Below are positions 1 to 64,000 of a DNA stretch of 64,000 nt, piece by piece (within the stretch, counting starts at the first letter, position 1; every line of letters begins with the position of its first letter). The notes beneath the pieces were generated by a model. That model saw only the letters and a program-made list of their open reading frames with translations. It made no database searches and was not told the origin of the DNA. The stretch comes from Buxus sempervirens (lineage: Eukaryota > Streptophyta > Magnoliopsida > Buxales > Buxaceae): NCBI GenBank assembly GCA_947561395.2, contig OX387187.1, positions 32,593,829 to 32,657,828 of the forward strand. Reading direction: 5' to 3'. A program made the position numbers and the translations under genes.

Positions 1-1049
1 TGAGAAAGCTGGCCATAGCGCGACGGCGGGTTTCGGGAGTGGAATTGATGGCGGCATAAAGAGGGGAACCATGGAATTGCTCTAAGGAAAAGCAGTGAAA
101 TAAGGGTGGATGTGTTTCCTGTATACCCACAAGGAAAAAAATCAAGAACAGCCCTAAAAGACAGTTGCCTGGGTGTCGCAGTGAGCCAACGGCGACCGGC
201 ATAGTAATAGGTGGGAAAAGGATTATCTACAGCTTCACAGAAAAAGCCGGGAAAGTATTCATAGAACCAAAATTGCAAAAACCAAAGAGGGCCACTAGCG
301 ACCCCGAATCGGCCAGAGGATAGACTGTGTAAACCTTGATAAACCTGGCTGAGGAAGAAAGGAGCTAAAGCCAGACGGCGGCCCTGAGCAAGGGCCACCG
401 CGATACCGGCAGACTCCTTTACCATCTGAGCAGATGGGCCACAACAGAAAAAGTGGCAAAGGAGGAACAGCAAGAAAGAGCAATGCTCTTGAAAGGAAGG
501 AGGAGTATTGGCACCCAAAACTCGCTCGGCACGAACGAAGGTGCCAAAAGCAGAAGAAGTGTGAGCGGTGTTAAAAACAGAAGATGAGAAAACGGACAGG
601 CTAGAGTCTATTTCTTCTCCAAGGACTGAAAGGCCTGTGATACAGCAAACGTCCAGGAGGGTAGGGGTCATAGGTCCATGGTAAAAAGAGAAGGTGTTGG
701 AACCCCGACACCAGAAAAACGAGGCCACCCCGAGTAGGAAAGGATTGAAAGGGATATAGAAGGTGGAGTAAAAGATGATCTCCGCCAACCCTAGCCTAAT
801 CCAAGTTTCCATAAAGAAAGGCCGTAGCCTGTCAACCCAGTCGTTCCATTCAGGAGAACACTTAGGCCAAGGACGAGGAAGCGTGATCAGGGAACTCCAT
901 CTCACGGCACCAAGAACATGAATTAAATGATGAGAGGGTTGCATGACAGCGGGACTCTCTACAGTATCTTCCTCTGTGCATGGACCGAGAACAGGACCAT
1001 CTTCACCATCGAGGAACAGATTCAAATCATTAGGGTTATCGTCCGCCAT
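1..1049 (-). CDS. Plant mobile domain protein, first copy, cut by the window edge and frameshifted
   Basis: From an ATG at 1049 (Met-Ala-Asp-Asp) the minus strand stays open for about 349 codons to the edge. It shows the PMD (PF10536-like) pattern also seen in the gene at 1392-4499: a W-x-D-W-V-D-R-L block near residue 65, then FFWCRGSNTFSFYHGPMTPT, then a GPLWFLQFWFYEYFP block near residue 270. Near 135-141 there is a run of seven A (T on the coding strand). Downstream of it the open frame loses resemblance to the family, while the neighbouring frame continues with PMD-like residues. A one-base indel in this homopolymer is therefore likely. PMDs occur in plant transposons and in a few domesticated host genes; position inside element A argues for the former. 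No activity is established. Confidence 0.72.
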   Translation of the reverse strand, partial: MADDNPNDLNLFLDGEDGPVLGPCTEEDTVESPAVMQPSHHLIHVLGAVRWSSLITLPRPWPKCSPEWNDWVDRLRPFFMETWIRLGLAEIIFYSTFYIPFNPFLLGVASFFWCRGSNTFSFYHGPMTPTLLDVCCITGLSVLGEEIDSSLSVFSSSVFNTAHTSSAFGTFVRAERVLGANTPPSFQEHCSFLLFLLCHFFCCGPSAQMVKESAGIAVALAQGRRLALAPFFLSQVYQGLHSLSSGRFGVASGPLWFLQFWFYEYFPGFFCEAVDNPFPTYYYAGRRWLTATPRQLSFRAVLDFFPCGYTGNTSTLISLLFLRAIPWFPSLCRHQFHSRNPPSRYGQLS

Positions 1050-1391
1050 GATCAATATTAGAAACCAGACAAGGAAAGCTCGCAGAGAGAAGAAGATGAA
1101 ACACAGCAAGGAAACGTGTGCAGAAAGGGAAGGTTCGTAATGATTCAAAATATCGAGAAGGGCGTTGATAAGACTACTGTCTTCTCAAAAAAGGTGTTGA
1201 TAGTACGATCGCCTTCCCGAAGAGATTGAAACGGCAGCTAAATATCTTCTCGAATAAAGCATTTTTAAGGGTAAAGATCATACGGACGAATCAAATTGAA
1301 AAGATGAACTTTGTCGAAAAAGGGGCCGATTCTGACGGCCAGGACCGTTGGCAAAATGGATTCCAAAAAGAATTTAAATTCATTAAATGCT
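1050..1391. other. Spacer between the two antisense PMD genes
   Basis: This 340-bp AT-rich stretch lies upstream of the first PMD ORF and downstream of the second gene's stop. It holds no convincing ORF. It is the only place for the promoter of the 1-1049 gene, but I see no clear TATA box at a fixed distance. Confidence 0.5.
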
Positions 1392-4300
1392 TTACAGAGA
1401 AGTATTTAAAATTGTAGAATATATACAGTCAAAAGACTCCTGGGCAGACCGTTTTTCTTCAACCAAAGTAGACCAAAGCAGAAAAGAACCTCGAGCCGAT
1501 TCTATCTCCAATTTCAACTCATGAGAAATTGCGACGCACTGACGGGTCTTTTCCTTCAAAGCATCATCAACAGTTTTATCAGTACGAAGGAGTTCCTCCC
1601 GTTGATTTGCAAGATCAGATCTCTTCGACTGTAACTCTGCAATCTGACGGTCAACTTCCGTAATAGTATCATCTATGACGTTCATACGTTGGACCGTTTC
1701 AATATGCTGATGATGACAAATCTCGCGCTCGTTTCTCAACTGTTGTAAAAGTTGGTATCGGCCATTAATAGAATCGGCCGTATTACTCATTTCATGAAGC
1801 TTGGCCAAAAGATGGTCAAAAACAAATTTATAGGAGTAAAGGAGGTTGAGTTGGGAGAGCACCGATTTTACGTCGGGAGATACCGAAGAGATAGCCCGAA
1901 GCTTTGCTGCCAATGCCACCACACGGGTAAGAGTTTCTTCTGAAACGCCAACTATGCCCGGAGTAAGAAGGCGGATAATCTCCGATCGGATATGTGTTGG
2001 AGATGAAGATGAGGGGTCAGATGAGCTGTCCGACGGAAGATTGGAACAAACGTCATTCAACATAACATCCAATTGACCATGCCCATCATTGGAAAGTAAT
2101 CCCGTGGCGAGAGAAAGGCTCGGAACGAATGATGAACTGGCGCTCCCAAATTCAACAAGCGCTGACTTCGGCCGATCAACATCACCTTCCGCCACTATAG
2201 CAGAAGAACTTGGGGGAATATCGGTCAAGGCGAGAGGACCCGGAGGAATGTTGGTCCCGATAGAAGCAGTAGACGTTGTAGCCTCAACCACCACAGGGGC
2301 GGCACTCTGTTCATACCCAGGAGGTAGTTCGGGAGAAGGACTTCTTTCTGAGGAAGCTTCTCGAATAGATAAGTGCTCCTGACCTTCAGGAAGCGTTGAA
2401 GGAGCTTCTCCAATAACACTGCCAAGAGAATCTAGTGTTTCGGCAGGACCGACGAAATCAGTCGGATCAAAAATAGACGCCGGATCAACAACTGGATCCG
2501 AGGAAGATTCCATGACATGAGAAGAAAGAGCAAGTGGGCCCGAGGAACTCGAAACCTAGAAGAATGGAGTGTCAAAAGAAGAATAAAAAGAAAAATGGTA
2601 AATGAAGATTCAGTACCTTTAGAGGACGCCGTCGTAGTGGGACATCCTCGGGATCCTCATCAAGATCTTCATACGGGACAATCGAAAGAGGGCATTCTGG
2701 TGACAAAGCATCATCCTCGGCCAATTCCCTAGAAGGGGAAGTATGAGCCTCCAAGGCGAGGGACGGTATTTCGCCGGGTGACCGACTAGCTGAATTGATA
2801 TTTTCTTGGATTGTTTCAGGCAAAGGTTCAAGTGGATCAGCCTCCAAAGCCAGAGGCGGTACTTCACCTAATGACAGAACAACTAAGTGAATATCAAGTG
2901 GGTCAGAAACAAGAAAGATAAGAATATACCTTCTTGGATAGGTGCAGCCAAAGGCTCAAACTGACCCAGTCTTTCGAGATAATAATCGGCCGGATGGCAG
3001 CAGATGTTGTTCCACAAGGATTTCCACCAAACATGGAAATCAGAGCGGCAATCTTGACGACAAGGAAGAAAAGGAAGACGAAATTCAATAGCTGCCGCCT
3101 TATAACGATCTTCCAGTTGGGTAGCTTCAGCTACAGTGACGGACGGCCGATCAACAGAACTAGTATTGATGGTAAACAGACCATCCACATTAAGTGAGGG
3201 GATCCTCTAAACACATCGAAATTGCCGGCCGACACAATTCGGCAAGTATACCTCAAAACCCGGCTTCTTGTTGATCGACGTCACAGCATAATTCAAATTT
3301 CGAGCCGTTAGAAAACTAGCCCAGATAAGATGCTGTGCATCAGTTATGTCATCAATCATGGAAAGAAAACCGGGAGCATTGGCGGAAACTCTAAAGGGAG
3401 GAGTAGGAAAATGATGAAGATTAAAAAAGAAACGGAAACATTCAGGGAAAGATAGAACAGCAGGAGTGGCAGCCAAACAGGCGTAGCCACCAAACTCAGA
3501 AGGCATATTGGGAGGAATCGGCGCTTGAGCATAAAACTGGGATGGAAAATAGTGATAAGCCCAAAATTGGAGGAACCACAATGGCCCCCCAGGATTTTGA
3601 AGGGCGCCATGAACAAACTCCTGAAGTGAACGGTACAAAACCGATAGAAAGTAAGGAGCGAGGGCAACTTCATACTCACCCAGAATTAACTTAACCAATG
3701 AGTAATACTCTTTGGTAACTGCTTGAGCCTTGGAACAGAATACAAAATTGCAGAAAAAATAAAGGAGGAAGTAGAAGTGTTCCACCTCGTCTTCATAAGC
3801 TGGAGGCCGGAATTTGGCACAATCCTTGATATAGGATCGATAAGAAGAATGAATTGAAGTCGGTGGAGATTCGCTCTCTGACGGTGGAGGTTCGTTCTCA
3901 GACAAAACAATCCCTTTTTGCCGAGAAGATCTCACCTTCTTGGAAGCCCTGTTCTTCTTCGTTGGGGGTTGCTTTCTTTTCTTTTCTACCTCTTTCCCTT
4001 TGTCACCCACGTCCATCGGAGGTAAATGCTGGTAATCCTTAAGATCCGCCATACCAACCCGGATCTCATGGCCAGTCGCGAAGAAACCAGTAATAAAGCA
4101 GACATCCATGACAGTGGGAGTCATCATCCCGCAAGGGAAATTGAAGGTATTAGTCTGAGTATTCCAGAATGAACTCATGGCACAGAGAAGATCGTGATTG
4201 AAGGGAATAGAGTGACAGGAAAAGATAATCATATCATAAATACCAGTCTTACGCCAAGTAACGGTAAAACGATCCTTCATACGGTCAACCCAGGCTGTCC

Positions 4301-4499
4301 ATTCATGGTAAGCAGTCGGCCAATTTCGAAAGCGAAGAGGTAGATTGAGACAGCTATCGTCGGTGAAAAGTAAAGGACCCCTCACTTTCTCAGTCGGGGC
4401 CTCCAAAGGAGCATTACTGGCACAAAGGAAGGGGCCTACAGATATCGAGTCGTTGAAAACTTCGATTGTAGAAGTGTAGTGTATGAGAGTGCCCGCCAT
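1392..4499 (-). pseudogene. Plant mobile domain gene, three exons, with a nonsense codon in exon 1
   Basis: The first in-frame ATG is at 4499. A three-exon model fits: 4499-2930, 2867-2617 and 2555-1392, all with GT...AG introns, phases 1 and 0, and 2985 nt in total (995 codons). Exon 1 carries a full PMD: the FPCGMMTPTVMDVCFITGFF block near residue 130, a basic Lys/Arg linker that looks like a nuclear signal near residues 170-200, and GGPLWFLQFWAYHYFP near residue 305. Exon 3 is Ser/Pro-rich and acidic, then a coiled coil of roughly 110 residues. A TAG at 3207-3209 interrupts exon 1 after RQFRCV, where family members often have Gln; the same frame continues with RIPSLNVDGLF. The stop is best read as CAG to TAG. 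The gene runs antisense to element A. Confidence 0.75.
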
Positions 4500-4719
4500 T
4501 GAAGACAAAGAAGAAGAAAAGACAAGCAGCCAAAAGGAAAGAGTAAAGTAAAATCTCGGCTGTGGTACTTTATAAGCGAGAGAGAAGATGAAATCCGAAA
4601 AGTTTCATCATTACGATCGTGGGAAAGCGGTGCGATCTTTTCACATCAAACGACGGACAAATTTTGAAAAACCCGAAATACTCACTCATCACACCGGCCG
4701 ATGACGGCATCATAAGTGA
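4500..4719. other. Presumed promoter and 5' UTR of the antisense PMD gene
   Basis: This stretch lies between the PMD start codon and the polypurine tract. On the minus strand a TATA-like TTATAAAG sits near 4567-4574, about 70 bp upstream of the ATG. No ORF is visible. Confidence 0.4.
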
Positions 4720-4731
4720 GTAGGGGGGCAA
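4720..4731 (+). other. Polypurine tract of element A
   Basis: GTAGGGGGGCAA lies immediately before the LTR start TGTTTACACC. This is the expected place and composition for the plus-strand primer of an LTR retrotransposon, and it fixes element A as plus-strand oriented. Confidence 0.7.
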
Positions 4732-5834
4732 TGTTTACACCCTATATAACCGACGAATAAGAGAAGGACACGTGGTGCCTAGGTGGCTTAGTTAGGCCAC
4801 GACATCAAGGCACGTAGGCTTTGAATGGTTGAGCAGGCCACGTCAGCACGCACACAGAACCAAGAATGCAGTTCGAGCCACGCAAGCCAATACGACAAAA
4901 CCACAAATATCAGAAGAACGTGCCATCGGCCGTTCAAAAATAAAACTATTTTAAGATCATGGCCGGGCGGTTATCATTCAGAAACAGAGGACTAATGACG
5001 ACCAACCGCCATGAAGATCGTGCAAGAGTAGGACGTTGAGCAACCGTCAAGGATCGGCTATAAAAGACACAACTTTGAAGAACTCAAGGACACAATCCAC
5101 ACAACCGCAACCGGTTATTATATTATTTTCATCATCCGTGATCCTTTATCCCCTCTAATACAGACGGATAAACTAGGACTTCTCTCACTGCTTCCAGTCG
5201 CAGTGACATCTTCAACCCCTCTTTACTCCGACTAACACCAGAATCCTGCCACCGGAGAGTAAGTTGAGGCCGCCCCTGACTCGCAGTTCTGTCCTTACAG
5301 AATCCCGAGCAGCCGGTCCCGAGACTCGCTCTGTTCACGCCAGGTGACTCGTGTATTTTCGGGTAAGCAGCAATCCAAGGTGAACCCCCTGAATTGGCTT
5401 TGCTAGCAGCCGCCCCCTTCCTCCTACGCTTATACCCGATTACGGCTATAAGACCAGGACAGGCCGGTCCTGCGAGCCCTGTCAGTTTTCTCTTTTTACT
5501 TTTGTCTCCCTTTTGAGGATTATCTGTTGTCATTATCAACTATTCGGCCAATTTAATAATAAAGGATTTGTGTGCCGTTAGTTGCTTTCGCTTTCAAACA
5601 CTTACAAGAACCCAAAACGAAGACCGAACCCCTAGTCTTCATACCATCGCCTGACCGATTTTATCACAGGTGACTTGCAGTACGACTGAACCGACCCCGG
5701 TTCAGATTCGGAACAGGTGCCCGGGGTCAGGAATCGACTCGAAAATCATTGTATCAAACGATACTGGCACGCCCGCGTAGAAACACATCATCAACACAGA
5801 CACGTGTCCACACTGGCCCATTTTTGGAGCAACA
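4732..5834 (+). repeat. 3' LTR of element A (1103 bp)
   Basis: The LTR begins TGTTTACACC and ends GGAGCAACA, so its outer four bases form an inverted repeat. It contains TATAAAA at 5059-5065 on the plus strand. Its right edge coincides with the point at which sequence paralogous to 36127 onward restarts, which independently supports 5834. An alternative end near 5669 (TTTTATCACA) or 5756 cannot be excluded, because only one LTR is visible. Confidence 0.65.
5059..5065 (+). promoter_or_regulatory. TATA box of the element A LTR
   Basis: TATAAAA in the context GGCTATAAAAGACAC, about 330 bp into the LTR. It is the expected pol II promoter core of the element. Confidence 0.6.
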
Positions 5835-6292
5835 AGTGTATGCTAATGGAAGTTTTACCTTGGTGCCTAGGGAATTTGTATAAAATAAGAAGCTATAAAT
5901 GACTTTTATCATAATTTTTCAAATTCTATTGTCTTATAAAGACACTGGGGCAAGAATGATTCGCTAAGCACATTTTTTTTTTTTTTTTTGGTAATATGAT
6001 TCACTAAGCACTTTTTTTTTTTGGTGAAATTTTCGCTAAGCACATAAGTTCTCTAATTGAAGCCATCGTCATTTATAACTTGGCAATGGGATGTACTGTT
6101 CTCAAAGAACTCAAAGAAGAATCTCATCTCAAAGGTGAAAGGCTTCAAATTTCTGATCCGCCCATGAAGATTTTTCCACCAAGGTGGAAAGGAAGATGAC
6201 ATTTGTCAATGCTGAAGAGATTTTTCTGAAGAATTTCAACATGAACAAGCTGTGATTAGCCATCTAGAAAGGGAGAATTTGGAAGACGACAG
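5835..6292 (-). pseudogene. Duplicated host block with a 5' fragment of a LRK10L gene, copy 1 (left part)
   Basis: 6130-6292 matches 29245-29400, the signal-peptide coding start and 5' flank of the LRK10L ectodomain exon, in the same orientation. The rest of the gene body is missing. Instead, 5835-6130 matches 36127-36380, a second copy of the same chimeric block. The fragment is interrupted at 6292 by solo LTR B and resumes at 9565-9601 (GAGGAAGAAAAC, GTGGGTGGA). Only the first few dozen codons of a LRK10L ORF are represented, so no product is expected. T-runs at 5971-5989 and 6013-6022 are simple sequence. Confidence 0.7.
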
Positions 6293-6389
6293 TGTAAGCA
6301 CCTCATTTTTGCGCTCCCCGAAAAACCAAAAATGCAAACCCTAGACAGAAAGTCAAACCCTAAGGGGTGAAAAGTTGACTTTTTGATCA

Positions 6390-6950
6390 AGTGAAATTCG
6401 GCCACCTCGCTTTATGCCATTGGATAGAGAATCTCGACACGGTTCCAACGCAACTGAGTTTGCAGGAATCGGAGTCCGGATGAAGGTTCTGCGGGCGGTC
6501 AAACTTAAGGAAAAGCCAAGAGTTGACTTTTCCTCGAATTCTGTGCCAAGTACCTAGCTTTATACCATTGGATAGAGAATCTCGACACGGTTCCAACGCA
6601 ACTGAGTTTGCTGGAATCGGGGTCCGGATGAAGGTTCTGCGGGCGGTCAAACTTGAGCAGAGCCAAAAGTTGACTTTCTGCTAAAATCCGATCCAGAGAC
6701 CTACCCCTAGGTCATTGGATAGAGAATCTCGACACGGTTCCAACGCAACCGAGTTTGCAGGAATCGGGGTCCGGATGAAGGTTCTGCGGGCGGTCAAATT
6801 TGAGCAGAGCCAAAAGTTGACTTTCTGCTAAAATCCGATCCAGAGGCCTACCCCTAGGTCATGGGATGGAGGGCTCCGATACGATTCTAATGAAACTAAG
6901 TTTGCCCAGATCGGAGTCCGGATGAAGGAAATATGAGCTGACGAAATTCC
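6390..6950 (+). repeat. 147-bp tandem repeat inside LTR B, four units
   Basis: Each unit carries GGATAGAGAATCTCGACACG, then a CGGAGTCCGGATGAAGG block and a GTTGACTTTTC block. The CAT before GGATAGAG falls at 6418, 6566, 6713 and 6860, giving spacings of 147-148 bp. The last unit is more diverged. Related repeats occur in LTR E (51235-51620) and, on the minus strand, in the C LTRs. Confidence 0.8.
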
Positions 6951-7270
6951 CGGGCAGCAAAATCGGCAATCTGCGCACGTGGCAAAAAGCTGCACACGTG
7001 GCGAGTTGCGCAGGAAAATATCTCGGGGATTAAATCCGTAAATATCCAAACATACGAAATATCCCAGGGACTAAATCCGTGAAAATCCGAGAATATCGGA
7101 TTAAATCAAAAATTGCCAGGGACTAAATCCGAATTTTTTAGATTTTTACGTCCGGCGAGCGGCGGCATTAAATGATTTTCATCATTATGCCGCTCGCGCG
7201 GACGTGGCGAGCGGGCTTGCGCCCACCTTGAGCTGGGCGCCAAGGCGGGCGCATACCCTTTTTTGTTGCC

Positions 7271-7277
7271 TATATAA
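7271..7277 (+). promoter_or_regulatory. TATA box of LTR B
   Basis: TATATAA in the context TTGCCTATATAACCCGCGC, downstream of a GC-rich inverted-repeat cluster (7148-7255). The position corresponds to the TATA boxes of the C, E and F LTRs. Confidence 0.55.
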
Positions 7278-9564
7278 CCCGCGCGATTTTTCGCGCAGGG
7301 GGGTGGGAAGATTTCGAAAAAAAAAGCTAAGTGTTGAAAAGTTTTGGGTGAAAGGATTTCCGAAGAGGGAGTTTTGGTTAGCTCTAGGTGCCGTGCCCAA
7401 GCTCTTTCCCCCACCCGAACCCTACCGGTCCCAGCGGCTTCAGCCTCCCAAGCTCCCCACCTTGAGCCAACACCCCCCAGTCTGTATCTTCGTCATCCTC
7501 ACGCAAACAAACGAAGGTCGGTTGCTGCTGGAGGTGCAAGAGAGGAGAGTTCCAGCGCTCGTGCCACCTCAAGGAGAAGCCGCCGCTTTGCACCAGAACT
7601 TAGGAACTCCAGGTAATGTCTCGCACTTGTTTACATGTATAAAAATGGGAGTCGTATGCATGTCATCGTAACTGTTGTGTTTCCTTCCCTTGCTACGCAT
7701 TCTGTTGCTCCCCATTTTGGGTGACATAGAGGTCTCCAGGGTAAGGGAGACCTCATGTACGACCCCGTGAAGAAGACAAGGGTTTGGTTGCTCCTCCGAG
7801 TGCTCATGGGGTACCCGGCACTCCTGTAAGGAACCAACTCCTCATTTAACTCCTCTGATGTATCCCTGTAAACCCCCCTCCTCTCTCCCTTCTTCGGATG
7901 TTAATGTGCCGGCTCGAAGGCCCAGTCGGGGGAGGAAAGTGCATGTATGTCTGCATGTTGTTTTCTTGTTGTTTTTACATTGCTATACTTGTTAGCATGC
8001 TCCCATCACCCCCCCCCCCTTTTTTAACATGTTAATGCATCTGTATCTGTTTGTTTTTTATCGGGTTTGTTTCTTTTCTTTTAAGAGATTTTTATGAAGC
8101 ATGAATCATGTTTAGATTAATTTCAATATAAGTTTAAGTATGTTTTGGGGAGTGGTCGAAGCCCTGGGAGGGCTTACAGAGCCTAAAAAATGAGTTACAG
8201 AGCTCAAAATCAGCTCAGAAATGGAGTTTGAAAGAAAAACCGAGAACATCGAGTATCCGCGAAGCTCGCGCGAACCTCGCGCCCACCTCTTTTTTTTTGT
8301 GTTTTTCGCGTTTTCGGTCCGCCCGGCCCGCGCCGACCTCGCGCCTAGTGCCCGAGGTCGGCGCATACCCCTAAAAAATGCCAAATTGATATATTTTTGA
8401 AAAATTCCAAAAATGCCCTTTACTGTACCGCGGGGGGCTTCGCCCCCCGCAACCCCCACCCCTTTTGTTCGTTGCGCATCCAACTCGTACCTTGGACCCA
8501 GCACAATGAGCCAGTTTTTTTTTCTGACAGAGTGTCTATCTTGTGTCTTTTTGTGTGATTATTGTTAGATGTGAATGATATTTCTGAACCGAACCGGATA
8601 AACCAATAGGGTTTCTGGGTCACCCGGAAACCCGACATGGGACTTGGACTCCCGGTCCAACTTGACTTCCAGTGGGCCTTCCAACGGGGCCCACCAAGCC
8701 CAATAAAACACCAAAGCATGCCATTAAAATAACTTAAGTATAATGAACAATTTGAACCGGGCGGGCCAAACCCAATGCGGCCCACCCGAGCCTTGTTATG
8801 TGAAATTGATGCATGAATTGCGTGGTTTGGCCGAGACCAAGGGCAAGGGCCTACCGGGCCCGCCAAAGCCCACCAACCGAACCAAGGAAGGGTGCAAACC
8901 CTAATCACTGGTAACTTGGGCTTACAAGCCCAGATTTGGACTACAGGCCCCAAGCCCAGTGTCTAACTCACTTTGGCAGATTAAAAAGATAAATCTAATA
9001 AAAATACTTGGCCACCATGTGGGCCCACCTTAGGGGCCCACAAACCAGTCCGGCCCACTTGTGTCTGAAAAACACTTAATCTTCAAAGCTTAACTTAAAG
9101 TAAAATCTGTTGAACTAACCAAAGCCCAAAGGACCTCTCAGGCTAGACTGAGGTCCACAAGGGTACACGGGCTTCACTAAGCCCACCAAGGATACCGTGG
9201 GCCTTCCAACGGGGCCCACCCAACCAGACTCAGATCACCCAAGTAATCAAGATAAAAACAACTAAAGGGACCCACACCACTCAGGTGGTCCCGCAAGACT
9301 TAACCAAACTGCATATCGGATTAGGAATCGGGTGAGACCAATGGAAGCTGACTCAAACCAGGGAACCCATGGGACCCGTCATCCGACGGGGTGGACCGGG
9401 GTGTCTACGGACTTCCCCGGACCACAACCGAGAACAGACTTAGAATCTCAAGCCGCAGACCAAAAGCCCTAATAGGCAAGATTAGGCACCCAGGTGTCCG
9501 CCTGCACCCCATCAGGCGGTGGCGACTCCGAATTACCCCGTGCCGCGTTTCCCACGCGCGCACA

Positions 9565-9601
9565 GGCAGAAAAACAGAGGAAGAAAACAAAGTGGGTGGA
9601 A
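9565..9601 (-). pseudogene. LRK10L 5' fragment, copy 1 (right part)
   Basis: GGCAG plus AAAAACAGAGGAAGAAAAC and GTGGGTGGA match 29396-29422 directly. This is the continuation of the 6130-6292 fragment after solo LTR B. The match stops at about 9601. Confidence 0.7.
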
Positions 9602-9674
9602 ACTAATCCGAGTCTCTACCCAATAGAGAGAAACAAATAATTTAAAACAAAACATAGCATTAAAAAGAATATCA

Positions 9675-9788
9675 AATACCACTAGAACATATATACCCTC
9701 TATATGATCCTAATCCGATTAAATCAGATAAATTTAATCAAAACCAGACAGTATTCGGATTAGGATCCGACCAATTGACAGCCCTACT
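9675..9788 (-). repeat. hAT-like MITE remnant with a 13-bp inverted repeat
   Basis: GATCCTAATCCGA at 9706-9718 is the exact reverse complement of TCGGATTAGGATC at 9755-9767. Read on the minus strand the block ends TAGGGCTGTCAATTGG (9771-9786), a terminal form commonly seen on plant hAT MITEs. I cannot place the other end. Confidence 0.4.
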
Positions 9789-9872
9789 CCCAAGTCAAGC
9801 GCTTGAAGGGCCAGGTAGAAAGTGACTTGGTACTTACCATTGGCTGTTTTTTGTGGTTTTCTTCTGTCCATA
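9789..9872. other. Short unassigned host segment
   Basis: No feature is recognised between the two MITE remnants. Confidence 0.4.
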
Positions 9873-10060
9873 TAAGGTTGCTTATCGGGCCAGCCCTGCA
9901 CAAGCAAGGGTACATTTAGCCTGTGCTTGGCGGGCCAGGCACGGCACGGCCAACCTAGAAGATGGGCTGTGCCTTGCCTGGCTCGTAACCCAATACCCTA
10001 GGCACTGCCGTGCCTAGGCATGCGGACTAGCGAGCCATCCATGGGCCGTGTAATATATTT
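9873..10060 (-). repeat. Partial copy of the GGCACGG-type hAT-like MITE
   Basis: GGTTGCTTATCGGGCCAG and the following GGGCCAGGCACGGCACGG and AACCCAATACCCTAGGCAC blocks match the reverse complement of 24890-25116, the right part of the MITE that hosts element C. Only the terminal 190 bp is recognisable. Confidence 0.6.
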
Positions 10061-11636
10061 ACGGTTATCATTTGCTATTACTAAAAATTGTGCCGATGCT
10101 ATGCGAATTTGCCTAAAATTGCCCTCGTGTTGATCGGTTGTAGGGGAGAAGGAATTGTGAAAGGAAATTGGATTGGATTTGTGGGGTCGTCGATGACTTT
10201 TCTTCTTTATAGATAGGAAGATTTTTGTCTGGATCCAATATGAACATCTTTACACAACTGAAATGAAAAGAAAAAAAAATGCAATATCATTGTACTTGCG
10301 TTTATAGATTCATCTCCATTAGACACTTCAATTCTATTTCATTTGATTTTTTGGGATGAATGAGGAAGGGAAGATTGGAAATCAACAATAATAGAAACGT
10401 ATAAATCTCTGACTGGATTGAAATGGAAAGAGTTTGAGAGAATCTATATATGTCAAGGCTACTAATATCTATTCATTCATGCTTCTTTCTTGTCATGGGA
10501 AGACTGCATATAAATCTCAGCAGATGCCACTTATGAAGAAAAAAATCAATTGAATGCAATCAAAGAGTTAGGATCATACCTTGTCATCAGATGCTTCATC
10601 TTAATCAAGAAAAAAACCAATTAAGCCTAAAAGAATCTAAAACCAGATCTCAACTTAACATCTATTATGAAGAACCAAATTCTTCCCTTCCCAGCCCCCA
10701 CTAAACCCCAATTCTTTTAACTCAATCAAAACAAAATGAAGCCTCTGTACAATTCATTACAGATACTCCACAATTCTAGAAACTTTACTTTTTTATTGAA
10801 TTGAAATACCCCCTAAATCAAATAACTAAAAAGAATAATTAAAAAAATTCAAAAATTAAAATCAGGTGTTGTAGACTATCAATTGGCGCTTTCCCCTAAA
10901 AAATGTTGTTTTAATGGTTAAATTGTGATAGCAAAGAAGAATCAAAAGAAAAATTTTGCGAACAAGTTCACATGGTTCTATTAAGGAAACAGGAGACATA
11001 GAACCCTGTTAGGAATATAATTAAATATATAAATTTCACCTCTATTATTAGCTTAAGCTTTTGGTAGGATTGGTGTTCTATAAACCCAAAGATCACAAAA
11101 AATGGCAAAACAGTAGGGGAAAAATGCCCAAAACAGAACAATAACAAAACAAAAAATAAAAAACAAGATGGAGACATAGATTTACATAGTTTATCCTTAA
11201 ATGCCTATGTCCACAGGCGTACAAGATGAAGTTATTTTACTATAGAACAAGACAAATACAATAGGATCTTCTAAGTGCCATCACTACTCTTCCAGAAAAT
11301 CTAAACATTTTCTCAAAACACTACACAATAAAAATGACCCAATTTCCCACTTATATAGTAAGCCTACATTATAGGTCTGACGATGTGCCTGCGTCTACGG
11401 GAGAAATAGAAGTTTTCACTACATAAATAAAATTTATTTAGACCCGTATTACTACCCTAACCTTGGTATATAAGAAAATTTTACCACCTTATTACCCTTA
11501 CCATATGGTGGGGAGGGCCTCCTACATTGGTTTGCACTTATACAAACAAGTTTAACTTTCCAAGAGGGGCCCTCCTATTAGACTTAATTATGAGCTACAT
11601 TACAACAAATACACAAAATCCATTCTGGATAAAGAC
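10061..11636. other. Unassigned AT-rich host sequence, containing a block shared with 37905-38065
   Basis: No ORF here resembles a protein. 10735-10915 (GAAGCCT, CAATTCATTA, ATACTCCACAATTCT, AAAATCAGGTGT, CCCTAAAAAAT) closely matches 37905-38065. Together with the shared block at 5835/36127, this indicates an old segmental duplication. Confidence 0.6.
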
Positions 11637-11679
11637 TAGGGTTGATTATTGGGCCGGGTCGGCACGGGCACGGGCACAA

Positions 11680-11684
11680 CCCAG
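11680..11684. other. Left target site duplication of element C (CCCAG)
   Basis: CCCAG directly precedes the element and is repeated exactly at 24509-24513 after it. Confidence 0.9.
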
Positions 11685-14141
11685 TGTGCGCACCCCCTTT
11701 TTTCGGTTTTGGGCCGCACGACGAGGTGCATGTAGAAGTGATGCTCGCCTCGGGACTGATTTGGAGTTTGGAGTCGCCACTGCCTGAGAGGTGCAGGCAG
11801 ACACAAAAGGGGCACTTATTCGGGCCTAATGATTCTGGTCTGCGGCTTATTAGAGTTCTGAGTAAGTTCTCGGTTACGTCTAGGGAAGCCCGAAGACACC
11901 CTAGCCCGCCCCGTCGATTGACAGGTCCCGTGGGTCTCCTTGGTCTTGAGTCAACTTAGTTTTCACCCAATTACTAAGCCAGTATGCACACTTATTTGGT
12001 CTGGTGGGGACCGTTGATGGTGTGGGTCCCTTTTTTATTTGATTTTATCTTTTATTAATTAGTGAAGTGGGTCGGCTATGGGCCTGTTGGAAGGCCCGCG
12101 GGTTGCCATGGTTGGGCCTTGGGCCCAGTTGGGTTATTGGGTAACCCATTTGGTTATTTTATTATTTTATTTATTTACACTTTAGGTTTGGGCTTAGTGG
12201 GCTTGGAATGGGCCCATTAGCCAAAGTTAAGTGGCCTTGGACCCGTTTATTGAAAACGGGCCTGGTTTGGGCCAATCAAAAGTGGACCCCACAAGTGGGC
12301 CAAAGGGATCTTAATGGGCCTATCTAGGCCCAAAGTCCAAAAATGGGCTTAAGATAGCCCAAGTGGTTTAAAGGAATGGTTCAAGCCGGTTTAGGCCGGA
12401 TCAGGTCCAACCGAACCAAGAAGTTACACTTTTTACATCATTTTTACATTTGCCCGTATTTTCTTTACGGTCCAACCTGACCGTGAACTGACTACGGTCT
12501 CTTCTGTCCGTGAATCAAACACGGTCCAGGCTGGACCGGCCTGAGTTTACGGACGCAACTCATTTTGCCTGTTTGCTGCCGATTCTTCCTGGGATCAGTT
12601 CCGTGGCTTTCTCAGATGTTCTGGTAACTTCAATTGGTTTCTTCAGCTCCTCCAAATGCTTCAGTTGTTTCATTTGGCCTAAAAGGCCACTTTTCCCTTC
12701 CTTTTATTCTTCTTGAAGCAACTAGACCCTCATTTATTGTTAGTACCCAAATTCAAGAATGGAAAGGGGAGTTTACAGGGGAAGGTTTAAGGAGGACAAT
12801 CTCCTTATTGTACTTGCAAGCATCATAAACCAAAATATTAGATTCTTTAGTATTCTTTGAGTCCATCCTTTATATCATGGAATATTGCTCATTTGTATGG
12901 AGGATCCCATTAAAACAAAGGCAAATTGATTAGTAAGCAAGTAATAAAATAAAAAGAAATCCAAAATTACTCAAATGAAGGAATTCACATGTGTATTGAA
13001 AGAAATGAACCATTAAGATTATTACCACACTATTACTCCTAGACTTGTCGATGTCTGGATTCTCCGAGAAATCTGGCAGCGCTTCCGCGTCCTCCTTGTT
13101 TTGTGGGGAAGAATTGGGAAGAGTTTTCTTAGGGTGGATGGGTTTAAGATCAAATTGAAGGAGATTTGGGCATGGTTTTGGGGTAGTTTAGGAGTATAGG
13201 GGTAATTTAGGGATAAAAAGAGTTTAGGTTTTGGGATGGTGGTGGTTGGGCAGGGCTTGGCCGTGGAAAGCTCCAAGAGGGAGAGGGGGTAGGCCAGGGG
13301 AGAGGGCTTGTTCAAATGAGGGGGGTGGCCTCCCTATTTATAGGCAAAATTTTCGTGCCCGTACTTGAAGTACGGGCATGCCTTGCCCGTACTTTAAGTA
13401 CGGGCGTGCCTTGCCCGTAATTCAAATACGGGCGAAAAACGAATATTTGCAATTATCGCAGATTCTTCCGTACGGGACGCGTGTCCCGCCACGCGTCCTC
13501 TTCTAGAAGCTTGCCCGTAGTTGAAGTACGGGCATGCCTCGCCCGTACTTCAAATACGGTCCAGCACGTTTTTAAAATGTTTGGATTTCAAACCTTTATT
13601 CAATTTGGTTTATTTAAAGATTTTTATCCGATTTTTTGATTATTTTATTATAAAAACGAGATTCTTTTATTAAAATATTATTAAAAAATAAAGATATTTT
13701 ATTAAATGATTATTTTATTTATTTAACTCATTTATTCTGCTTTTTGCTGCTGTTTTGCCACATGGGCAGCTTTCTTTGAAATTTCAACTGCCCATAACTT
13801 TTCCGTTCGATGTCCGATTTCAGCAAATTTGGTGTCGTTGGAATCAGCTCGGAGCACACTATCCATTGGGATTAAGTTTGGCAGCTGAATTGGGGTCGAA
13901 CAAAAAGTCAACTTTCGCTTCCCCAAAAGTTTGACCAGCTCATAACTTCCTCATCCGGACTCCGATTCTGGCAAACTCAGTTGCGTTAGAACCGTATCAA
14001 ACTGCTATTTTCAATGTGAGGAAGTTTGATGGCCAATTTTCTTTGGATCAAAAAGTCAAATTTTGGTCCCCTCAGGGTTTGACTTTTTAATTAAAATTTC
14101 ATTTTTTGCATTTTTTGGGGTGCAAAAATCAGGTGCTAACA
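11685..14141 (-). repeat. 3' LTR of element C
   Basis: On the minus strand it starts TGTTAGCACCTGATTTTTGC and ends GGGGGTGCGCACA. It includes promoter half-site pairs at 13358-13560 just upstream of the TATA box CTATAAATAG (minus strand of about 13334-13343), and a second set near 12453-12553 in the transcribed part. A GGGCC/GGCCC-rich tract lies at 12060-12360. Confidence 0.95.
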
Positions 14142-14154
14142 GCTGCCCCTCTTT
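14142..14154 (-). other. Polypurine tract of element C
   Basis: On the minus strand AAAGAGGGGCAGC abuts the start of the 3' LTR. Confidence 0.75.
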
Positions 14155-16689
14155 GCCGGAGTCACCTTGGGGATGAACGGCAAAGAAGAAAAAGAACTTT
14201 ATTTTTGCACCTCGCATTTCTGTCGACATGATCAACGAGCCTAAGTCCTCTTGATTTTCAAAGCAGCAGAAACACGAAATGGTTTCCACTAAGTTTTTTG
14301 GAGCTTGCTCACCCACACTTCGCGGGCTTCCTGGAGCAACCCCTGATTGATTTCCACTTGGATCTCGAAGCTTGCTCACCCACACTTCGCGGGTTTCTTG
14401 GAGCAATTTCTTGATTTTAATTTAGATTTAAAAGGGATGGGATTGGACTTAAGCTCACTAATCTGTTTCGGCATCGATGCAAGATGCTCAACAATGTTCT
14501 TTTCTTCTTGTTTGTTCCATTAAAGCTTTTAGGTGATTTCCAATTTGTGGCTTTCTTTTATCTTTCAGCAGATTTAGAGTTTTTTTTTTTTTTTTTTTAA
14601 AGCTTAGAGGCTAGATGAGGGTTGATGATGGTGGTTCAGGAATGAAGGAGTCGGGAGGAGGCTGCCTTGCTGCTGTTTGTCATCCGGAGAACCTCGCACA
14701 CCTGACCTATTCTATTTACAAAAGTGGTAAACCGAAAATTACAAAAAGGGCCAATTTGCCCAGAACTTCTTTATTCTGATTTCTTCTTCAAGTCTTGAGA
14801 ACTTCACCGCTCTTTCTTCACGGCAAGGCCTTCTCAGCTTGGGGAAGAGCTCCTCTGGCAGCTCCTCTCGTGATAAGGTAGAGGTTTCCTGGTTTGGAAT
14901 GACTCTACTGGGGATTGGTGGGAACCTCTATCGTCTTTTCTCTTTACACATTTTGCCTCTTCCACTTGGTTAGGAGCTTCTGTTGAGTATGAGCACTCTG
15001 TGGGGATTAAAGGAGCTTTGTTGGGGAATAGAATCCGCTGGGGACGAGAGATCTTTTTGCAATTCCCCTTGCCTCTGCTTGGCTTTTTTCTGGCTTGTTC
15101 TTTTTTTCTGGCTTCAAGGTGTTTCTTGATGGCCTGCAAAGATCTCACAAAGCGGTGAGGCATCTGAAATCAAGAAGATAAGCAGCAGAATAGGTTTTTT
15201 TTTTTTTTGCAAGTGATCTTAAAAGAAAGGCAAGACCAAAGACCACAGAGATTTGCCTTATTAGCTTGAAGTGTTTTGGGACAGTGTGCTCGACACGTAT
15301 TCCCATGAAATTCTTGACTTAGGCCAGCAAGGGTTTAAAAGCTGAGAAGTATTTCAAGGAATGTCCCCCCTTTCCCAGGTTTTGGTTTCTCTCCTTTTTG
15401 GGGCAATTTAAAGATTTGGCAACTGAGGGTTCTTTCCTGAGTTAGTGTCTGTTCCAGTTTGAGGGTTCTTGGCCAATTTCTTGCACATCATGTCTTATAG
15501 ATCAGAGAGGTCTTGAAATTAGGACGAAACGTAGCTTGGTTTTAAGTCTGAGAAATGAAAGGTGGCAAGGCTCAAAATCTTTTCATTCTCAGGTTTTACT
15601 TTGTGTCTGGCCGAAGCTCGTTCTTCCTCTTTTGGATTCCTTCATCACAAATCTGCACAAATCTGATTGTCACTTCTTCTGTAATCAGAAAGGACTTTCT
15701 GTTGGGACAAAATGAAGGCCGAGGTTTTGGTTTATGAAAGAAAAGGAATACGGCTCAAAGTCTTTTGTAAATGGGTCGAGTCATGTTCTACCCTTTTCTT
15801 GATTGTTTGGATTTTAACAATGTCTGTTCCACTTTCTTTTCTTTTCTTTTTGAGGCCTTTTGCTTTTTCCTTTGCCTGGGAGCCGATTCTTGCTTTTTGA
15901 TTTGCTTGGCCTGCCCTAGTGTGCATTCTGATTTTTTTTTTCTTTGCTTTGCTTTTGCATACTTGCCTCATTTCTTCTTTGTCCAGCACCATATTCGGGG
16001 TATCTGACTCAGTGGGTTAAAAAAGAAAATTGTTAGGCTCAAGGGGTTTGGCTAAGGATATGATTTTGGAAATTTTGGGATACAAATCAAAGATGGCCTT
16101 TCATCCTTTTACAGAAGTTGTGACAACTTTGTTGGATTATTTCATGCAAACTCATTCAGGAATCTTACTCATCCTTTTTATTTCTTTTTCAGCTTTTCCC
16201 CAGTGTGGGGTGGCTAGACACAACACAGGTATTTGAATAATACGATCAGGCTCAAAATGTTTGACTAGCGATTCTTAACATTCAGGATGAATGAAGGATG
16301 GCCTCTCATCCTTTCTCAAAGACATAATTGCTCAAGTCGGCCTCGGCCCTTAGCTGGTTTAGACATTTTCTCTCTTTTTTTTTTTTTTTTCTTTTTCTTT
16401 CCTCTCCAGGGTTATTCTGCCCTAATGCAAGGATGGGTCTGGGAGAAAAATCAAAGCATAGATCAGGAAATGACTGCCTTTGGCTCAGTCAAGGTTCTCA
16501 TGGGACAGTATCCTGCACCCAGCTGAAAATACCTTTGAGCTACTTGGCATTTTTCCATGATCATGGTCCTGTCAAAAGGGTATGGTCTCAGAACAATGTC
16601 ATCACCGACCAAACACTTGCATTTTTTTTTATTATGCAGAATTAAAAGGTATTTACATCAAAAAGCATTAAAGTAAATTAAACTTCCCT
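14155..16689 (-). other. Non-coding 3' interior of element C where pol should be
   Basis: The stretch from the gag stop codon to the polypurine tract shows no D-S/T-G protease, no RT and no integrase motif in any frame. The longest minus-strand frames are about 110 and 85 residues (15163-14834 and 15992-15732), rich in Lys and Arg and without recognisable domains. On the plus strand the region is T-rich with runs at 14580-14598 and 16378-16391. It may contain packaging or other cis signals, but none is identified. Confidence 0.6.
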
Positions 16690-19130
16690 TCAAAGGTTGG
16701 CCTTGCGGATCGCAACGGGCACAGCACTCCAGTTCCTGAGCGGTGTCTTGACTTCAACCACCTCCTCCGGTTCAGTTCCACCAATCGTGATCATGTTGAC
16801 GGATTCGTCTGGATCACTTTCATCTGGTGCTGCTACATCTTCCATGTCTTCATCCGGATCCTCCTCCTCTGATGAAGTATCATCTGAATCCTCACCCTGG
16901 CTTCCATATGGGTCAGGCAGATTCCTGAGCTCAGGAGTAGATGGTGGCACTCCTTCTACTGTAACACAAGGGAGACCGAGCCATAGGCGCATTTCAGATG
17001 AGATAGACTCCGGCTCAGATTCGGGTGACAGTGGATCCGTAAGGGAATAGAGGTTCGGCTCCAAGGTGGCAGACGTACAGTCAGGAGGCCCTTCAACAGA
17101 CCTCTGAGGGGGGACCCTCGAGCTATCCACCGATGAATCTTGGGCAGGTGACCTGCCTTGATACCAGAATCCTGCAGAGCTACCTGCTCCTTCTCTTGCT
17201 GGAGGCGATGGAGAATCACTGATCCATCCACAGTTGTTTTGGCCTTGTGGTCCCGTGACCTCTTCACTACTTTGAGGATCATTCTCAAGTGCACAGATGT
17301 AGGCATCCAAGCCCTTTTCAGTTTTAGATTCCTTAATGGGAGTAGGTGGCATGTCTCCATTATCTCCTTTCAAGATAACAACCGCGACCAATGATTTGGT
17401 TCCCTCCCGGAGATACACCCTTACTTTCTGACCTGGCTGTCCAATCAGCACCGACGGGTCAAATTGCCCTTGGCTTTTGTCACAATTGCTCACAAGGTTT
17501 ACTGGCCCACTAGTAGATGCCTTGTTATGGTCCGGAAGGGGATTAGTCTGTATCCCTACTGCAGGAGTTGTTGCTGGGGGATCGACGGAAATTTGCTTAT
17601 TGTCGATCAAATCTTGTATATCATGCCTCAAATCCCAGCAATAGTTAGTATGATGACCAGGAGCTCCCATGTGATATTCGCAGCGTACATTAGGATTGTA
17701 ATTGCGACTATTAGCCGGCTGGTGGGTTGGCTCCTTTTTCTGCAAATATCCCTTTTTCAACAAGGTTGGTAGCAATTCTGATACTGAGTAAGGGAGGGGA
17801 GTAAACACTCTGGTCATTCTTGCTTGGTGTTCCTCTCTGGTTAACCTAGGCCGTCTTGTAGCCTGTGTTTCCTGGACAGTGTTTTGGTTTTCTCTTGTGT
17901 TAGTTGCCGAGAAGTGGTAAGGTCTGTTCTGTTGGACGTAGTTAACATTCTCGTCCTCTTTCTTTCTTTCTGGGCCTCTCCCACTAACAGGGCCTCTTTT
18001 CTGCTCAGGAAATCCGGTAACTCTGCCGGACTTGACCCCATCCTCTATTCTGTCTGCCACAACCACCAGGTCTGCAAAACTTGCAGCAAACTGCCCCAGC
18101 AGCAGTGTGTAGTATGGCTGTCCCAGCGTCGAAATGAATAGTGTCACCATCTCCTTTTCCAGCACGGGTGGCTGAACCATCGCAGCCATCTCTCGCCACC
18201 TCTTAGCATACTCACGAATGGACTCAGTACTTTTCTTGGTCATTTTTTGTAGTTCCATTCGAGTAGGTAAGACCTCAGTATTAAACTTGAAGTGCTCAAG
18301 GAAAGTACTTGCCAGATCATTCCAAGTCCTGATTCGACTCCTGTCTAGACTGGCGAACCATTTCTGTGCTGATCCCGTCAGTGAGCGTTGGAAGAATTGG
18401 ATCATGATCCTCTCATCATGCGCATACTGGCACATGTCTCCATAGTACGCTCTGAGATGTAATAGCGGATCACCACTTCCATCAAATTTTACGAGATCTG
18501 GACATTTAAACTTTGGTGGAAGTTGCAAATCAGGAAAGAACCCTAATCTGTCCAGTGAGGCTTCCTTTGGCACAGAACCTTGGTTCGCATTTCGTACATG
18601 TTCTTTTAGGGCCTGCAAATCGGCTTGCATCGATTCTTGTGCCCGATACCAATCTTCTACTTCGTGCCCCACTCCCATCATTTGTTGTTGTGGAATAACA
18701 GGGGGTGCCGGAATCCTTAATTGTTCCAGCTGGACAGGTAGTGGTTGAGGAATCGGCTGTTCTGGCGGATGCAAGTTCATCTGTGGAATGGCAGGTGGTG
18801 GCTGCTCTGGCATCATTGGCAGTGGTTGTGGTGGTGGTACTGGCGGCTCCTGGGGAGGTACCGGTTGTTGTGGAGGCATCGGCAACTGCTGTTGTGGCTG
18901 CACAAACTGAGGTGGTGCTTGCAGCCTTTCCATTCTCTGCATCATGTTTGCCATCATGGCTGTCATGTGAGCCATTTGCTAGTTAATTCCTGTGATCACT
19001 GGATGATCTTCCAGCTTTTCTTGCTCCTGAGGAGGTGGAGGGAGTGCTTGTTCAAGTTCTTCAGCAGGATCCATTTGGAGTTTTCTTCTTGAACGTAGGA
19101 GGTACGGGCTGCGATACGCAATCTTGGTAC
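16690..19130 (-). CDS. gag: gag polyprotein of element C, N-terminus possibly created by splicing; one in-frame TAG
   Basis: The open frame from ATG 18975 encodes 761 residues. The first 120 are Pro/Gln/Met-rich. A retrotransposon gag domain (PF03732-like) follows, with IMIQFFQRSLTGSAQKWF near residue 190 and REYAKRW near residue 255. A CEYHMGAPGHHTNYCWDLR zinc-knuckle-like motif sits near residue 435, and the tail is acidic. Upstream, in the same frame and across a TAG (18979-18981), lies IAYRSPYLLRSRRKL then MDPAEE. The same segment is conserved in element E with many synonymous differences. It begins next to an AG, so it is probably translated after splicing. Gag would form the particle; it shares roughly 60 percent identity with E gag over the core. 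Confidence 0.85.
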
Positions 19131-19274
19131 CTTTGAACAAAAAGACAAAAATTAGTATAAAGAATTCATATTTCATCAAAATATAATGCATGTTGATGCA
19201 TGCCAATGACTTGATGATTTTTTTTTCTTTTATTTTGAAACTTTTATTCAACAACCAAGGAGGATAATTTGATC
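19131..19274 (-). other. Putative intron end upstream of C gag
   Basis: On the minus strand a pyrimidine-rich stretch (TTTTTGTTCAAAG) ends in AG directly before GTACCAAGATTGC, where similarity to element E starts abruptly. This is consistent with a splice acceptor. Confidence 0.4.
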
Positions 19275-20100
19275 TCTTTTTAGCCGCCATTCGGAGACAA
19301 GGGGAGAGTCCCTGAGAATAATCTCCTTTTTACCGCCACTTCGGAGGTAAGGAAAGAAGATTTCTGAAAATGATTTCCTTCAACCGCCACTTCGGAGGTT
19401 GACCGCCACTTCGGAGGTAAGGAAAGAAGATTTTTTAACACGATTTCCTTCAACCGCCACTTCGGAGGTAAGGAAAGAAGATTTCTGAGAATGATTTCCC
19501 TCAACCGCCACTTCGGAGGTTGACCTCCACTTCGGAGGTAAGGAAAAGGACCGCTACTTCGAAGGTAAGCCTCCACTTTGGAGGAAAGATCCCTTTTAAC
19601 CGCCACTTCGGAGGTAAAGGGAGAGAAGATCCTTGGAAACTATTTCCTTCAACCGCCACTTCGGAGGTTGACCGCCACTTCGGAGGTAAGGAAATAATCT
19701 TTGGAAAAGGTTTCCTTCAACCGCCACTTCGGAGGTTGACCGCCACTTCGGAGGTTAGCCTCCACTTCGGAGGAAAGATCCCTTTTAACCGCCACTTCGG
19801 AGGTAAAGGGAGAGAAGATCCTTGGAAATTATTTCCTTCAACCGCCACTTCGGAGGTTGACCGCCACTTCGGAGGTAAGGAAATAATCCTTGGACAAGGT
19901 TTCCTTCAACCGCCACTTCGGAGGTTGACCGCCACTTCGGAGGTAAGGAAAGAAGATTTCTGAAAATGATTTCCCTCAACCGCCACTTCGGAGGTTGACC
20001 GCCACTTCGGAGGTAAGGAAAGAAGATTCTGAGAATGATTTCCCTCAACCGCCACTTCGGAGGTTGACCGCCACTTCGGAGGTAAGGAAATAATCTCTGG
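19275..20100 (-). repeat. Tandem array with core CCGCCACTTCGGAGG upstream of C gag
   Basis: CCGCCACTTCGGAGG occurs more than 20 times, usually in pairs joined by TTGA and separated by GTAAGGAAAGAAGAT-type spacers, giving higher-order units of about 70-100 bp. The core is partly self-complementary (CCGCCACTTCGGAGG folds as CCnnnnTTCGGAGG). Open frames over the array simply reflect the repeat. F and E have different arrays at the same place. Confidence 0.9.
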
Positions 20101-20429
20101 GATCGGAAACCACAGGAGCCAATTTTGATTTTGGAAATGCGAAGCGTTGATTTCCAAAGGATCAGTTTGGAGAATTCCAAGGAATGATAAGGGATTTAGG
20201 ATGGTAGGAACACAAAGTATTGATTTCCATCAGGATCTGGGAAACTCCAAGAGTTGATTTCCCAATTGGATTGATTTTCTTAAGATTTTTTTTTTCTTTT
20301 GCCCAATGGCCATCAGCAAAAATCAGACTTTTTCCTTGACTTTTTTTATTTTTTTCACTTCCTTATTTTGGGCTGTTTCACAGCCAATTGAAACTTGGTT
20401 TAAGCACAAGGGATTGTATACTTAGGAGC

Positions 20430-20560
20430 AATTCAAATCTTTAAATTTTTTTTTTTTTGTTTGTCTGTTTTTTTTCTTTTTTTTTTTTTTTGTGTTTATG
20501 TTTTTGTGTTTTTTTTTTTTGTGTTTTTTTTTTGTTTTTGTTTTGTTTTGTTTTGTTTGT

Positions 20561-20591
<31 letters not shown>

Positions 20592-20605
20592 GTTTTTGTT
20601 TTTGA
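20430..20605. repeat. Poly-T low-complexity tract in the C leader
   Basis: T-runs of 8-16 interspersed with single G, reading as an A-rich tract on the element's sense strand. The length is probably unstable and prone to sequencing error. Confidence 0.9.
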
Positions 20606-22030
20606 GATGAGTTAACCAGGCATGCTTATGCAGATGATCTTGAAGTGTGTGCACTTGATGCATGAAGATGCGTACACAAAATTAGAACCAACATTACCAT
20701 TCTGCATAATTAAAAAGTGTGCATAGTCCTAAAAAAGGTTGGTGCCCCTCGAGGCACGACTTCTAGACATACTTGTGTATGGAAGCACATCTGAGTCCAG
20801 ATCAGCCTTCTTTCATCTGTTCTTTCTTCTACCTTCGCTTTCAGGTGTCAGACCAAAAGAATTAATAATCTGCCAGCAAGGGCGGACATTACATGATAAT
20901 CAAAATCTGCAAAATTTCATCTTAAGGGCTTTTAGGAACCCAGAAGAAGGGTACAAATTTGCTTCAAGGCAGGTAGGCTGAATTCCTAGATCTAGGGGTT
21001 TGCCCCTGCTCTGATCTGGCCTATTTCTGCCAGATTTTCTGATCTGGCCGGCTTTCATCTGCTCAAAAGGTCGACATGGACTCAGAGTGCTTCCAATGGG
21101 CTCAATGGGTCAAGGCTTATGGTTCACAGGACTTAATGCATGGATCTGGGGTGGTTCCCCTGATCAAAAATTTGGTTGGCTTCCTAAATTAGGGCTAAGG
21201 CAGCCCATGATCTAGGGTTCACTCAATTTAATGCAAAAGAGTTGGGGAATGCCCCTGATGGACTCTTGGATTTTAAATTGATTTTATTTTCCAATATTCA
21301 CATCCACATCCATATCCATGCTGCATTCACAAAGCCTTGGTTTATCAGAAACAATAGGTGGGGAAAGGGTACCCAGCCCGAGACATTCGTCTACAAGGGT
21401 CTGAGCCAAGTACTAGACCCTCGCGTACCACAGCATGAAGCCAGTGGCGCTAAGGAATCCAGAAACCTGGGGAGATGGGTTTACCCTGCTTTCCCCGGCA
21501 AGCCACGGGAGCGTAGAGCTAATACCATCCCAAAAGTAAGTTCATCGTTTGAGAAGGGTGGCTGCTAGAGAGATCTAGGTTTTGGTGAAGAAGAGCAGCA
21601 TTTCATCAAATCATTCAAAGCGAATCATTCATGTAGACCCCCTCGTGCATGTCACCCCATGCAGTTAAAAGATCATTTACGGTGTGGTGAAGTGCTCGTG
21701 TGCAGTGGGGCAAAGTGCTGTGTCTATTTGGGTGATTCTTGGATAATGAGTTGATAAAGGGTTCCTTAATGTCACTTTTATAGTGAGAGTACAGAACAAC
21801 ATGCAATACGATGTTTGGGTGGATCCCCAGGTAAGTGGAGGGTCACAGGGAACCGCTTAAATTCCACTTTCCTTAGGCAATTATCTCGTCCTTATGACAG
21901 GATCCCCCAATATCACGTAATTGCAAGAGTTCCATACCTCACTAAAGTTGGACAAAAAGTACTTCCTAAATCTGCTCATATCCCCCTATGTTGACTCATT
22001 TCCTGACCAAGGTCCAATTGGGCTGAGAGA
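20606..22030 (-). other. 5' leader of element C, homologous to the E leader
   Basis: 21370-21560 read on the minus strand matches 54808-54975 of E (GGGATGGTATTAGC, TTGCCGGGGAAAGCAGGGTA, TCTCGGGCTGGGTA). 20729-20800 matches the reverse complement of 55523-55595, a tRNA-like block. No gag-upstream ORF1 is present, unlike in E. Confidence 0.65.
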
Positions 22031-22048
22031 TCCCCAGCAGAGTCGCCA
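22031..22048 (-). other. Primer-binding site of element C
   Basis: On the minus strand TGGCGACTCTGCTGGGGA lies three bases inside the 5' LTR. The same site type occurs in E and F. Ogre-type elements are known for a TGGCGAC tRNA-Arg-type primer site; the tRNA itself is not in this window. Confidence 0.8.
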
Positions 22049-22819
22049 AGCTGTGCGCACCCCCTTTTTTCGGTTTTGGGCCGCACGACGAGGTGCATGT
22101 AGAAGTGATGCTCGCCTCGGGACTGATTTGGAGTTTGGAGTCGCCACTGCCTGAGAGGTGCAGGCAGACACAAAAGGGGCACTTATTCGGGCCTAATGAT
22201 TCTGGTCTGCGGCTTATTAGAGTTCTGAGTAAGTTCTCGGTTACGTCTAGGGAAGCCCGAAGACACCCTAGCCCGCCCCGTCGATTGACAGGTCCCGTGG
22301 GTCTCCTTGGTCTTGAGTCAACTTAGTTTTCACCCAATTACTAAGCCAGTATGCACACTTATTTGGTCTGGTGGGGACCGTTGATGGTGTGGGTCCCTTT
22401 TTTATTTGATTTTATCTTTTATTAATTAGTGAAGTGGGTCGGCTATGGGCCTGTTGGAAGGCCCGCGGGTTGCCATGGTTGGGCCTTGGGCCCAGTTGGG
22501 TTATTGGGTAACCCATTTGGTTATTTTATTATTTTATTTATTTACACTTTAGGTTTGGGCTTAGTGGGCTTGGAATGGGCCCATTAGCCAAAGTTAAGTG
22601 GCCTTGGACCCGTTTATTGAAAACGGGCCTGGTTTGGGCCAATCAAAAGTGGACCCCACAAGTGGGCCAAAGGGATCTTAATGGGCCTATCTAGGCCCAA
22701 AGTCCAAAAATGGGCTTAAGATAGCCCAAGTGGTTTAAAGGAATGGTTCAAGCCGGTTTAGGCCGGATCAGGTCCAACCGAACCAAGAAGTTACACTTTT
22801 TACATCATTTTTACATTTG

Positions 22820-22920
22820 CCCGTATTTTCTTTACGGTCCAACCTGACCGTGAACTGACTACGGTCTCTTCTGTCCGTGAATCAAACACGGTCCAGGCTG
22901 GACCGGCCTGAGTTTACGGA
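22820..22920 (-). promoter_or_regulatory. Leader array of half-site pairs in element C
   Basis: Sites start at 22820 (CCCGT...ACGGT), 22847 (ACCGT...ACGGT), 22874 (TCCGT...ACGGT) and 22902 (ACCGG...ACGGA). All have 9-bp spacers and lie 27-28 bp apart. They are in the transcribed part of the LTR, about 800 bp downstream of the TATA box. Confidence 0.75.
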
Positions 22921-23700
22921 CGCAACTCATTTTGCCTGTTTGCTGCCGATTCTTCCTGGGATCAGTTCCGTGGCTTTCTCAGATGTTCTGGTAACTTCAA
23001 TTGGTTTCTTCAGCTCCTCCAAATGCTTCAGTTGTTTCATTTGGCCTAAAAGGCCACTTTTCCCTTCCTTTTATTCTTCTTGAAGCAACTAGACCCTCAT
23101 TTATTGTTAGTACCCAAATTCAAGAATGGAAAGGGGAGTTTACAGGGGAAGGTTTAAGGAGGACAATCTCCTTATTGTACTTGCAAGCATCATAAACCAA
23201 AATATTAGATTCTTTAGTATTCTTTGAGTCCATCCTTTATATCATGGAATATTGCTCATTTGTATGGAGGATCCCATTAAAACAAAGGCAAATTGATTAG
23301 TAAGCAAGTAATAAAATAAAAAGAAATCCAAAATTACTCAAATGAAGGAATTCACATGTGTATTGAAAGAAATGAACCATTAAGATTATTACCACACTAT
23401 TACTCCTAGACTTGTCGATGTCTGGATTCTCCGAGAAATCTGGCAGCGCTTCCGCGTCCTCCTTGTTTTGTGGGGAAGAATTGGGAAGAGTTTTCTTAGG
23501 TTGGATGGGTTTAAGATCAAATTGAAGGAGATTTGGGCATGGTTTTGGGGTAGTTTAGGAGTATAGGGGTAATTTAGGGATAAAAAGAGTTTAGGTTTTG
23601 GGATGGTGGTGGTTGGGCAGGGCTTGGCCGTGGAAAGCTCCAAGAGGGAGAGGGGGTAGGCCAGGGGAAAGGGCTTGTTCAAATGAAGGGGGTGGCCTCC

Positions 23701-23710
23701 CTATTTATAG
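23701..23710 (-). promoter_or_regulatory. TATA box of the C 5' LTR
   Basis: CTATAAATAG on the minus strand, 14 bp downstream of the first of five CCCGT-N9-ACGGR inverted pairs. Confidence 0.7.
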
Positions 23711-23724
23711 GCAAAATTTTCGTG

Positions 23725-23927
23725 CCCGTACTTGAAGTACGGGCATGCCTTGCCCGTACTTTAAGTACGGGCGTGCCTTGCCCGTAATTCAAATACGGGC
23801 GAAAAACGAATATTTGCAATTATCGCAGATTCTTCCGTACGGGACGCGTGTCCCGTCACGCGTCCTCTTCTAGAAGCTTGCCCGTAGTTGAAGTACGGGC
23901 ATGCCTCGCCCGTACTTCAAATACGGT
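23725..23927 (-). promoter_or_regulatory. Promoter array of 19-bp inverted half-site pairs in element C
   Basis: Five sites of form CCCGT-N9-ACGGG/T start at 23725, 23753, 23781, 23881 and 23909; adjacent sites are 28 bp apart. Spacers include ACTTGAAGT, ACTTTAAGT and AATTCAAAT, themselves partly symmetrical. The 3' LTR carries the same set 10,367 bp to the left. The binding factor is unknown. Confidence 0.8.
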
Positions 23928-24508
23928 CCAGCACGTTTTTAAAATGTTTGGATTTCAAACCTTTATTCAATTTGGTTTATTTAAAGATTTTTATCCGATT
24001 TTTTGATTATTTTATTATAAAAACGAGATTCTTTTATTAAAATATTATTAAAAAATAAAGATATTTTATTAAATGATTATTTTATTTATTTAACTCATTT
24101 ATTCTGCTTTTTGCTGCTGTTTTGCCACATGGGCAGCTTTCTTTGAAATTTCAACTGCCCATAACTTTTCCGTTCGATGTCCGATTTCAGCAAATTTGGT
24201 GTCGTTGGAATCAGCTCGGAGCACACTATCCATTGGGATTAAGTTTGGCAGCTGAATTGGGGTCGAACAAAAAGTCAACTTTCGCTTCCCCAAAAGTTTG
24301 ATCAGCTCATAACTTCCTCATCCGGACTCCGATTCTGGCAAACTCAGTTGCATTAGAACCGTGTCAAACTGCTCTTTTCAATGAGAGGAAGTTTGATGGC
24401 CAATTTTCTTTGGATCAAAAAGTCAAATTTTGGTCCCCTCAGGGTTTGACTTTTTAATTAAAATTTCATTTTTTGCATTTTTTGGGGTGCAAAAATCAGG
24501 TGCTAACA

Positions 24509-24513
24509 CCCAG
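24509..24513. other. Right target site duplication of element C (CCCAG)
   Basis: Exact repeat of 11680-11684 flanking the LTR end. Confidence 0.9.
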
Positions 24514-25124
24514 CACGCTTGAAGCAGGGCACAACACGGCCCAGTCACTATTAGCAGGTCGTGCCGTGCTTGAAGTACTGAGCCCTAGGCCCGTTAAGGC
24601 ATGGCCTGCCAGGCACGATGGTTCAGCAGGTCGTGGCTGGCGAAGCATACAGGTGGCACAGTACGCTTTAAGTGTGCCTTACCAAGCTGGCCCGCAAGCT
24701 TGTATTAAAAAAAGGTTTTTTTTAACCTAATGGGGCTTTTTTAACATTTGTTTTACAATTTTGGGGAAAATTGCATCCCAATATGTGTAAGAATGTATGT
24801 GAATGATAAATATATTTTTTTAGAATTTTTTGTATTATTTATTTATTTATTTTCCCATTTTTCTATTCTTTGAATTTTTTTTAATAAATTTGTTATGTGG
24901 CCCGTCGGCGACCCATTAGCCCACTTGGCCTAGCACGGCATGGCATGGCCCAGCCTTAGCAATGTCGTGGGCTAGGTTGTGCCTGGGGTATTGGGTGACG
25001 GGCCAGGCACGGCACAGCCCGCCAACCCAGTAAGCCGTACCGTGCCCAGCCCGTGGCCTGTCAGGCATGGGCTAAACGTGCCCATGTCGTGTCGAGCCAG
25101 CCCGATAAGCACCCTAATAGAAAC

Positions 25125-26392
25125 CCTTGCAAATGAAAGCTTCTTGGGCTAAATAAACAGGAATAGTTGCTTAAAAATAACAAGGAAGATAGAAGAAGAA
25201 TAACAATAGGCAAACAGAGGAGAAAACGGCATGGAGAGAAATGATGATGAAGGCATGCGTGCTTCACTAGTGAGTCATGGAACCAAAGGTGAAAAAAAGT
25301 AGAGTTTTCAAAATAAGTAGCCACATTACGAAATCCATGTCCCGCCAGTTTTTCATCTTGATGCGTCTAATAAAATGGCGAACTCGCGAAAACTAAATTT
25401 GATTAATTGTCTGTTGAAAATAAACCATCAAATCAAGCAAAAATAATAAAATTAACAAAGATATAAGTTTCATTGTTCGATAAAGAAACCCACACCCACA
25501 AGTGATGAGAGTTTCTTCACTAGATCGGTGAAAATAGGGTTACAAAGTACAAAAACTTCTCCTAGTCGGAAACTGCAATCTTTGACTCTTAGGACCCAAA
25601 AAAAAAAAACCTAATCTAAGCGCATTACAACAAATAACCAAATTACAATATTCCGAAAAAATTTCCACGCTCCACACCAACCCCACAGACATGCACATCA
25701 TTTTCCAACACAAGGCACATACACAATATTGTCCAGTATTAAAAAGATTCTACTAGAACATCTGTAAGTAACTTTTAAAAAAATTTTGTTTAAAGTAACT
25801 TCTAAAAAACTGGAAATTTGTTTAAAAGCTTCGGGGGCAGCCTACACTATAATAAAGTATTGCAAATAATTCTCCCAAAATATATAGTAATCATCAAATA
25901 AATCACATGAAATTATGAATTTATCTGTTGTATTCAAAGAACTTTATCTAGAAATTATTCATACAATAAATATATTCCATCTACCAAAGCACTTGAACCT
26001 CAATTCCACTTTAGTGGATATTCCTTCATTTTCATACCTCTTTACTCGCCAAGTACCAAATGAGGTTCACTATGTAGAAATAAACACCTCTGTTCTAATG
26101 TTCCTCTTTCAAGAGCTAAAACTGTATTACCCAAAAGCCATCTTCACAGAGCTCACCAAAGGAATTTCAACATGACACCTATTCACATATTAAGTTTAAG
26201 CATAAACTAGACTGGTCATGATAAATAAACACCAACATATGATCATGTTTAAAACTACAAAAATATTAAAATAATCAACAATTTCTATTACATGTTGAGG
26301 GAAAAAAATATCTTGTACAAGCAGAGCTGGTTAAGATTTATTGTGCATCCATATCCAACTAACATGGTACATCCTAATCATAATAAATATTT
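25125..26392. other. Unassigned AT-rich host sequence downstream of LRK10L
   Basis: Short open frames only, none resembling a known family. The last part is the 3' UTR and terminator region of the minus-strand receptor kinase; no clear poly(A) signal can be singled out. Confidence 0.5.
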
Positions 26393-29300
26393 CTATGATC
26401 TTGGAGGAGATGACATAGAGGCAGAAATTTGGTTACAAAAGGGATTAGGAGGCATCACCAAACTTCCACTGTTTCCTTCCAGCATCTCTACTACCTTACT
26501 CATCGAGGGTCGATTTATCGGATCTGTCTGTATACACCATAGACCAACTAAGATCATCTTTCTTGCTACCTCTTCCTTGATGATCTCTGCAAATCCTTCT
26601 AATCTTTCATGTCCTTGTTCTTCAAGCTTCTTGTAAATCCAATGTGGAAAATATATTTCACTAGTATTCTCTACCCTTACATCAATGTTCTTTCTTCCCC
26701 CAACCATTTCTAGCAGCATCATTCCATAGCTATAAACATCTGACTTATAAGAAATTGGTCCAAAGTTTCTGCAGCATACTTCAGGAGCAATATAGCCTGT
26801 AGTCCCCCTTGCACCTGCCACAGATACTATACTTTCTCTTGTTAAATATAATTTAGCCATCCCAAAGTCCGAGATTTTGGGACAAAAATTTTCATCCAAG
26901 AGAATGTTGTGAGGTTTTATATCAAAGTGAAGTATGCGGGTATTACAGCCACGGTGCAAGTATTCAAGTCCTCTAGCAATGCCAACTGCAATTTGGTGAA
27001 GTTTCTCCCATCCCAAAGGATGTGCTACACTTGCTTTTCTATCATAGATGAACTTTTCAAGTGATCCATTTGCCATGAATTCATAGATAAGAGCCCGTTT
27101 CGATCCCTCAAAACAGAACCCAAAAAGACTAACAATGTTGAGATGATTTGTCCTACTAATGGTGGCAACCTCATTGATGAATTCTTCCCCAGTACCTTTG
27201 GACTCATTCAACACCTTAACAGCAACTGGGCATCCATCAAAAAGCTTCCCCTTGAACACACTTCCAAAACCTCCTTGGCCTAATTTTTCCTTAAATGAGT
27301 TGGTCATTTTCTTCAAATCAGAATACTTGTATCTTCTTGGAGCCTGGGATTCATAGCTCTCAAAAAATAATTCCACATTTTGATCACTCTCCTTCTTACC
27401 GTTGAAATGCAGTTTATCCCGGCAAATACCAATAAGAATTAATACTCCAAACACAACTGCAGCCATTACATATGATACTATACCTGCAAGCATGTGGAAT
27501 TATTGAACCAAAAAATCATAATTTAGCAGAATTATAAGATTATGATTATTCTACAAGAAATCCCTGGAATTGTTTCAGAAACAAACCTTTCAAGGCCTTT
27601 GAACCATTGGAGCCTACAATGAAACGAAAACAAAAGCATGTCATTAATCATCTTTTTTTTTTTTCTTTAAAAAGAAGTGAAAAATTAGCAACCAAATTCA
27701 CTACAACAGATAAAAGCAAAGTAATCTTACAAAGGATAAAAGTTCAAATTTTATAGGAAGTTAATGAAGAAAATTAGCACAGAAGTACCATAACATGGAG
27801 TAGGTTTTGCAGAGGTGGACTGGCGATGAATCTAATTAACCATTAGTATTTTTGTACAAACTTTTACACCCTAATTTGGACAAATTTTCACAGTGGGAAC
27901 CTGAAGTTTGTACCATCATAACAAGAGATGTTCTCTAAACATACAAAAAAATCTAAAATTCTTTGGTTGCATGTTGTCTAAGGAATTAACTGTTTAATAG
28001 GTCAAGAAAATTCTCTTGTTATTCGAAAGGCTATTTGTCACATAAATCTTGCTTTCGTTATAATTTGTTCCACTACACAACAGAGAAAGTGGAAAGTAAA
28101 TATCAGAAAGGGAATAAAAAGAACATATTAGAAAATAATGATGTCATACAACTAAAAAGAAAATTTTTTATCCTCAAACTAACTTCCAATTTGATAAAAT
28201 AACAATAAAGCAAAAGAAAAGCCTTATGTTAGTTCTTATCTTGACAAGATTTTCAGCTCTCAAGGTGGAGCCCAGAAACTACAGCTCTAATCCAGTTATA
28301 AGTTGACCTCTATATACCTAGATCATGTAGCATGACAAGTAGAAACTACAGGTGCGGGAAGTGAAGATCCTAGTGGCTTACTCTTCAATATTTTTATCAA
28401 AAATTTAAATCTGAATCTTCCAAAATTCACAATAAAAATTTCTTGTTTGGTCCGAGAAACATCTCAGGAGCAGAAAACAGAGAGAAGGCAGAGAATCATT
28501 CTGTCTGCTCTTTATCAAAGTCCTAAGTGCGTACTTAAGATGAAAATATTGTAAGAAGATTAAAAAGATAAACATTTCATGGGAGTACGATCATTGCAGC
28601 TTTTGCCGCGGGGATGATCACAGCGAAGACACAATAACTGGTTATTATAAAATCTGCAATGGCCACTGCTTTCCTCACATTCACTGCAGTCATTTTCACT
28701 CCATTCCAAAATAATCCTTTCTTTAAAAAATCTTGGTAATTTGAATTTATTATGCTTTCCAAACTTGCATCTTCATCCACATCCATTGGCATTTCTACTG
28801 ATGATTGGCATGTCTTCTCTGAATAATTCAAGAAGCCCAAATTTCCCGCATGGACAAACCCAGCAAAATAGTAGTGACTGGAATTGCTAGCACATGGAAC
28901 TTTATAGTAATAATTCTCAGTTGGAACTTTGGAACAATTGTAGAAGAATAAGATAGAAGCATGGGAAGAGCTAAAATTAAAGGGAGTTCCATTAAGGGTG
29001 GAATTGTATTGAGGAGTGGGGCAATTGCTTTTCAAGGCTTTGGAATCAATGACCAAAAGTGAATGGTTTGAGTAAAAGATATCTCTTATGATATAATCAT
29101 CATCAGAAATCTTAAGAACAGGCTCAATATTGTCCTCACAAGTCACTCTAAAGTTTGGATGTCCACAGTAGGATTCTTGTTCATGAGGGATCCAGAAAGG
29201 ATAGCTTATGTTTGGGTCATTACTGCAGTTTCGTGGTGCACAAGCTTCAAACTTCTGATCAGCCCATGCAGATTTTTCCACCAAGATGGAAAGGAAGATG

Positions 29301-30350
29301 ATATTGATCAATGCAGAAGAGAGTTTTCTGAAGAATTTGAACATGAACACGCTGTGATTAGCCATCTATAAAGGGAGAATTTGGAAGATGACAGAAGAAC
29401 AGAGGAAGAAAACAGAGTGGGTGGAAATGGAAGGGGTGAACTTTTATATGTTTAATATATTCTTCAACATTCTTCGATTAACTTTCCTTTGTACAGAATG
29501 TAATAAAATCCTCCTCCATTAGTCAAAAACATGTAAGTAAGTAGCCGACCTAAAGCTGCTACTGAAATTAGAAATTATAGACCATATGAACAAAACATGA
29601 CTTACCATTGCATTCCCACTCATATAATATATCCCCATCTGGAGACTTGCAGGCACAGTCCATATGATCAGGGAAATCTGAGTAGCAACACAACCCACCG
29701 GACCTCTCACACTGCCGGCACTGCATGTCAATGATGCCGAAATTCATGTTGAACCCATCCTGCAGGGCGTTCCAGTAATTGCTATTATTCAGTTTCTCAA
29801 ATGATGTACTTCTGATGGGATATGTCACAACTGAGGCACATGCTCGGCCGATATCATCAGAAGCATTATTAATGGTGAAAGTCCAGTAAGAGCGGCTTTC
29901 ACCCGGACAAAGAATCTGGTGTGTGTAAGAAGGCAAAAACGAAGAGCAGTTATAGAAGAATCTAAGGAAGGAAGAATCTGTGGTGTAGTAGTCTGCTGCA
30001 CCAATGCTCTCGCGATCGAAGCCGTGACGGGGTAAATGGCATAGAGTGTCTTCGTAAACTTCCATGGCTATGAGGGTGATGCTTCTTTCAGAATAATCGA
30101 TGTTCTTCACAAAGTATTTGTTGCCAGAGCTGCTGGTAAAAGTAACCTTTTTGCCCTCACACGAAAGGCCAAGACCCCCGTATCCACAGTATTGGTAACC
30201 GTTAGTTCGACTTCGATCCCAGACAGGATAACTAACGTTGAGACCATTTTGACAATCCATGACAGGAAGGGACGAGTTGGTTGAATTCACAGGACTGGCA
30301 TGATGATTGATAACAAGGAAGATGAAGAGGAGGAGATGGTGGGAAGACAT
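26393..30350 (-). CDS. LRK10L-type receptor-like kinase (three-exon model, 620 residues)
   Basis: Proposed exons are 30350-29606, 27613-27587 and 27483-26393. The first donor is GTAAGT, phases are 1 and 1, and the total is 1863 nt. Exon 1 starts at ATG 30350 with a hydrophobic signal peptide, then a GUB_WAK-type Cys-rich domain (YPVWDRSR, YCGYGGLGLSC) and a WAK-associated C-terminal domain (CRQCERSGGLCCY). Exon 3 begins with the membrane segment. The kinase has GQGGFGSV, the catalytic-loop motif HFDIKPHNILLD (non-RD) and DFGMAKLY, through GLWCIQTDPINRPSM to a short Ser/Pro tail. All catalytic residues are present. The product is a plasma-membrane Ser/Thr kinase with a wall-facing ectodomain; LRK10L members act in pathogen and stress signalling, ligand unknown. 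The model skips a decayed ectodomain exon (28589-29365). Confidence 0.82.
28589..29365 (-). pseudogene. Second LRK10L ectodomain exon, frameshifted, inside intron 1 of the kinase gene
   Basis: ATG 29365 opens a signal peptide, a GUB_WAK-like domain (YPFWIPHEQESYCGHPNF) and a WAK-associated domain with many N-glycosylation sites. After LFWNGVK the frame loses the Cys-rich end. Another frame supplies DCSECEESSGHC and a following LRCDHPRGKSC, as the family requires. The break is at the A-run opposite 28693-28696. Exon length to the donor at 28588 is 777 nt, which would put the kinase out of frame; one extra base would restore phase 1. It is therefore most likely a one-base deletion in a tandem-duplicated first exon. 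Its 5' end is the source of the fragments at 6130 and 36381. Confidence 0.78.
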
Positions 30351-31484
30351 TGAGGAATCCTGGTCTAGTGTTTTTTTTTTTGGTTTTTTGAGGAATCCTG
30401 GTCTAACCTCCAACATCTGATAAGCCATGTATTTACGATGAACTGATCCTTGCTCCATAGTCCAAGTCAACAAAGGCAAGCGCTTGATTAGATATATTCC
30501 ATGGTTCTTTCTTGACGAAAAATTTTTGTGTATTCTCTCTTGCTCTTTTAGTGTTTGATATATTGTTGTATTATTTATTGCTTTGTTTTTATCTATTTAT
30601 TTTGGCTTAGTCAATTTCACATAAGTATTTGGGGCCCAACAAAAAGCCCTTGGGAAGTTCTTAAACCAAAAAATTAAATTGGTGAATGTTTAAATCCCTA
30701 GGTTGTTGCGTACGAACTGTGAAAAAATAGAAATGTAAGTGACTCTGGCGTCGTTTAGTATGGATTCTACCAAAACACAAGGTTCACTAAGTTGTTTGAT
30801 AATGTTTTTGAAAATTGGATTTTAAAATTAAATGTTAAAATTTGCTCAAAAATTACAATCCACTTTTTTATGAGTTTTTATAGATTTTGATTATTAACAA
30901 TGGTAGGTCCCACTTGAATACAAGTAATAAAGAACTATTAATGATGGTAGGACTCATTTAAACAATGTGCTAAAATCAAAAGTATCCAAAAAAGATTTTA
31001 GATTCTAACAATCAACATTGAAAATCTTGACTTTCAAAATCTAAATTATAATCCAAAAGCCATTCAAAACGGCCCCTTATATATTGGAAAAGTTTAAAAT
31101 AAATGACTCAAAAAAATAAAAACGTAGTTAAGTCAAAGCATCGCACCTAAATTTATGACGATTTTGATTTATGGTTTTTGTAGCTCAAGCAGATGGTTGT
31201 TACCTTTTTCTTTAATATTTTTTCCCCCTTCACTCTAATCTCTCTTTTTCTGTTTCTCTCATCTCTAATTTTTCTTTTTCTGTTTCTCTCATCCTAATCC
31301 AGAGATAAACAAAGGTCTCTTCTCTCAGCCCCTTTGTTTCTCTTCTCCATCGATCCCATATACCTTTAAGTTTAATCCTAAGTTTGCAAGCAGTTCAGTA
31401 TTTTTGCCTAGTACAATGTTTAATCCAATTTGATAGTCTGATCAAACTTTCGTTTTAATTTTTCTTCTCTTTTATGATCATGGC
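30351..31484. other. LRK10L upstream region and unassigned AT-rich sequence
   Basis: The 5' flank of the receptor kinase gene. No TATA box at a typical distance is convincing. The rest is AT-rich with no recognisable ORF. Confidence 0.45.
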
Positions 31485-31664
31485 TATTGGGACTGAAATG
31501 TGTGAACCAAATGCCTTGGACCACAATTCGTCCCAATATCAAATCGCATGTGTAAGTGATTATAACTGAACCCGCTCGGTCGAGCTTGGACAAAGAGTAT
31601 ATGACTTATACATGACCTTTGACCCGGCCTGAGCCTACCCAAGCCCGCCCAGTGATCAACCCTA
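31485..31664 (-). repeat. hAT-like MITE end related to the MITE at 11637
   Basis: The reverse complement of 31643-31664 reads TAGGGTTGATCACTGGGCGG, very like the terminal TAGGGTTGATTATTGGGCC at 11637, and continues into GC-rich CTTGGGTAGGCTCAGGCCGG. The opposite end is not identified. Confidence 0.4.
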
Positions 31665-32295
31665 CCTACTAGCATAAGAAAAAATTTAATGAATGTCGGC
31701 AAAATAGTTTATACTTTGGCGTATATTATTGACCTATATCATGAAATATATATCCATAAGTTTTAAAAGAACGATGACAAATAAAATTATAAGAATTAAA
31801 TATTTATAGATATCGTATGCAATTGGAAGGTTAGGTTTTTTTTTTTTGGTTATATTATTACCAAAAAAAAAATTGGAAGGTTAGTTTCTGGGCTATTTCT
31901 ATTATTCTCGAAATAAAGAAATGTACATGGGATGTTGAAAAAATTGTACTTTACACTTTCTCCCACATTAACTTCTAAATACAATTATTTTTGGAAAATA
32001 ACTATTATTGCTTTTGTGTGCCTTCTTTAATAAGCATCTTGTACACTTTCTGGTTGCCTTCCCAAGCTTACCTTTATAAGCTCAAGTCATTGTGAAACCT
32101 AACCCCACACACCCCACACAGTTAGGAATGGCAATGGTGGTGGGTTAAATGGGTGAATCGCTATGCCCTGAGGAGGGCTGTTCCCCCGCAGATTGAAGAA
32201 CGAATTGGGTGAGAAGGAAGAAGCAGATAACAAAGAAGGTAGAAGATGAGGAAGGCAAAGGAGTAGAGGTAGAACCCATTTCACCTAAACTTGCT
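31665..32295. other. Unassigned host sequence
   Basis: AT-rich, with poly-T near 31840-31870. 32122-32175 (TAGGAATGGCAATGGTGG) resembles the start of another small MITE. No gene is seen. Confidence 0.4.
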
Positions 32296-32300
32296 CTGAG

Positions 32301-34907
32301 TGTCACGCCCTAAATCCCCCTTCACGACTTACATAGCGTGAGTGGGACCGAGCATGACCTTGCTCGTAAGCGGATACCAAGGCGCAATTATCAAACAATA
32401 AAAGTCTCTATTTCATATTAAAAGTCTCCAGAGTTCAGCGGGAATAAATAACATCTCAACATCCTAGAGCCAATTTAAACCAATAACAAAATAAACCATC
32501 CGGTTCAAACATATCCAAATTTCATGTTCCATAAAAACACGCAAGTCCTATGATTAATAAAAGTCTAGGTCACGAGAATCCCACAACACTATCATTTCCT
32601 TCCGTTCCTCTTCTCTTGATCATTTCCTGCAAAGATGTAAGGGTGAGTTTCAACGAAACCCAGTAAGTGAGGCTAATACACCCCGCATGAGAATATGCAT
32701 AATATTCCTTATTTCAATAATATATTTACACCAAATAGGTATTTAATAGTATTATCATTAAATATGCAAAGTTTTCCTAAGTTGGGTTCATACCATATTT
32801 ACGTATATATTTTAATATTAACAATATTAAACATAAGGGATCACGAATTCTAACGTGAGAACAATAAATTAAACATGATAAAGAGATACAATAAATAAAC
32901 CTTAATCTAAGTATTAGAAATACTTACCTGTGATTTTCATGGACATATACCTTGCAGAAATGTAAATAACAAAATAAAAGTAATCGAATGTAAAGAAATA
33001 TTAACCACCAAGTATCATCCTCACATCCCAGTAGACATCTAGGTCACGCTGGGTACTGAATTAGCATTATGTCTGCTAACAGTACAATCATCTCAATATC
33101 CTCTTCCAGTGGGCGTCCCGCACTGGGTACTGAACTAGTATAGACTAGCAGTAAATACACTCCCAATAGAACGTCCCTGATAGACTACTTAACTAGTGTA
33201 CAACTAGAAGTACCATCGTATATGTGTCTACCAGTCTTCATATTGGGTACTGGACTAGTGAACCCTTGCCACTAGCAGTACAATCGCATCACAATCATCC
33301 CAGTGGTTAATGACACACCGGGTACTGAACTAGCGTGGCTAGCAGTACAATTTAATCATCATCCCAAACATCTCAAAATGCTGGGTACTGAACTAGCAAC
33401 TCGTGCGAGCAGTTAAAACATTATATCTCCCAACAACACTTGGTGTTGGATACTAAACTAGTATCAAGATACTAGTAGCACTAATATCCATATAATCATG
33501 TCTCATTTACAACTACCAACTCAACATGCCATGCTTTGATTTAATTTCAACAATTATTAAACATTCCATCAATTCATATAATTTCAAATGTATAAACAAT
33601 AATAGGGTGTATGCTTATGTTATGGAATAACTAAATCAACATAAATAAATATTCAAAAACCACTGAAGTTTCTTTCTTGTCCCATGTGGTTATTAAACCA
33701 AGTTAAAGAGTGTCTTTGTCAAAAGGAAGACCATGGTACGACATGACCCCATGGCTTGCACATGGGCCACCCATGATGAAAAAGATACCATGGGAAGACC
33801 ATGGTCTCATCGTTTGCACATGATCAAAGCATGATAAAAGTTTCACCCATTCGTATGGCATGAGATACACCCATTTAAAGACAATCTGATTTGACACATG
33901 CCTCTATTCATTACCCAAGCACATGAGCATGTAGTTTTATCCATTCGTATAAGTACATTCGTATGGCATGAGATACACCCATTTAAAGACAATCTGATTT
34001 GACACATGCCTCTATTCATTACCCAAGCACATGAGCATGTAGTTTTATCCATTCGTATAAGTAGTTTTATCCATGGGTCAAACACATGATAAAATAAGTA
34101 GTTTAATCTATGATAAAGTATGGGTCCAACACATGAGTCAAACCCATGTGACTTGACACATCACCAAGCACATCACCAAAATAAAATAAGTGATTTCATC
34201 CATTCGTATAGCATATAATACAACCATTCAAAGACAAAACCTGATTGGACACATCACCAAACACATTACCAACACTATTTCACAATACTCTTTGACAAGG
34301 TAAACAACTCTTGCTATTGATAGAGTAAATAGTATGACACTCATCTCACAACACTCATTGACATTCGTAGGACACATGCTTTTGATTTTTGATTCATTGA
34401 GTTGAAACTAGAGAGAGAAAGTCATTGAGTTGAAACTAGAGAGAGAAAGTCATGAACCAACTCATATATGAAATCTAACATTCATCTCCATGGGGTTTCA
34501 TGATATCTTCTAAATAATGTATTATTTCATATAAATGATGCACAAATCATAAAGGAAGATTAACCCACTTGTTTTTTTTTTAAGAGCACCAAGTTAAAGT
34601 TTATCTTCAAGATTCTTTTTCCCAAGACAATGGAAGCTAGGCTTGATATGAGAGTGAGGGAGAGAATGAGAAAAGGGGAGAAGGTGAGATGAGTAGGAGA
34701 AAGGGAAAAAGGGGCGTGGGGTGAAGGGAGAGTTTGAAATAGGTTTTAGTAAATGACGGCTAGGGTTTGCTTTTGGAAGGGATTGTGTGTGTGTGCAACT
34801 AGGGGGGTTGTGTGCTCATCCATAATTTCTCAAATAAAAGCAACTTGACCAGTCAAACTTTTGACTGGTCAAAGTTCCAAAGAAATTTTTTTTTTTAAGT
34901 CGTTACA
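32301..34907 (+). mobile_element. Solo LTR G1 (2607 bp) with perfect target duplication CTGAG
   Basis: It begins TGTCACGCCCTAAATC and ends AAGTCGTTACA. CTGAG at 32296-32300 is repeated at 34908-34912. Start and end have the TGTNACGCCC / CGTTACA form common in LTRs of plant chromovirus-type Ty3/gypsy elements, but the family is not certain. There is no internal coding region and no second LTR, so this is a solo LTR. It contains diverged repeats built on CTGGGTACTGAACTAGC (33000-33480). The plus orientation is inferred only from TG...CA and the ends. Confidence 0.82.
33848..34075. repeat. Roughly 110-bp direct duplication inside solo LTR G1
   Basis: The stretch CATTCGTATGGCATGAGATA through CACATGAGCATGTAGTTTTA occurs twice, near 33849-33935 and 33957-34045, with almost no differences. 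A smaller tandem duplication of 28 bp (GAGTTGAAACTAGAGAGAG) is at 34398-34452. Confidence 0.85.
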
Positions 34908-34912
34908 CTGAG

Positions 34913-36115
34913 TGAGCCTAAAACAAGAATCCACTCAAGAATGCTCGTCTTGCTTCTTCTGCATTAAAATCCCAGTCATGGTTCAGGACTACAACGTGAA
35001 GATCTTCAATACTTGGGAGTTTGTCTTGTTCACGCGTTAATTGACTTAAACCTGTGAACTTGAGAAGAGTCCTGAAAGGACATGTAAAGATTTATGAGGA
35101 GGGAAGTTTCCTACTCAGCTTCCCCATTGAAGATGCCCAACATTAATGGAAAGTGATGTCTGTAAGAAAAGGATAATTGTCTCAACCCTCAAGTTGCGGA
35201 TAATTTCGGGTTCTATTCACCCTCAAGTGGCGGATAATCTCTTTGTAGGGAATGTGAGGAGAACGTGTCTTATGCCTTCTATCTTTCAATGGAGTCCACA
35301 TCCTTATTTTTATGTTTTTTGACTTCACAGCAATGGAAATCATTTATTAACTAGTTTTGAATAAAAGTTTTCCAAATAAAACAGGTTCAGACAATGAAAG
35401 GTTCTGTTTTATTTCCACCCTTTTGTTTTATCTTCATCATGAGTTTTATTGACTGTTTCTTCTGTGTTGTGGGATGATGCTTAGAACGAGGTAAAGACAC
35501 AGACTGAATGACCATTTGCAGTCCATAAGTCCATTGACAGGCAAGGAAAGGAAGAATGAAAAAAATAATAATAATAAGAAAATAAGGAGAAGAAAAGTCC
35601 AAGTGGGCCTTGAAGAATCATAAATTGAGATTCATGAATGGAGCAGGGCAAATGGTATGGCTGCTTCCACATTTCCACTTGATATGACTGGTTTTGCTGA
35701 AGATAAAATTAGATTAAGGGCGAATTTGATCATCTCTGCTAAACTTTATCTTCAGTAATGATTTTTCACCTCAGGTATGTCTATTGATATTTTGCTCATG
35801 AGACAAGAATTATGCTTTAAAGGCTCTCTTAAGACGAGTTACTTAGTCAAAAAGGAAAGGATGTCTAGTCGTATTCGAAGTTACTAGCCAGAATTCATTA
35901 TCTACTCTAAAGAATGTTGATACTACAATTTCTCCCCTCAACCATTCCTTATATCTCCATTCTAAGTTTTTTGTTTTTTTTTGTTTTTCCTTCTTTTCAG
36001 TTAAACTAACTGCTTCAATAATTTTGAACCCTGAGAATTATAATTTATAGAACTAAAATGACTGTTAATGTGATCAAAGGGGTTGTATAAATGGATTCTC
36101 TAAAACTTCTAATTG
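34913..36115. other. Unassigned host sequence
   Basis: No recognisable protein. Two near-repeats (CCCTCAAGTTGCGGATAAT / CCCTCAAGTGGCGGATAAT) occur at 35187-35240. Confidence 0.4.
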
Positions 36116-36575
36116 AAAATGATGGTAGTGTATGCTAATAAAAGTTTTACCTTGGTGCCCCAACTGGGGAATTTTGTATAAAATAAGAAGCTATAAATGA
36201 TTGTTATCATAATTTTCCAAATTCTATTGTCTTATAAGACAACAGGGCAAGAATGATTCACTAAGCACATAAGTTCTCTAATTGAAGCTGTTGTATGTCA
36301 TTTGCTAAACATTGTCATTTATAACTTGACAGTGGGATTTACTATTCTCAAAGAACTCAGAAAAGATTCTCATCTCAAAGGTGAAAGGCTTTAAACTTCT
36401 GATCCGCCCACGAAGATTTTTCCACCAAGGTGGAAAGGAAGATGACATTTATCAATGCAGAAGAGAGTTTTCTGAAGAATCTGAACATGAACAAGCTGTG
36501 ATTAGCCATCTAGAAAGGGAGAACTGGGAAGACGACAGAAGAACAAAGGAAGAAACGAGATTGGGTGGAAATGGA
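36116..36575 (-). pseudogene. Duplicated host block with a LRK10L 5' fragment, copy 2
   Basis: 36381-36575 matches the signal-peptide start and 5' flank of the ectodomain exon at 29365, including the inverted CATGAACAAGCTGTGATTAG context. 36127-36380 matches 5835-6130 of copy 1. Unlike copy 1 it has no LTR inserted, so it serves as the empty-site reference for LTR A's right edge and for solo LTR B. No functional ORF is expected. Confidence 0.72.
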
Positions 36576-37018
36576 AGGGATAAATGGACAGGACATGGCC
36601 TGCTCCCCTTCTTTTGCAGTTAGCCTTCAGAAGGCACATTTTTTTGCTAATGAGACTTTTCTTGGCATGTTCTTAGCAATTGCTTAGCAAAAGCACCATT
36701 TTCAATAATTTCCGAAAGAGTCTGAGAGCCTACATTTTTTAAAGCATTTGGGTTTTTTGTTTGTGAGACGCTTTTAAAAAACGTCATCGCAATGTCCGTT
36801 ATCCGTTCTATTACTATGCTTAAAAGGTTATGTGCCACATGGCATTTGGTCATTGACGACTGTCCTCAATATCGGAGAAGGATTGCGCCATGTTCGAGTT
36901 CTCTACTTTGATTGACCAGTGAATCAGCGAACCCACGAACCATCTCCTGCTACCAGTGAAGCATGGAGAAACACCTTAATTGGATCAATGGCACAAAAAA
37001 AAAAAAAAAAAAAAAAAA
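36576..37018. other. Unassigned sequence ending in a 30-base A-run
   Basis: No recognisable gene. A long A-run lies at 36989-37019 directly before the LINE fragment. Confidence 0.4.
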
Positions 37019-37019
37019 A

Positions 37020-37585
37020 TTGGAGAAATTGATGAAGATGTTACACGCAGAATTAGAGTTGGTTGGCTTAAGTGGAGGGGTGCTTTTAAGGTTATGTGAT
37101 AAGCGTGTTCCACTTAAATTAAAAGGGTAAGTTCTACAAAACAGCAATTAGGCAAGCTATGTTGTATAGTGCAAAATGTTAGATGGCAAAGAATCAACAT
37201 GTTCAAAAGATGAGTGTTACCGAGATAAGCATGCTATGATGGAGTTCTAACAAAACTAAGAAAGATAAAATAAGAAACAAAGACATTAAAAATTGGTTAG
37301 GCATAACATGTATTAGGGATAAAATTAAGGAGATTAAATTAAGATGATTTGATCTCATGTAAAGCGGAGACCTGGATATGCACCTGTAAGAAGTTATGAA
37401 AGTATGCATATTAAAAGGCTTAAACGAGTAAGAGGACGACCTAAAAAGACATGAATGGGGTGTCTGAAACAAGACTTATAAAATAACTGAAGATGTGATT
37501 TCTAATAGAGGGGCATAGAGAGACAAGATTCATATCACCAACCCTACTTTGGTTTGATGGGAACTAGTTTTATGATGACGAAGAT
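37020..37585 (+). pseudogene. 3' end of a plant L1-type LINE ORF2, degenerate
   Basis: Translation across frames gives motifs typical of the C-terminus of plant L1 ORF2 proteins: GEIDEDVTRRIRVGWLKW at the start, then KLKGKFYKTAIRQAMLY, then RLRWFDHVKRRPGYAPVRS and KRVRGRPKKTW near the end. Frames change at least twice and there are stop codons, so this is a relic. The upstream RT core and the endonuclease are missing, as in most 5'-truncated LINE insertions. No clear 3' poly(A) is visible. Confidence 0.75.
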
Positions 37586-38464
37586 GATAAAAGTGTAAGT
37601 TAATTAAGAGAATATGAAAATGTATATGATAAAATGTATAGTAAAATTTAGGTATCAAATATCAGCCAAAGACATTCAGTTGATTTTATAATGGTACGTA
37701 ATAAATATATTCAACTGTTGACACAATGGAGCATGTGTATGCTTTGTGTTTTAGCTTGTTAAGATGATTTGGGTTTATGGACACTGCTTATGTGTGAAGA
37801 AGCCGGATTGGGAATGATGCCCGTTGGAATTGGTCATGCATCGGAGGATAAAAACTAGGCAAAACAGAGAAAAAGAAAAGATTTCTGGGTTTATACAAAA
37901 ATGAAGCCTATACAATTCATTATAGATACTCCACAATTCTTGAAACTTTACTCTTTCATTGAATTGAAATACTCAAATAAATAAAAATAATAATGAAAAA
38001 GACTCAAAAATTAAAATCAGGTGTCAATCATTCCTTGTGTAGATTATCAGTTGGCGTTTTCTCCCTAAAAAATCGGATTGTAGACTGTACAACAGCAATC
38101 TGCAGCGTTATGTACAGATAAAACAAGATCCTGTTCCCAAAAATTTGTAAAGGCTTAAACGTGCATATTAACGCAAACGTCAAGTTTGCGTTACCGTTTC
38201 CGTCAACCCCGAGCATTCAGTAAAAAAAGTAGAGGTAAAAGAAAATGTTGATTTCCCTCCATCTTCCTTTTCTCGCTGCAAATTTTACGTGGGTGCAACA
38301 CCTGTTATATGTGCTCCATGAGCTCGCCTCCACTTCCGGTGATGCCAACCACCGACTGGCTGCTTATGATCTTCGACCCCATATCAGCTGGAGCGGGACG
38401 CTGGAAGATCGGCTGGAGCTTCCGCCGATTTCCGCCACGCGTCCCACTCCAGCGAAATAACTTA
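37586..38464. other. Unassigned sequence with the block shared with 10735-10915
   Basis: 37905-38065 repeats the 10735-10915 block. The rest has no convincing ORF; 38245-38460 is GC-richer and open in more than one frame but resembles nothing I know. Confidence 0.5.
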
Positions 38465-38517
38465 AACGGAGAGTCTCTGTTAACAGTCACGGGCCAAATT
38501 AACAGAGACTCTCCGTT
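38465..38517. repeat. Perfect 19-bp inverted repeat with 15-nt loop
   Basis: AACGGAGAGTCTCTGTTAA at 38465-38483 is the exact reverse complement of 38499-38517, separated by CAGTCACGGGCCAAA. It would form a strong hairpin. Confidence 0.9.
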
Positions 38518-39643
38518 ACGCCCATCTTCCCCAAAAATACATGTTTCCCGCTCGCACCAAATCGCAAATGCAGTGAAAATCAAAACTCTTCGTTACTCAA
38601 GCCGGCGAATCCAAAGAGAAGGGGTGTCTCCTCCTACTCTTTGATTGTTGCGTGGGTGCATGCCATTCTTCCTTGCTCATGGTATCCGACGGTTGTTCAT
38701 GTTTGTGTTCGTGCGTCTGCTGTTCGTACTTGGACGAACCATTCCATCACAGATCTTCATCATCAGAAACTTTCACTCCATCCATCATCTATTTCATTCT
38801 ATGGGTTCCAAATTCCAACACAAATACAAGAGAAGGAGAATCACGACCATCGTTTGCTTCCTCTATTTCTCACCAATGTGTTTTTCATTGTAGGGTCACT
38901 CGATGATACATTTTGATCGTTGTGGTTGGAGTTTTGCTTTGGCTTGACGAGCTATTTAATTGGGGTTGGCTTGATTATGGCTTCTACTAGATTTGATTAG
39001 GTTCGTTGATGATATTTTTAATTTCAACTCATGGTTATTGCATATTTGTTGATGACATGTTTGATAAGATGCCTAAAAGAAACTAAAATTTTTTATTACT
39101 ATGAAATTGTATTTTCAAATGCTTGAGCACTGCCCACTGCAAATGCTTGTGGCTTTGGTGCATCGAATAACCTCTACTAATCTATGAGTTTGATTTCATT
39201 GTGTATATGGTGGCTAAATGTTATTGTTCTGATTCTTCTGAGCAATATTCTTGAGCATGGGGAGTTGCTGGAATCTCATGTTTAAACGATAGAGTGAAGC
39301 CTCTTTATATTTATAGCCAGGCTAGAGCCATTTCTTCATCGCGAGAAGAATTCATTGATTCTTCCAACTTGTCTTATTCTCGAGTGAATGCTTGCTTGGG
39401 TGATGGGAGTCCTGACCCCGGATGCATAATACATAACATCAGAAAGGCACTAACTTATACCACAGGTCTGTCCTTAGCTTCTTTAAATCTCTTGAGCCAT
39501 AGATGTGCTTCTTGTTCAAGTATATTATGAGCGTGTGGAATGCTCATCTTTTCAATGATTATATCTCATTTTACTTGGTGTTATAAGAATGGAAGAAATG
39601 ACTGGTAGGTCTAGATTTTCCTTTTAAAACAAATTTCTGGTTG
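38518..39643. other. Unassigned host sequence
   Basis: Open frames of 70-110 codons overlap at 38300-38920 in several phases, with no recognisable family and no clear gene model. Possibly a decayed first exon of some gene. Confidence 0.35.
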
Positions 39644-39648
39644 TTAAA

Positions 39649-42600
39649 TGTAAAACCCCGAATTTTCACTAAATAAATAAATAAAAATTTAATACGAATA
39701 TTTGGAGTGTCAATGAATTTGTCAAAATAAATTGGGGATTTAATATAAAGTAATGATTTGCGGTACTTATAATTCATTCGGGATGTATAACGGACTAATA
39801 ATGACAAAGAGAATAAACTTGGAAATTTCGGAAGAAATTGAATGGGTAGATGTGAAAATATTGAGAGAAGGGTATTTCGGTCAATTCACATTAATTATCG
39901 GTAAAATAATTAAATACATTAATTAAAATTTGTTATTAGACTTGAGAAATACTAATAGATTTAAATTGGGGTTTAGATTGTCTATTAACAATGATATTTA
40001 AAGCTTAGTAATTGGAATAATGGCATATTGGTAATTATGTTTGATTTGAAGCCTGAAGTCGAGGAGATGAGAATTTTATTGAAGGATATTAATTATAATT
40101 ATAGATGATCACACTGATAGGGGAGATCTGGAATTTGACGCAGATCTGACGGTTGGATCGCGAGATATCGAGTTAAGTATGAATTAACGGTCCTTATTAA
40201 GTCTAATGGGTGGATGAGTATGGAACCTGATCCTAGGGAGATGCGTGGGATCAGGGAAGAATAAAATAGGGTTGAATAGTTTTAGTTGTATTCGTAGGAT
40301 GTCTTGTGCGTTGAAGTTGGAGGCTGCGGCAGAAGAGAAGAAGAACGAGAGAGAGAAAGGGAGACCGAGAAGGAGGAAGAGGGCATATCTCTGGTTCCTC
40401 ACCATTCCTGGAACGTCTCTTGCCTGTGAAGAGGAGAGGAAGTCTCTGGTTGGAAGAAGAAAGGATTTGAGCGGACGGAGGTAGGTGGCACTTCGTTTTA
40501 ACGATTTTTGTGTTTATGAGGTTATTCGATTCGATTGCATGATCTCCTATGTTGTAAATGTGTGTATATTGATTTATATTAATTTATATGAAGGTTAGAA
40601 GCGATTAGAACACAAAAATTTGATGTTTAGAAACTCGGTTCGTCGTTTTGGTTAGAGCGCCGAGCTCGCCTGCGCTCAGCGCTCCTGGGCGATGTTCGGC
40701 GTTAGTTAAGAAATTTTGAGCGCCCAAGATCGCTAAGTGACGGTCACTCAGCGCTCGTTTTATTTAAATAAATCACGCGTTTCCGAAAAGCACTATCGCT
40801 GAAGACCGCCAAACTCGTTACCCTAGCGATCCTAGGCGGTCGTTGTAAAACACAATTTTATGGTTGCAATCATTACAAGCCTAATGTTTAATAACTTTTA
40901 TTAAAATTTAGTCAATAACACTCATTTGTAATAACTCCCTTTTACTTTATTTGACTTAAACTAAAACCTAAATACTTCTATTTGTCTCTTTTGACCATGA
41001 CTAAACCTTAATAACTTGAAAAACACAAACCAAATTAAAATCATGCTATGTACGTGAATTCCTCCCACTATATCCAAACTTGAATAATTTTTATATTATA
41101 ACCGAATCTTAATTAAATTCTATTACCTTAAAAACAACTCACCTATACTATTAAACAATTGAGTATTAATGTAATTAATACATGATTAGAACCGCACTCT
41201 AGCGTACGTGTTATGCATCAAATTTCTTACTTAAGTAAATATCTACCTGACACTAAATTGGGTTATCATGCTGAAGATATTTTTATATACTGAACAAAAT
41301 ATTATGATTAATAAACTGGGGAACTGTTTAGAACCGAACTTTGAACATGAACCTAATATGTTATAAATAATAATGGAATTGAGAATTATCTGTGTGATGA
41401 CTTGGTGGCCAGCTTTATTAATAACCCGCTTGGTGGCGGAGATACCCGTTTGGTGACGGAGACCCTAACCTGCTTGGTGGCAGAGATACCCGCTTGGTGG
41501 CGGAGACCCTAACCCGCTTGGTGGCGGAGACCCTAACCTGCTTGGTGGCAGAGATACCCGCTTGGTGGCGGAGACCCTAACCCGCTTGGTGGCGGAGACC
41601 CTAACCCGCTTGGTGGCGGAGACCCTAACCTGCTTGGTGGCAGAGATACCCGCTTGGTGGCGGAGACCCTAACCCGCTTGGTGGCGGAGACCCTAACCTG
41701 CTTGGTGGCAGAGATACCCGCTTGGTGGCGGAGACCCTAACCTGCTTGGTGGCGGAGACCCTAACCCGCTTGGTGGCAGAGACCCTAACCTGCTTGGTGG
41801 CAGAGATAACCCGCTTGGTGGCGGAGATACCCGCTTGGTGGCGGAGACCTTACCTCCTACGGGAGAGATTCATTACCTCCTGTGGGGCAGATGTATTTCC
41901 GATGGATTGCATCCTACAGGAGAGATACCTCATGTGGGGGAGATGTGATTATGCGTGATTGCATCCCACATGGAGGATGGGTGTGTGAGTTACCACTGGA
42001 AGGTGAGGAAGCTATCTCCTGCGGTAGAGGTAGATGCTAGGTGTTCACATCCTGCGGTAGAGTTATGCTGTCTCCTGCAGGGGGTACCTGTAGTCTTAGA
42101 GATGTGCATTCTCCTGCGGAGCTTGTGTGGATACTACGTGTTTGCGTTCTATGGTAGAGATAGGCTACTACCTGAAGGTTGGCTTTTATTACTAATATGA
42201 TGATTGATTCTCAGGATGATGGATTGTTTATTTAAAAAGGAAATATTGAAATGTCATAACTGAATAGAATTGCTATGATTTAATGAGAACTGTTAAAATG
42301 GAATATTATGGAATCACGAATAAAATGTGGAACTGCTCTTAAGAAGACACTAAAGAAAATAAACCAGAAACCATGGGAATGTGAAATATAATACATTGTC
42401 CTTTAAATTGAACGGAAATGCACAGGATTAACTTATTTTATTTCGGGCACTCAGTAAATGTTTGTTTTATATTGAGATTATTCGTTTATCTTATTGACCG
42501 TAATTAGTCGTCTATTTTACCGAGCATGAAACCACTGTTATTTTCTATATGTATAAACTGTTTCCTCATGCATGTGTTACCTACTAAGATAGTTGTATCT

Positions 42601-42977
42601 CACCCCTACTTCATATTCTACTTTTCAGGTCATCTTGGAGAGGACGCCACGGGTTAGACAGATAGTGGGTTGAAGTCTAGAAATTTCATATGAAAAGAGT
42701 AGGATGATTTTATATAGCTGTATTTATTTTATTGGAATCGTAATAGATGATTGTGTAGGATATTAAGAGTTAGTTAAATTTGTAGTTGCCTTTCATTTAA
42801 TTAGTGAATGTAATCGGATGATTCAGCTTCTAATAAATGATTTAAGCTTCCTAGTACTCTGATAAATCTTAGTTCTTTATTTCCTTATATTTGAACTGAC
42901 TGTAATGTACCACAAGTTAATGCCTTGATCCGAGTCAAAATGAAAAAAAAAAAGAGACCCGGATTCGGGGCGTTACA
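39649..42977 (+). mobile_element. Solo LTR G2 (3329 bp) with perfect target duplication TTAAA
   Basis: It begins TGTAAAACCCCGAATTTTC and ends CGGATTCGGGGCGTTACA; the ends form an imperfect inverted repeat (TGTAA..CCCCGAAT). TTAAA at 39644-39648 is repeated at 42978-42982. No coding region and no second LTR are present. The style of ends resembles chromovirus-type Ty3/gypsy LTRs; the family is inferred only. Confidence 0.85.
41405..41860 (+). repeat. Tandem array built on GCTTGGTGGCGGAGA in solo LTR G2
   Basis: About 20 units of 21-24 bp alternate between CCGCTTGGTGGCGGAGACC and TGCTTGGTGGCAGAGATACC types, in a roughly repeating order. The open frame over it is a repeat artefact. Confidence 0.9.
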
Positions 42978-42982
42978 TTAAA

Positions 42983-43969
42983 GTTGGACCAAAAGGGGGT
43001 TGATGGTGCTTCCCTTGATCATATTCTTCTTATTCTTTTTTCCCTTCTCTTTGCTTGTTCTTTCTTTCTTCCTGCCCTGGTTAATGGTGCTTCTATTGAT
43101 TGGGTTCTATCTTCAAGGGGATAAAGGTGAGAAGATCATTTTTCTCCTTATGCAGTCATCATTATTGTTGAGCATTTTAGTGCTTTATGTGTTAGAGCAG
43201 AACAGTTGGGGCTGATTTTGGTTTGAAGGAAGCCTTGGATGAACCAGTGATCTTATATTTTTAGTATGGTAATGTTTTTAATTTTTCTCTTGGTGAAGGT
43301 GGTACGAAGACTACAAAATCTACATGTCATACGCAGATGTTTCAAAGCAATGTCAGGCTTGAAGTTGGATACTCTAGAATGTGAACTTAAAAGGATGAGG
43401 ATAAGGAAGATATTTTTTTAATTATTACTTTAGCAATGAGAAGGGGTGGGAATGGAGGAGTTTGCTGATTGGTTGGTTTGTGTCCGGAATAATTTTGTAG
43501 TATAATATTTGGGTGTCCTTTTGCTTGTGAAATCTTCTTTTATTTGGGATTCTATTCTTCATTCTCATCCTTTGGTTGTAACCTAGCTCTGCTAAAGAAT
43601 TCTTAAAAGAGAAGCCCGTGCTACTTGATGATTTCAAATTGCTAGGAAAGTTGTTACTATTTTTCCTGTTAGGGTTGGGGTGGTGGGGGTTGTTGGGACC
43701 AACGAGGATAATAGAATCTTCCATTATGTTAATCAGGTTACAAAGTTTGAGGGTTTCGGCATGAGGTGAGTTAAGTTGATGAGCAGAACTCTTTTGGGCA
43801 ATTGGTTATGGTGATTGATATAGACAATGATATGTCATCGAGACTCCAATCCATTGTTTACGAAGAAAGTGGCTTGTGTTAAATTATCTGTTATTGAATT
43901 CAGATAATTAATTCTGTTTTTTTATTTAAACATCATTGAGCATATATTTAATTATATTGTTTCTTTCAA
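42983..43969. other. Unassigned host sequence between solo LTR G2 and the Ulp1 fragment
   Basis: No recognised protein; T-rich near 43010-43080. It may contain further decayed exons of the Ulp1-like gene, but the catalytic His/Asp part is not visible. Confidence 0.35.
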
Positions 43970-44454
43970 GGTGAACGCGATGGATCAAGTTATTCAACAT
44001 GTGACTGACTTTGAAGAAGACTTAGAAATTTACAAGTGGAACGTTCATCGTGTTAGTGTTCCTCATCAACAAAATGGCTAAGATTTCACCCTTGTCATAT
44101 TCATTGTATGCTTAGAATTCTGGTTCAATAATACAATTTAAATTGCCTTTTTTGTAGCATTGATTGCGGCGTCTTTTTGATAAAGAACATGGAATTTTGG
44201 GATGGAGCATCATTGACAACAGAATTTACGCAAGTAAAGACCATGGTTGATGTTCACTTAGTTTTATCTGTCTTGCCGAACATTCTTTAGCTTAAATTTA
44301 TACACTACGTTTCTTTTTGTAGGATAATATTAAGTACTTTCGTGATAAGCTCATTTCAAACCTCATTGTTCAGTCTAATGGTGGAGTCACCGAATCAATT
44401 AATTCTCTTATTGATCAGGAGGAATTGACCGGATTACCTCACTACCTCATGTAA
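43970..44454 (+). pseudogene. C-terminal fragment of an Ulp1-like (C48) cysteine protease gene
   Basis: Three exon-like pieces fit: about 43970-44077 (HVTDFEEDLEIYKWNVHRV then VPHQQNG), 44158-44233 (IDCGVFLIKNMEFWDGASLT) and 44323-44454 (DNIKYFRDKLISNLIVQSNG, ending TAA). Both later junctions have AG acceptors and 44234 has a GT donor. The first donor reads CTAAG instead of GTAAG, so splicing is probably broken. The DCG with the nucleophilic Cys is kept; the upstream His/Asp part is missing. Such domains occur in plant SUMO-protease-like genes and in several Mutator-like transposons. No start codon or complete gene is visible. Confidence 0.65.
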
Positions 44455-44882
44455 ACAATTCATATTTGTTCAAGCTTCGCAGATCCGTGCAGGTATCAAT
44501 TTTGAGGATTATGCCAGTGTTGTTTTTTTGTTGCTTCTCGTCTTTTACTTTGTGGTCCTGTATATAACCTTTGTTGTTCAAGGGAGAGGAAACTATCAGT
44601 TTGTGGATATTAGGTGGCTCTGTAGCGGTGGGTGAGTTTGTATGAATGTGATTGTTGATAAAAAATGACGTTTAATTGTTAATACAGGGAGCAGTTGAAT
44701 GTTAGAAAGAAATGACATATTGCAAAGAAATATTTATTTTTTGGTTCTCAATGGATCATGTTTTGTTTCATAGGTTTTTCAATATTCTACTCTTTTGCAT
44801 TTTCCAAGCCAATATGATCTACTTCTCACACACACACTGCAGAGAAATTTTTTTGAGTTTTGGATGCGTCTTGTTAGCATGG
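44455..44882. other. Unassigned sequence
   Basis: AT-rich, no recognised gene; leads directly into the palindromic repeat array. Confidence 0.4.
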
Positions 44883-46410
44883 AATACAACCCTGTTAGCA
44901 ACGGATACAAACCAAGGCAGCATTGGGGTACAACACCACTGTATGCACATAGGTACAATCCAAGTCAACATGGGGTACAATCCTCTTAGAAATGGGTACA
45001 ACCCAAGTCAGCATAAGGTACAACACCGCTAACAAACGTGGGTACAACCCAAGGTAGCATGGGGTACAACCCTTTTAGCAATGGGTACAACCTAAGTCAG
45101 CATAGGATACAACACCACTAACAAATGTGGGTACAACCCAAGGTAGCATGGGGTACAACCCTTTTAGCAATGGGTACAACCTAAGTCAGCATAGGATACA
45201 ACACCGCTAACAAACGTGGGTACAATCCAAGGTAGCATGGGGTACAACCCCCTTAACAACGAGTACAACCCAAGTCAGCATAGGGTACAACACCACTAGC
45301 AAACGTGGGTACAACCCAAGGTAGCATGGGGTACAACCCCCTTAACAACGGGTACAACCAAAGTCAATATAAGGTACAACACTGCTAACAAATGTGGGTA
45401 CAACCCAAAGTAGCATGGGGTACAACCCCCTTAACAACGGGTACAACCCAAGTCAGCATAGGGTACAACATCGCTAACAAACGTGGATACAACCCAAGGT
45501 AGCATGGGGTACAACCCCCTTAACAACGGGTACAACCCAAGTCAGCATTAGGGTACAACACCATTAACAAATATGGGTACAACCCAAGGTAGCATGGGGT
45601 ACAACCCTCTTAGCAACGGGTACAATCCAAGTCAGCATTAGGGTACAACACCGCTAACAAACGTGGGTACAATCCAAGGTAGCATGAGATACAACCCTCT
45701 TAGCAACAGATACAATCCAAGGTATCATGGGGTACAAAACCACTAACGAACATAGGTACAACCCATGTCAGCATGGGATACAACCCTCTTAGCAACGGGT
45801 ACAACCCCATGCTGACTTGGGTTGTACCCACGTTTGTTAGCGGTGTTGTATCACATGCTGACTTGGGTTGTACCCATTGCTAAGAGGGTTGTACCCTATG
45901 CTACCTTGGGTTGTACCCACGTTTGTTAGCGGTGTTTATCCTATGTTGACTTGGGTTGTACCCGTTGCTAAGAGGGTTGTACCCCATGCTACCTTGGGTT
46001 GTACCCACGTTTGTTAGCAGTGTTGTACCCTAATGCTGACTTGGGTTGTACCCATTGTTAAAGGGGTTGTACCCCATGCTACCTTGGGTTGTACCCACGT
46101 TTGTTAGCGGTGTTGTACCCTATGCTGACTTGGGTTGTACCAGTTGTTAAGGGGGTTGTACCCCATGCTACCTTGGGTTGTACCCACGTTTGCTAGTGGT
46201 GTTGTACCCTATGCTGACTTGGGTCGTACCCGTTGTTAAGGGGGTTGTACCTCATGTTGACTTGGATTGTACCCATGTCCATATAGTGGTGTTGTACCCC
46301 AATGCTGCCTTGGTTTGTACCCATTGCTATGGGGGTTGTACCCATGTTTATCAGCGGTGTTGTACCCCAATGCTGCCTTAGTTTGTACCCATTGCTACAA
46401 TTTCAATATA
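44883..46410. repeat. Long palindrome of 22-bp GGGTACAACC-type tandem repeats
   Basis: From 44883 to about 45805 repeats read GGGTACAACCCAAG..., organised as an 89-bp unit of four subunits (21, 22, 22 and 24 bp). From about 45806 to 46410 the same array runs in reverse complement (CTTGGGTTGTACCC). The variant outermost unit (AAACCAAGGCAGCATTGGGG, then a diverged CACCACT..ATG..CAT part) is present at both outer ends, so the two arms are true inverted copies. The left arm is about 920 bp and the right about 600 bp. A transcript would fold into a long hairpin. Confidence 0.92.
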
Positions 46411-46903
46411 TTTAATTAACTCTGATCAGTTTATTTTGACTCCTCCCAAAACATTGAAAAGTCATTTTTTAGTCTTACTTTGCCCAAAACATTGATTGAT
46501 TCCTGCCCGAACATTACCAAAATTCCTAATTGAAGACCAAAAATTGCTCAAGACTCATCTATAGTTAATCCAACAGTAGAGCTAAAAAAAGCACAAACAA
46601 ACTATGTAATACTCATTGAATGTCCAACAACTTAAAAAATATATAATTAAATCTGAAAGAAGAAATGACAAAGGGGAATCATTGGTTATATCACATGTCC
46701 AATTCATTGTGATGCAATCTGGATGAAAGTCACTACAGTTGGAAGTTGGAACAAACTTCCTCACTTTCCGGATCTATGATGCCAAAGGTCTCCTCTCATT
46801 TGACCCAAAGAACAAAAGAAAAGAAAATGTCTCCTTTCATTACTCTGCCCTGGTTGTTGATCCAAAGGCATAAATTTGCTGCAATCTCTTGTGCTCTTGA
46901 ACT
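46411..46903. other. Unassigned AT-rich sequence
   Basis: No recognised gene. Confidence 0.4.
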
Positions 46904-47173
46904 TTAACACCTCTGCAGTACATATAGCCGAAAACCACCGATGAGTAAATTAAATGACTTGAAAATAAATACACAAACAACTATATACATAAAAATAACT
47001 GTGAGAAATACTCTCACCTGATCACAACCATCAAAGTAACAATCTCCCTCTTCCATAGGGGTCTTACCAGCTTGAGAAGAAACTTGGTTGGAGTTATAGC
47101 TTATTAGCTCATTTATACTAGAAAAAATAAATAAAATTAGACTCAATAGAAGCAATAATCTTGTCATATTCAT
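46904..47173 (-). CDS. Candidate small secreted peptide gene, two exons, function unknown
   Basis: ATG 47173 opens a strong hydrophobic leader (MNMTRLLLLLSLILFIFSS). A short polar stretch follows, ending GDCYFDGCDQ at a GT donor (exon 1 47173-47018). An acceptor at 46913 would add Arg-Cys and a stop (46912-46904), giving about 54 residues with three Cys. The frame also stays open through the intron to the same stop. A minus-strand TATAAATA lies at 47209-47216, rather close to the ATG. I do not recognise the peptide family. It could be a chance ORF. Confidence 0.3.
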   Translation of the reverse strand: MNMTRLLLLLSLILFIFSSINELISYNSNQVSSQAGKTPMEEGDCYFDGCDQVRVFLTVIFMYIVVCVFIFKSFNLLIGGFRLYVLQRC

Positions 47174-47209
47174 AATATGCGAAAGAAACAATGAAGGATA
47201 TAAACCTGT

Positions 47210-47245
47210 ATTTATACATGATAATAAGAATTATCATGTATAAAT
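47210..47245. repeat. Perfect 16-bp inverted repeat with 4-nt loop
   Basis: ATTTATACATGATAAT (47210-47225) and its exact reverse complement at 47230-47245, loop AAGA. It overlaps the TATA-like motif of the small ORF. Confidence 0.9.
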
Positions 47246-47301
47246 AGGAGTACCCACCACCACGACCATTACACCTACATGGAAACCTACAACAGTAAAG
47301 G

Positions 47302-49115
47302 TGTAGACACCCCAAATTGCACTACCGGGTGAGAAAATAATAAAAACATGTAATTAGAGCTTAAAACAGGTCAAAAATGCATAAAAATTGACAAAGCAGA
47401 CTTTGCCCGTATTGCATTCACGGACCGGTTGCGCCCGAGATCACTCTACGGTCAGGCGCGCCCGTATTGAAATTACGGTCACCGTTGGACCGTAAATGAT
47501 TTACGGTCACTAAAGACTCGTGCGAGTTTTATTCTTCTCTCGATTTCCGAGCTTTATCTTGAGTCCAATATATCTTTAAATGAGCGAATTACGTATTTTA
47601 TTCGCTGAAGCCACCTTGGTTGGCTATGGATGGGCCTTATCTCTGTATTTCACTCTATCTTAAGGACCAGGATATATCCTTCTGGACCAACCATGCCCCT
47701 GTGCTTGCCTATAAATAGAGGTGAGATTCTCAAGCAAAAGGCCACGAAATTTTGAAGAATCAAGAGCTCCAAGAGAAGAAGACGAACCCCTGCTGCTTTG
47801 CTTGCTCAATCCAGGTAAGTCCCTTTTCCCTTTTATTTTCTGTCTTCAATTCTAGAAATAATAGGATCATCTCTATTGCTGTAGAATAAGGCCATATTTT
47901 GTATCTAGTATTCCTAAACTTGTCTCCAAGTACCTCAAGAGTCTCTCTAGCCGTAAAACGTGAAGAGAGAGCTAGGGGAAAAGAGAACAGGTGGATCTCT
48001 AGAATAGAACCCCATATCTGTTTTTCTCTTTTTCTAGAATAAGGCCTTTGATTGTGCTTGTATAACCAAACCTATCTCCAAGTACCTCAAGAATCCTCTC
48101 TAGTCGTAAAACGTGAAGAGAGAGCTAGGGGAAAAGAGAACAGGTGGATCCGTAGGGTAGACCCCCATGTGCTCTAATCTGTGAGATGTGGTTGCTTTGA
48201 ATATCCTGATCATGTTTTAATTGTTTTTATGATGAATCTGAATGAATCTATGATGTTCATGATGTTGATAGCATCAGATCCCCACTTTTTGATAAAATTT
48301 GGATTTTCCACATATTTGCACCTACAGCACTGTTTTCGTGATTTTTGTGATTTTAGGCTAAGATCCTGGATTTATCATGATCAATATGGTAGATCTGAAT
48401 CCAGAAGCCTAAAAATAAATTCTAGGGTTTCATGATGTGGTTTTTGAGTTGTTTTTCATTATTAAGAGAAGACCCTACGGTCTAAGTTCTCCCCTTTTTA
48501 TGTTTGTCATCAACGTGGGTATTTTTTGTTTTGATTTTCAGATTTAATGTGAAATTTGGGCTTTACCTATGTCCTGGACTATTCAAGTTCAATTTTGAAA
48601 TATTTTATAAAAATCATATTTTTCTAGATTTCTAGAATTTGACTTGAAGCCAGATTTTTAGATTTTTCACTTTAAATTGATTTTATTTGATTTTATCTTA
48701 ATTTTATTTTGATCAGGAAACCCTAGGAATGGTATGATCATATTTGAGAGTTCTGGATCAATCAGACTATTCATATGAAAAAACCATATATTTTTGTCTT
48801 TTTATGTGATTTTTCATGTTTTTTATAGCAAGCTTTTTTCCTTTAATTTAACATGAACAATACCTGGCAACCACCTTGTGTGGATGAATAGGGGTGCCTA
48901 ACACCTTCCCCTGTTCATAACCTAATCCCCCTACCTATCTCTGGTTGTTTTTTAGGAGGGTTATTTTTACCCTAAAAATTGCCTTTTGTGCTTATTTAAT
49001 ATTTTGGTGTCCATTCACACCTAAATTGAATGGTGGCGACTCTTTGTTTGATTTAATCCCGTGTAATGATTGAGGAAGTCAAAAAGGAATTTTTGATTTT
49101 TTCCCATGTCTCACA
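47302..49115 (+). repeat. 5' LTR of element F (1814 bp)
   Basis: It begins TGTAGACACCCCAAATTGC and ends CATGTCTCACA. A TATA box CTATAAATAGAGG lies at 47710-47722. Four half-site pairs are at 47406-47507. U5 contains a PBS-like TGGCGACTCT (49034-49043). Two near-copies of a block ending AGAGAGCTAGGGGAAAAGAG occur at 47925-47990 and 48080-48145. Confidence 0.8.
47406..47507 (+). promoter_or_regulatory. Promoter array of half-site pairs in element F
   Basis: Sites start at 47406 (CCCGT...ACGGA), 47434 (CCCGA...ACGGT), 47461 (CCCGT...ACGGT) and 47489 (ACCGT...ACGGT). All have 9-bp spacers and are 27-28 bp apart. They lie about 200 bp upstream of the TATA box. Confidence 0.78.
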
Positions 49116-49117
49116 AC

Positions 49118-49135
49118 TGGCGACTTTGCTGGGGA
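49118..49135 (+). other. Primer-binding site of element F
   Basis: TGGCGACTTTGCTGGGGA, two bases after the LTR end; same type as in C and E. Confidence 0.8.
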
Positions 49136-50336
49136 ATTGAGGATTTCAGCCTTTTGGTGTTTGTTCATGTTTTGATTTTTTTTTATTTGCTTGCTATTTT
49201 GTGTTCTTAAGCATCTTGGGTATGTTTTAAATCTGAATTATTGCTTAAGAATTCATGGGGGTAGAAACATGCTTAATTTTGATTTATAGGATTGTTTCTA
49301 CAAACATGCGTAGGGGAGGTTCGTTTTGCTGAACCATGTTTATTTCTTGCTATATTTTTATGATAGCATGTTTTAATTTTCAGCATGATCTCCATGATGA
49401 TTTTTGGTGTATAACATGATCATATGTTTGCATGATTAGATGATTTTTTTATGAGCATGTTTCAGGTGCTATAGGATTGCTGTATTTACTTGTTTACTTT
49501 AAATATGCTTTCATATTATGCCTTGGTTTTTTTATGCATGGCTACGAAAAGAGTGGCAAGGGTTTGGGATGTTGTGAATGCACCTTATTTTTACAATGCA
49601 CTGTGCACTTTTGATTTTTTTACACAGCCTACCCTTAACCTATAGGAAGTTGAACCCGAATGTGTGTAGCTTGGCGCAACGAGGTCGATACTTCGGAAAG
49701 CGAAAGTGAAAACATTCACCTTAGAACTTTGAGCTAATGATGTGATGATGGATCTGGGATTCTGGTCATCACTAGGCTTGAGTGCTAAGTTGCCATTAAG
49801 CCAAAACCCAAAGCCCCTACGCTTGAAAGTGGAGTTACACGTTTTTGGCTAAAGTACACAATTACGTGGGGATATGGGTTTGTATGATTGTGGGAAGGCC
49901 GTGTGCATGGCTTACAAACCAGGGCATAATGCGGATGCCATATTGAAGGTAAACAAGGTAACAAGGTAATCCTATTGTTTTGCATTATTTTCATGTCATA
50001 GGGGTGTCATGGTGCCTATTGGTTCGGGATAAAATTGGTCCCAAAATATGCATAGTTTCTAAAATTGGTGCAGCCCATAGGAAGAGTTTCTAACTCTGTT
50101 TAGAATCAATCCTACCCAATGTTCATGCAAGAGTCAACAAAAGGGTACCAAATTCTAGAATGAGGTGTCAATTCGGAGGGTACATGTGCCCTCCTAAACA
50201 TGTGTTTTAGCAAAAAGGTTAAAGTCCACTTTGGGACAGTTTAGAAGCCCTGCACTGGGTGAACCGGACGTTTGGATGAGCAATTAAAGTGATCAAACCA
50301 TGAAAAAACTGAGAAAACATAAAAGAGCTCCGTAAA
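49136..50336 (+). other. Leader of element F
   Basis: No convincing ORF. T- and A-rich with scattered ATGs. Function is limited to what a retroelement leader may hold. Confidence 0.5.
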
Positions 50337-50467
50337 ACCGTGTTTAATACACGGGCTGGGCTTGTCCGTATTAGTGATATGGGCGGCGCTCGCCCGTGAA
50401 TTTCATACGGTCACGGCTCGCTCGTAATTTGAATACGGGCAGAGCTGGACCGTACTATATATACGGT
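50337..50467 (+). promoter_or_regulatory. Leader array of half-site pairs in element F, exact 28-bp phasing
   Basis: Five sites start at 50337, 50365, 50393, 50421 and 50449: ACCGT...ACGGG, TCCGT...ATGGG, CCCGT...ACGGT, CTCGT...ACGGG and ACCGT...ACGGT. Every spacer is 9 bp and every interval exactly 28 bp. Confidence 0.82.
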
Positions 50468-50624
50468 TTTCGCGGAAAATTCAATTTTAATCAGTTTTTC
50501 CCACTGAATCTTATTCCTTTAACCTTTAAATAATGATAAAGGGAAATAGGTTTGAATAAAATGCTTCAAAGGAAAAGTAATAATAATAAATAAACAAAAA
50601 AACAAAAAAAAAAGTGTGAAGAGA

Positions 50625-51118
50625 AAATCCTTTGGGCCTCTGAAAGCCTTTGAATTTCAGACTTTTTCTCAAAAACTCCTTGGGCCTCTGAAAGCCTTTG
50701 AATTTCAGACTTTTCTTCAAAACTCCTGGGGCCTCTGAAAGCCTTTGAATTTCAGACTTTTTCTCAAAACTCCTGGGGCCTCTGAAAGCCTTTGAATTTC
50801 AGACTTTTTCTCAAAACTCCTCGGGCCTCTGAAAGCCTTTGAATTTCAGCTCTTTTTCCTTTGGGCCTCTGAAAGCCTTTGAATTTCAGATCCTTTGGGC
50901 CTCTGAAAGCCTTTGAATTTCAGACTTTTTCTCACAAACTCCTTGGGCCTCTGGAAGCCTTTGAATTTCAGACTTTTTCTCAAAAATCCCCAGGCCTTTG
51001 AAAGCCTTTGAATTTCAGACCTTTTCTCAAAAATGTCCTTGGGCCTCTGAAAGCCTTTGAATTTCAGATCTTTTGGGCCTCTGAAAGCCTTTGAATTTTA
51101 GACCTTTTTTCTTTGGGC
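50625..51118 (+). repeat. Tandem array of GGGCCTCTGAAAGCCTTTGA in element F
   Basis: About ten units. The constant part GGGCCTCTGAAAGCCTTTGA plus ATTTCAGA is followed by a variable pyrimidine-rich spacer (CTTTTTCTCAAAACTCCT), period mostly 46-48 bp with two shorter units. AGGCTTT and AAAGCCT give it partial self-complementarity. Confidence 0.92.
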
Positions 51119-51820
51119 CGTGTAAGCACCTCATTTTTGCGCTCCCAAAAAACCAGAGATGCAAAAACCTGGCCGAAAAGTCAACCCGAAGGGGTGAAAA
51201 GTTGACATTTTAATCAGATAAAATTGGGCCACCTTGATCTATCCCATTGGATAAAGAATCCCGACACGGTTCCAGCGCAACTGGGTTTGTAGGAATCGGA
51301 GTCCGAATGAAGGTTCTACGGGCGGTCAAACTTAAGGAAAAGCCAAGAGTTGACTTTTCCTCGATTTCCGTGCCAAATACCTTACTTTAGCCCAATGGAT
51401 AGAGAATCCCGACATGGTTCCAGCGCAACTGGGTTCGCAGGAATCAGAGTCCGGATGAAGGTTCTAAGCGCAGTCAAACTTAAGGGAAAACCTAAAGTTG
51501 ACTTTTTCTCGGAATCCGTGCCAAGTGGTTAGCCCCATGTCATTAAATAGAGGGCTCCGATACGAGTTTAACACAATTGAGTTTGCTCGAATCGGAGTTC
51601 GGATAAGGGAGATATGATCTTTCGAAGTTCCCAAGCAGCAAAGCCGGAAACTACACACGTGGCGCAGGAACTGCACACGTAGCAGCCAACGCAGCAAAAT
51701 ATCTCAGGGACTAAATCTTAAATATAAAAATTTCGTACGGGCGATCCGTAGATATCAAAAAGGGTCAAATCGGTCGAATCGGTCAAGTCGAAGGGCAAAT
51801 CCGTAATTTTTCGATTTGTA

Positions 51821-52060
51821 TCCGGACACATATACCGGATACACTGCCTATCCTTCATGGCCGGACTTGAAGACCGGATACATCAAGATATTCGCGCGAG
51901 ATCCGCGTCGATCGCCCGACAAATTTGCGGCGGCATTTAATTTTCGAATGATTATGTCTTGTATCCGGACTTGAAGACCGGATACAAAGGGAAGCTAGTC
52001 TATCCGGACTTCAAGTCCGGATACGAAGAGGCCTTAGTGTGTCCGGCCTGAGTTGCCGGA
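51821..52060 (+). promoter_or_regulatory. Promoter array of TCCGG-N9-CCGGA pairs in element E
   Basis: Sites start at 51821, 51860 (GCCGG arm), 51964, 52003 and 52042. All have 9-bp spacers (for example ACTTGAAGA, ACTTCAAGT); neighbouring sites are exactly 39 bp apart except for one gap of 104 bp. The site at 52003 is a perfect palindrome through its spacer. The last site ends 14 bp before the TATA box. Confidence 0.82.
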
Positions 52061-52074
52061 TACATTAAAATTTC

Positions 52075-52080
52075 TATAAA
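52075..52080 (+). promoter_or_regulatory. TATA box of LTR E
   Basis: TTCTATAAATAGC context, directly downstream of the promoter array. Confidence 0.7.
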
Positions 52081-53096
52081 TAGCAAACCAGCAGCTCATT
52101 TCCGGGGTTGGGCTTTTCTTGGCTGTTCTGAGCTTCCTCCTCCACTTTTCTCCCACACGAATCTCCACCTCTTCAACCCCTTTTGGCCCCCATACCAGCC
52201 CAAGCCCTTCCTCTCTTCTCCTTCTCCTCTCTATCCCTACTGAAAGAAGAAGGATTGGAGTTGCTGTTGGTGCTCCAAGGAGGTCTCCAGGTGCTGTACC
52301 ACCCCCAAGGCATACCACCATCTTGCACAAGAGGTCAAGGACCTCAGGTAAGACTCCTCTCCATGTTAGATTCGACATATATTAAAACTGTATTTTTCTG
52401 CAAATATTCTTGTGTGGTTTCTCTTTTTTCGCATGAGGACACGTTCCTACCATGCTAAGTATGTATTTTTCATCATTTGCATGGCATGAGGGTTACTACA
52501 CGTAAGAAACCCACGTGGGTTCCTCTAGGAAGGCATGGTGGTCCATCTATCACCCGCTCTTTAGTCCCTTTGTGTTGCTGTTTTTTTTTGTTTTTGTTTT
52601 GCTCCAAGCATGTTTAAAAAGGGAGCATGTTCCCTCTCCTCTTGCCATCTAATGTATCCCCATATGTAACCCCCTCGCTATTCCTTTCTTCGTCTCTTCA
52701 AGTGAAATGCATGTGTATAGCTAGTGGGGTTTTGCTGTGAATAACATGCTGCATGTGTTAGCATAGGTTTCCTCTTGTCTTTGCATGAAGGTAGTTTGCC
52801 TTGGACCCAAGCATGTGGGGACCAACCCTCCCTGGAAGCAGATTTTCCCTTCATCATTAAGACCATGTGTGTCCTATTTTCATTACTATCTTGTGTAAGC
52901 ATGATCCCCTTTCCCCTTGTTTTACATTCCCTTGCTCTTGCTAAAAGACCCAAGGAGAGAAGCCAAGTGTGGCTTCTCCCAAGACTGAACCTACGTGGGC
53001 CCTCACAGGGGCCCACAAGGCCTTCAAAACCCTCCTGGTAACCCCTGGAATCAATCCCAAAAGGCCAAAACCCCAAAAAGGCCAATTCCAGAGTGA

Positions 53097-53193
53097 TCCG
53101 GATACTCAGGCCGGATCACCTTTGGCCTCTGTGTATCCGGATACACTGGCCGGATCACCTTTGACCTCTGTGTATCCGGATACACTGGCCGGA
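53097..53193 (+). promoter_or_regulatory. Leader array of TCCGG-N9-CCGGA pairs in element E
   Basis: Sites start at 53097, 53136 and 53175 with 9-bp spacers (ATACTCAGG, ATACACTGG, ATACACTGG) and exact 39-bp spacing, the same spacing as in the promoter array. Confidence 0.82.
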
Positions 53194-54245
53194 TGCACAC
53201 AGAAGCTTGATTTTTTGCATATTGTTGATCCCCGGCCGAATTTTTGGCTAATTTGTACTAAAACCAATGAACCAACAGGGTTTCCGGGCCACCCGGAAAC
53301 CCAAGATGGGACTTGGACCAACCGGTCCGACTCGGCACACTTGTGGGCCTTCCAACGGGGCCCACCAAGCCCAATGAACCAAAGCCTGCTAATTGAACAA
53401 ATTAAGTGAAATGAACGAATTGAACCGGGCGGGCCAAGCCCAATGCGGCCCACCCGTGCCTCGTGATGTGAACGAATGCATGATCTGTGGTTTGGCCGAG
53501 ACCATGGGCTAGGGCCTGTCGGGCCCACTAAAGCCCACCAACCGAACCGAGTTATGGTGCAAGCCCTAAACCCCGAGGAACTGGGCTTTCAAAGCCCGAG
53601 GCCTGGATCATGGGCCCCAAGCCCAATGACCAAGCCCACTTTGGTAAAAATTGAATAAAGATAAATTAGACTTGCTTGTTCACCATGTGGGCCCACCTAA
53701 GGGGCCCACCAACCGATCCGGCCCACCACTTGCATGAAAAACACCTAAGCTTCAACTTAAACCTTAATAAAAATAAACTCACTAACCAAAGCCCACAGGG
53801 CCTCCTAGGCTTAGACAGAGGCCCACATGGGCACATCGGCTTACCCAAGCCCACCAAGGGCACCACGGGCCTTCCAACGGGGCCCGCTCAATCAGACTCA
53901 AATAATTTAAATAAAACCAAGATAAAATCAACTAAAGGGACCCACACCACTCAGGTGGTCCTGCCAAGACTCAATCTAAATTACATGCGGGATTAGGAAT
54001 CGGGTGAGAACCAAAGTGAAAAGCTGACTCAAGATAGGGAACCCACGGGACCCGTCATCCGACGGGGTGGGTTGGGGTGTCTACAGACTTCCCCAGCCCG
54101 CAACCGAGAACCGACTTAGAATCTCAAGCCGCAGACCCAAAGCCCTAAATAGACAAGATTAGGCACCCAGGTGTCCGCCTGCACCCCATCAGGCGGTGGC
54201 GACTCCGAATTCCCCCCGTGCCGCGCTTATGCCGCGCGCACAGCC

Positions 54246-54263
54246 TGGCGACTCCACTGGGGA
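54246..54263 (+). other. Primer-binding site of element E
   Basis: TGGCGACTCCACTGGGGA, three bases after the LTR end. Confidence 0.85.
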
Positions 54264-55779
54264 CCTTTCAGCCCAGTAGGACCCTAGTTAGATGAGTCAG
54301 CATAAAGAGAGATTTAGTTGACGTTTAGGGTTTCTTACTACCTCGTTTAGTAAGATACAGAATACGCGTAATTACGCGTTCTGGGGAGTCCTGTCAAAGG
54401 GACACGATAATTGCCTAAGGCAAGTGGGATTTAAGCAGTCCCTTGTGACCCCCCACTTACCTGGGGACTCTCCCGGAACCTCGTATTGCGTGCTAATTCT
54501 GCACCTTACTGTACGAGACAGTAACAATCCCTTTACCAACAAAATCTAGACAAAACTCACCTGTGTAGGCACAGCACGCAGCCCAACTGCACACACGGGC
54601 ACACCACCACACCGTGGATGGATGTTAATTTGATCTTAATCCTAAATTTCCGCATTGATGTGATAAAACTGCGTGGAGTGACACGCATGAGGGAGGATGC
54701 GTGAATGATCCGATCCTTGATAGATGAGCGAATCGGATATTGCCACTTCTTTACCAAACCTAGACCTCTCTAGCAGCCTACCCTTCTTCTTACTATGAAC
54801 TGATCTTTGGGATGGTATTAGCACCTACGCTCCCATGGCTTGCCGGGGAAAGCAGGGTAAACCCATCCCCCCAATTTGCTGGAGTCCATTAGCACCACTG
54901 GTTTCTTGCCGTGGCACGCGAGGATCCAGTACTGGTCCAGACCCTTGTAGGCTTATGTCTCGGGCTGGGTATCCTTCCCCACCTAACGTTTCTGAATGAA
55001 CCTTGCGTTGAACATGAGAGGGTGAGTAGGATGTGAATGATGAATAAAATTGGAATAAAATTCAGAGTCCATCAGGGGCAGCAACCCCCGCCTTTTGCAT
55101 CAAATGGAGTAAACCCTAGATGCTAGGCTACCTCGGCCCTAATTTAGGAAGCTCACCTAATTTTGATCAGGGGGACCTCCCCAGATCCATGCATGGAGTC
55201 CTGTATGCTATGGGTCTTGACCCATTAGAGTCCGTTGGGAGCACTTTGAGTCCGGATTGGTCTTTTAGAGCAGACGAAAGCCGGCCAGATCAGACAGACA
55301 GATGAAAGCATGACAGGGTACTAAACCCTAGATTTAGGGATTTTTAGCCTACCCACTTTGAAAGCAATTTGTATCCTCCCTTTTGGCTCCCAACAGCCAT
55401 AAGGATGAATTCTTTGCAGTTTTTGTAAATATCTTGTAAAAATTCGCCCTCGATGGCAAGTTGTAATTTCGCTATGGTCCGACACCGAAAGCAGATGAAA
55501 GAACAGATGAAAGACAGAAAGACTGATCGGGACTCGAACGTGCTCCTCTAACACAAGTATGTCTAGGAGTCGCGCCTTCAGTGACGCCAACCCCTAGGAC
55601 CACACACCATGTGTGCCTGAGTTAAATTCCGCATTGCTTTGTCCTTTCTTTATGTGGTGAAGCATGTTAGAACTGCTAGTGGTTATCTCTTTTGCTTAAA
55701 ATTATGCATGTCTTAGGACTAACGTAGAGTCTTGGTATGGAACCCTAATTTGACTCGGAATTTTGATCGGATAGTTGGT
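54264..55779 (+). other. Leader of element E
   Basis: Shares blocks with the C leader (54808-54975 with 21370-21560). Contains a tRNA-like antisense block at 55523-55595. No sense ORF longer than about 60 codons looks real. Confidence 0.6.
55523..55595 (-). other. tRNA-like block, antisense in the E leader
   Basis: On the minus strand GGTTGGCGTCACTGAAGG is followed by CTCCTAGACATAC and CACGTTCGAGTCCCG. The last contains a perfect pol III B-box core (GTTCGAGTCC). The C leader has a decayed equivalent at 20729-20800 (CATCTGAGTCC). No full cloverleaf with a 7-bp acceptor stem is apparent, so this is a relic or an internal pol III-like promoter, not a tRNA gene. Confidence 0.35.
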
Positions 55780-57213
55780 ATGGCATCTTCATCCTCATCT
55801 GAGAGAACCCGTTTCCCTAAGATAGAGAAGTGCGCCTGGGATACCCCCTGGATCCGTTCTTGGATAAGGCAGCTCCAAGGGAGTGAGCAGATTGAATGGG
55901 AGCACAAATACCACATGGGACAGACTTTGTCCCTGTTAAATGTGCCGATCAACTGAGATATGATCCAAGCAGCATTGCTTTTCTGGGATCCCCAGCTTTC
56001 AGTGTTTCGATTCGGGATCAATGAGTTGACTCCCACAATCGAGGAACTTGACCTGTTCCTCCGATTTCGTGACTTAGGAGAACCCGCTAGGCCAAGTCTC
56101 AAAGAAAGTTACAGGAATGAAGCTTGCGCTTTCCTTGGCCTCTCAAGGGGAGAATTCCAGACCTTAGGAGGTGACAAATCATTTACTCGGGTCTCCAAAA
56201 CATTCCTAGCTGAAAAGATAAGAAACAAAAAGCAGGAAAGACCCCGGGCTTGGTTTGACACCTTCACCCTTGTGGTTCTGTCACAAATCTTCTTTCCAAC
56301 TGGGGGAGACACCATTAATTTGGCCCTCATGGAAATTGTGGATCAACTCAGGGCAGGGTACCGAATCATGCCACTGATCCTAGCTCAACTGTTCCATTCC
56401 CTGACTTTGTCCAAAAACGGAACTCGGAGGTTTCAAGGGTGCGCTCCCCTTCTCCACATTTGGCTGCAAGACCACCTGACGGTGTCATCACCTGTCAGTA
56501 CATATTACAAGGCAACCGGCGACAACATCCATTGGTTGGCTCAAAGAGAGATCAAACCAGACCTACCCGCTCGTGAGGATTGGTTTAACCACTTTCTCCA
56601 CCTGAAGGGAGAAACGGACATCAGATGGTGGGGTACATACAACATCCCCTACACCCCCATCATAGCTTTCAAGAAACGAGAGGGGCTTTCCCTAATAGGA
56701 CTCACCCATGCCGTGCCGTACTATCCGATCCGAGTTCTGAGACAGTTTGGGAAACCGCAGGGAATCCCGGTCAAGGACGACTTGAGCAGTTTGATTGGTC
56801 CACTCACCAAGGGACTAAGGACCCAACTGCTGATAGAATGGAAGATGGTGTGCGTATATCGAGAGGACGTCTTCGTCGAATCGCACTTTCGAGACTATGA
56901 GCAATGGATAGCTCGGGAATTTGGCCACGACGGCCCCCCACCTCTTCAGCCTGTCGCATCAGGCGACATTCCAGTTCCGCCCCCTAACACATATAGGGAC
57001 AGGGTGGCCGAACTGCAGGAGACCCACTCCCGTATCCATTCAGCTTATGTGGATTCGGAACGGGAAAGTAGGCAGGCCAATACGGCCTTGCAACACGAAA
57101 TGGAATTGGTGCGCAAGCGCGCTGAGGAGGACCGACGTCTGCGGAACAAGCTTCTGCGAGCCTTGAGGAGGCAGGACGTGTCCTCCCACTATGATGATGA
57201 CCAACCTAGCTAG
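55780..57213 (+). pseudogene. ORF1 of element E, DUF7745-like, with an in-frame TGA
   Basis: ATG at 55780 (MASSSSSERTRFPKIEKCAW) starts a frame that meets TGA at 55954-55956 and continues without further stops to 57213, about 478 codons in all. The main part has the features of the plant DUF7745 family of transposon-associated proteins: LLFWDPQLSVFRFGINELTP near its start, a Trp-rich middle (RWWGTYNIPYTPIIAF) and a charged coiled-coil C-terminus (ELQETHSRIHSAY onward). Ogre-group elements have such an ORF before gag; its function is unknown. The TGA follows LNVPIN and precedes DMIQA; CGA to TGA at a CG site is the simplest cause. An alternative is initiation at ATG 55960. Confidence 0.75.
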
Positions 57214-57540
57214 ACTTTGGCTTTGTTGTATTTTGTTATGAGTGATGATGTACTTTGTGCCGCAGCGGCACTTTTTGATTAAAGCATGAATTTACTTTCA
57301 CTATTCTATGTTGTTCAAACTTAACAAAACAAGAACAAGAAATAAAAGAATTAATTCCCTCCAATAGGGCAACTCGGTCTCCGACAGACCACCTTTTCCC
57401 AGATAATTGCAATATTCCTGGTCGCTGCGACCACATAATTTCCTTTAACTGCATCTCTCTCATTGAGATCGCAAAACCCAGCAAGTGTTAAAAAACACCC
57501 GAGACTTTGAGCTCAGATCACACCCGCCTGCATCTTTTCA
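57214..57540 (+). other. Spacer between ORF1 and the first tandem array
   Basis: No ORF of note. Confidence 0.4.
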
Positions 57541-57554
57541 AGATCATGCGGTCT

Positions 57555-58060
57555 AACCTGTAGGGCACCGAAGCCGCCGACGGATGAGTCGGATATTGGT
57601 GGAGGAGCGTCCTGGCATAGCCTACCCCTTTTAATGACACCAAAGCCGCCGGTGATTGAATCGGATATTGGCTGCGAAGCGTCCGGGTACTACTAGCCGA
57701 ATTCTTAAGGCACCGAAACCACCGACGGATGAGTCGGATATTGGTGGAGGATCGTCTTGGCATAGCCTACCCCTTTCGGTGACACCAAAGCCACCGGTGA
57801 TTGAATCGGATATTGGCTGCGGAGCATCCGGGTACTACTAGCCGAATCCTTAGGGCACCGAAGCCACCGACGGATGAGTCGAATATTGGTGGAGGAGCGT
57901 CCTGGCAGAGCCTTCCCCTTTGTGAGGCACCGAAGTCAATGGTGATTGAACCAACGACTAGCTAAGGCACGCCCGGGAACTACTAGCCGAAGTTTGGCGC
58001 CGACGCCGCCAGTAAATGAACTGGAGATTGGCCGAGGTACGCCTGGGTGCTGATTTTCAG
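57555..58060 (+). repeat. 143-bp tandem repeat, about 3.4 units, in element E
   Basis: Units start with GGCACCGAAGCCGCCGACGG near 57567, 57710 and 57854. Each contains two related halves (GGATGAGTCGGATATTGG / GATTGAATCGGATATTGGC). A diverged fourth partial unit is at 57994 onward. Confidence 0.88.
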
Positions 58061-58139
58061 CTCACCCCCTGCGGAGACCCTGCATTGATCCAACCCTGTG
58101 ATTCTGAGCTCAAACAAAACCCCTTTGAATGAAAGGTTC

Positions 58140-58620
58140 TCTTTCCTTGCCTAAACAGCTAAAATAGATTAGTTCAACCGGGTTCTCTATCCCAGTTGCT
58201 TCCAAGCGACTAAAATAGATCAGCTTTCAAAAGATAGGGTTCTCTTTCCCAGTTGCCTGCGGGTGACTAAAATAGATCCGGTTATTAGGGTTCTCTCTCC
58301 CGGTCGCCTCCGGGCGACTAAAATAGATCAGTGTTCAAAATTCTTCGGGTTCTCTCTCCCAGTTACCTACGGGTGACTAAAATAGATCTGGTTACTAGGG
58401 TTCTCTTCCCCGGTCGTCTTAGGGCAACCAAAATAGATCGGTCGACAAATTTAATAGGGTTCTCTCTCCCAGTTACCTACGGGTAGCTAAAATAGATCAG
58501 TTAATGCATTAAGGTTCTCTTCCCTTGCTACCTACGGGTAGCTAAAATAGATCAGTCTTCAAACTCATAAAGGTTCTCTCCCCTCGTTACCTCAGGGTAG
58601 CTAAAATAGATCAGTTAGTC
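58140..58620 (+). repeat. 50-60-bp tandem repeat, about nine units, in element E
   Basis: Units run GGGTTCTCTCTCCCAGTTGCC, then CGGGTGACTAAAATAGATC. ACTAAAATAGAT or GCTAAAATAGAT recurs nine times from 58148 to 58608. Confidence 0.88.
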
Positions 58621-58720
58621 AAATCATATCATAAAACAAAAAATAAATAAATAAATTCAGTCAGATAAAATTGTGTAATCAATTTGTGTAAAATTGCACT
58701 AATGCCTGCAAATTGTCCCA

Positions 58721-61284
58721 TCAGGTACCAAAAATTGCTTTCAGAAGTCCGTACCTGTTAAGATCGAGGAGAAGGCTCGAAATGGACCAGCAAGGAGAGC
58801 AGACGCCGCCAAGGCAACATCCTGCAGAGTCTAGTCATGCGCAAGTAGTTAATGAGATGCAACAAAAGATGGACAGCATGGGTGCCATCATCCAGGAATT
58901 GATGACAGAGCTAAGGGAATTGAGGCAGGCCCCGCCAGGGATACCGGTCACCCAGCAGCCGCAGCCACAGTTCCCGCCACAAGCGGAAGCAGTGCCACCG
59001 CCACGTCCGGCGAATCCCCCTCCCCTGGCACCGCCACCACGTTGCACAACAGGATCAGTTTCTGCCTATCCATCTGGGGCAGGGTGACGAGGACTGGTAC
59101 AGAACCCAAGAAGTGCAGTTTGAAGAAAAGCTGACAGCGGTAAGGGAGGAGAACAGAACGGAAATGGCCGCCCTCAAGGAGCAACTCAAGCAGCTCCAAC
59201 CCAGCATAGTGCAGAGTGAGGCTACTCTGGAAAGCCTCTGTTTCTTTTCAGATATCCAACTCCCGGCTAAGTTCAAATGCCCTGAGTTGCACCAGTTCGA
59301 CGGCACCGGGTGCCCCCTGAACCATCTGAGGTCCTATTCTGGTGACATGTGCCAGTATGCCAAGGAAGAGCGGATTATGGTGCAGTTCTTCCAGAAGTCA
59401 CTAGCCGGGGCCGCTTACTCTTGGTTCCTGAGTCTAGACAAGGCTAAGATCAAAACATGGAATGACCTGGCAGCAGTCTTCATCCAGCAGTACCGCCTGA
59501 ACAGTCAGATAGTGCAGACGAGGGCAGAATTGCAGAGGCTGGCAAAGAAGAGCCAAGAGTCAGTAAGAGAATATGCCAAGCGCTGGAAGGAATTGGCAGC
59601 ATTAGTACAGCCGCCGTTGCTAGAACAAGAGATGACGTCGTTGTTTATTGCATCATTGGGCCAACCTTTCTTCACTCTGCTGCTGGGGCAGAGTACATCG
59701 AACTTCAATGACCTGATCTTGACTGCGGATTGGATTGAAGATGCAGTAAGGGCTGGAAAGATAGATGGCAGTGGGCAGAGCGCCGCACCGAGGAGGCCAG
59801 TAACAGGACTGGGTAACAGAAACCAGGGGCAAGAGCCCAGGAGGCAAGAACAGCAGGCGGTCAACTATGTACACCCTGCACAACCCCATCATTTCTCTCA
59901 AAGACCAGAGGCAGTAGCACCTCAGGGGACCGGGCAGGCAGCTTACCAAGGGGTACGAAGGACGAGAGAAGAAATGGAGGCCAGGATGAAACGGGTTTTT
60001 ACCCCACTCCCATATGCGCTGGCAGAATTGCTACCTACGTTGCTGAAGAAAGGGTACGTGCAAGTCAAGCCTCCGAATCCTCGCTTAGTCAATGCCAGGA
60101 GCTATAATGCAGCTGAGCGATGCGAGTACCACTCCGGTGCTCCGGGGCACCATACCAATCGGTGTTGGGATTTGAGGCACGACATCCAGGACCTGATTGA
60201 CAGCAAGCGCATCACAGTCGACCCGCCAGCACCACCTGCCCAGACTCCAGCAGCTGGCGTAACTACCAATCCGCTCCCAGATCACTCAAAAGCCTCCACT
60301 AGTAGAACAGCGAATCAGGTGAGCAGTGATCAGGGCACCAGGCAGTTCGACCCTTCTGCACTTATTGGCCGGCCAGGGCAGACAGTGAGGGTGCAGCTTC
60401 GAGCAGAGTCCCATTCGACGGCAATTGCACTTAAGGAGGATACAGACGTCTACATCTGTGCAATAGAGGATGAACCGCAAAGCAGTGAGGAGGTCACAGG
60501 GCCATGGAACCCAGTGCAATGCGGATGGATCAGTTACTCCCCATCCCCTCCACGCCGAGAAGGAATCGGCAGTTCCGAGGGACCCTGGTTCCGAAATGGG
60601 CCACCGGACACAGACGCGTCAGTAGACAGTTCAAGGGTACCCCCACAGATGTCTACCGGATGGCCACCTGAGTATATGTCTGCGACTTCAGAGCCGGACC
60701 TGCAATCCCTCTCCGATCCCCTATCAGCAGAGCCAACTTCAGAATCCTCTTCCCACGGCACGTCGGAGTGGTTCGTCCCCCCTTATGCCACGGAAGAGGA
60801 GGAACCACCATCCACTCCTGAACTTGCAACCCTGCTTGATCCATATGAGAGTTCAGACGAGTCCCCTGATACGGACTCAGAAGACACATCGGTAGATGAA
60901 AGCAGGGCAGTGAACGTTATCGAAGGAGATGGCAGTGACTTCCCTACTAATCTCCCTCTGGTGCATTTCCACCCACACACAGACCAAGAGTTTTTCTACC
61001 CCACCCCTTTCCCCAACCCCTCCGCCATCAACATCCATGACATCATGGACTCACCTCCACAAGACCCTTTCTCCCTTTCATTTGAACCACCCACCCTCAA
61101 CCTTTCACAACTCAACCTGGAACCACCCTCGTACAACAGGGTATCCCCACCTTACCCCACTACATCTTTCCACCTTCAAGCCACCTCCGCAACCACCATT
61201 GAAGCAGAAATCGACCGAATCACCCGATCTGGTCGATACGTAAACACCGATCCCCCACCCGCACCAGAGGGAGAGGAAGCATAA
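58721..61284 (+). pseudogene. gag: gag of element E, one frameshift near 59035
   Basis: Similarity to C gag starts after an AG at 58723 with IAFRSPYLLRSRRRL, upstream of the first ATG (MDQQGEQ). This suggests translation from a spliced mRNA. The frame shifts near 59035 in a Pro-rich tract (LAPPP); the neighbouring frame then supplies DEDWYRTQE, as in C. The gag core has IMVQFFQKSLAGAAYSWF and REYAKRWKEL, the zinc-knuckle-like CEYHSGAPGHHTNRCWDLR, and an acidic Ser-rich tail. It would assemble particles and bind RNA. It stops at TAA 61282-61284, but the same frame goes on into protease. Confidence 0.85.
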
Positions 61285-62193
61285 GCAGAGGCGAAAAGGA
61301 AAGAAAAAGGGAAGGACGTGGTTACAGAATTGCCACCGACCCTCAAGAGGAAGGGAAGGGCCACAGAGGAGGAGGTCACAGATTTGCACCACAGCATCTA
61401 CACTCCCGAATACGATCTCCTCCAGCAGTTGAACAAGGTACCCGCCCAGATTTCCATAATGAGACTTCTGATTGACTCAGAGAAGCATCGGACAATACTG
61501 ATGAAGGTCCTGGGCGACGCACACGTACCAGCGGATATTGACCCGGAACAGTTAGGGGCAGTGGTGTCAGTAATCATGGCACCCCAGGCCATCTCCTTCT
61601 CTGCAGCAGATCTGCCACCGGAGGGTTGCGACCACGCTGAGCCGCTCTACATAACAGTGAAGTGCGTCGATCTCATCGTGAGACGCGCCATGATTGACAA
61701 CGGGTCGGCCTTGAACATATGCCCGATGAGGACATTTCATAGTCTACAGTTGAGCCCTACCATGATCAAGCCAAGCGCTCATAATGTCAGAGGTTTCGAC
61801 AACACCAGAAGAGACTCACTGGGAGAGGTCACTTTGGTGATCATAATTGCAGATAGGCCCTTTACCATGGAGTTTGAACTCATGGATATCAACGCCTCAT
61901 TTAATCTGCTGATCGGGAGGCCTTGGCTGCATCAGGCAGGAGCAGTATCTTCCACACTGCACAGGATGGTCCGGTTCGTATCAGGCAACGAACTTATAAC
62001 AGTGCATGCTGAGGATCACCGAGAATTCGAAAGGGTCGGAGTACCCTATGTGGATTATGAGTTACCCACCACACTCAATTTCCAAGCTGTGGAGATGGTG
62101 CAGGTGAACCGTATCCCCGAAGCTGAAAGGGGGCGACGACTCTCGAAAAAGAGGAGAAAGTACATGTTCAGCGCTGCTGACTGCGCAGACTAG
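61285..62193 (+). pseudogene. pro: Aspartic protease domain of element E
   Basis: In the same frame as gag, after TAA 61282. The domain shows AMIDNGSALNICPMRTF, where D-N-G-S is the active site in the Tat/Ogre form of the usual D-T/S-G, and FNLLIGRPWLHQAGAV as the flap-side ILGRPWL-like motif. It is preceded by a basic linker and ends with KKRRKYMFSAADCAD at TAG 62191-62193. It would cleave the gag-pol polyprotein. Confidence 0.85.
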
Positions 62194-63303
62194 GGTCTCA
62201 GAGCCAGCGATGGATTGGGCAAGTATAAGCAGGGAATTAAGACAGCCATCCGACCTTACGAGCAGACTATTGGTTTTGGACTGGGGTTCAGACCGCAGCC
62301 AGAAGACTACTCCCGACTCCTTGGGAACCGTGCCGAGAGGAAAAGGGCGAGAACTGAAGGAAGAGACCCCCACTGGCCCATATGCACACACGAGAACTTG
62401 TACCACCACTTCGCTAACATGGAGCGTGAAGCGGCCCAAGCTATCGAGAACATAGTCCCCCAGGGATGGGGAGATGAGTTTTTGGAAACCCCTGACATGG
62501 AAGAAGACTACCTGCAAGGATTGGCTCAGATGCTTTGGGAAGAGCCACCATCTATGGAAATGATTGGGGATATAGTGGAAGTAGACCCGTTGGCTCCTGA
62601 GGGGTCGCCAGATGGCCTACCAGCACTGATCGCCTTGGACTCAATTGACGAAGTTACCATGGCCTTCGCCCCACCAGATGAGCAATTCATCCCTGATGGG
62701 ATCCTGATCAACCCTGCAATTATGATGGAAGTACCGCCACTTGCTCCCATTGAAGAATCCAAAGAAGAAGGGCCAATCATGTATGTTTGCATGATGGAAG
62801 GGCGAGACAGCTCAGGAGCACCAACCCGCAGGCCAAGGTCGCCTCCTCCATGCCCCTATATCCCGCACCCTGGAACTCGCGATGGTTTGAACCGCATGTT
62901 CTGTAGCATGCCCCAAGTGCTAGGGCCAGTACCGGAAGAGGTGTACCGTGCAGCTTACGGCAAATGGGCACCACCAGCTTACTCTTCTACAGTTCCTGGG
63001 ATACGAACTGGGATACCTATAATGTTTGCACCCCCCAGAGTTGACCCGGCCAACGAGGTTACCGTCGCGTATGCACCGCCCGAGGATGAGATACCGTGGG
63101 CCATCCCCATCAGTGGAGCATGGATGGGGATATCATCAGAATCTGGCCCCCAGTCAGAGAGAAGCCAGAACAAACCAGTGGGAGGCACAACACATGATCC
63201 AATCTGCCTATTGTCGGATGACAGCGCCAACATGGTACTAGCTGAAGAACCGGAAGCGGCAATCATCATCAACAAGGAAGATCGGGCACCACTCAAAAAC
63301 TAG
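62194..63303 (+). pseudogene. G-patch-containing linker region of element E pol
   Basis: It continues in the same frame after TAG 62191. GLRASDGLGKYKQGIKTAIR followed by FGLGFRP matches the G-patch pattern found between protease and RT in Ogre-group elements. The rest is an acidic Pro-rich linker with three related FAPP-type segments (MAFAPPDEQFIPDG, FAPPRVDPANEVTVAYAPPE). It ends at TAG 63301-63303. Confidence 0.7.
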
Positions 63304-64000
63304 AGCGCCACGCCTTTTGCTGTCAGCAAAGCTACCATTCCAAAGGGGGTTCTTATCACCTCTGAAATTTCCATTGTAGCTACTGCTGAAGTTTTTAATG
63401 AATACCTGAACTCTTCTTACTACTTGCATTTGTTTGAAAAAGAAAATAACAAAAATGAACAACTTGAGCATCGCGATCTTAGTATCAATCCCGACGCACA
63501 CCCGGAAAGTCTGGGGCACGGGATAGGTAATAAGATTGCCATAAGGGAACAAGAAAAACAAAAAGAAAAGCCAGTCCAGATGGCAATAATAAATGAAACG
63601 CATGAGCCAGTGTCCAATCCTGAAAACGAGCAAGAACTCGACAAATCAGATTGGGGCACTCGCCCATCGTAGCAAGAAGATTAAAACATCGTCCCCTGTG
63701 AGCCTTTCGAGCATGAGGACGATGATGAATCATGGGAGACCTCGCTTGAAATCCAACTTGCATTGGAAAGGCATGAAAAGGGTCCCCAGGCCAACATTGA
63801 GGAAACAGAGTCAATTGACATAGGTGAAGTAGCACAACCCAGGATTCTCCAAATTGGTAAAAAGCTGTCACCATTATTGAGAAAACAGATGTTTGATTTT
63901 CTTAAATCTTATTCTGATGTGTTTGCATGGTCATATGAGGATATGCCCGGGTTAGACATGGACTTGGTAGTGCATCGGTTACCAACAAAGTCTGAGGCCG
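63304..64000 (+). pseudogene. pol: Linker and beginning of the RT region of element E, cut by the edge
   Basis: The same frame continues, with TAG at 63670-63672 and TAA at 63682-63684. From 63685 it is open to the edge and has the typical pre-RT block of Tat-type pol: PLLRKQMFDFLKSYSDVFAW then SYEDMPGLDMDLVVHRLP. Ogre elements are known to have an intron between protease and RT. The three stops at 63301-63684 could lie in such an intron, but I find no clearly good donor. The RT catalytic motifs are beyond the window. Confidence 0.78.

Follow-up and report, generated by a model that had tools for sequence, protein, structure and literature searches.

The LTR of a retrotransposon in the 64-kb window analysed here (the whole stretch of DNA, C9:32593829-32657828) contains rows of short palindromes, and the question raised by this locus is what holds them at such exact distances and what might read them. 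An initial annotation had listed eight sites of the form TCCGG-N9-CCGGA, five before a TATA box and three in the leader, and had offered three explanations for them, i.e., an operator array bound by a dimeric DNA-binding protein, a chromatin signal or paired RNA hairpins. All eight sites are in place (Table 1): seven are exact, and the eighth, at 51860, has the single changed arm (GCCGG) that had been reported. The 9-bp spacer holds in every one of them. When one mismatch is allowed the window contains 11 matches, the eight sites and three more, where 0.83 are expected by chance and 100 shuffles gave at most 3. The proposed 39-bp phasing applies to five of the six within-cluster intervals but not to the step from 51860 to 51964, which is 104 bp, and the five-base half-site proves too short, as the real arm is about GTATCCGG/CCGGATAC. 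The full site is thus approximately GTATCCGG-N9-CCGGATAC, and the frame common to all sites is a CCG-N11-CGG core. Because the second cluster lies downstream of the TATA box it is read as transcribed, a prediction that follows from its position.

The sites belong to element E, an Ogre/Tat-like LTR retrotransposon. It has a pair of LTRs, the 3' LTR lying downstream of the window (C9:32666062-32669133; L035, L036), with 98.8% identity over the larger of two aligned pieces and 93.8% over the smaller, as well as a presumed primer-binding site and an extra open reading frame (ORF) for a plant mobile domain (PMD) protein upstream of gag; most of its pol lies beyond the window. ORF1 in the window is N-terminally shorter than close copies, and intact copies of 477 aa exist. 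The five promoter sites and their intervals are identical in both LTRs of E, and the spacer of site 5, CCTGAGTTG, is also unchanged in the six alignable copies of the E family (12 fetched). Leader sites number three in the 5' LTR and two in the 3' LTR; a 39-bp unit has therefore been added or removed since the element inserted. The leader repeats, 2.5 copies of 39 bp, match one another at 95%, which, together with this difference between the LTRs, suggests that the regularity of the leader is in part the product of recent 39-bp duplication or loss in this copy; repeats of the promoter cluster are more diverged (77% matches). Among 12 stretches fetched by their PMD gene, six align at the E promoter and those carry the array, the stretches without alignment being L075, L076, L079, L080, L082 and L085. 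A genome-wide query with the E PMD produced 8,167 initial candidates; the 100 of them that were scored are all at least 94% identical, mostly with an open frame, and suggest recent amplification of this gene.

Table 1. Arrays, promoter elements and coding regions of element E and of related elements such as C (window coordinates) and of family F (locus coordinates or relative position)
Feature	Position	Strand	Basis or remark
Site 1, TCCGG acacatata CCGGA	51821..51839	+	Sequence
Site 2, GCCGG acttgaaga CCGGA, one arm changed	51860..51878	+	Sequence
Site 3, TCCGG acttgaaga CCGGA	51964..51982	+	Sequence
Site 4, TCCGG acttcaagt CCGGA	52003..52021	+	Sequence
Site 5, TATA-proximal unit, spacer CCTGAGTTG	52042..52060	+	Sequence
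TATA box CTATAAATAG, 13 bp past site 5	52074..52083	+	Sequence
Leader site 1, symmetric 9-bp arms GTGATCCGG/CCGGATCAC	53097..53115	+	Sequence
Leader site 2	53136..53154	+	Sequence
Leader site 3, spacer identical to leader site 2	53175..53193	+	Sequence
5' LTR of element E, starting TGTAAGCACC	51120..54242	+	Match to downstream LTR
Primer-binding-site-like sequence (presumed) TGGCGACTCCACTGGGGA	54246..54263	+	
ORF1, PMD/DUF7745 protein	55960..57213	+	Pfam PF10536 (5e-18), PF24924 (7e-18)
gag ORF of element E	59113..61284	+	Pfam PF03732
Sister array CCCGTA-N7-TACGGG, period 28, LTR of element C	13358..13560	-	
Sister array, other LTR of element C, beside CCTATAAATAG	23725..23927	-	
Further sister-class arrays in the window	50337-50467, 47406-47507		
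Family F arrays	Four units in LTR, four in 5' untranslated part		
Family F array, four units	Before first PMD gene, between pol and 3' LTR	Opposite strand	
Family F array, two units with TATA-like box	~1.3 kb before second antisense PMD gene		
Two antisense PMD-coding genes of family F	L009 992-1981, 3799-4773	-	Sequence

Spacing and constraint across the genome

Sites of the TCCGG class also occur outside element E. In the window's own 676.5-Mb genome, TCCGG-N9-CCGGA is found at 33,347 places, compared to 658 for the reversed control, while the same arms occur 593 times with spacers of 6-8 bp pooled (control 920) and 1,033 times with spacers of 10-12 bp pooled (control 3,038). Other spacers are therefore far from being equally common, the first of two observations that the initial annotation had named as fatal to its proposal. 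The linker that sets the 39-bp period, CCGGA-N20-TCCGG, occurs 21,306 times (control 652) and linkers of 16-19 bp pooled 1,180 times (control 3,505), in a count that covered lengths of 16-20 bp. Neighbouring exact CCGG-N9-CCGG sites no more than 130 bp apart show the same period, with 144 of 162 pairs 39 bp apart in the examined DNA, much of which was chosen for carrying such sites; the other steps are 38 bp (3 pairs), 47 (1), 77 (1), 78 (5), 104 (7) and 105 (1). Outside this genome, a search of viral_contigs gave 0 matches. The genome_contigs search returned at least 119 stretches, of which all 80 listed are prokaryotic, with no 39-bp site pair among the positions listed, and these matches are read as chance.

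The same array class is carried by a second family, F (L005-L013), whose LTR of ~2.25 kb matches the E LTR at the arrays only (E value 1e-5 or better). Pairwise diversity among 23 distinct F LTR promoters is 0.008 in the left arms and 0.021 in the right arms, compared to 0.214 in the spacers and 0.186 in the linkers; the value for the downstream flank, 0.006, is biased downwards, flank similarity having been the criterion by which 17 of the 23 copies were selected. These 23 were kept from 33 copies, with six coming from the site listing and 17 from the flank-similarity search, for which 20 of 40 listed were fetched. The ten dropped copies have a lost or merged unit (L038, L051) or a 38-bp step (L006, L007), fell at the flank cut-off (L010, L014, L020, L024), or are duplicates (L019, L046). 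At the promoters of the antisense PMD genes of F, diversity is 0.031-0.034 in the arms, 0.093-0.100 in the spacers, 0.119-0.125 in the linkers and 0.031-0.040 in the TATA flank, with four of the five loci chosen by coding sequence entering the count (L089, which has an 8-bp distal spacer, is left out). Arms and linkers follow one another at intervals of a few bases, too short for differences in regional mutation rate to account for this gap.

The excess of N9 and N20, and arms that are 3-27 times less variable than the letters between them, agree with the earlier view that arms and geometry are constrained and spacer letters are free. That view stands for the constraint itself, though not for the whole of the regularity on which it drew, given the partly recent duplication in the leader cluster and the one interval that departs from 39 bp. 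An unconstrained satellite should have arms as variable as its linkers, and we find 0.008-0.034 in arms and 0.119-0.186 in linkers. The second observation named as fatal, a 39-bp satellite duplication with no arm conservation, is thus not what is seen, and we reject the pure satellite reading on the difference between arm and linker diversity.

Promoter placement in two site classes

At several promoters the arrays stand at a set distance from the TATA box. In E-type LTR promoters it lies 14-15 bp past the last CGG. At the first antisense PMD gene of F, the last unit is 13 bp from the TATA motif GCTATAAATGC in all ten loci examined, five of which were chosen by coding sequence alone (of 40 listed) and five located via the TATA motif itself. 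The five coding-anchored loci all have the array, with the TATA box 13 bp past the last CCGGA in each, and one of their 20 units, the distal unit of L089, has a spacer of 8 bp. Before the second antisense PMD gene, to which the two-unit array presumably belongs, the TATA box lies at ~12 bp in three of five arrays and none is found in two (L018, L023). Many arrays are differently placed: a TATA-like box lies within 40 bp of only 18 of 143 oriented array ends, the arrays in F LTRs are ~160 bp away from their own TATA box, and those in leaders and 5' untranslated parts are without one. Two further PMD coding regions lie on the minus strand of the window, at 3207-4508 and about 135-896; the 800 bp inspected on the upstream side of the former contain no phased array.

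A sister class with other letters, CCGTA-N7-TACGG, occurs at 28,303 places genome-wide (control 1,785) and is carried by related LTRs, including those of elements C and D of the window and, elsewhere, of L031 and L057-L061. It has a period of 28 bp and the same CCG-N11-CGG frame as the TCCGG class. All 30 exact sites in the examined DNA have a spacer of 7 bp, and none has any other length from 3 to 15. Here the TATA box is found 15 bp past the last CGG in four of five loci, the last unit being changed in the fifth (L060). The better preserved copies of the two classes share one layout, i.e., two sites, a gap, three sites, a TATA box and a leader array, with a gap of 104-105 bp in E and 100-111 bp in the sister class and a leader array ~1.05 kb past the TATA box in E and 0.83-0.94 kb past it in the sister class. 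In the sister-class element L031/L028 the internal part is colinear with E, and its PMD is 79% identical to that of E. No phase emerged when the B-type LTR (6292-9565) was examined for a further class of palindrome; this LTR has GC-rich inverted repeats near its TATA box with unequal spacers (8, 9 and 11 bp). The two LTRs of element C (11685-14141 and 22052-24508) are 99.6% identical, so that its insertion is probably recent, and gag is its sole internal ORF of at least 200 aa listed.

The chromatin option can be weighed at this point. The arrays would then act on chromatin or DNA methylation, perhaps as an insulator or as methylation-sensitive sites, and not as a promoter operator. Their arms contain CG and CCG contexts, many arrays are far from TATA boxes, and CpG is retained in the promoter cluster of E (observed/expected 1.48) but scarce in the following 1 kb (0.21). 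However, the ratio is 0.69 in the leader cluster and 0.68 over the entire LTR, close to the 0.62 of the window, so that CpG retention marks the promoter cluster only, and such a signal on its own leaves the exact dimer spacing and the TATA distance unexplained. We consider this reading rather improbable.

Folding and turnover of the arrays

If the sites acted as RNA, hairpins in the transcript could serve packaging, translation or RNA processing. The arrays have strong predicted folding (in silico z-scores of -5.7, -9.8 and -8.4), symmetric arm variants exist (TAACCGG/CCGGTTA, TAGCCGG/CCGGCTA and GTGATCCGG/CCGGATCAC), and, among 12 pairs in 129 unique units, covariation at pairs 4/22 and 9/17 exceeds all 5,000 shuffles and at pair 2/24 all but 26 of them. 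Folding of this kind is, however, expected of any palindrome. The commonest symmetric variant, ACCGG-N9-CCGGT, occurs 1,254 times genome-wide compared to 766 for its control, and 40 of the 50 places listed share one spacer, CCTGAGTTG or CCTGAGTTA; the variant is thus mostly one unit type, which implies few events, and we do not count the 4/22 covariation, which looked strong locally, as good evidence. The inner seven spacer positions (pairs 10/16 to 12/14) show no covariation among the same 129 units, and the predicted minimum-energy folds pair neighbouring units with one another. A stem, moreover, needs neither a loop of exactly 9 nor an invariant CCGG, and an Rfam search found no family. The hairpin option of the initial annotation fits less well than the operator option, and we regard a role as RNA as quite improbable.

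The units of an array do turn over. The spacer of unit 1 in F is ATACTCAAT in 14 of 23 copies, and 7 have it flipped to the precise reverse complement, ATTGAGTAT; both orientations occur among copies with near-identical flanks (L008 1342-1478 and loci L037-L056), and we infer that the flips may reflect hairpin-mediated inversion. Two copies (L038, L051) have lost or merged units. Likeness and register among units also come from tandem duplication and from exchange between arrays, which counts against reading the arrays as operators. It could accordingly be argued that the arrays have no function and are a 39-bp satellite that arose in an ancestral LTR, spread, and was kept uniform through slippage, template switching and gene conversion, in which palindromes persist since hairpins correct their own arms. 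Hairpin-mediated inversion predicts flips such as those in F, and this reading also fits the unit loss and merging, the 95% likeness within the leader cluster and the one-unit difference between the E LTRs. Homogenisation would, however, hardly keep the arms while spacers and linkers vary 3-27 times more, and CpG-bearing arms are expected to decay fast in methylated DNA. Furthermore, the loci tested have a constant TATA distance, the second class retains the frame with other letters, and the five loci chosen regardless of arrays (four in the diversity count) argue against it. Taken as a whole, including self-correcting hairpins, we find it very improbable.

A proposed dimeric reader and its candidates

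Of the three options first offered, operators for a dimeric protein explain the arrays best. Exact spacer and period, free letters between, palindromic arms and a fixed TATA distance point to rows of dimers beside a promoter, and in our judgement, drawn from sequence comparison, the arrays are probably dimer-binding operators, whatever the binder. We propose that a dimeric regulator contacts the two half-sites, with each monomer reading ~8 bp, and that several dimers in a row (units are often four in a row at the 39-bp period) would sit beside the transcription machinery and regulate the promoters of the element itself. Its most plausible identity would be the element-encoded PMD/DUF7745 protein, and the sister class may represent a conserved dimer with altered base preference that keeps the frame and the TATA distance. 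Considered as one explanation, dimer operator arrays with PMD as the likeliest regulator, this proposal appears likely. The geometry has an analogue in Gal4-type sites, CGG-N11-CCG, in which inverted CG-rich triplets 11 bp apart are read by a dimer of a protein family that is fungal; the present triplets face the opposite way (CCG-N11-CGG), and the analogy is one of geometry only.

PMD is the first candidate because E and F share the site class and both carry PMD/DUF7745 genes, because the first PMD gene of F has an array at its own promoter, and because the low dN/dS of the E PMD, 0.139 over 45 pairs (from 10 open copies of 12 fetched), indicates purifying selection. The E and F proteins are 37.5% identical over 168 residues. 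Counting against PMD as reader is the E PMD itself, as it is 79% identical in a sister-class element with different sites. No protein relatives were found in the PDB, and none among 3,795 candidates in the protein set. We hold binding of the arrays by the element PMD/DUF7745 protein as a tentative assignment.

The alternative for the binder overlaps the operator reading. The arrays could be operators for a borrowed host transcription factor, with the PMD gene unrelated, a serious rival that we rate as possible but short of even. Several arrays are TATA-proximal, an ordinary placement for host-driven LTR enhancers, and PMD is tied to the sites by co-occurrence only. A precedent comes from tobacco Tnt1, a copia element. 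According to the accessible part of the source, its BII boxes bind defence-induced host factors (PMC3316501), and Tnt1 resembles the present case in having repeated cis elements in a plant LTR retrotransposon promoter, those of Tnt1 being bound by proteins; that part of the text describes no 9-bp spacer or 39-bp phase (PMC3316501). On the other hand, two half-site classes within one architecture fit a co-diversifying element-specific factor better than a single unchanging host factor, and the arrays also precede antisense PMD genes.

Host PMD proteins offer a second comparison. As the available portions of two reports state, genes with the DOWN motif depend on MAIN, MAIL1 and PP7L for their expression, and direct recognition of DOWN by them is there a hypothesis only (PMC7156037, PMC9899485). 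The likeness is that PMD proteins are linked to promoters sharing a DNA motif; DOWN (CATGCAGTTT in the MORC1 promoter) differs from the present site, and the readers there are host PMD proteins. For Ogre/Tat elements of the Ty3/gypsy group, the consulted sections of PMC6317226 give lengths of up to ~24 kb, large LTRs and extra ORFs, with PMD in 57% of Ogre elements and the function of the extra ORFs questioned, and they make no mention of phased palindromes.

VANC/VANDAL is the closest precedent, with arrays of transposon-specific motifs bound by the transposon's own protein. VANC proteins bind tandem short motifs in the non-coding parts of VANDALs in Arabidopsis, as the accessible text reports (PMC5735166), and, as here, the motifs lie in non-coding element parts and differ between related families. 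The present elements likewise have tandem motifs in two classes (33,347 and 28,303 places) with promoter and leader arrays. They differ from VANDALs, which are Mutator-like DNA transposons, in being LTR retrotransposons with gag and PMD genes and in encoding another protein family. The VANC21 motif is nine bases long and "palindrom-" and "dimer" are absent from the text (PMC5735166); the present arrays are palindromes with a fixed spacer and period, unlike that motif as described in the part available (PMC5735166). By analogy with VANC on VANDAL, PMD would recognise copies of its own element and activate or un-silence them.

Extended to Ogre/Tat elements in general, the proposal would be one of self-recognition: a PMD dimer binds phased arrays in the CCG-N11-CGG frame and un-silences or activates its own family, with half-site letters splitting the families. 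Its targets would be the sense LTR promoter and the promoters of antisense PMD genes, and family specificities would diverge through the half-site letters (TATCCGG vs CCGTA) with frame and TATA distance constant. In this general form we deem it unlikely; if true, it would give the extra PMD ORFs a role and provide an LTR-retrotransposon counterpart of VANC. If PMD does read the arrays, sequence-specific anti-silencing would reach beyond Mutator-like DNA transposons into LTR retrotransposons; should the reader be a host factor, its site and geometry are still named exactly. In either case, one plant genome contains tens of thousands of phased dimer-type sites in two related classes, and the sites examined lie within Ogre/Tat-like elements; several stand immediately in front of a promoter. 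No description of such an array was recognised among the papers listed in the literature searches, judged on titles and abstract openings, and no mention of DUF7745 was found in the literature searched.

Two other features of the window were observed. A large inverted repeat at 44875-46400 consists of 89-bp tandem units containing GGGTACAACCC. On the minus strand at 26393-30479, ORFs with kinase and wall-associated-kinase galacturonan-binding domains are found, and this region is probably a host WAK-like receptor gene.
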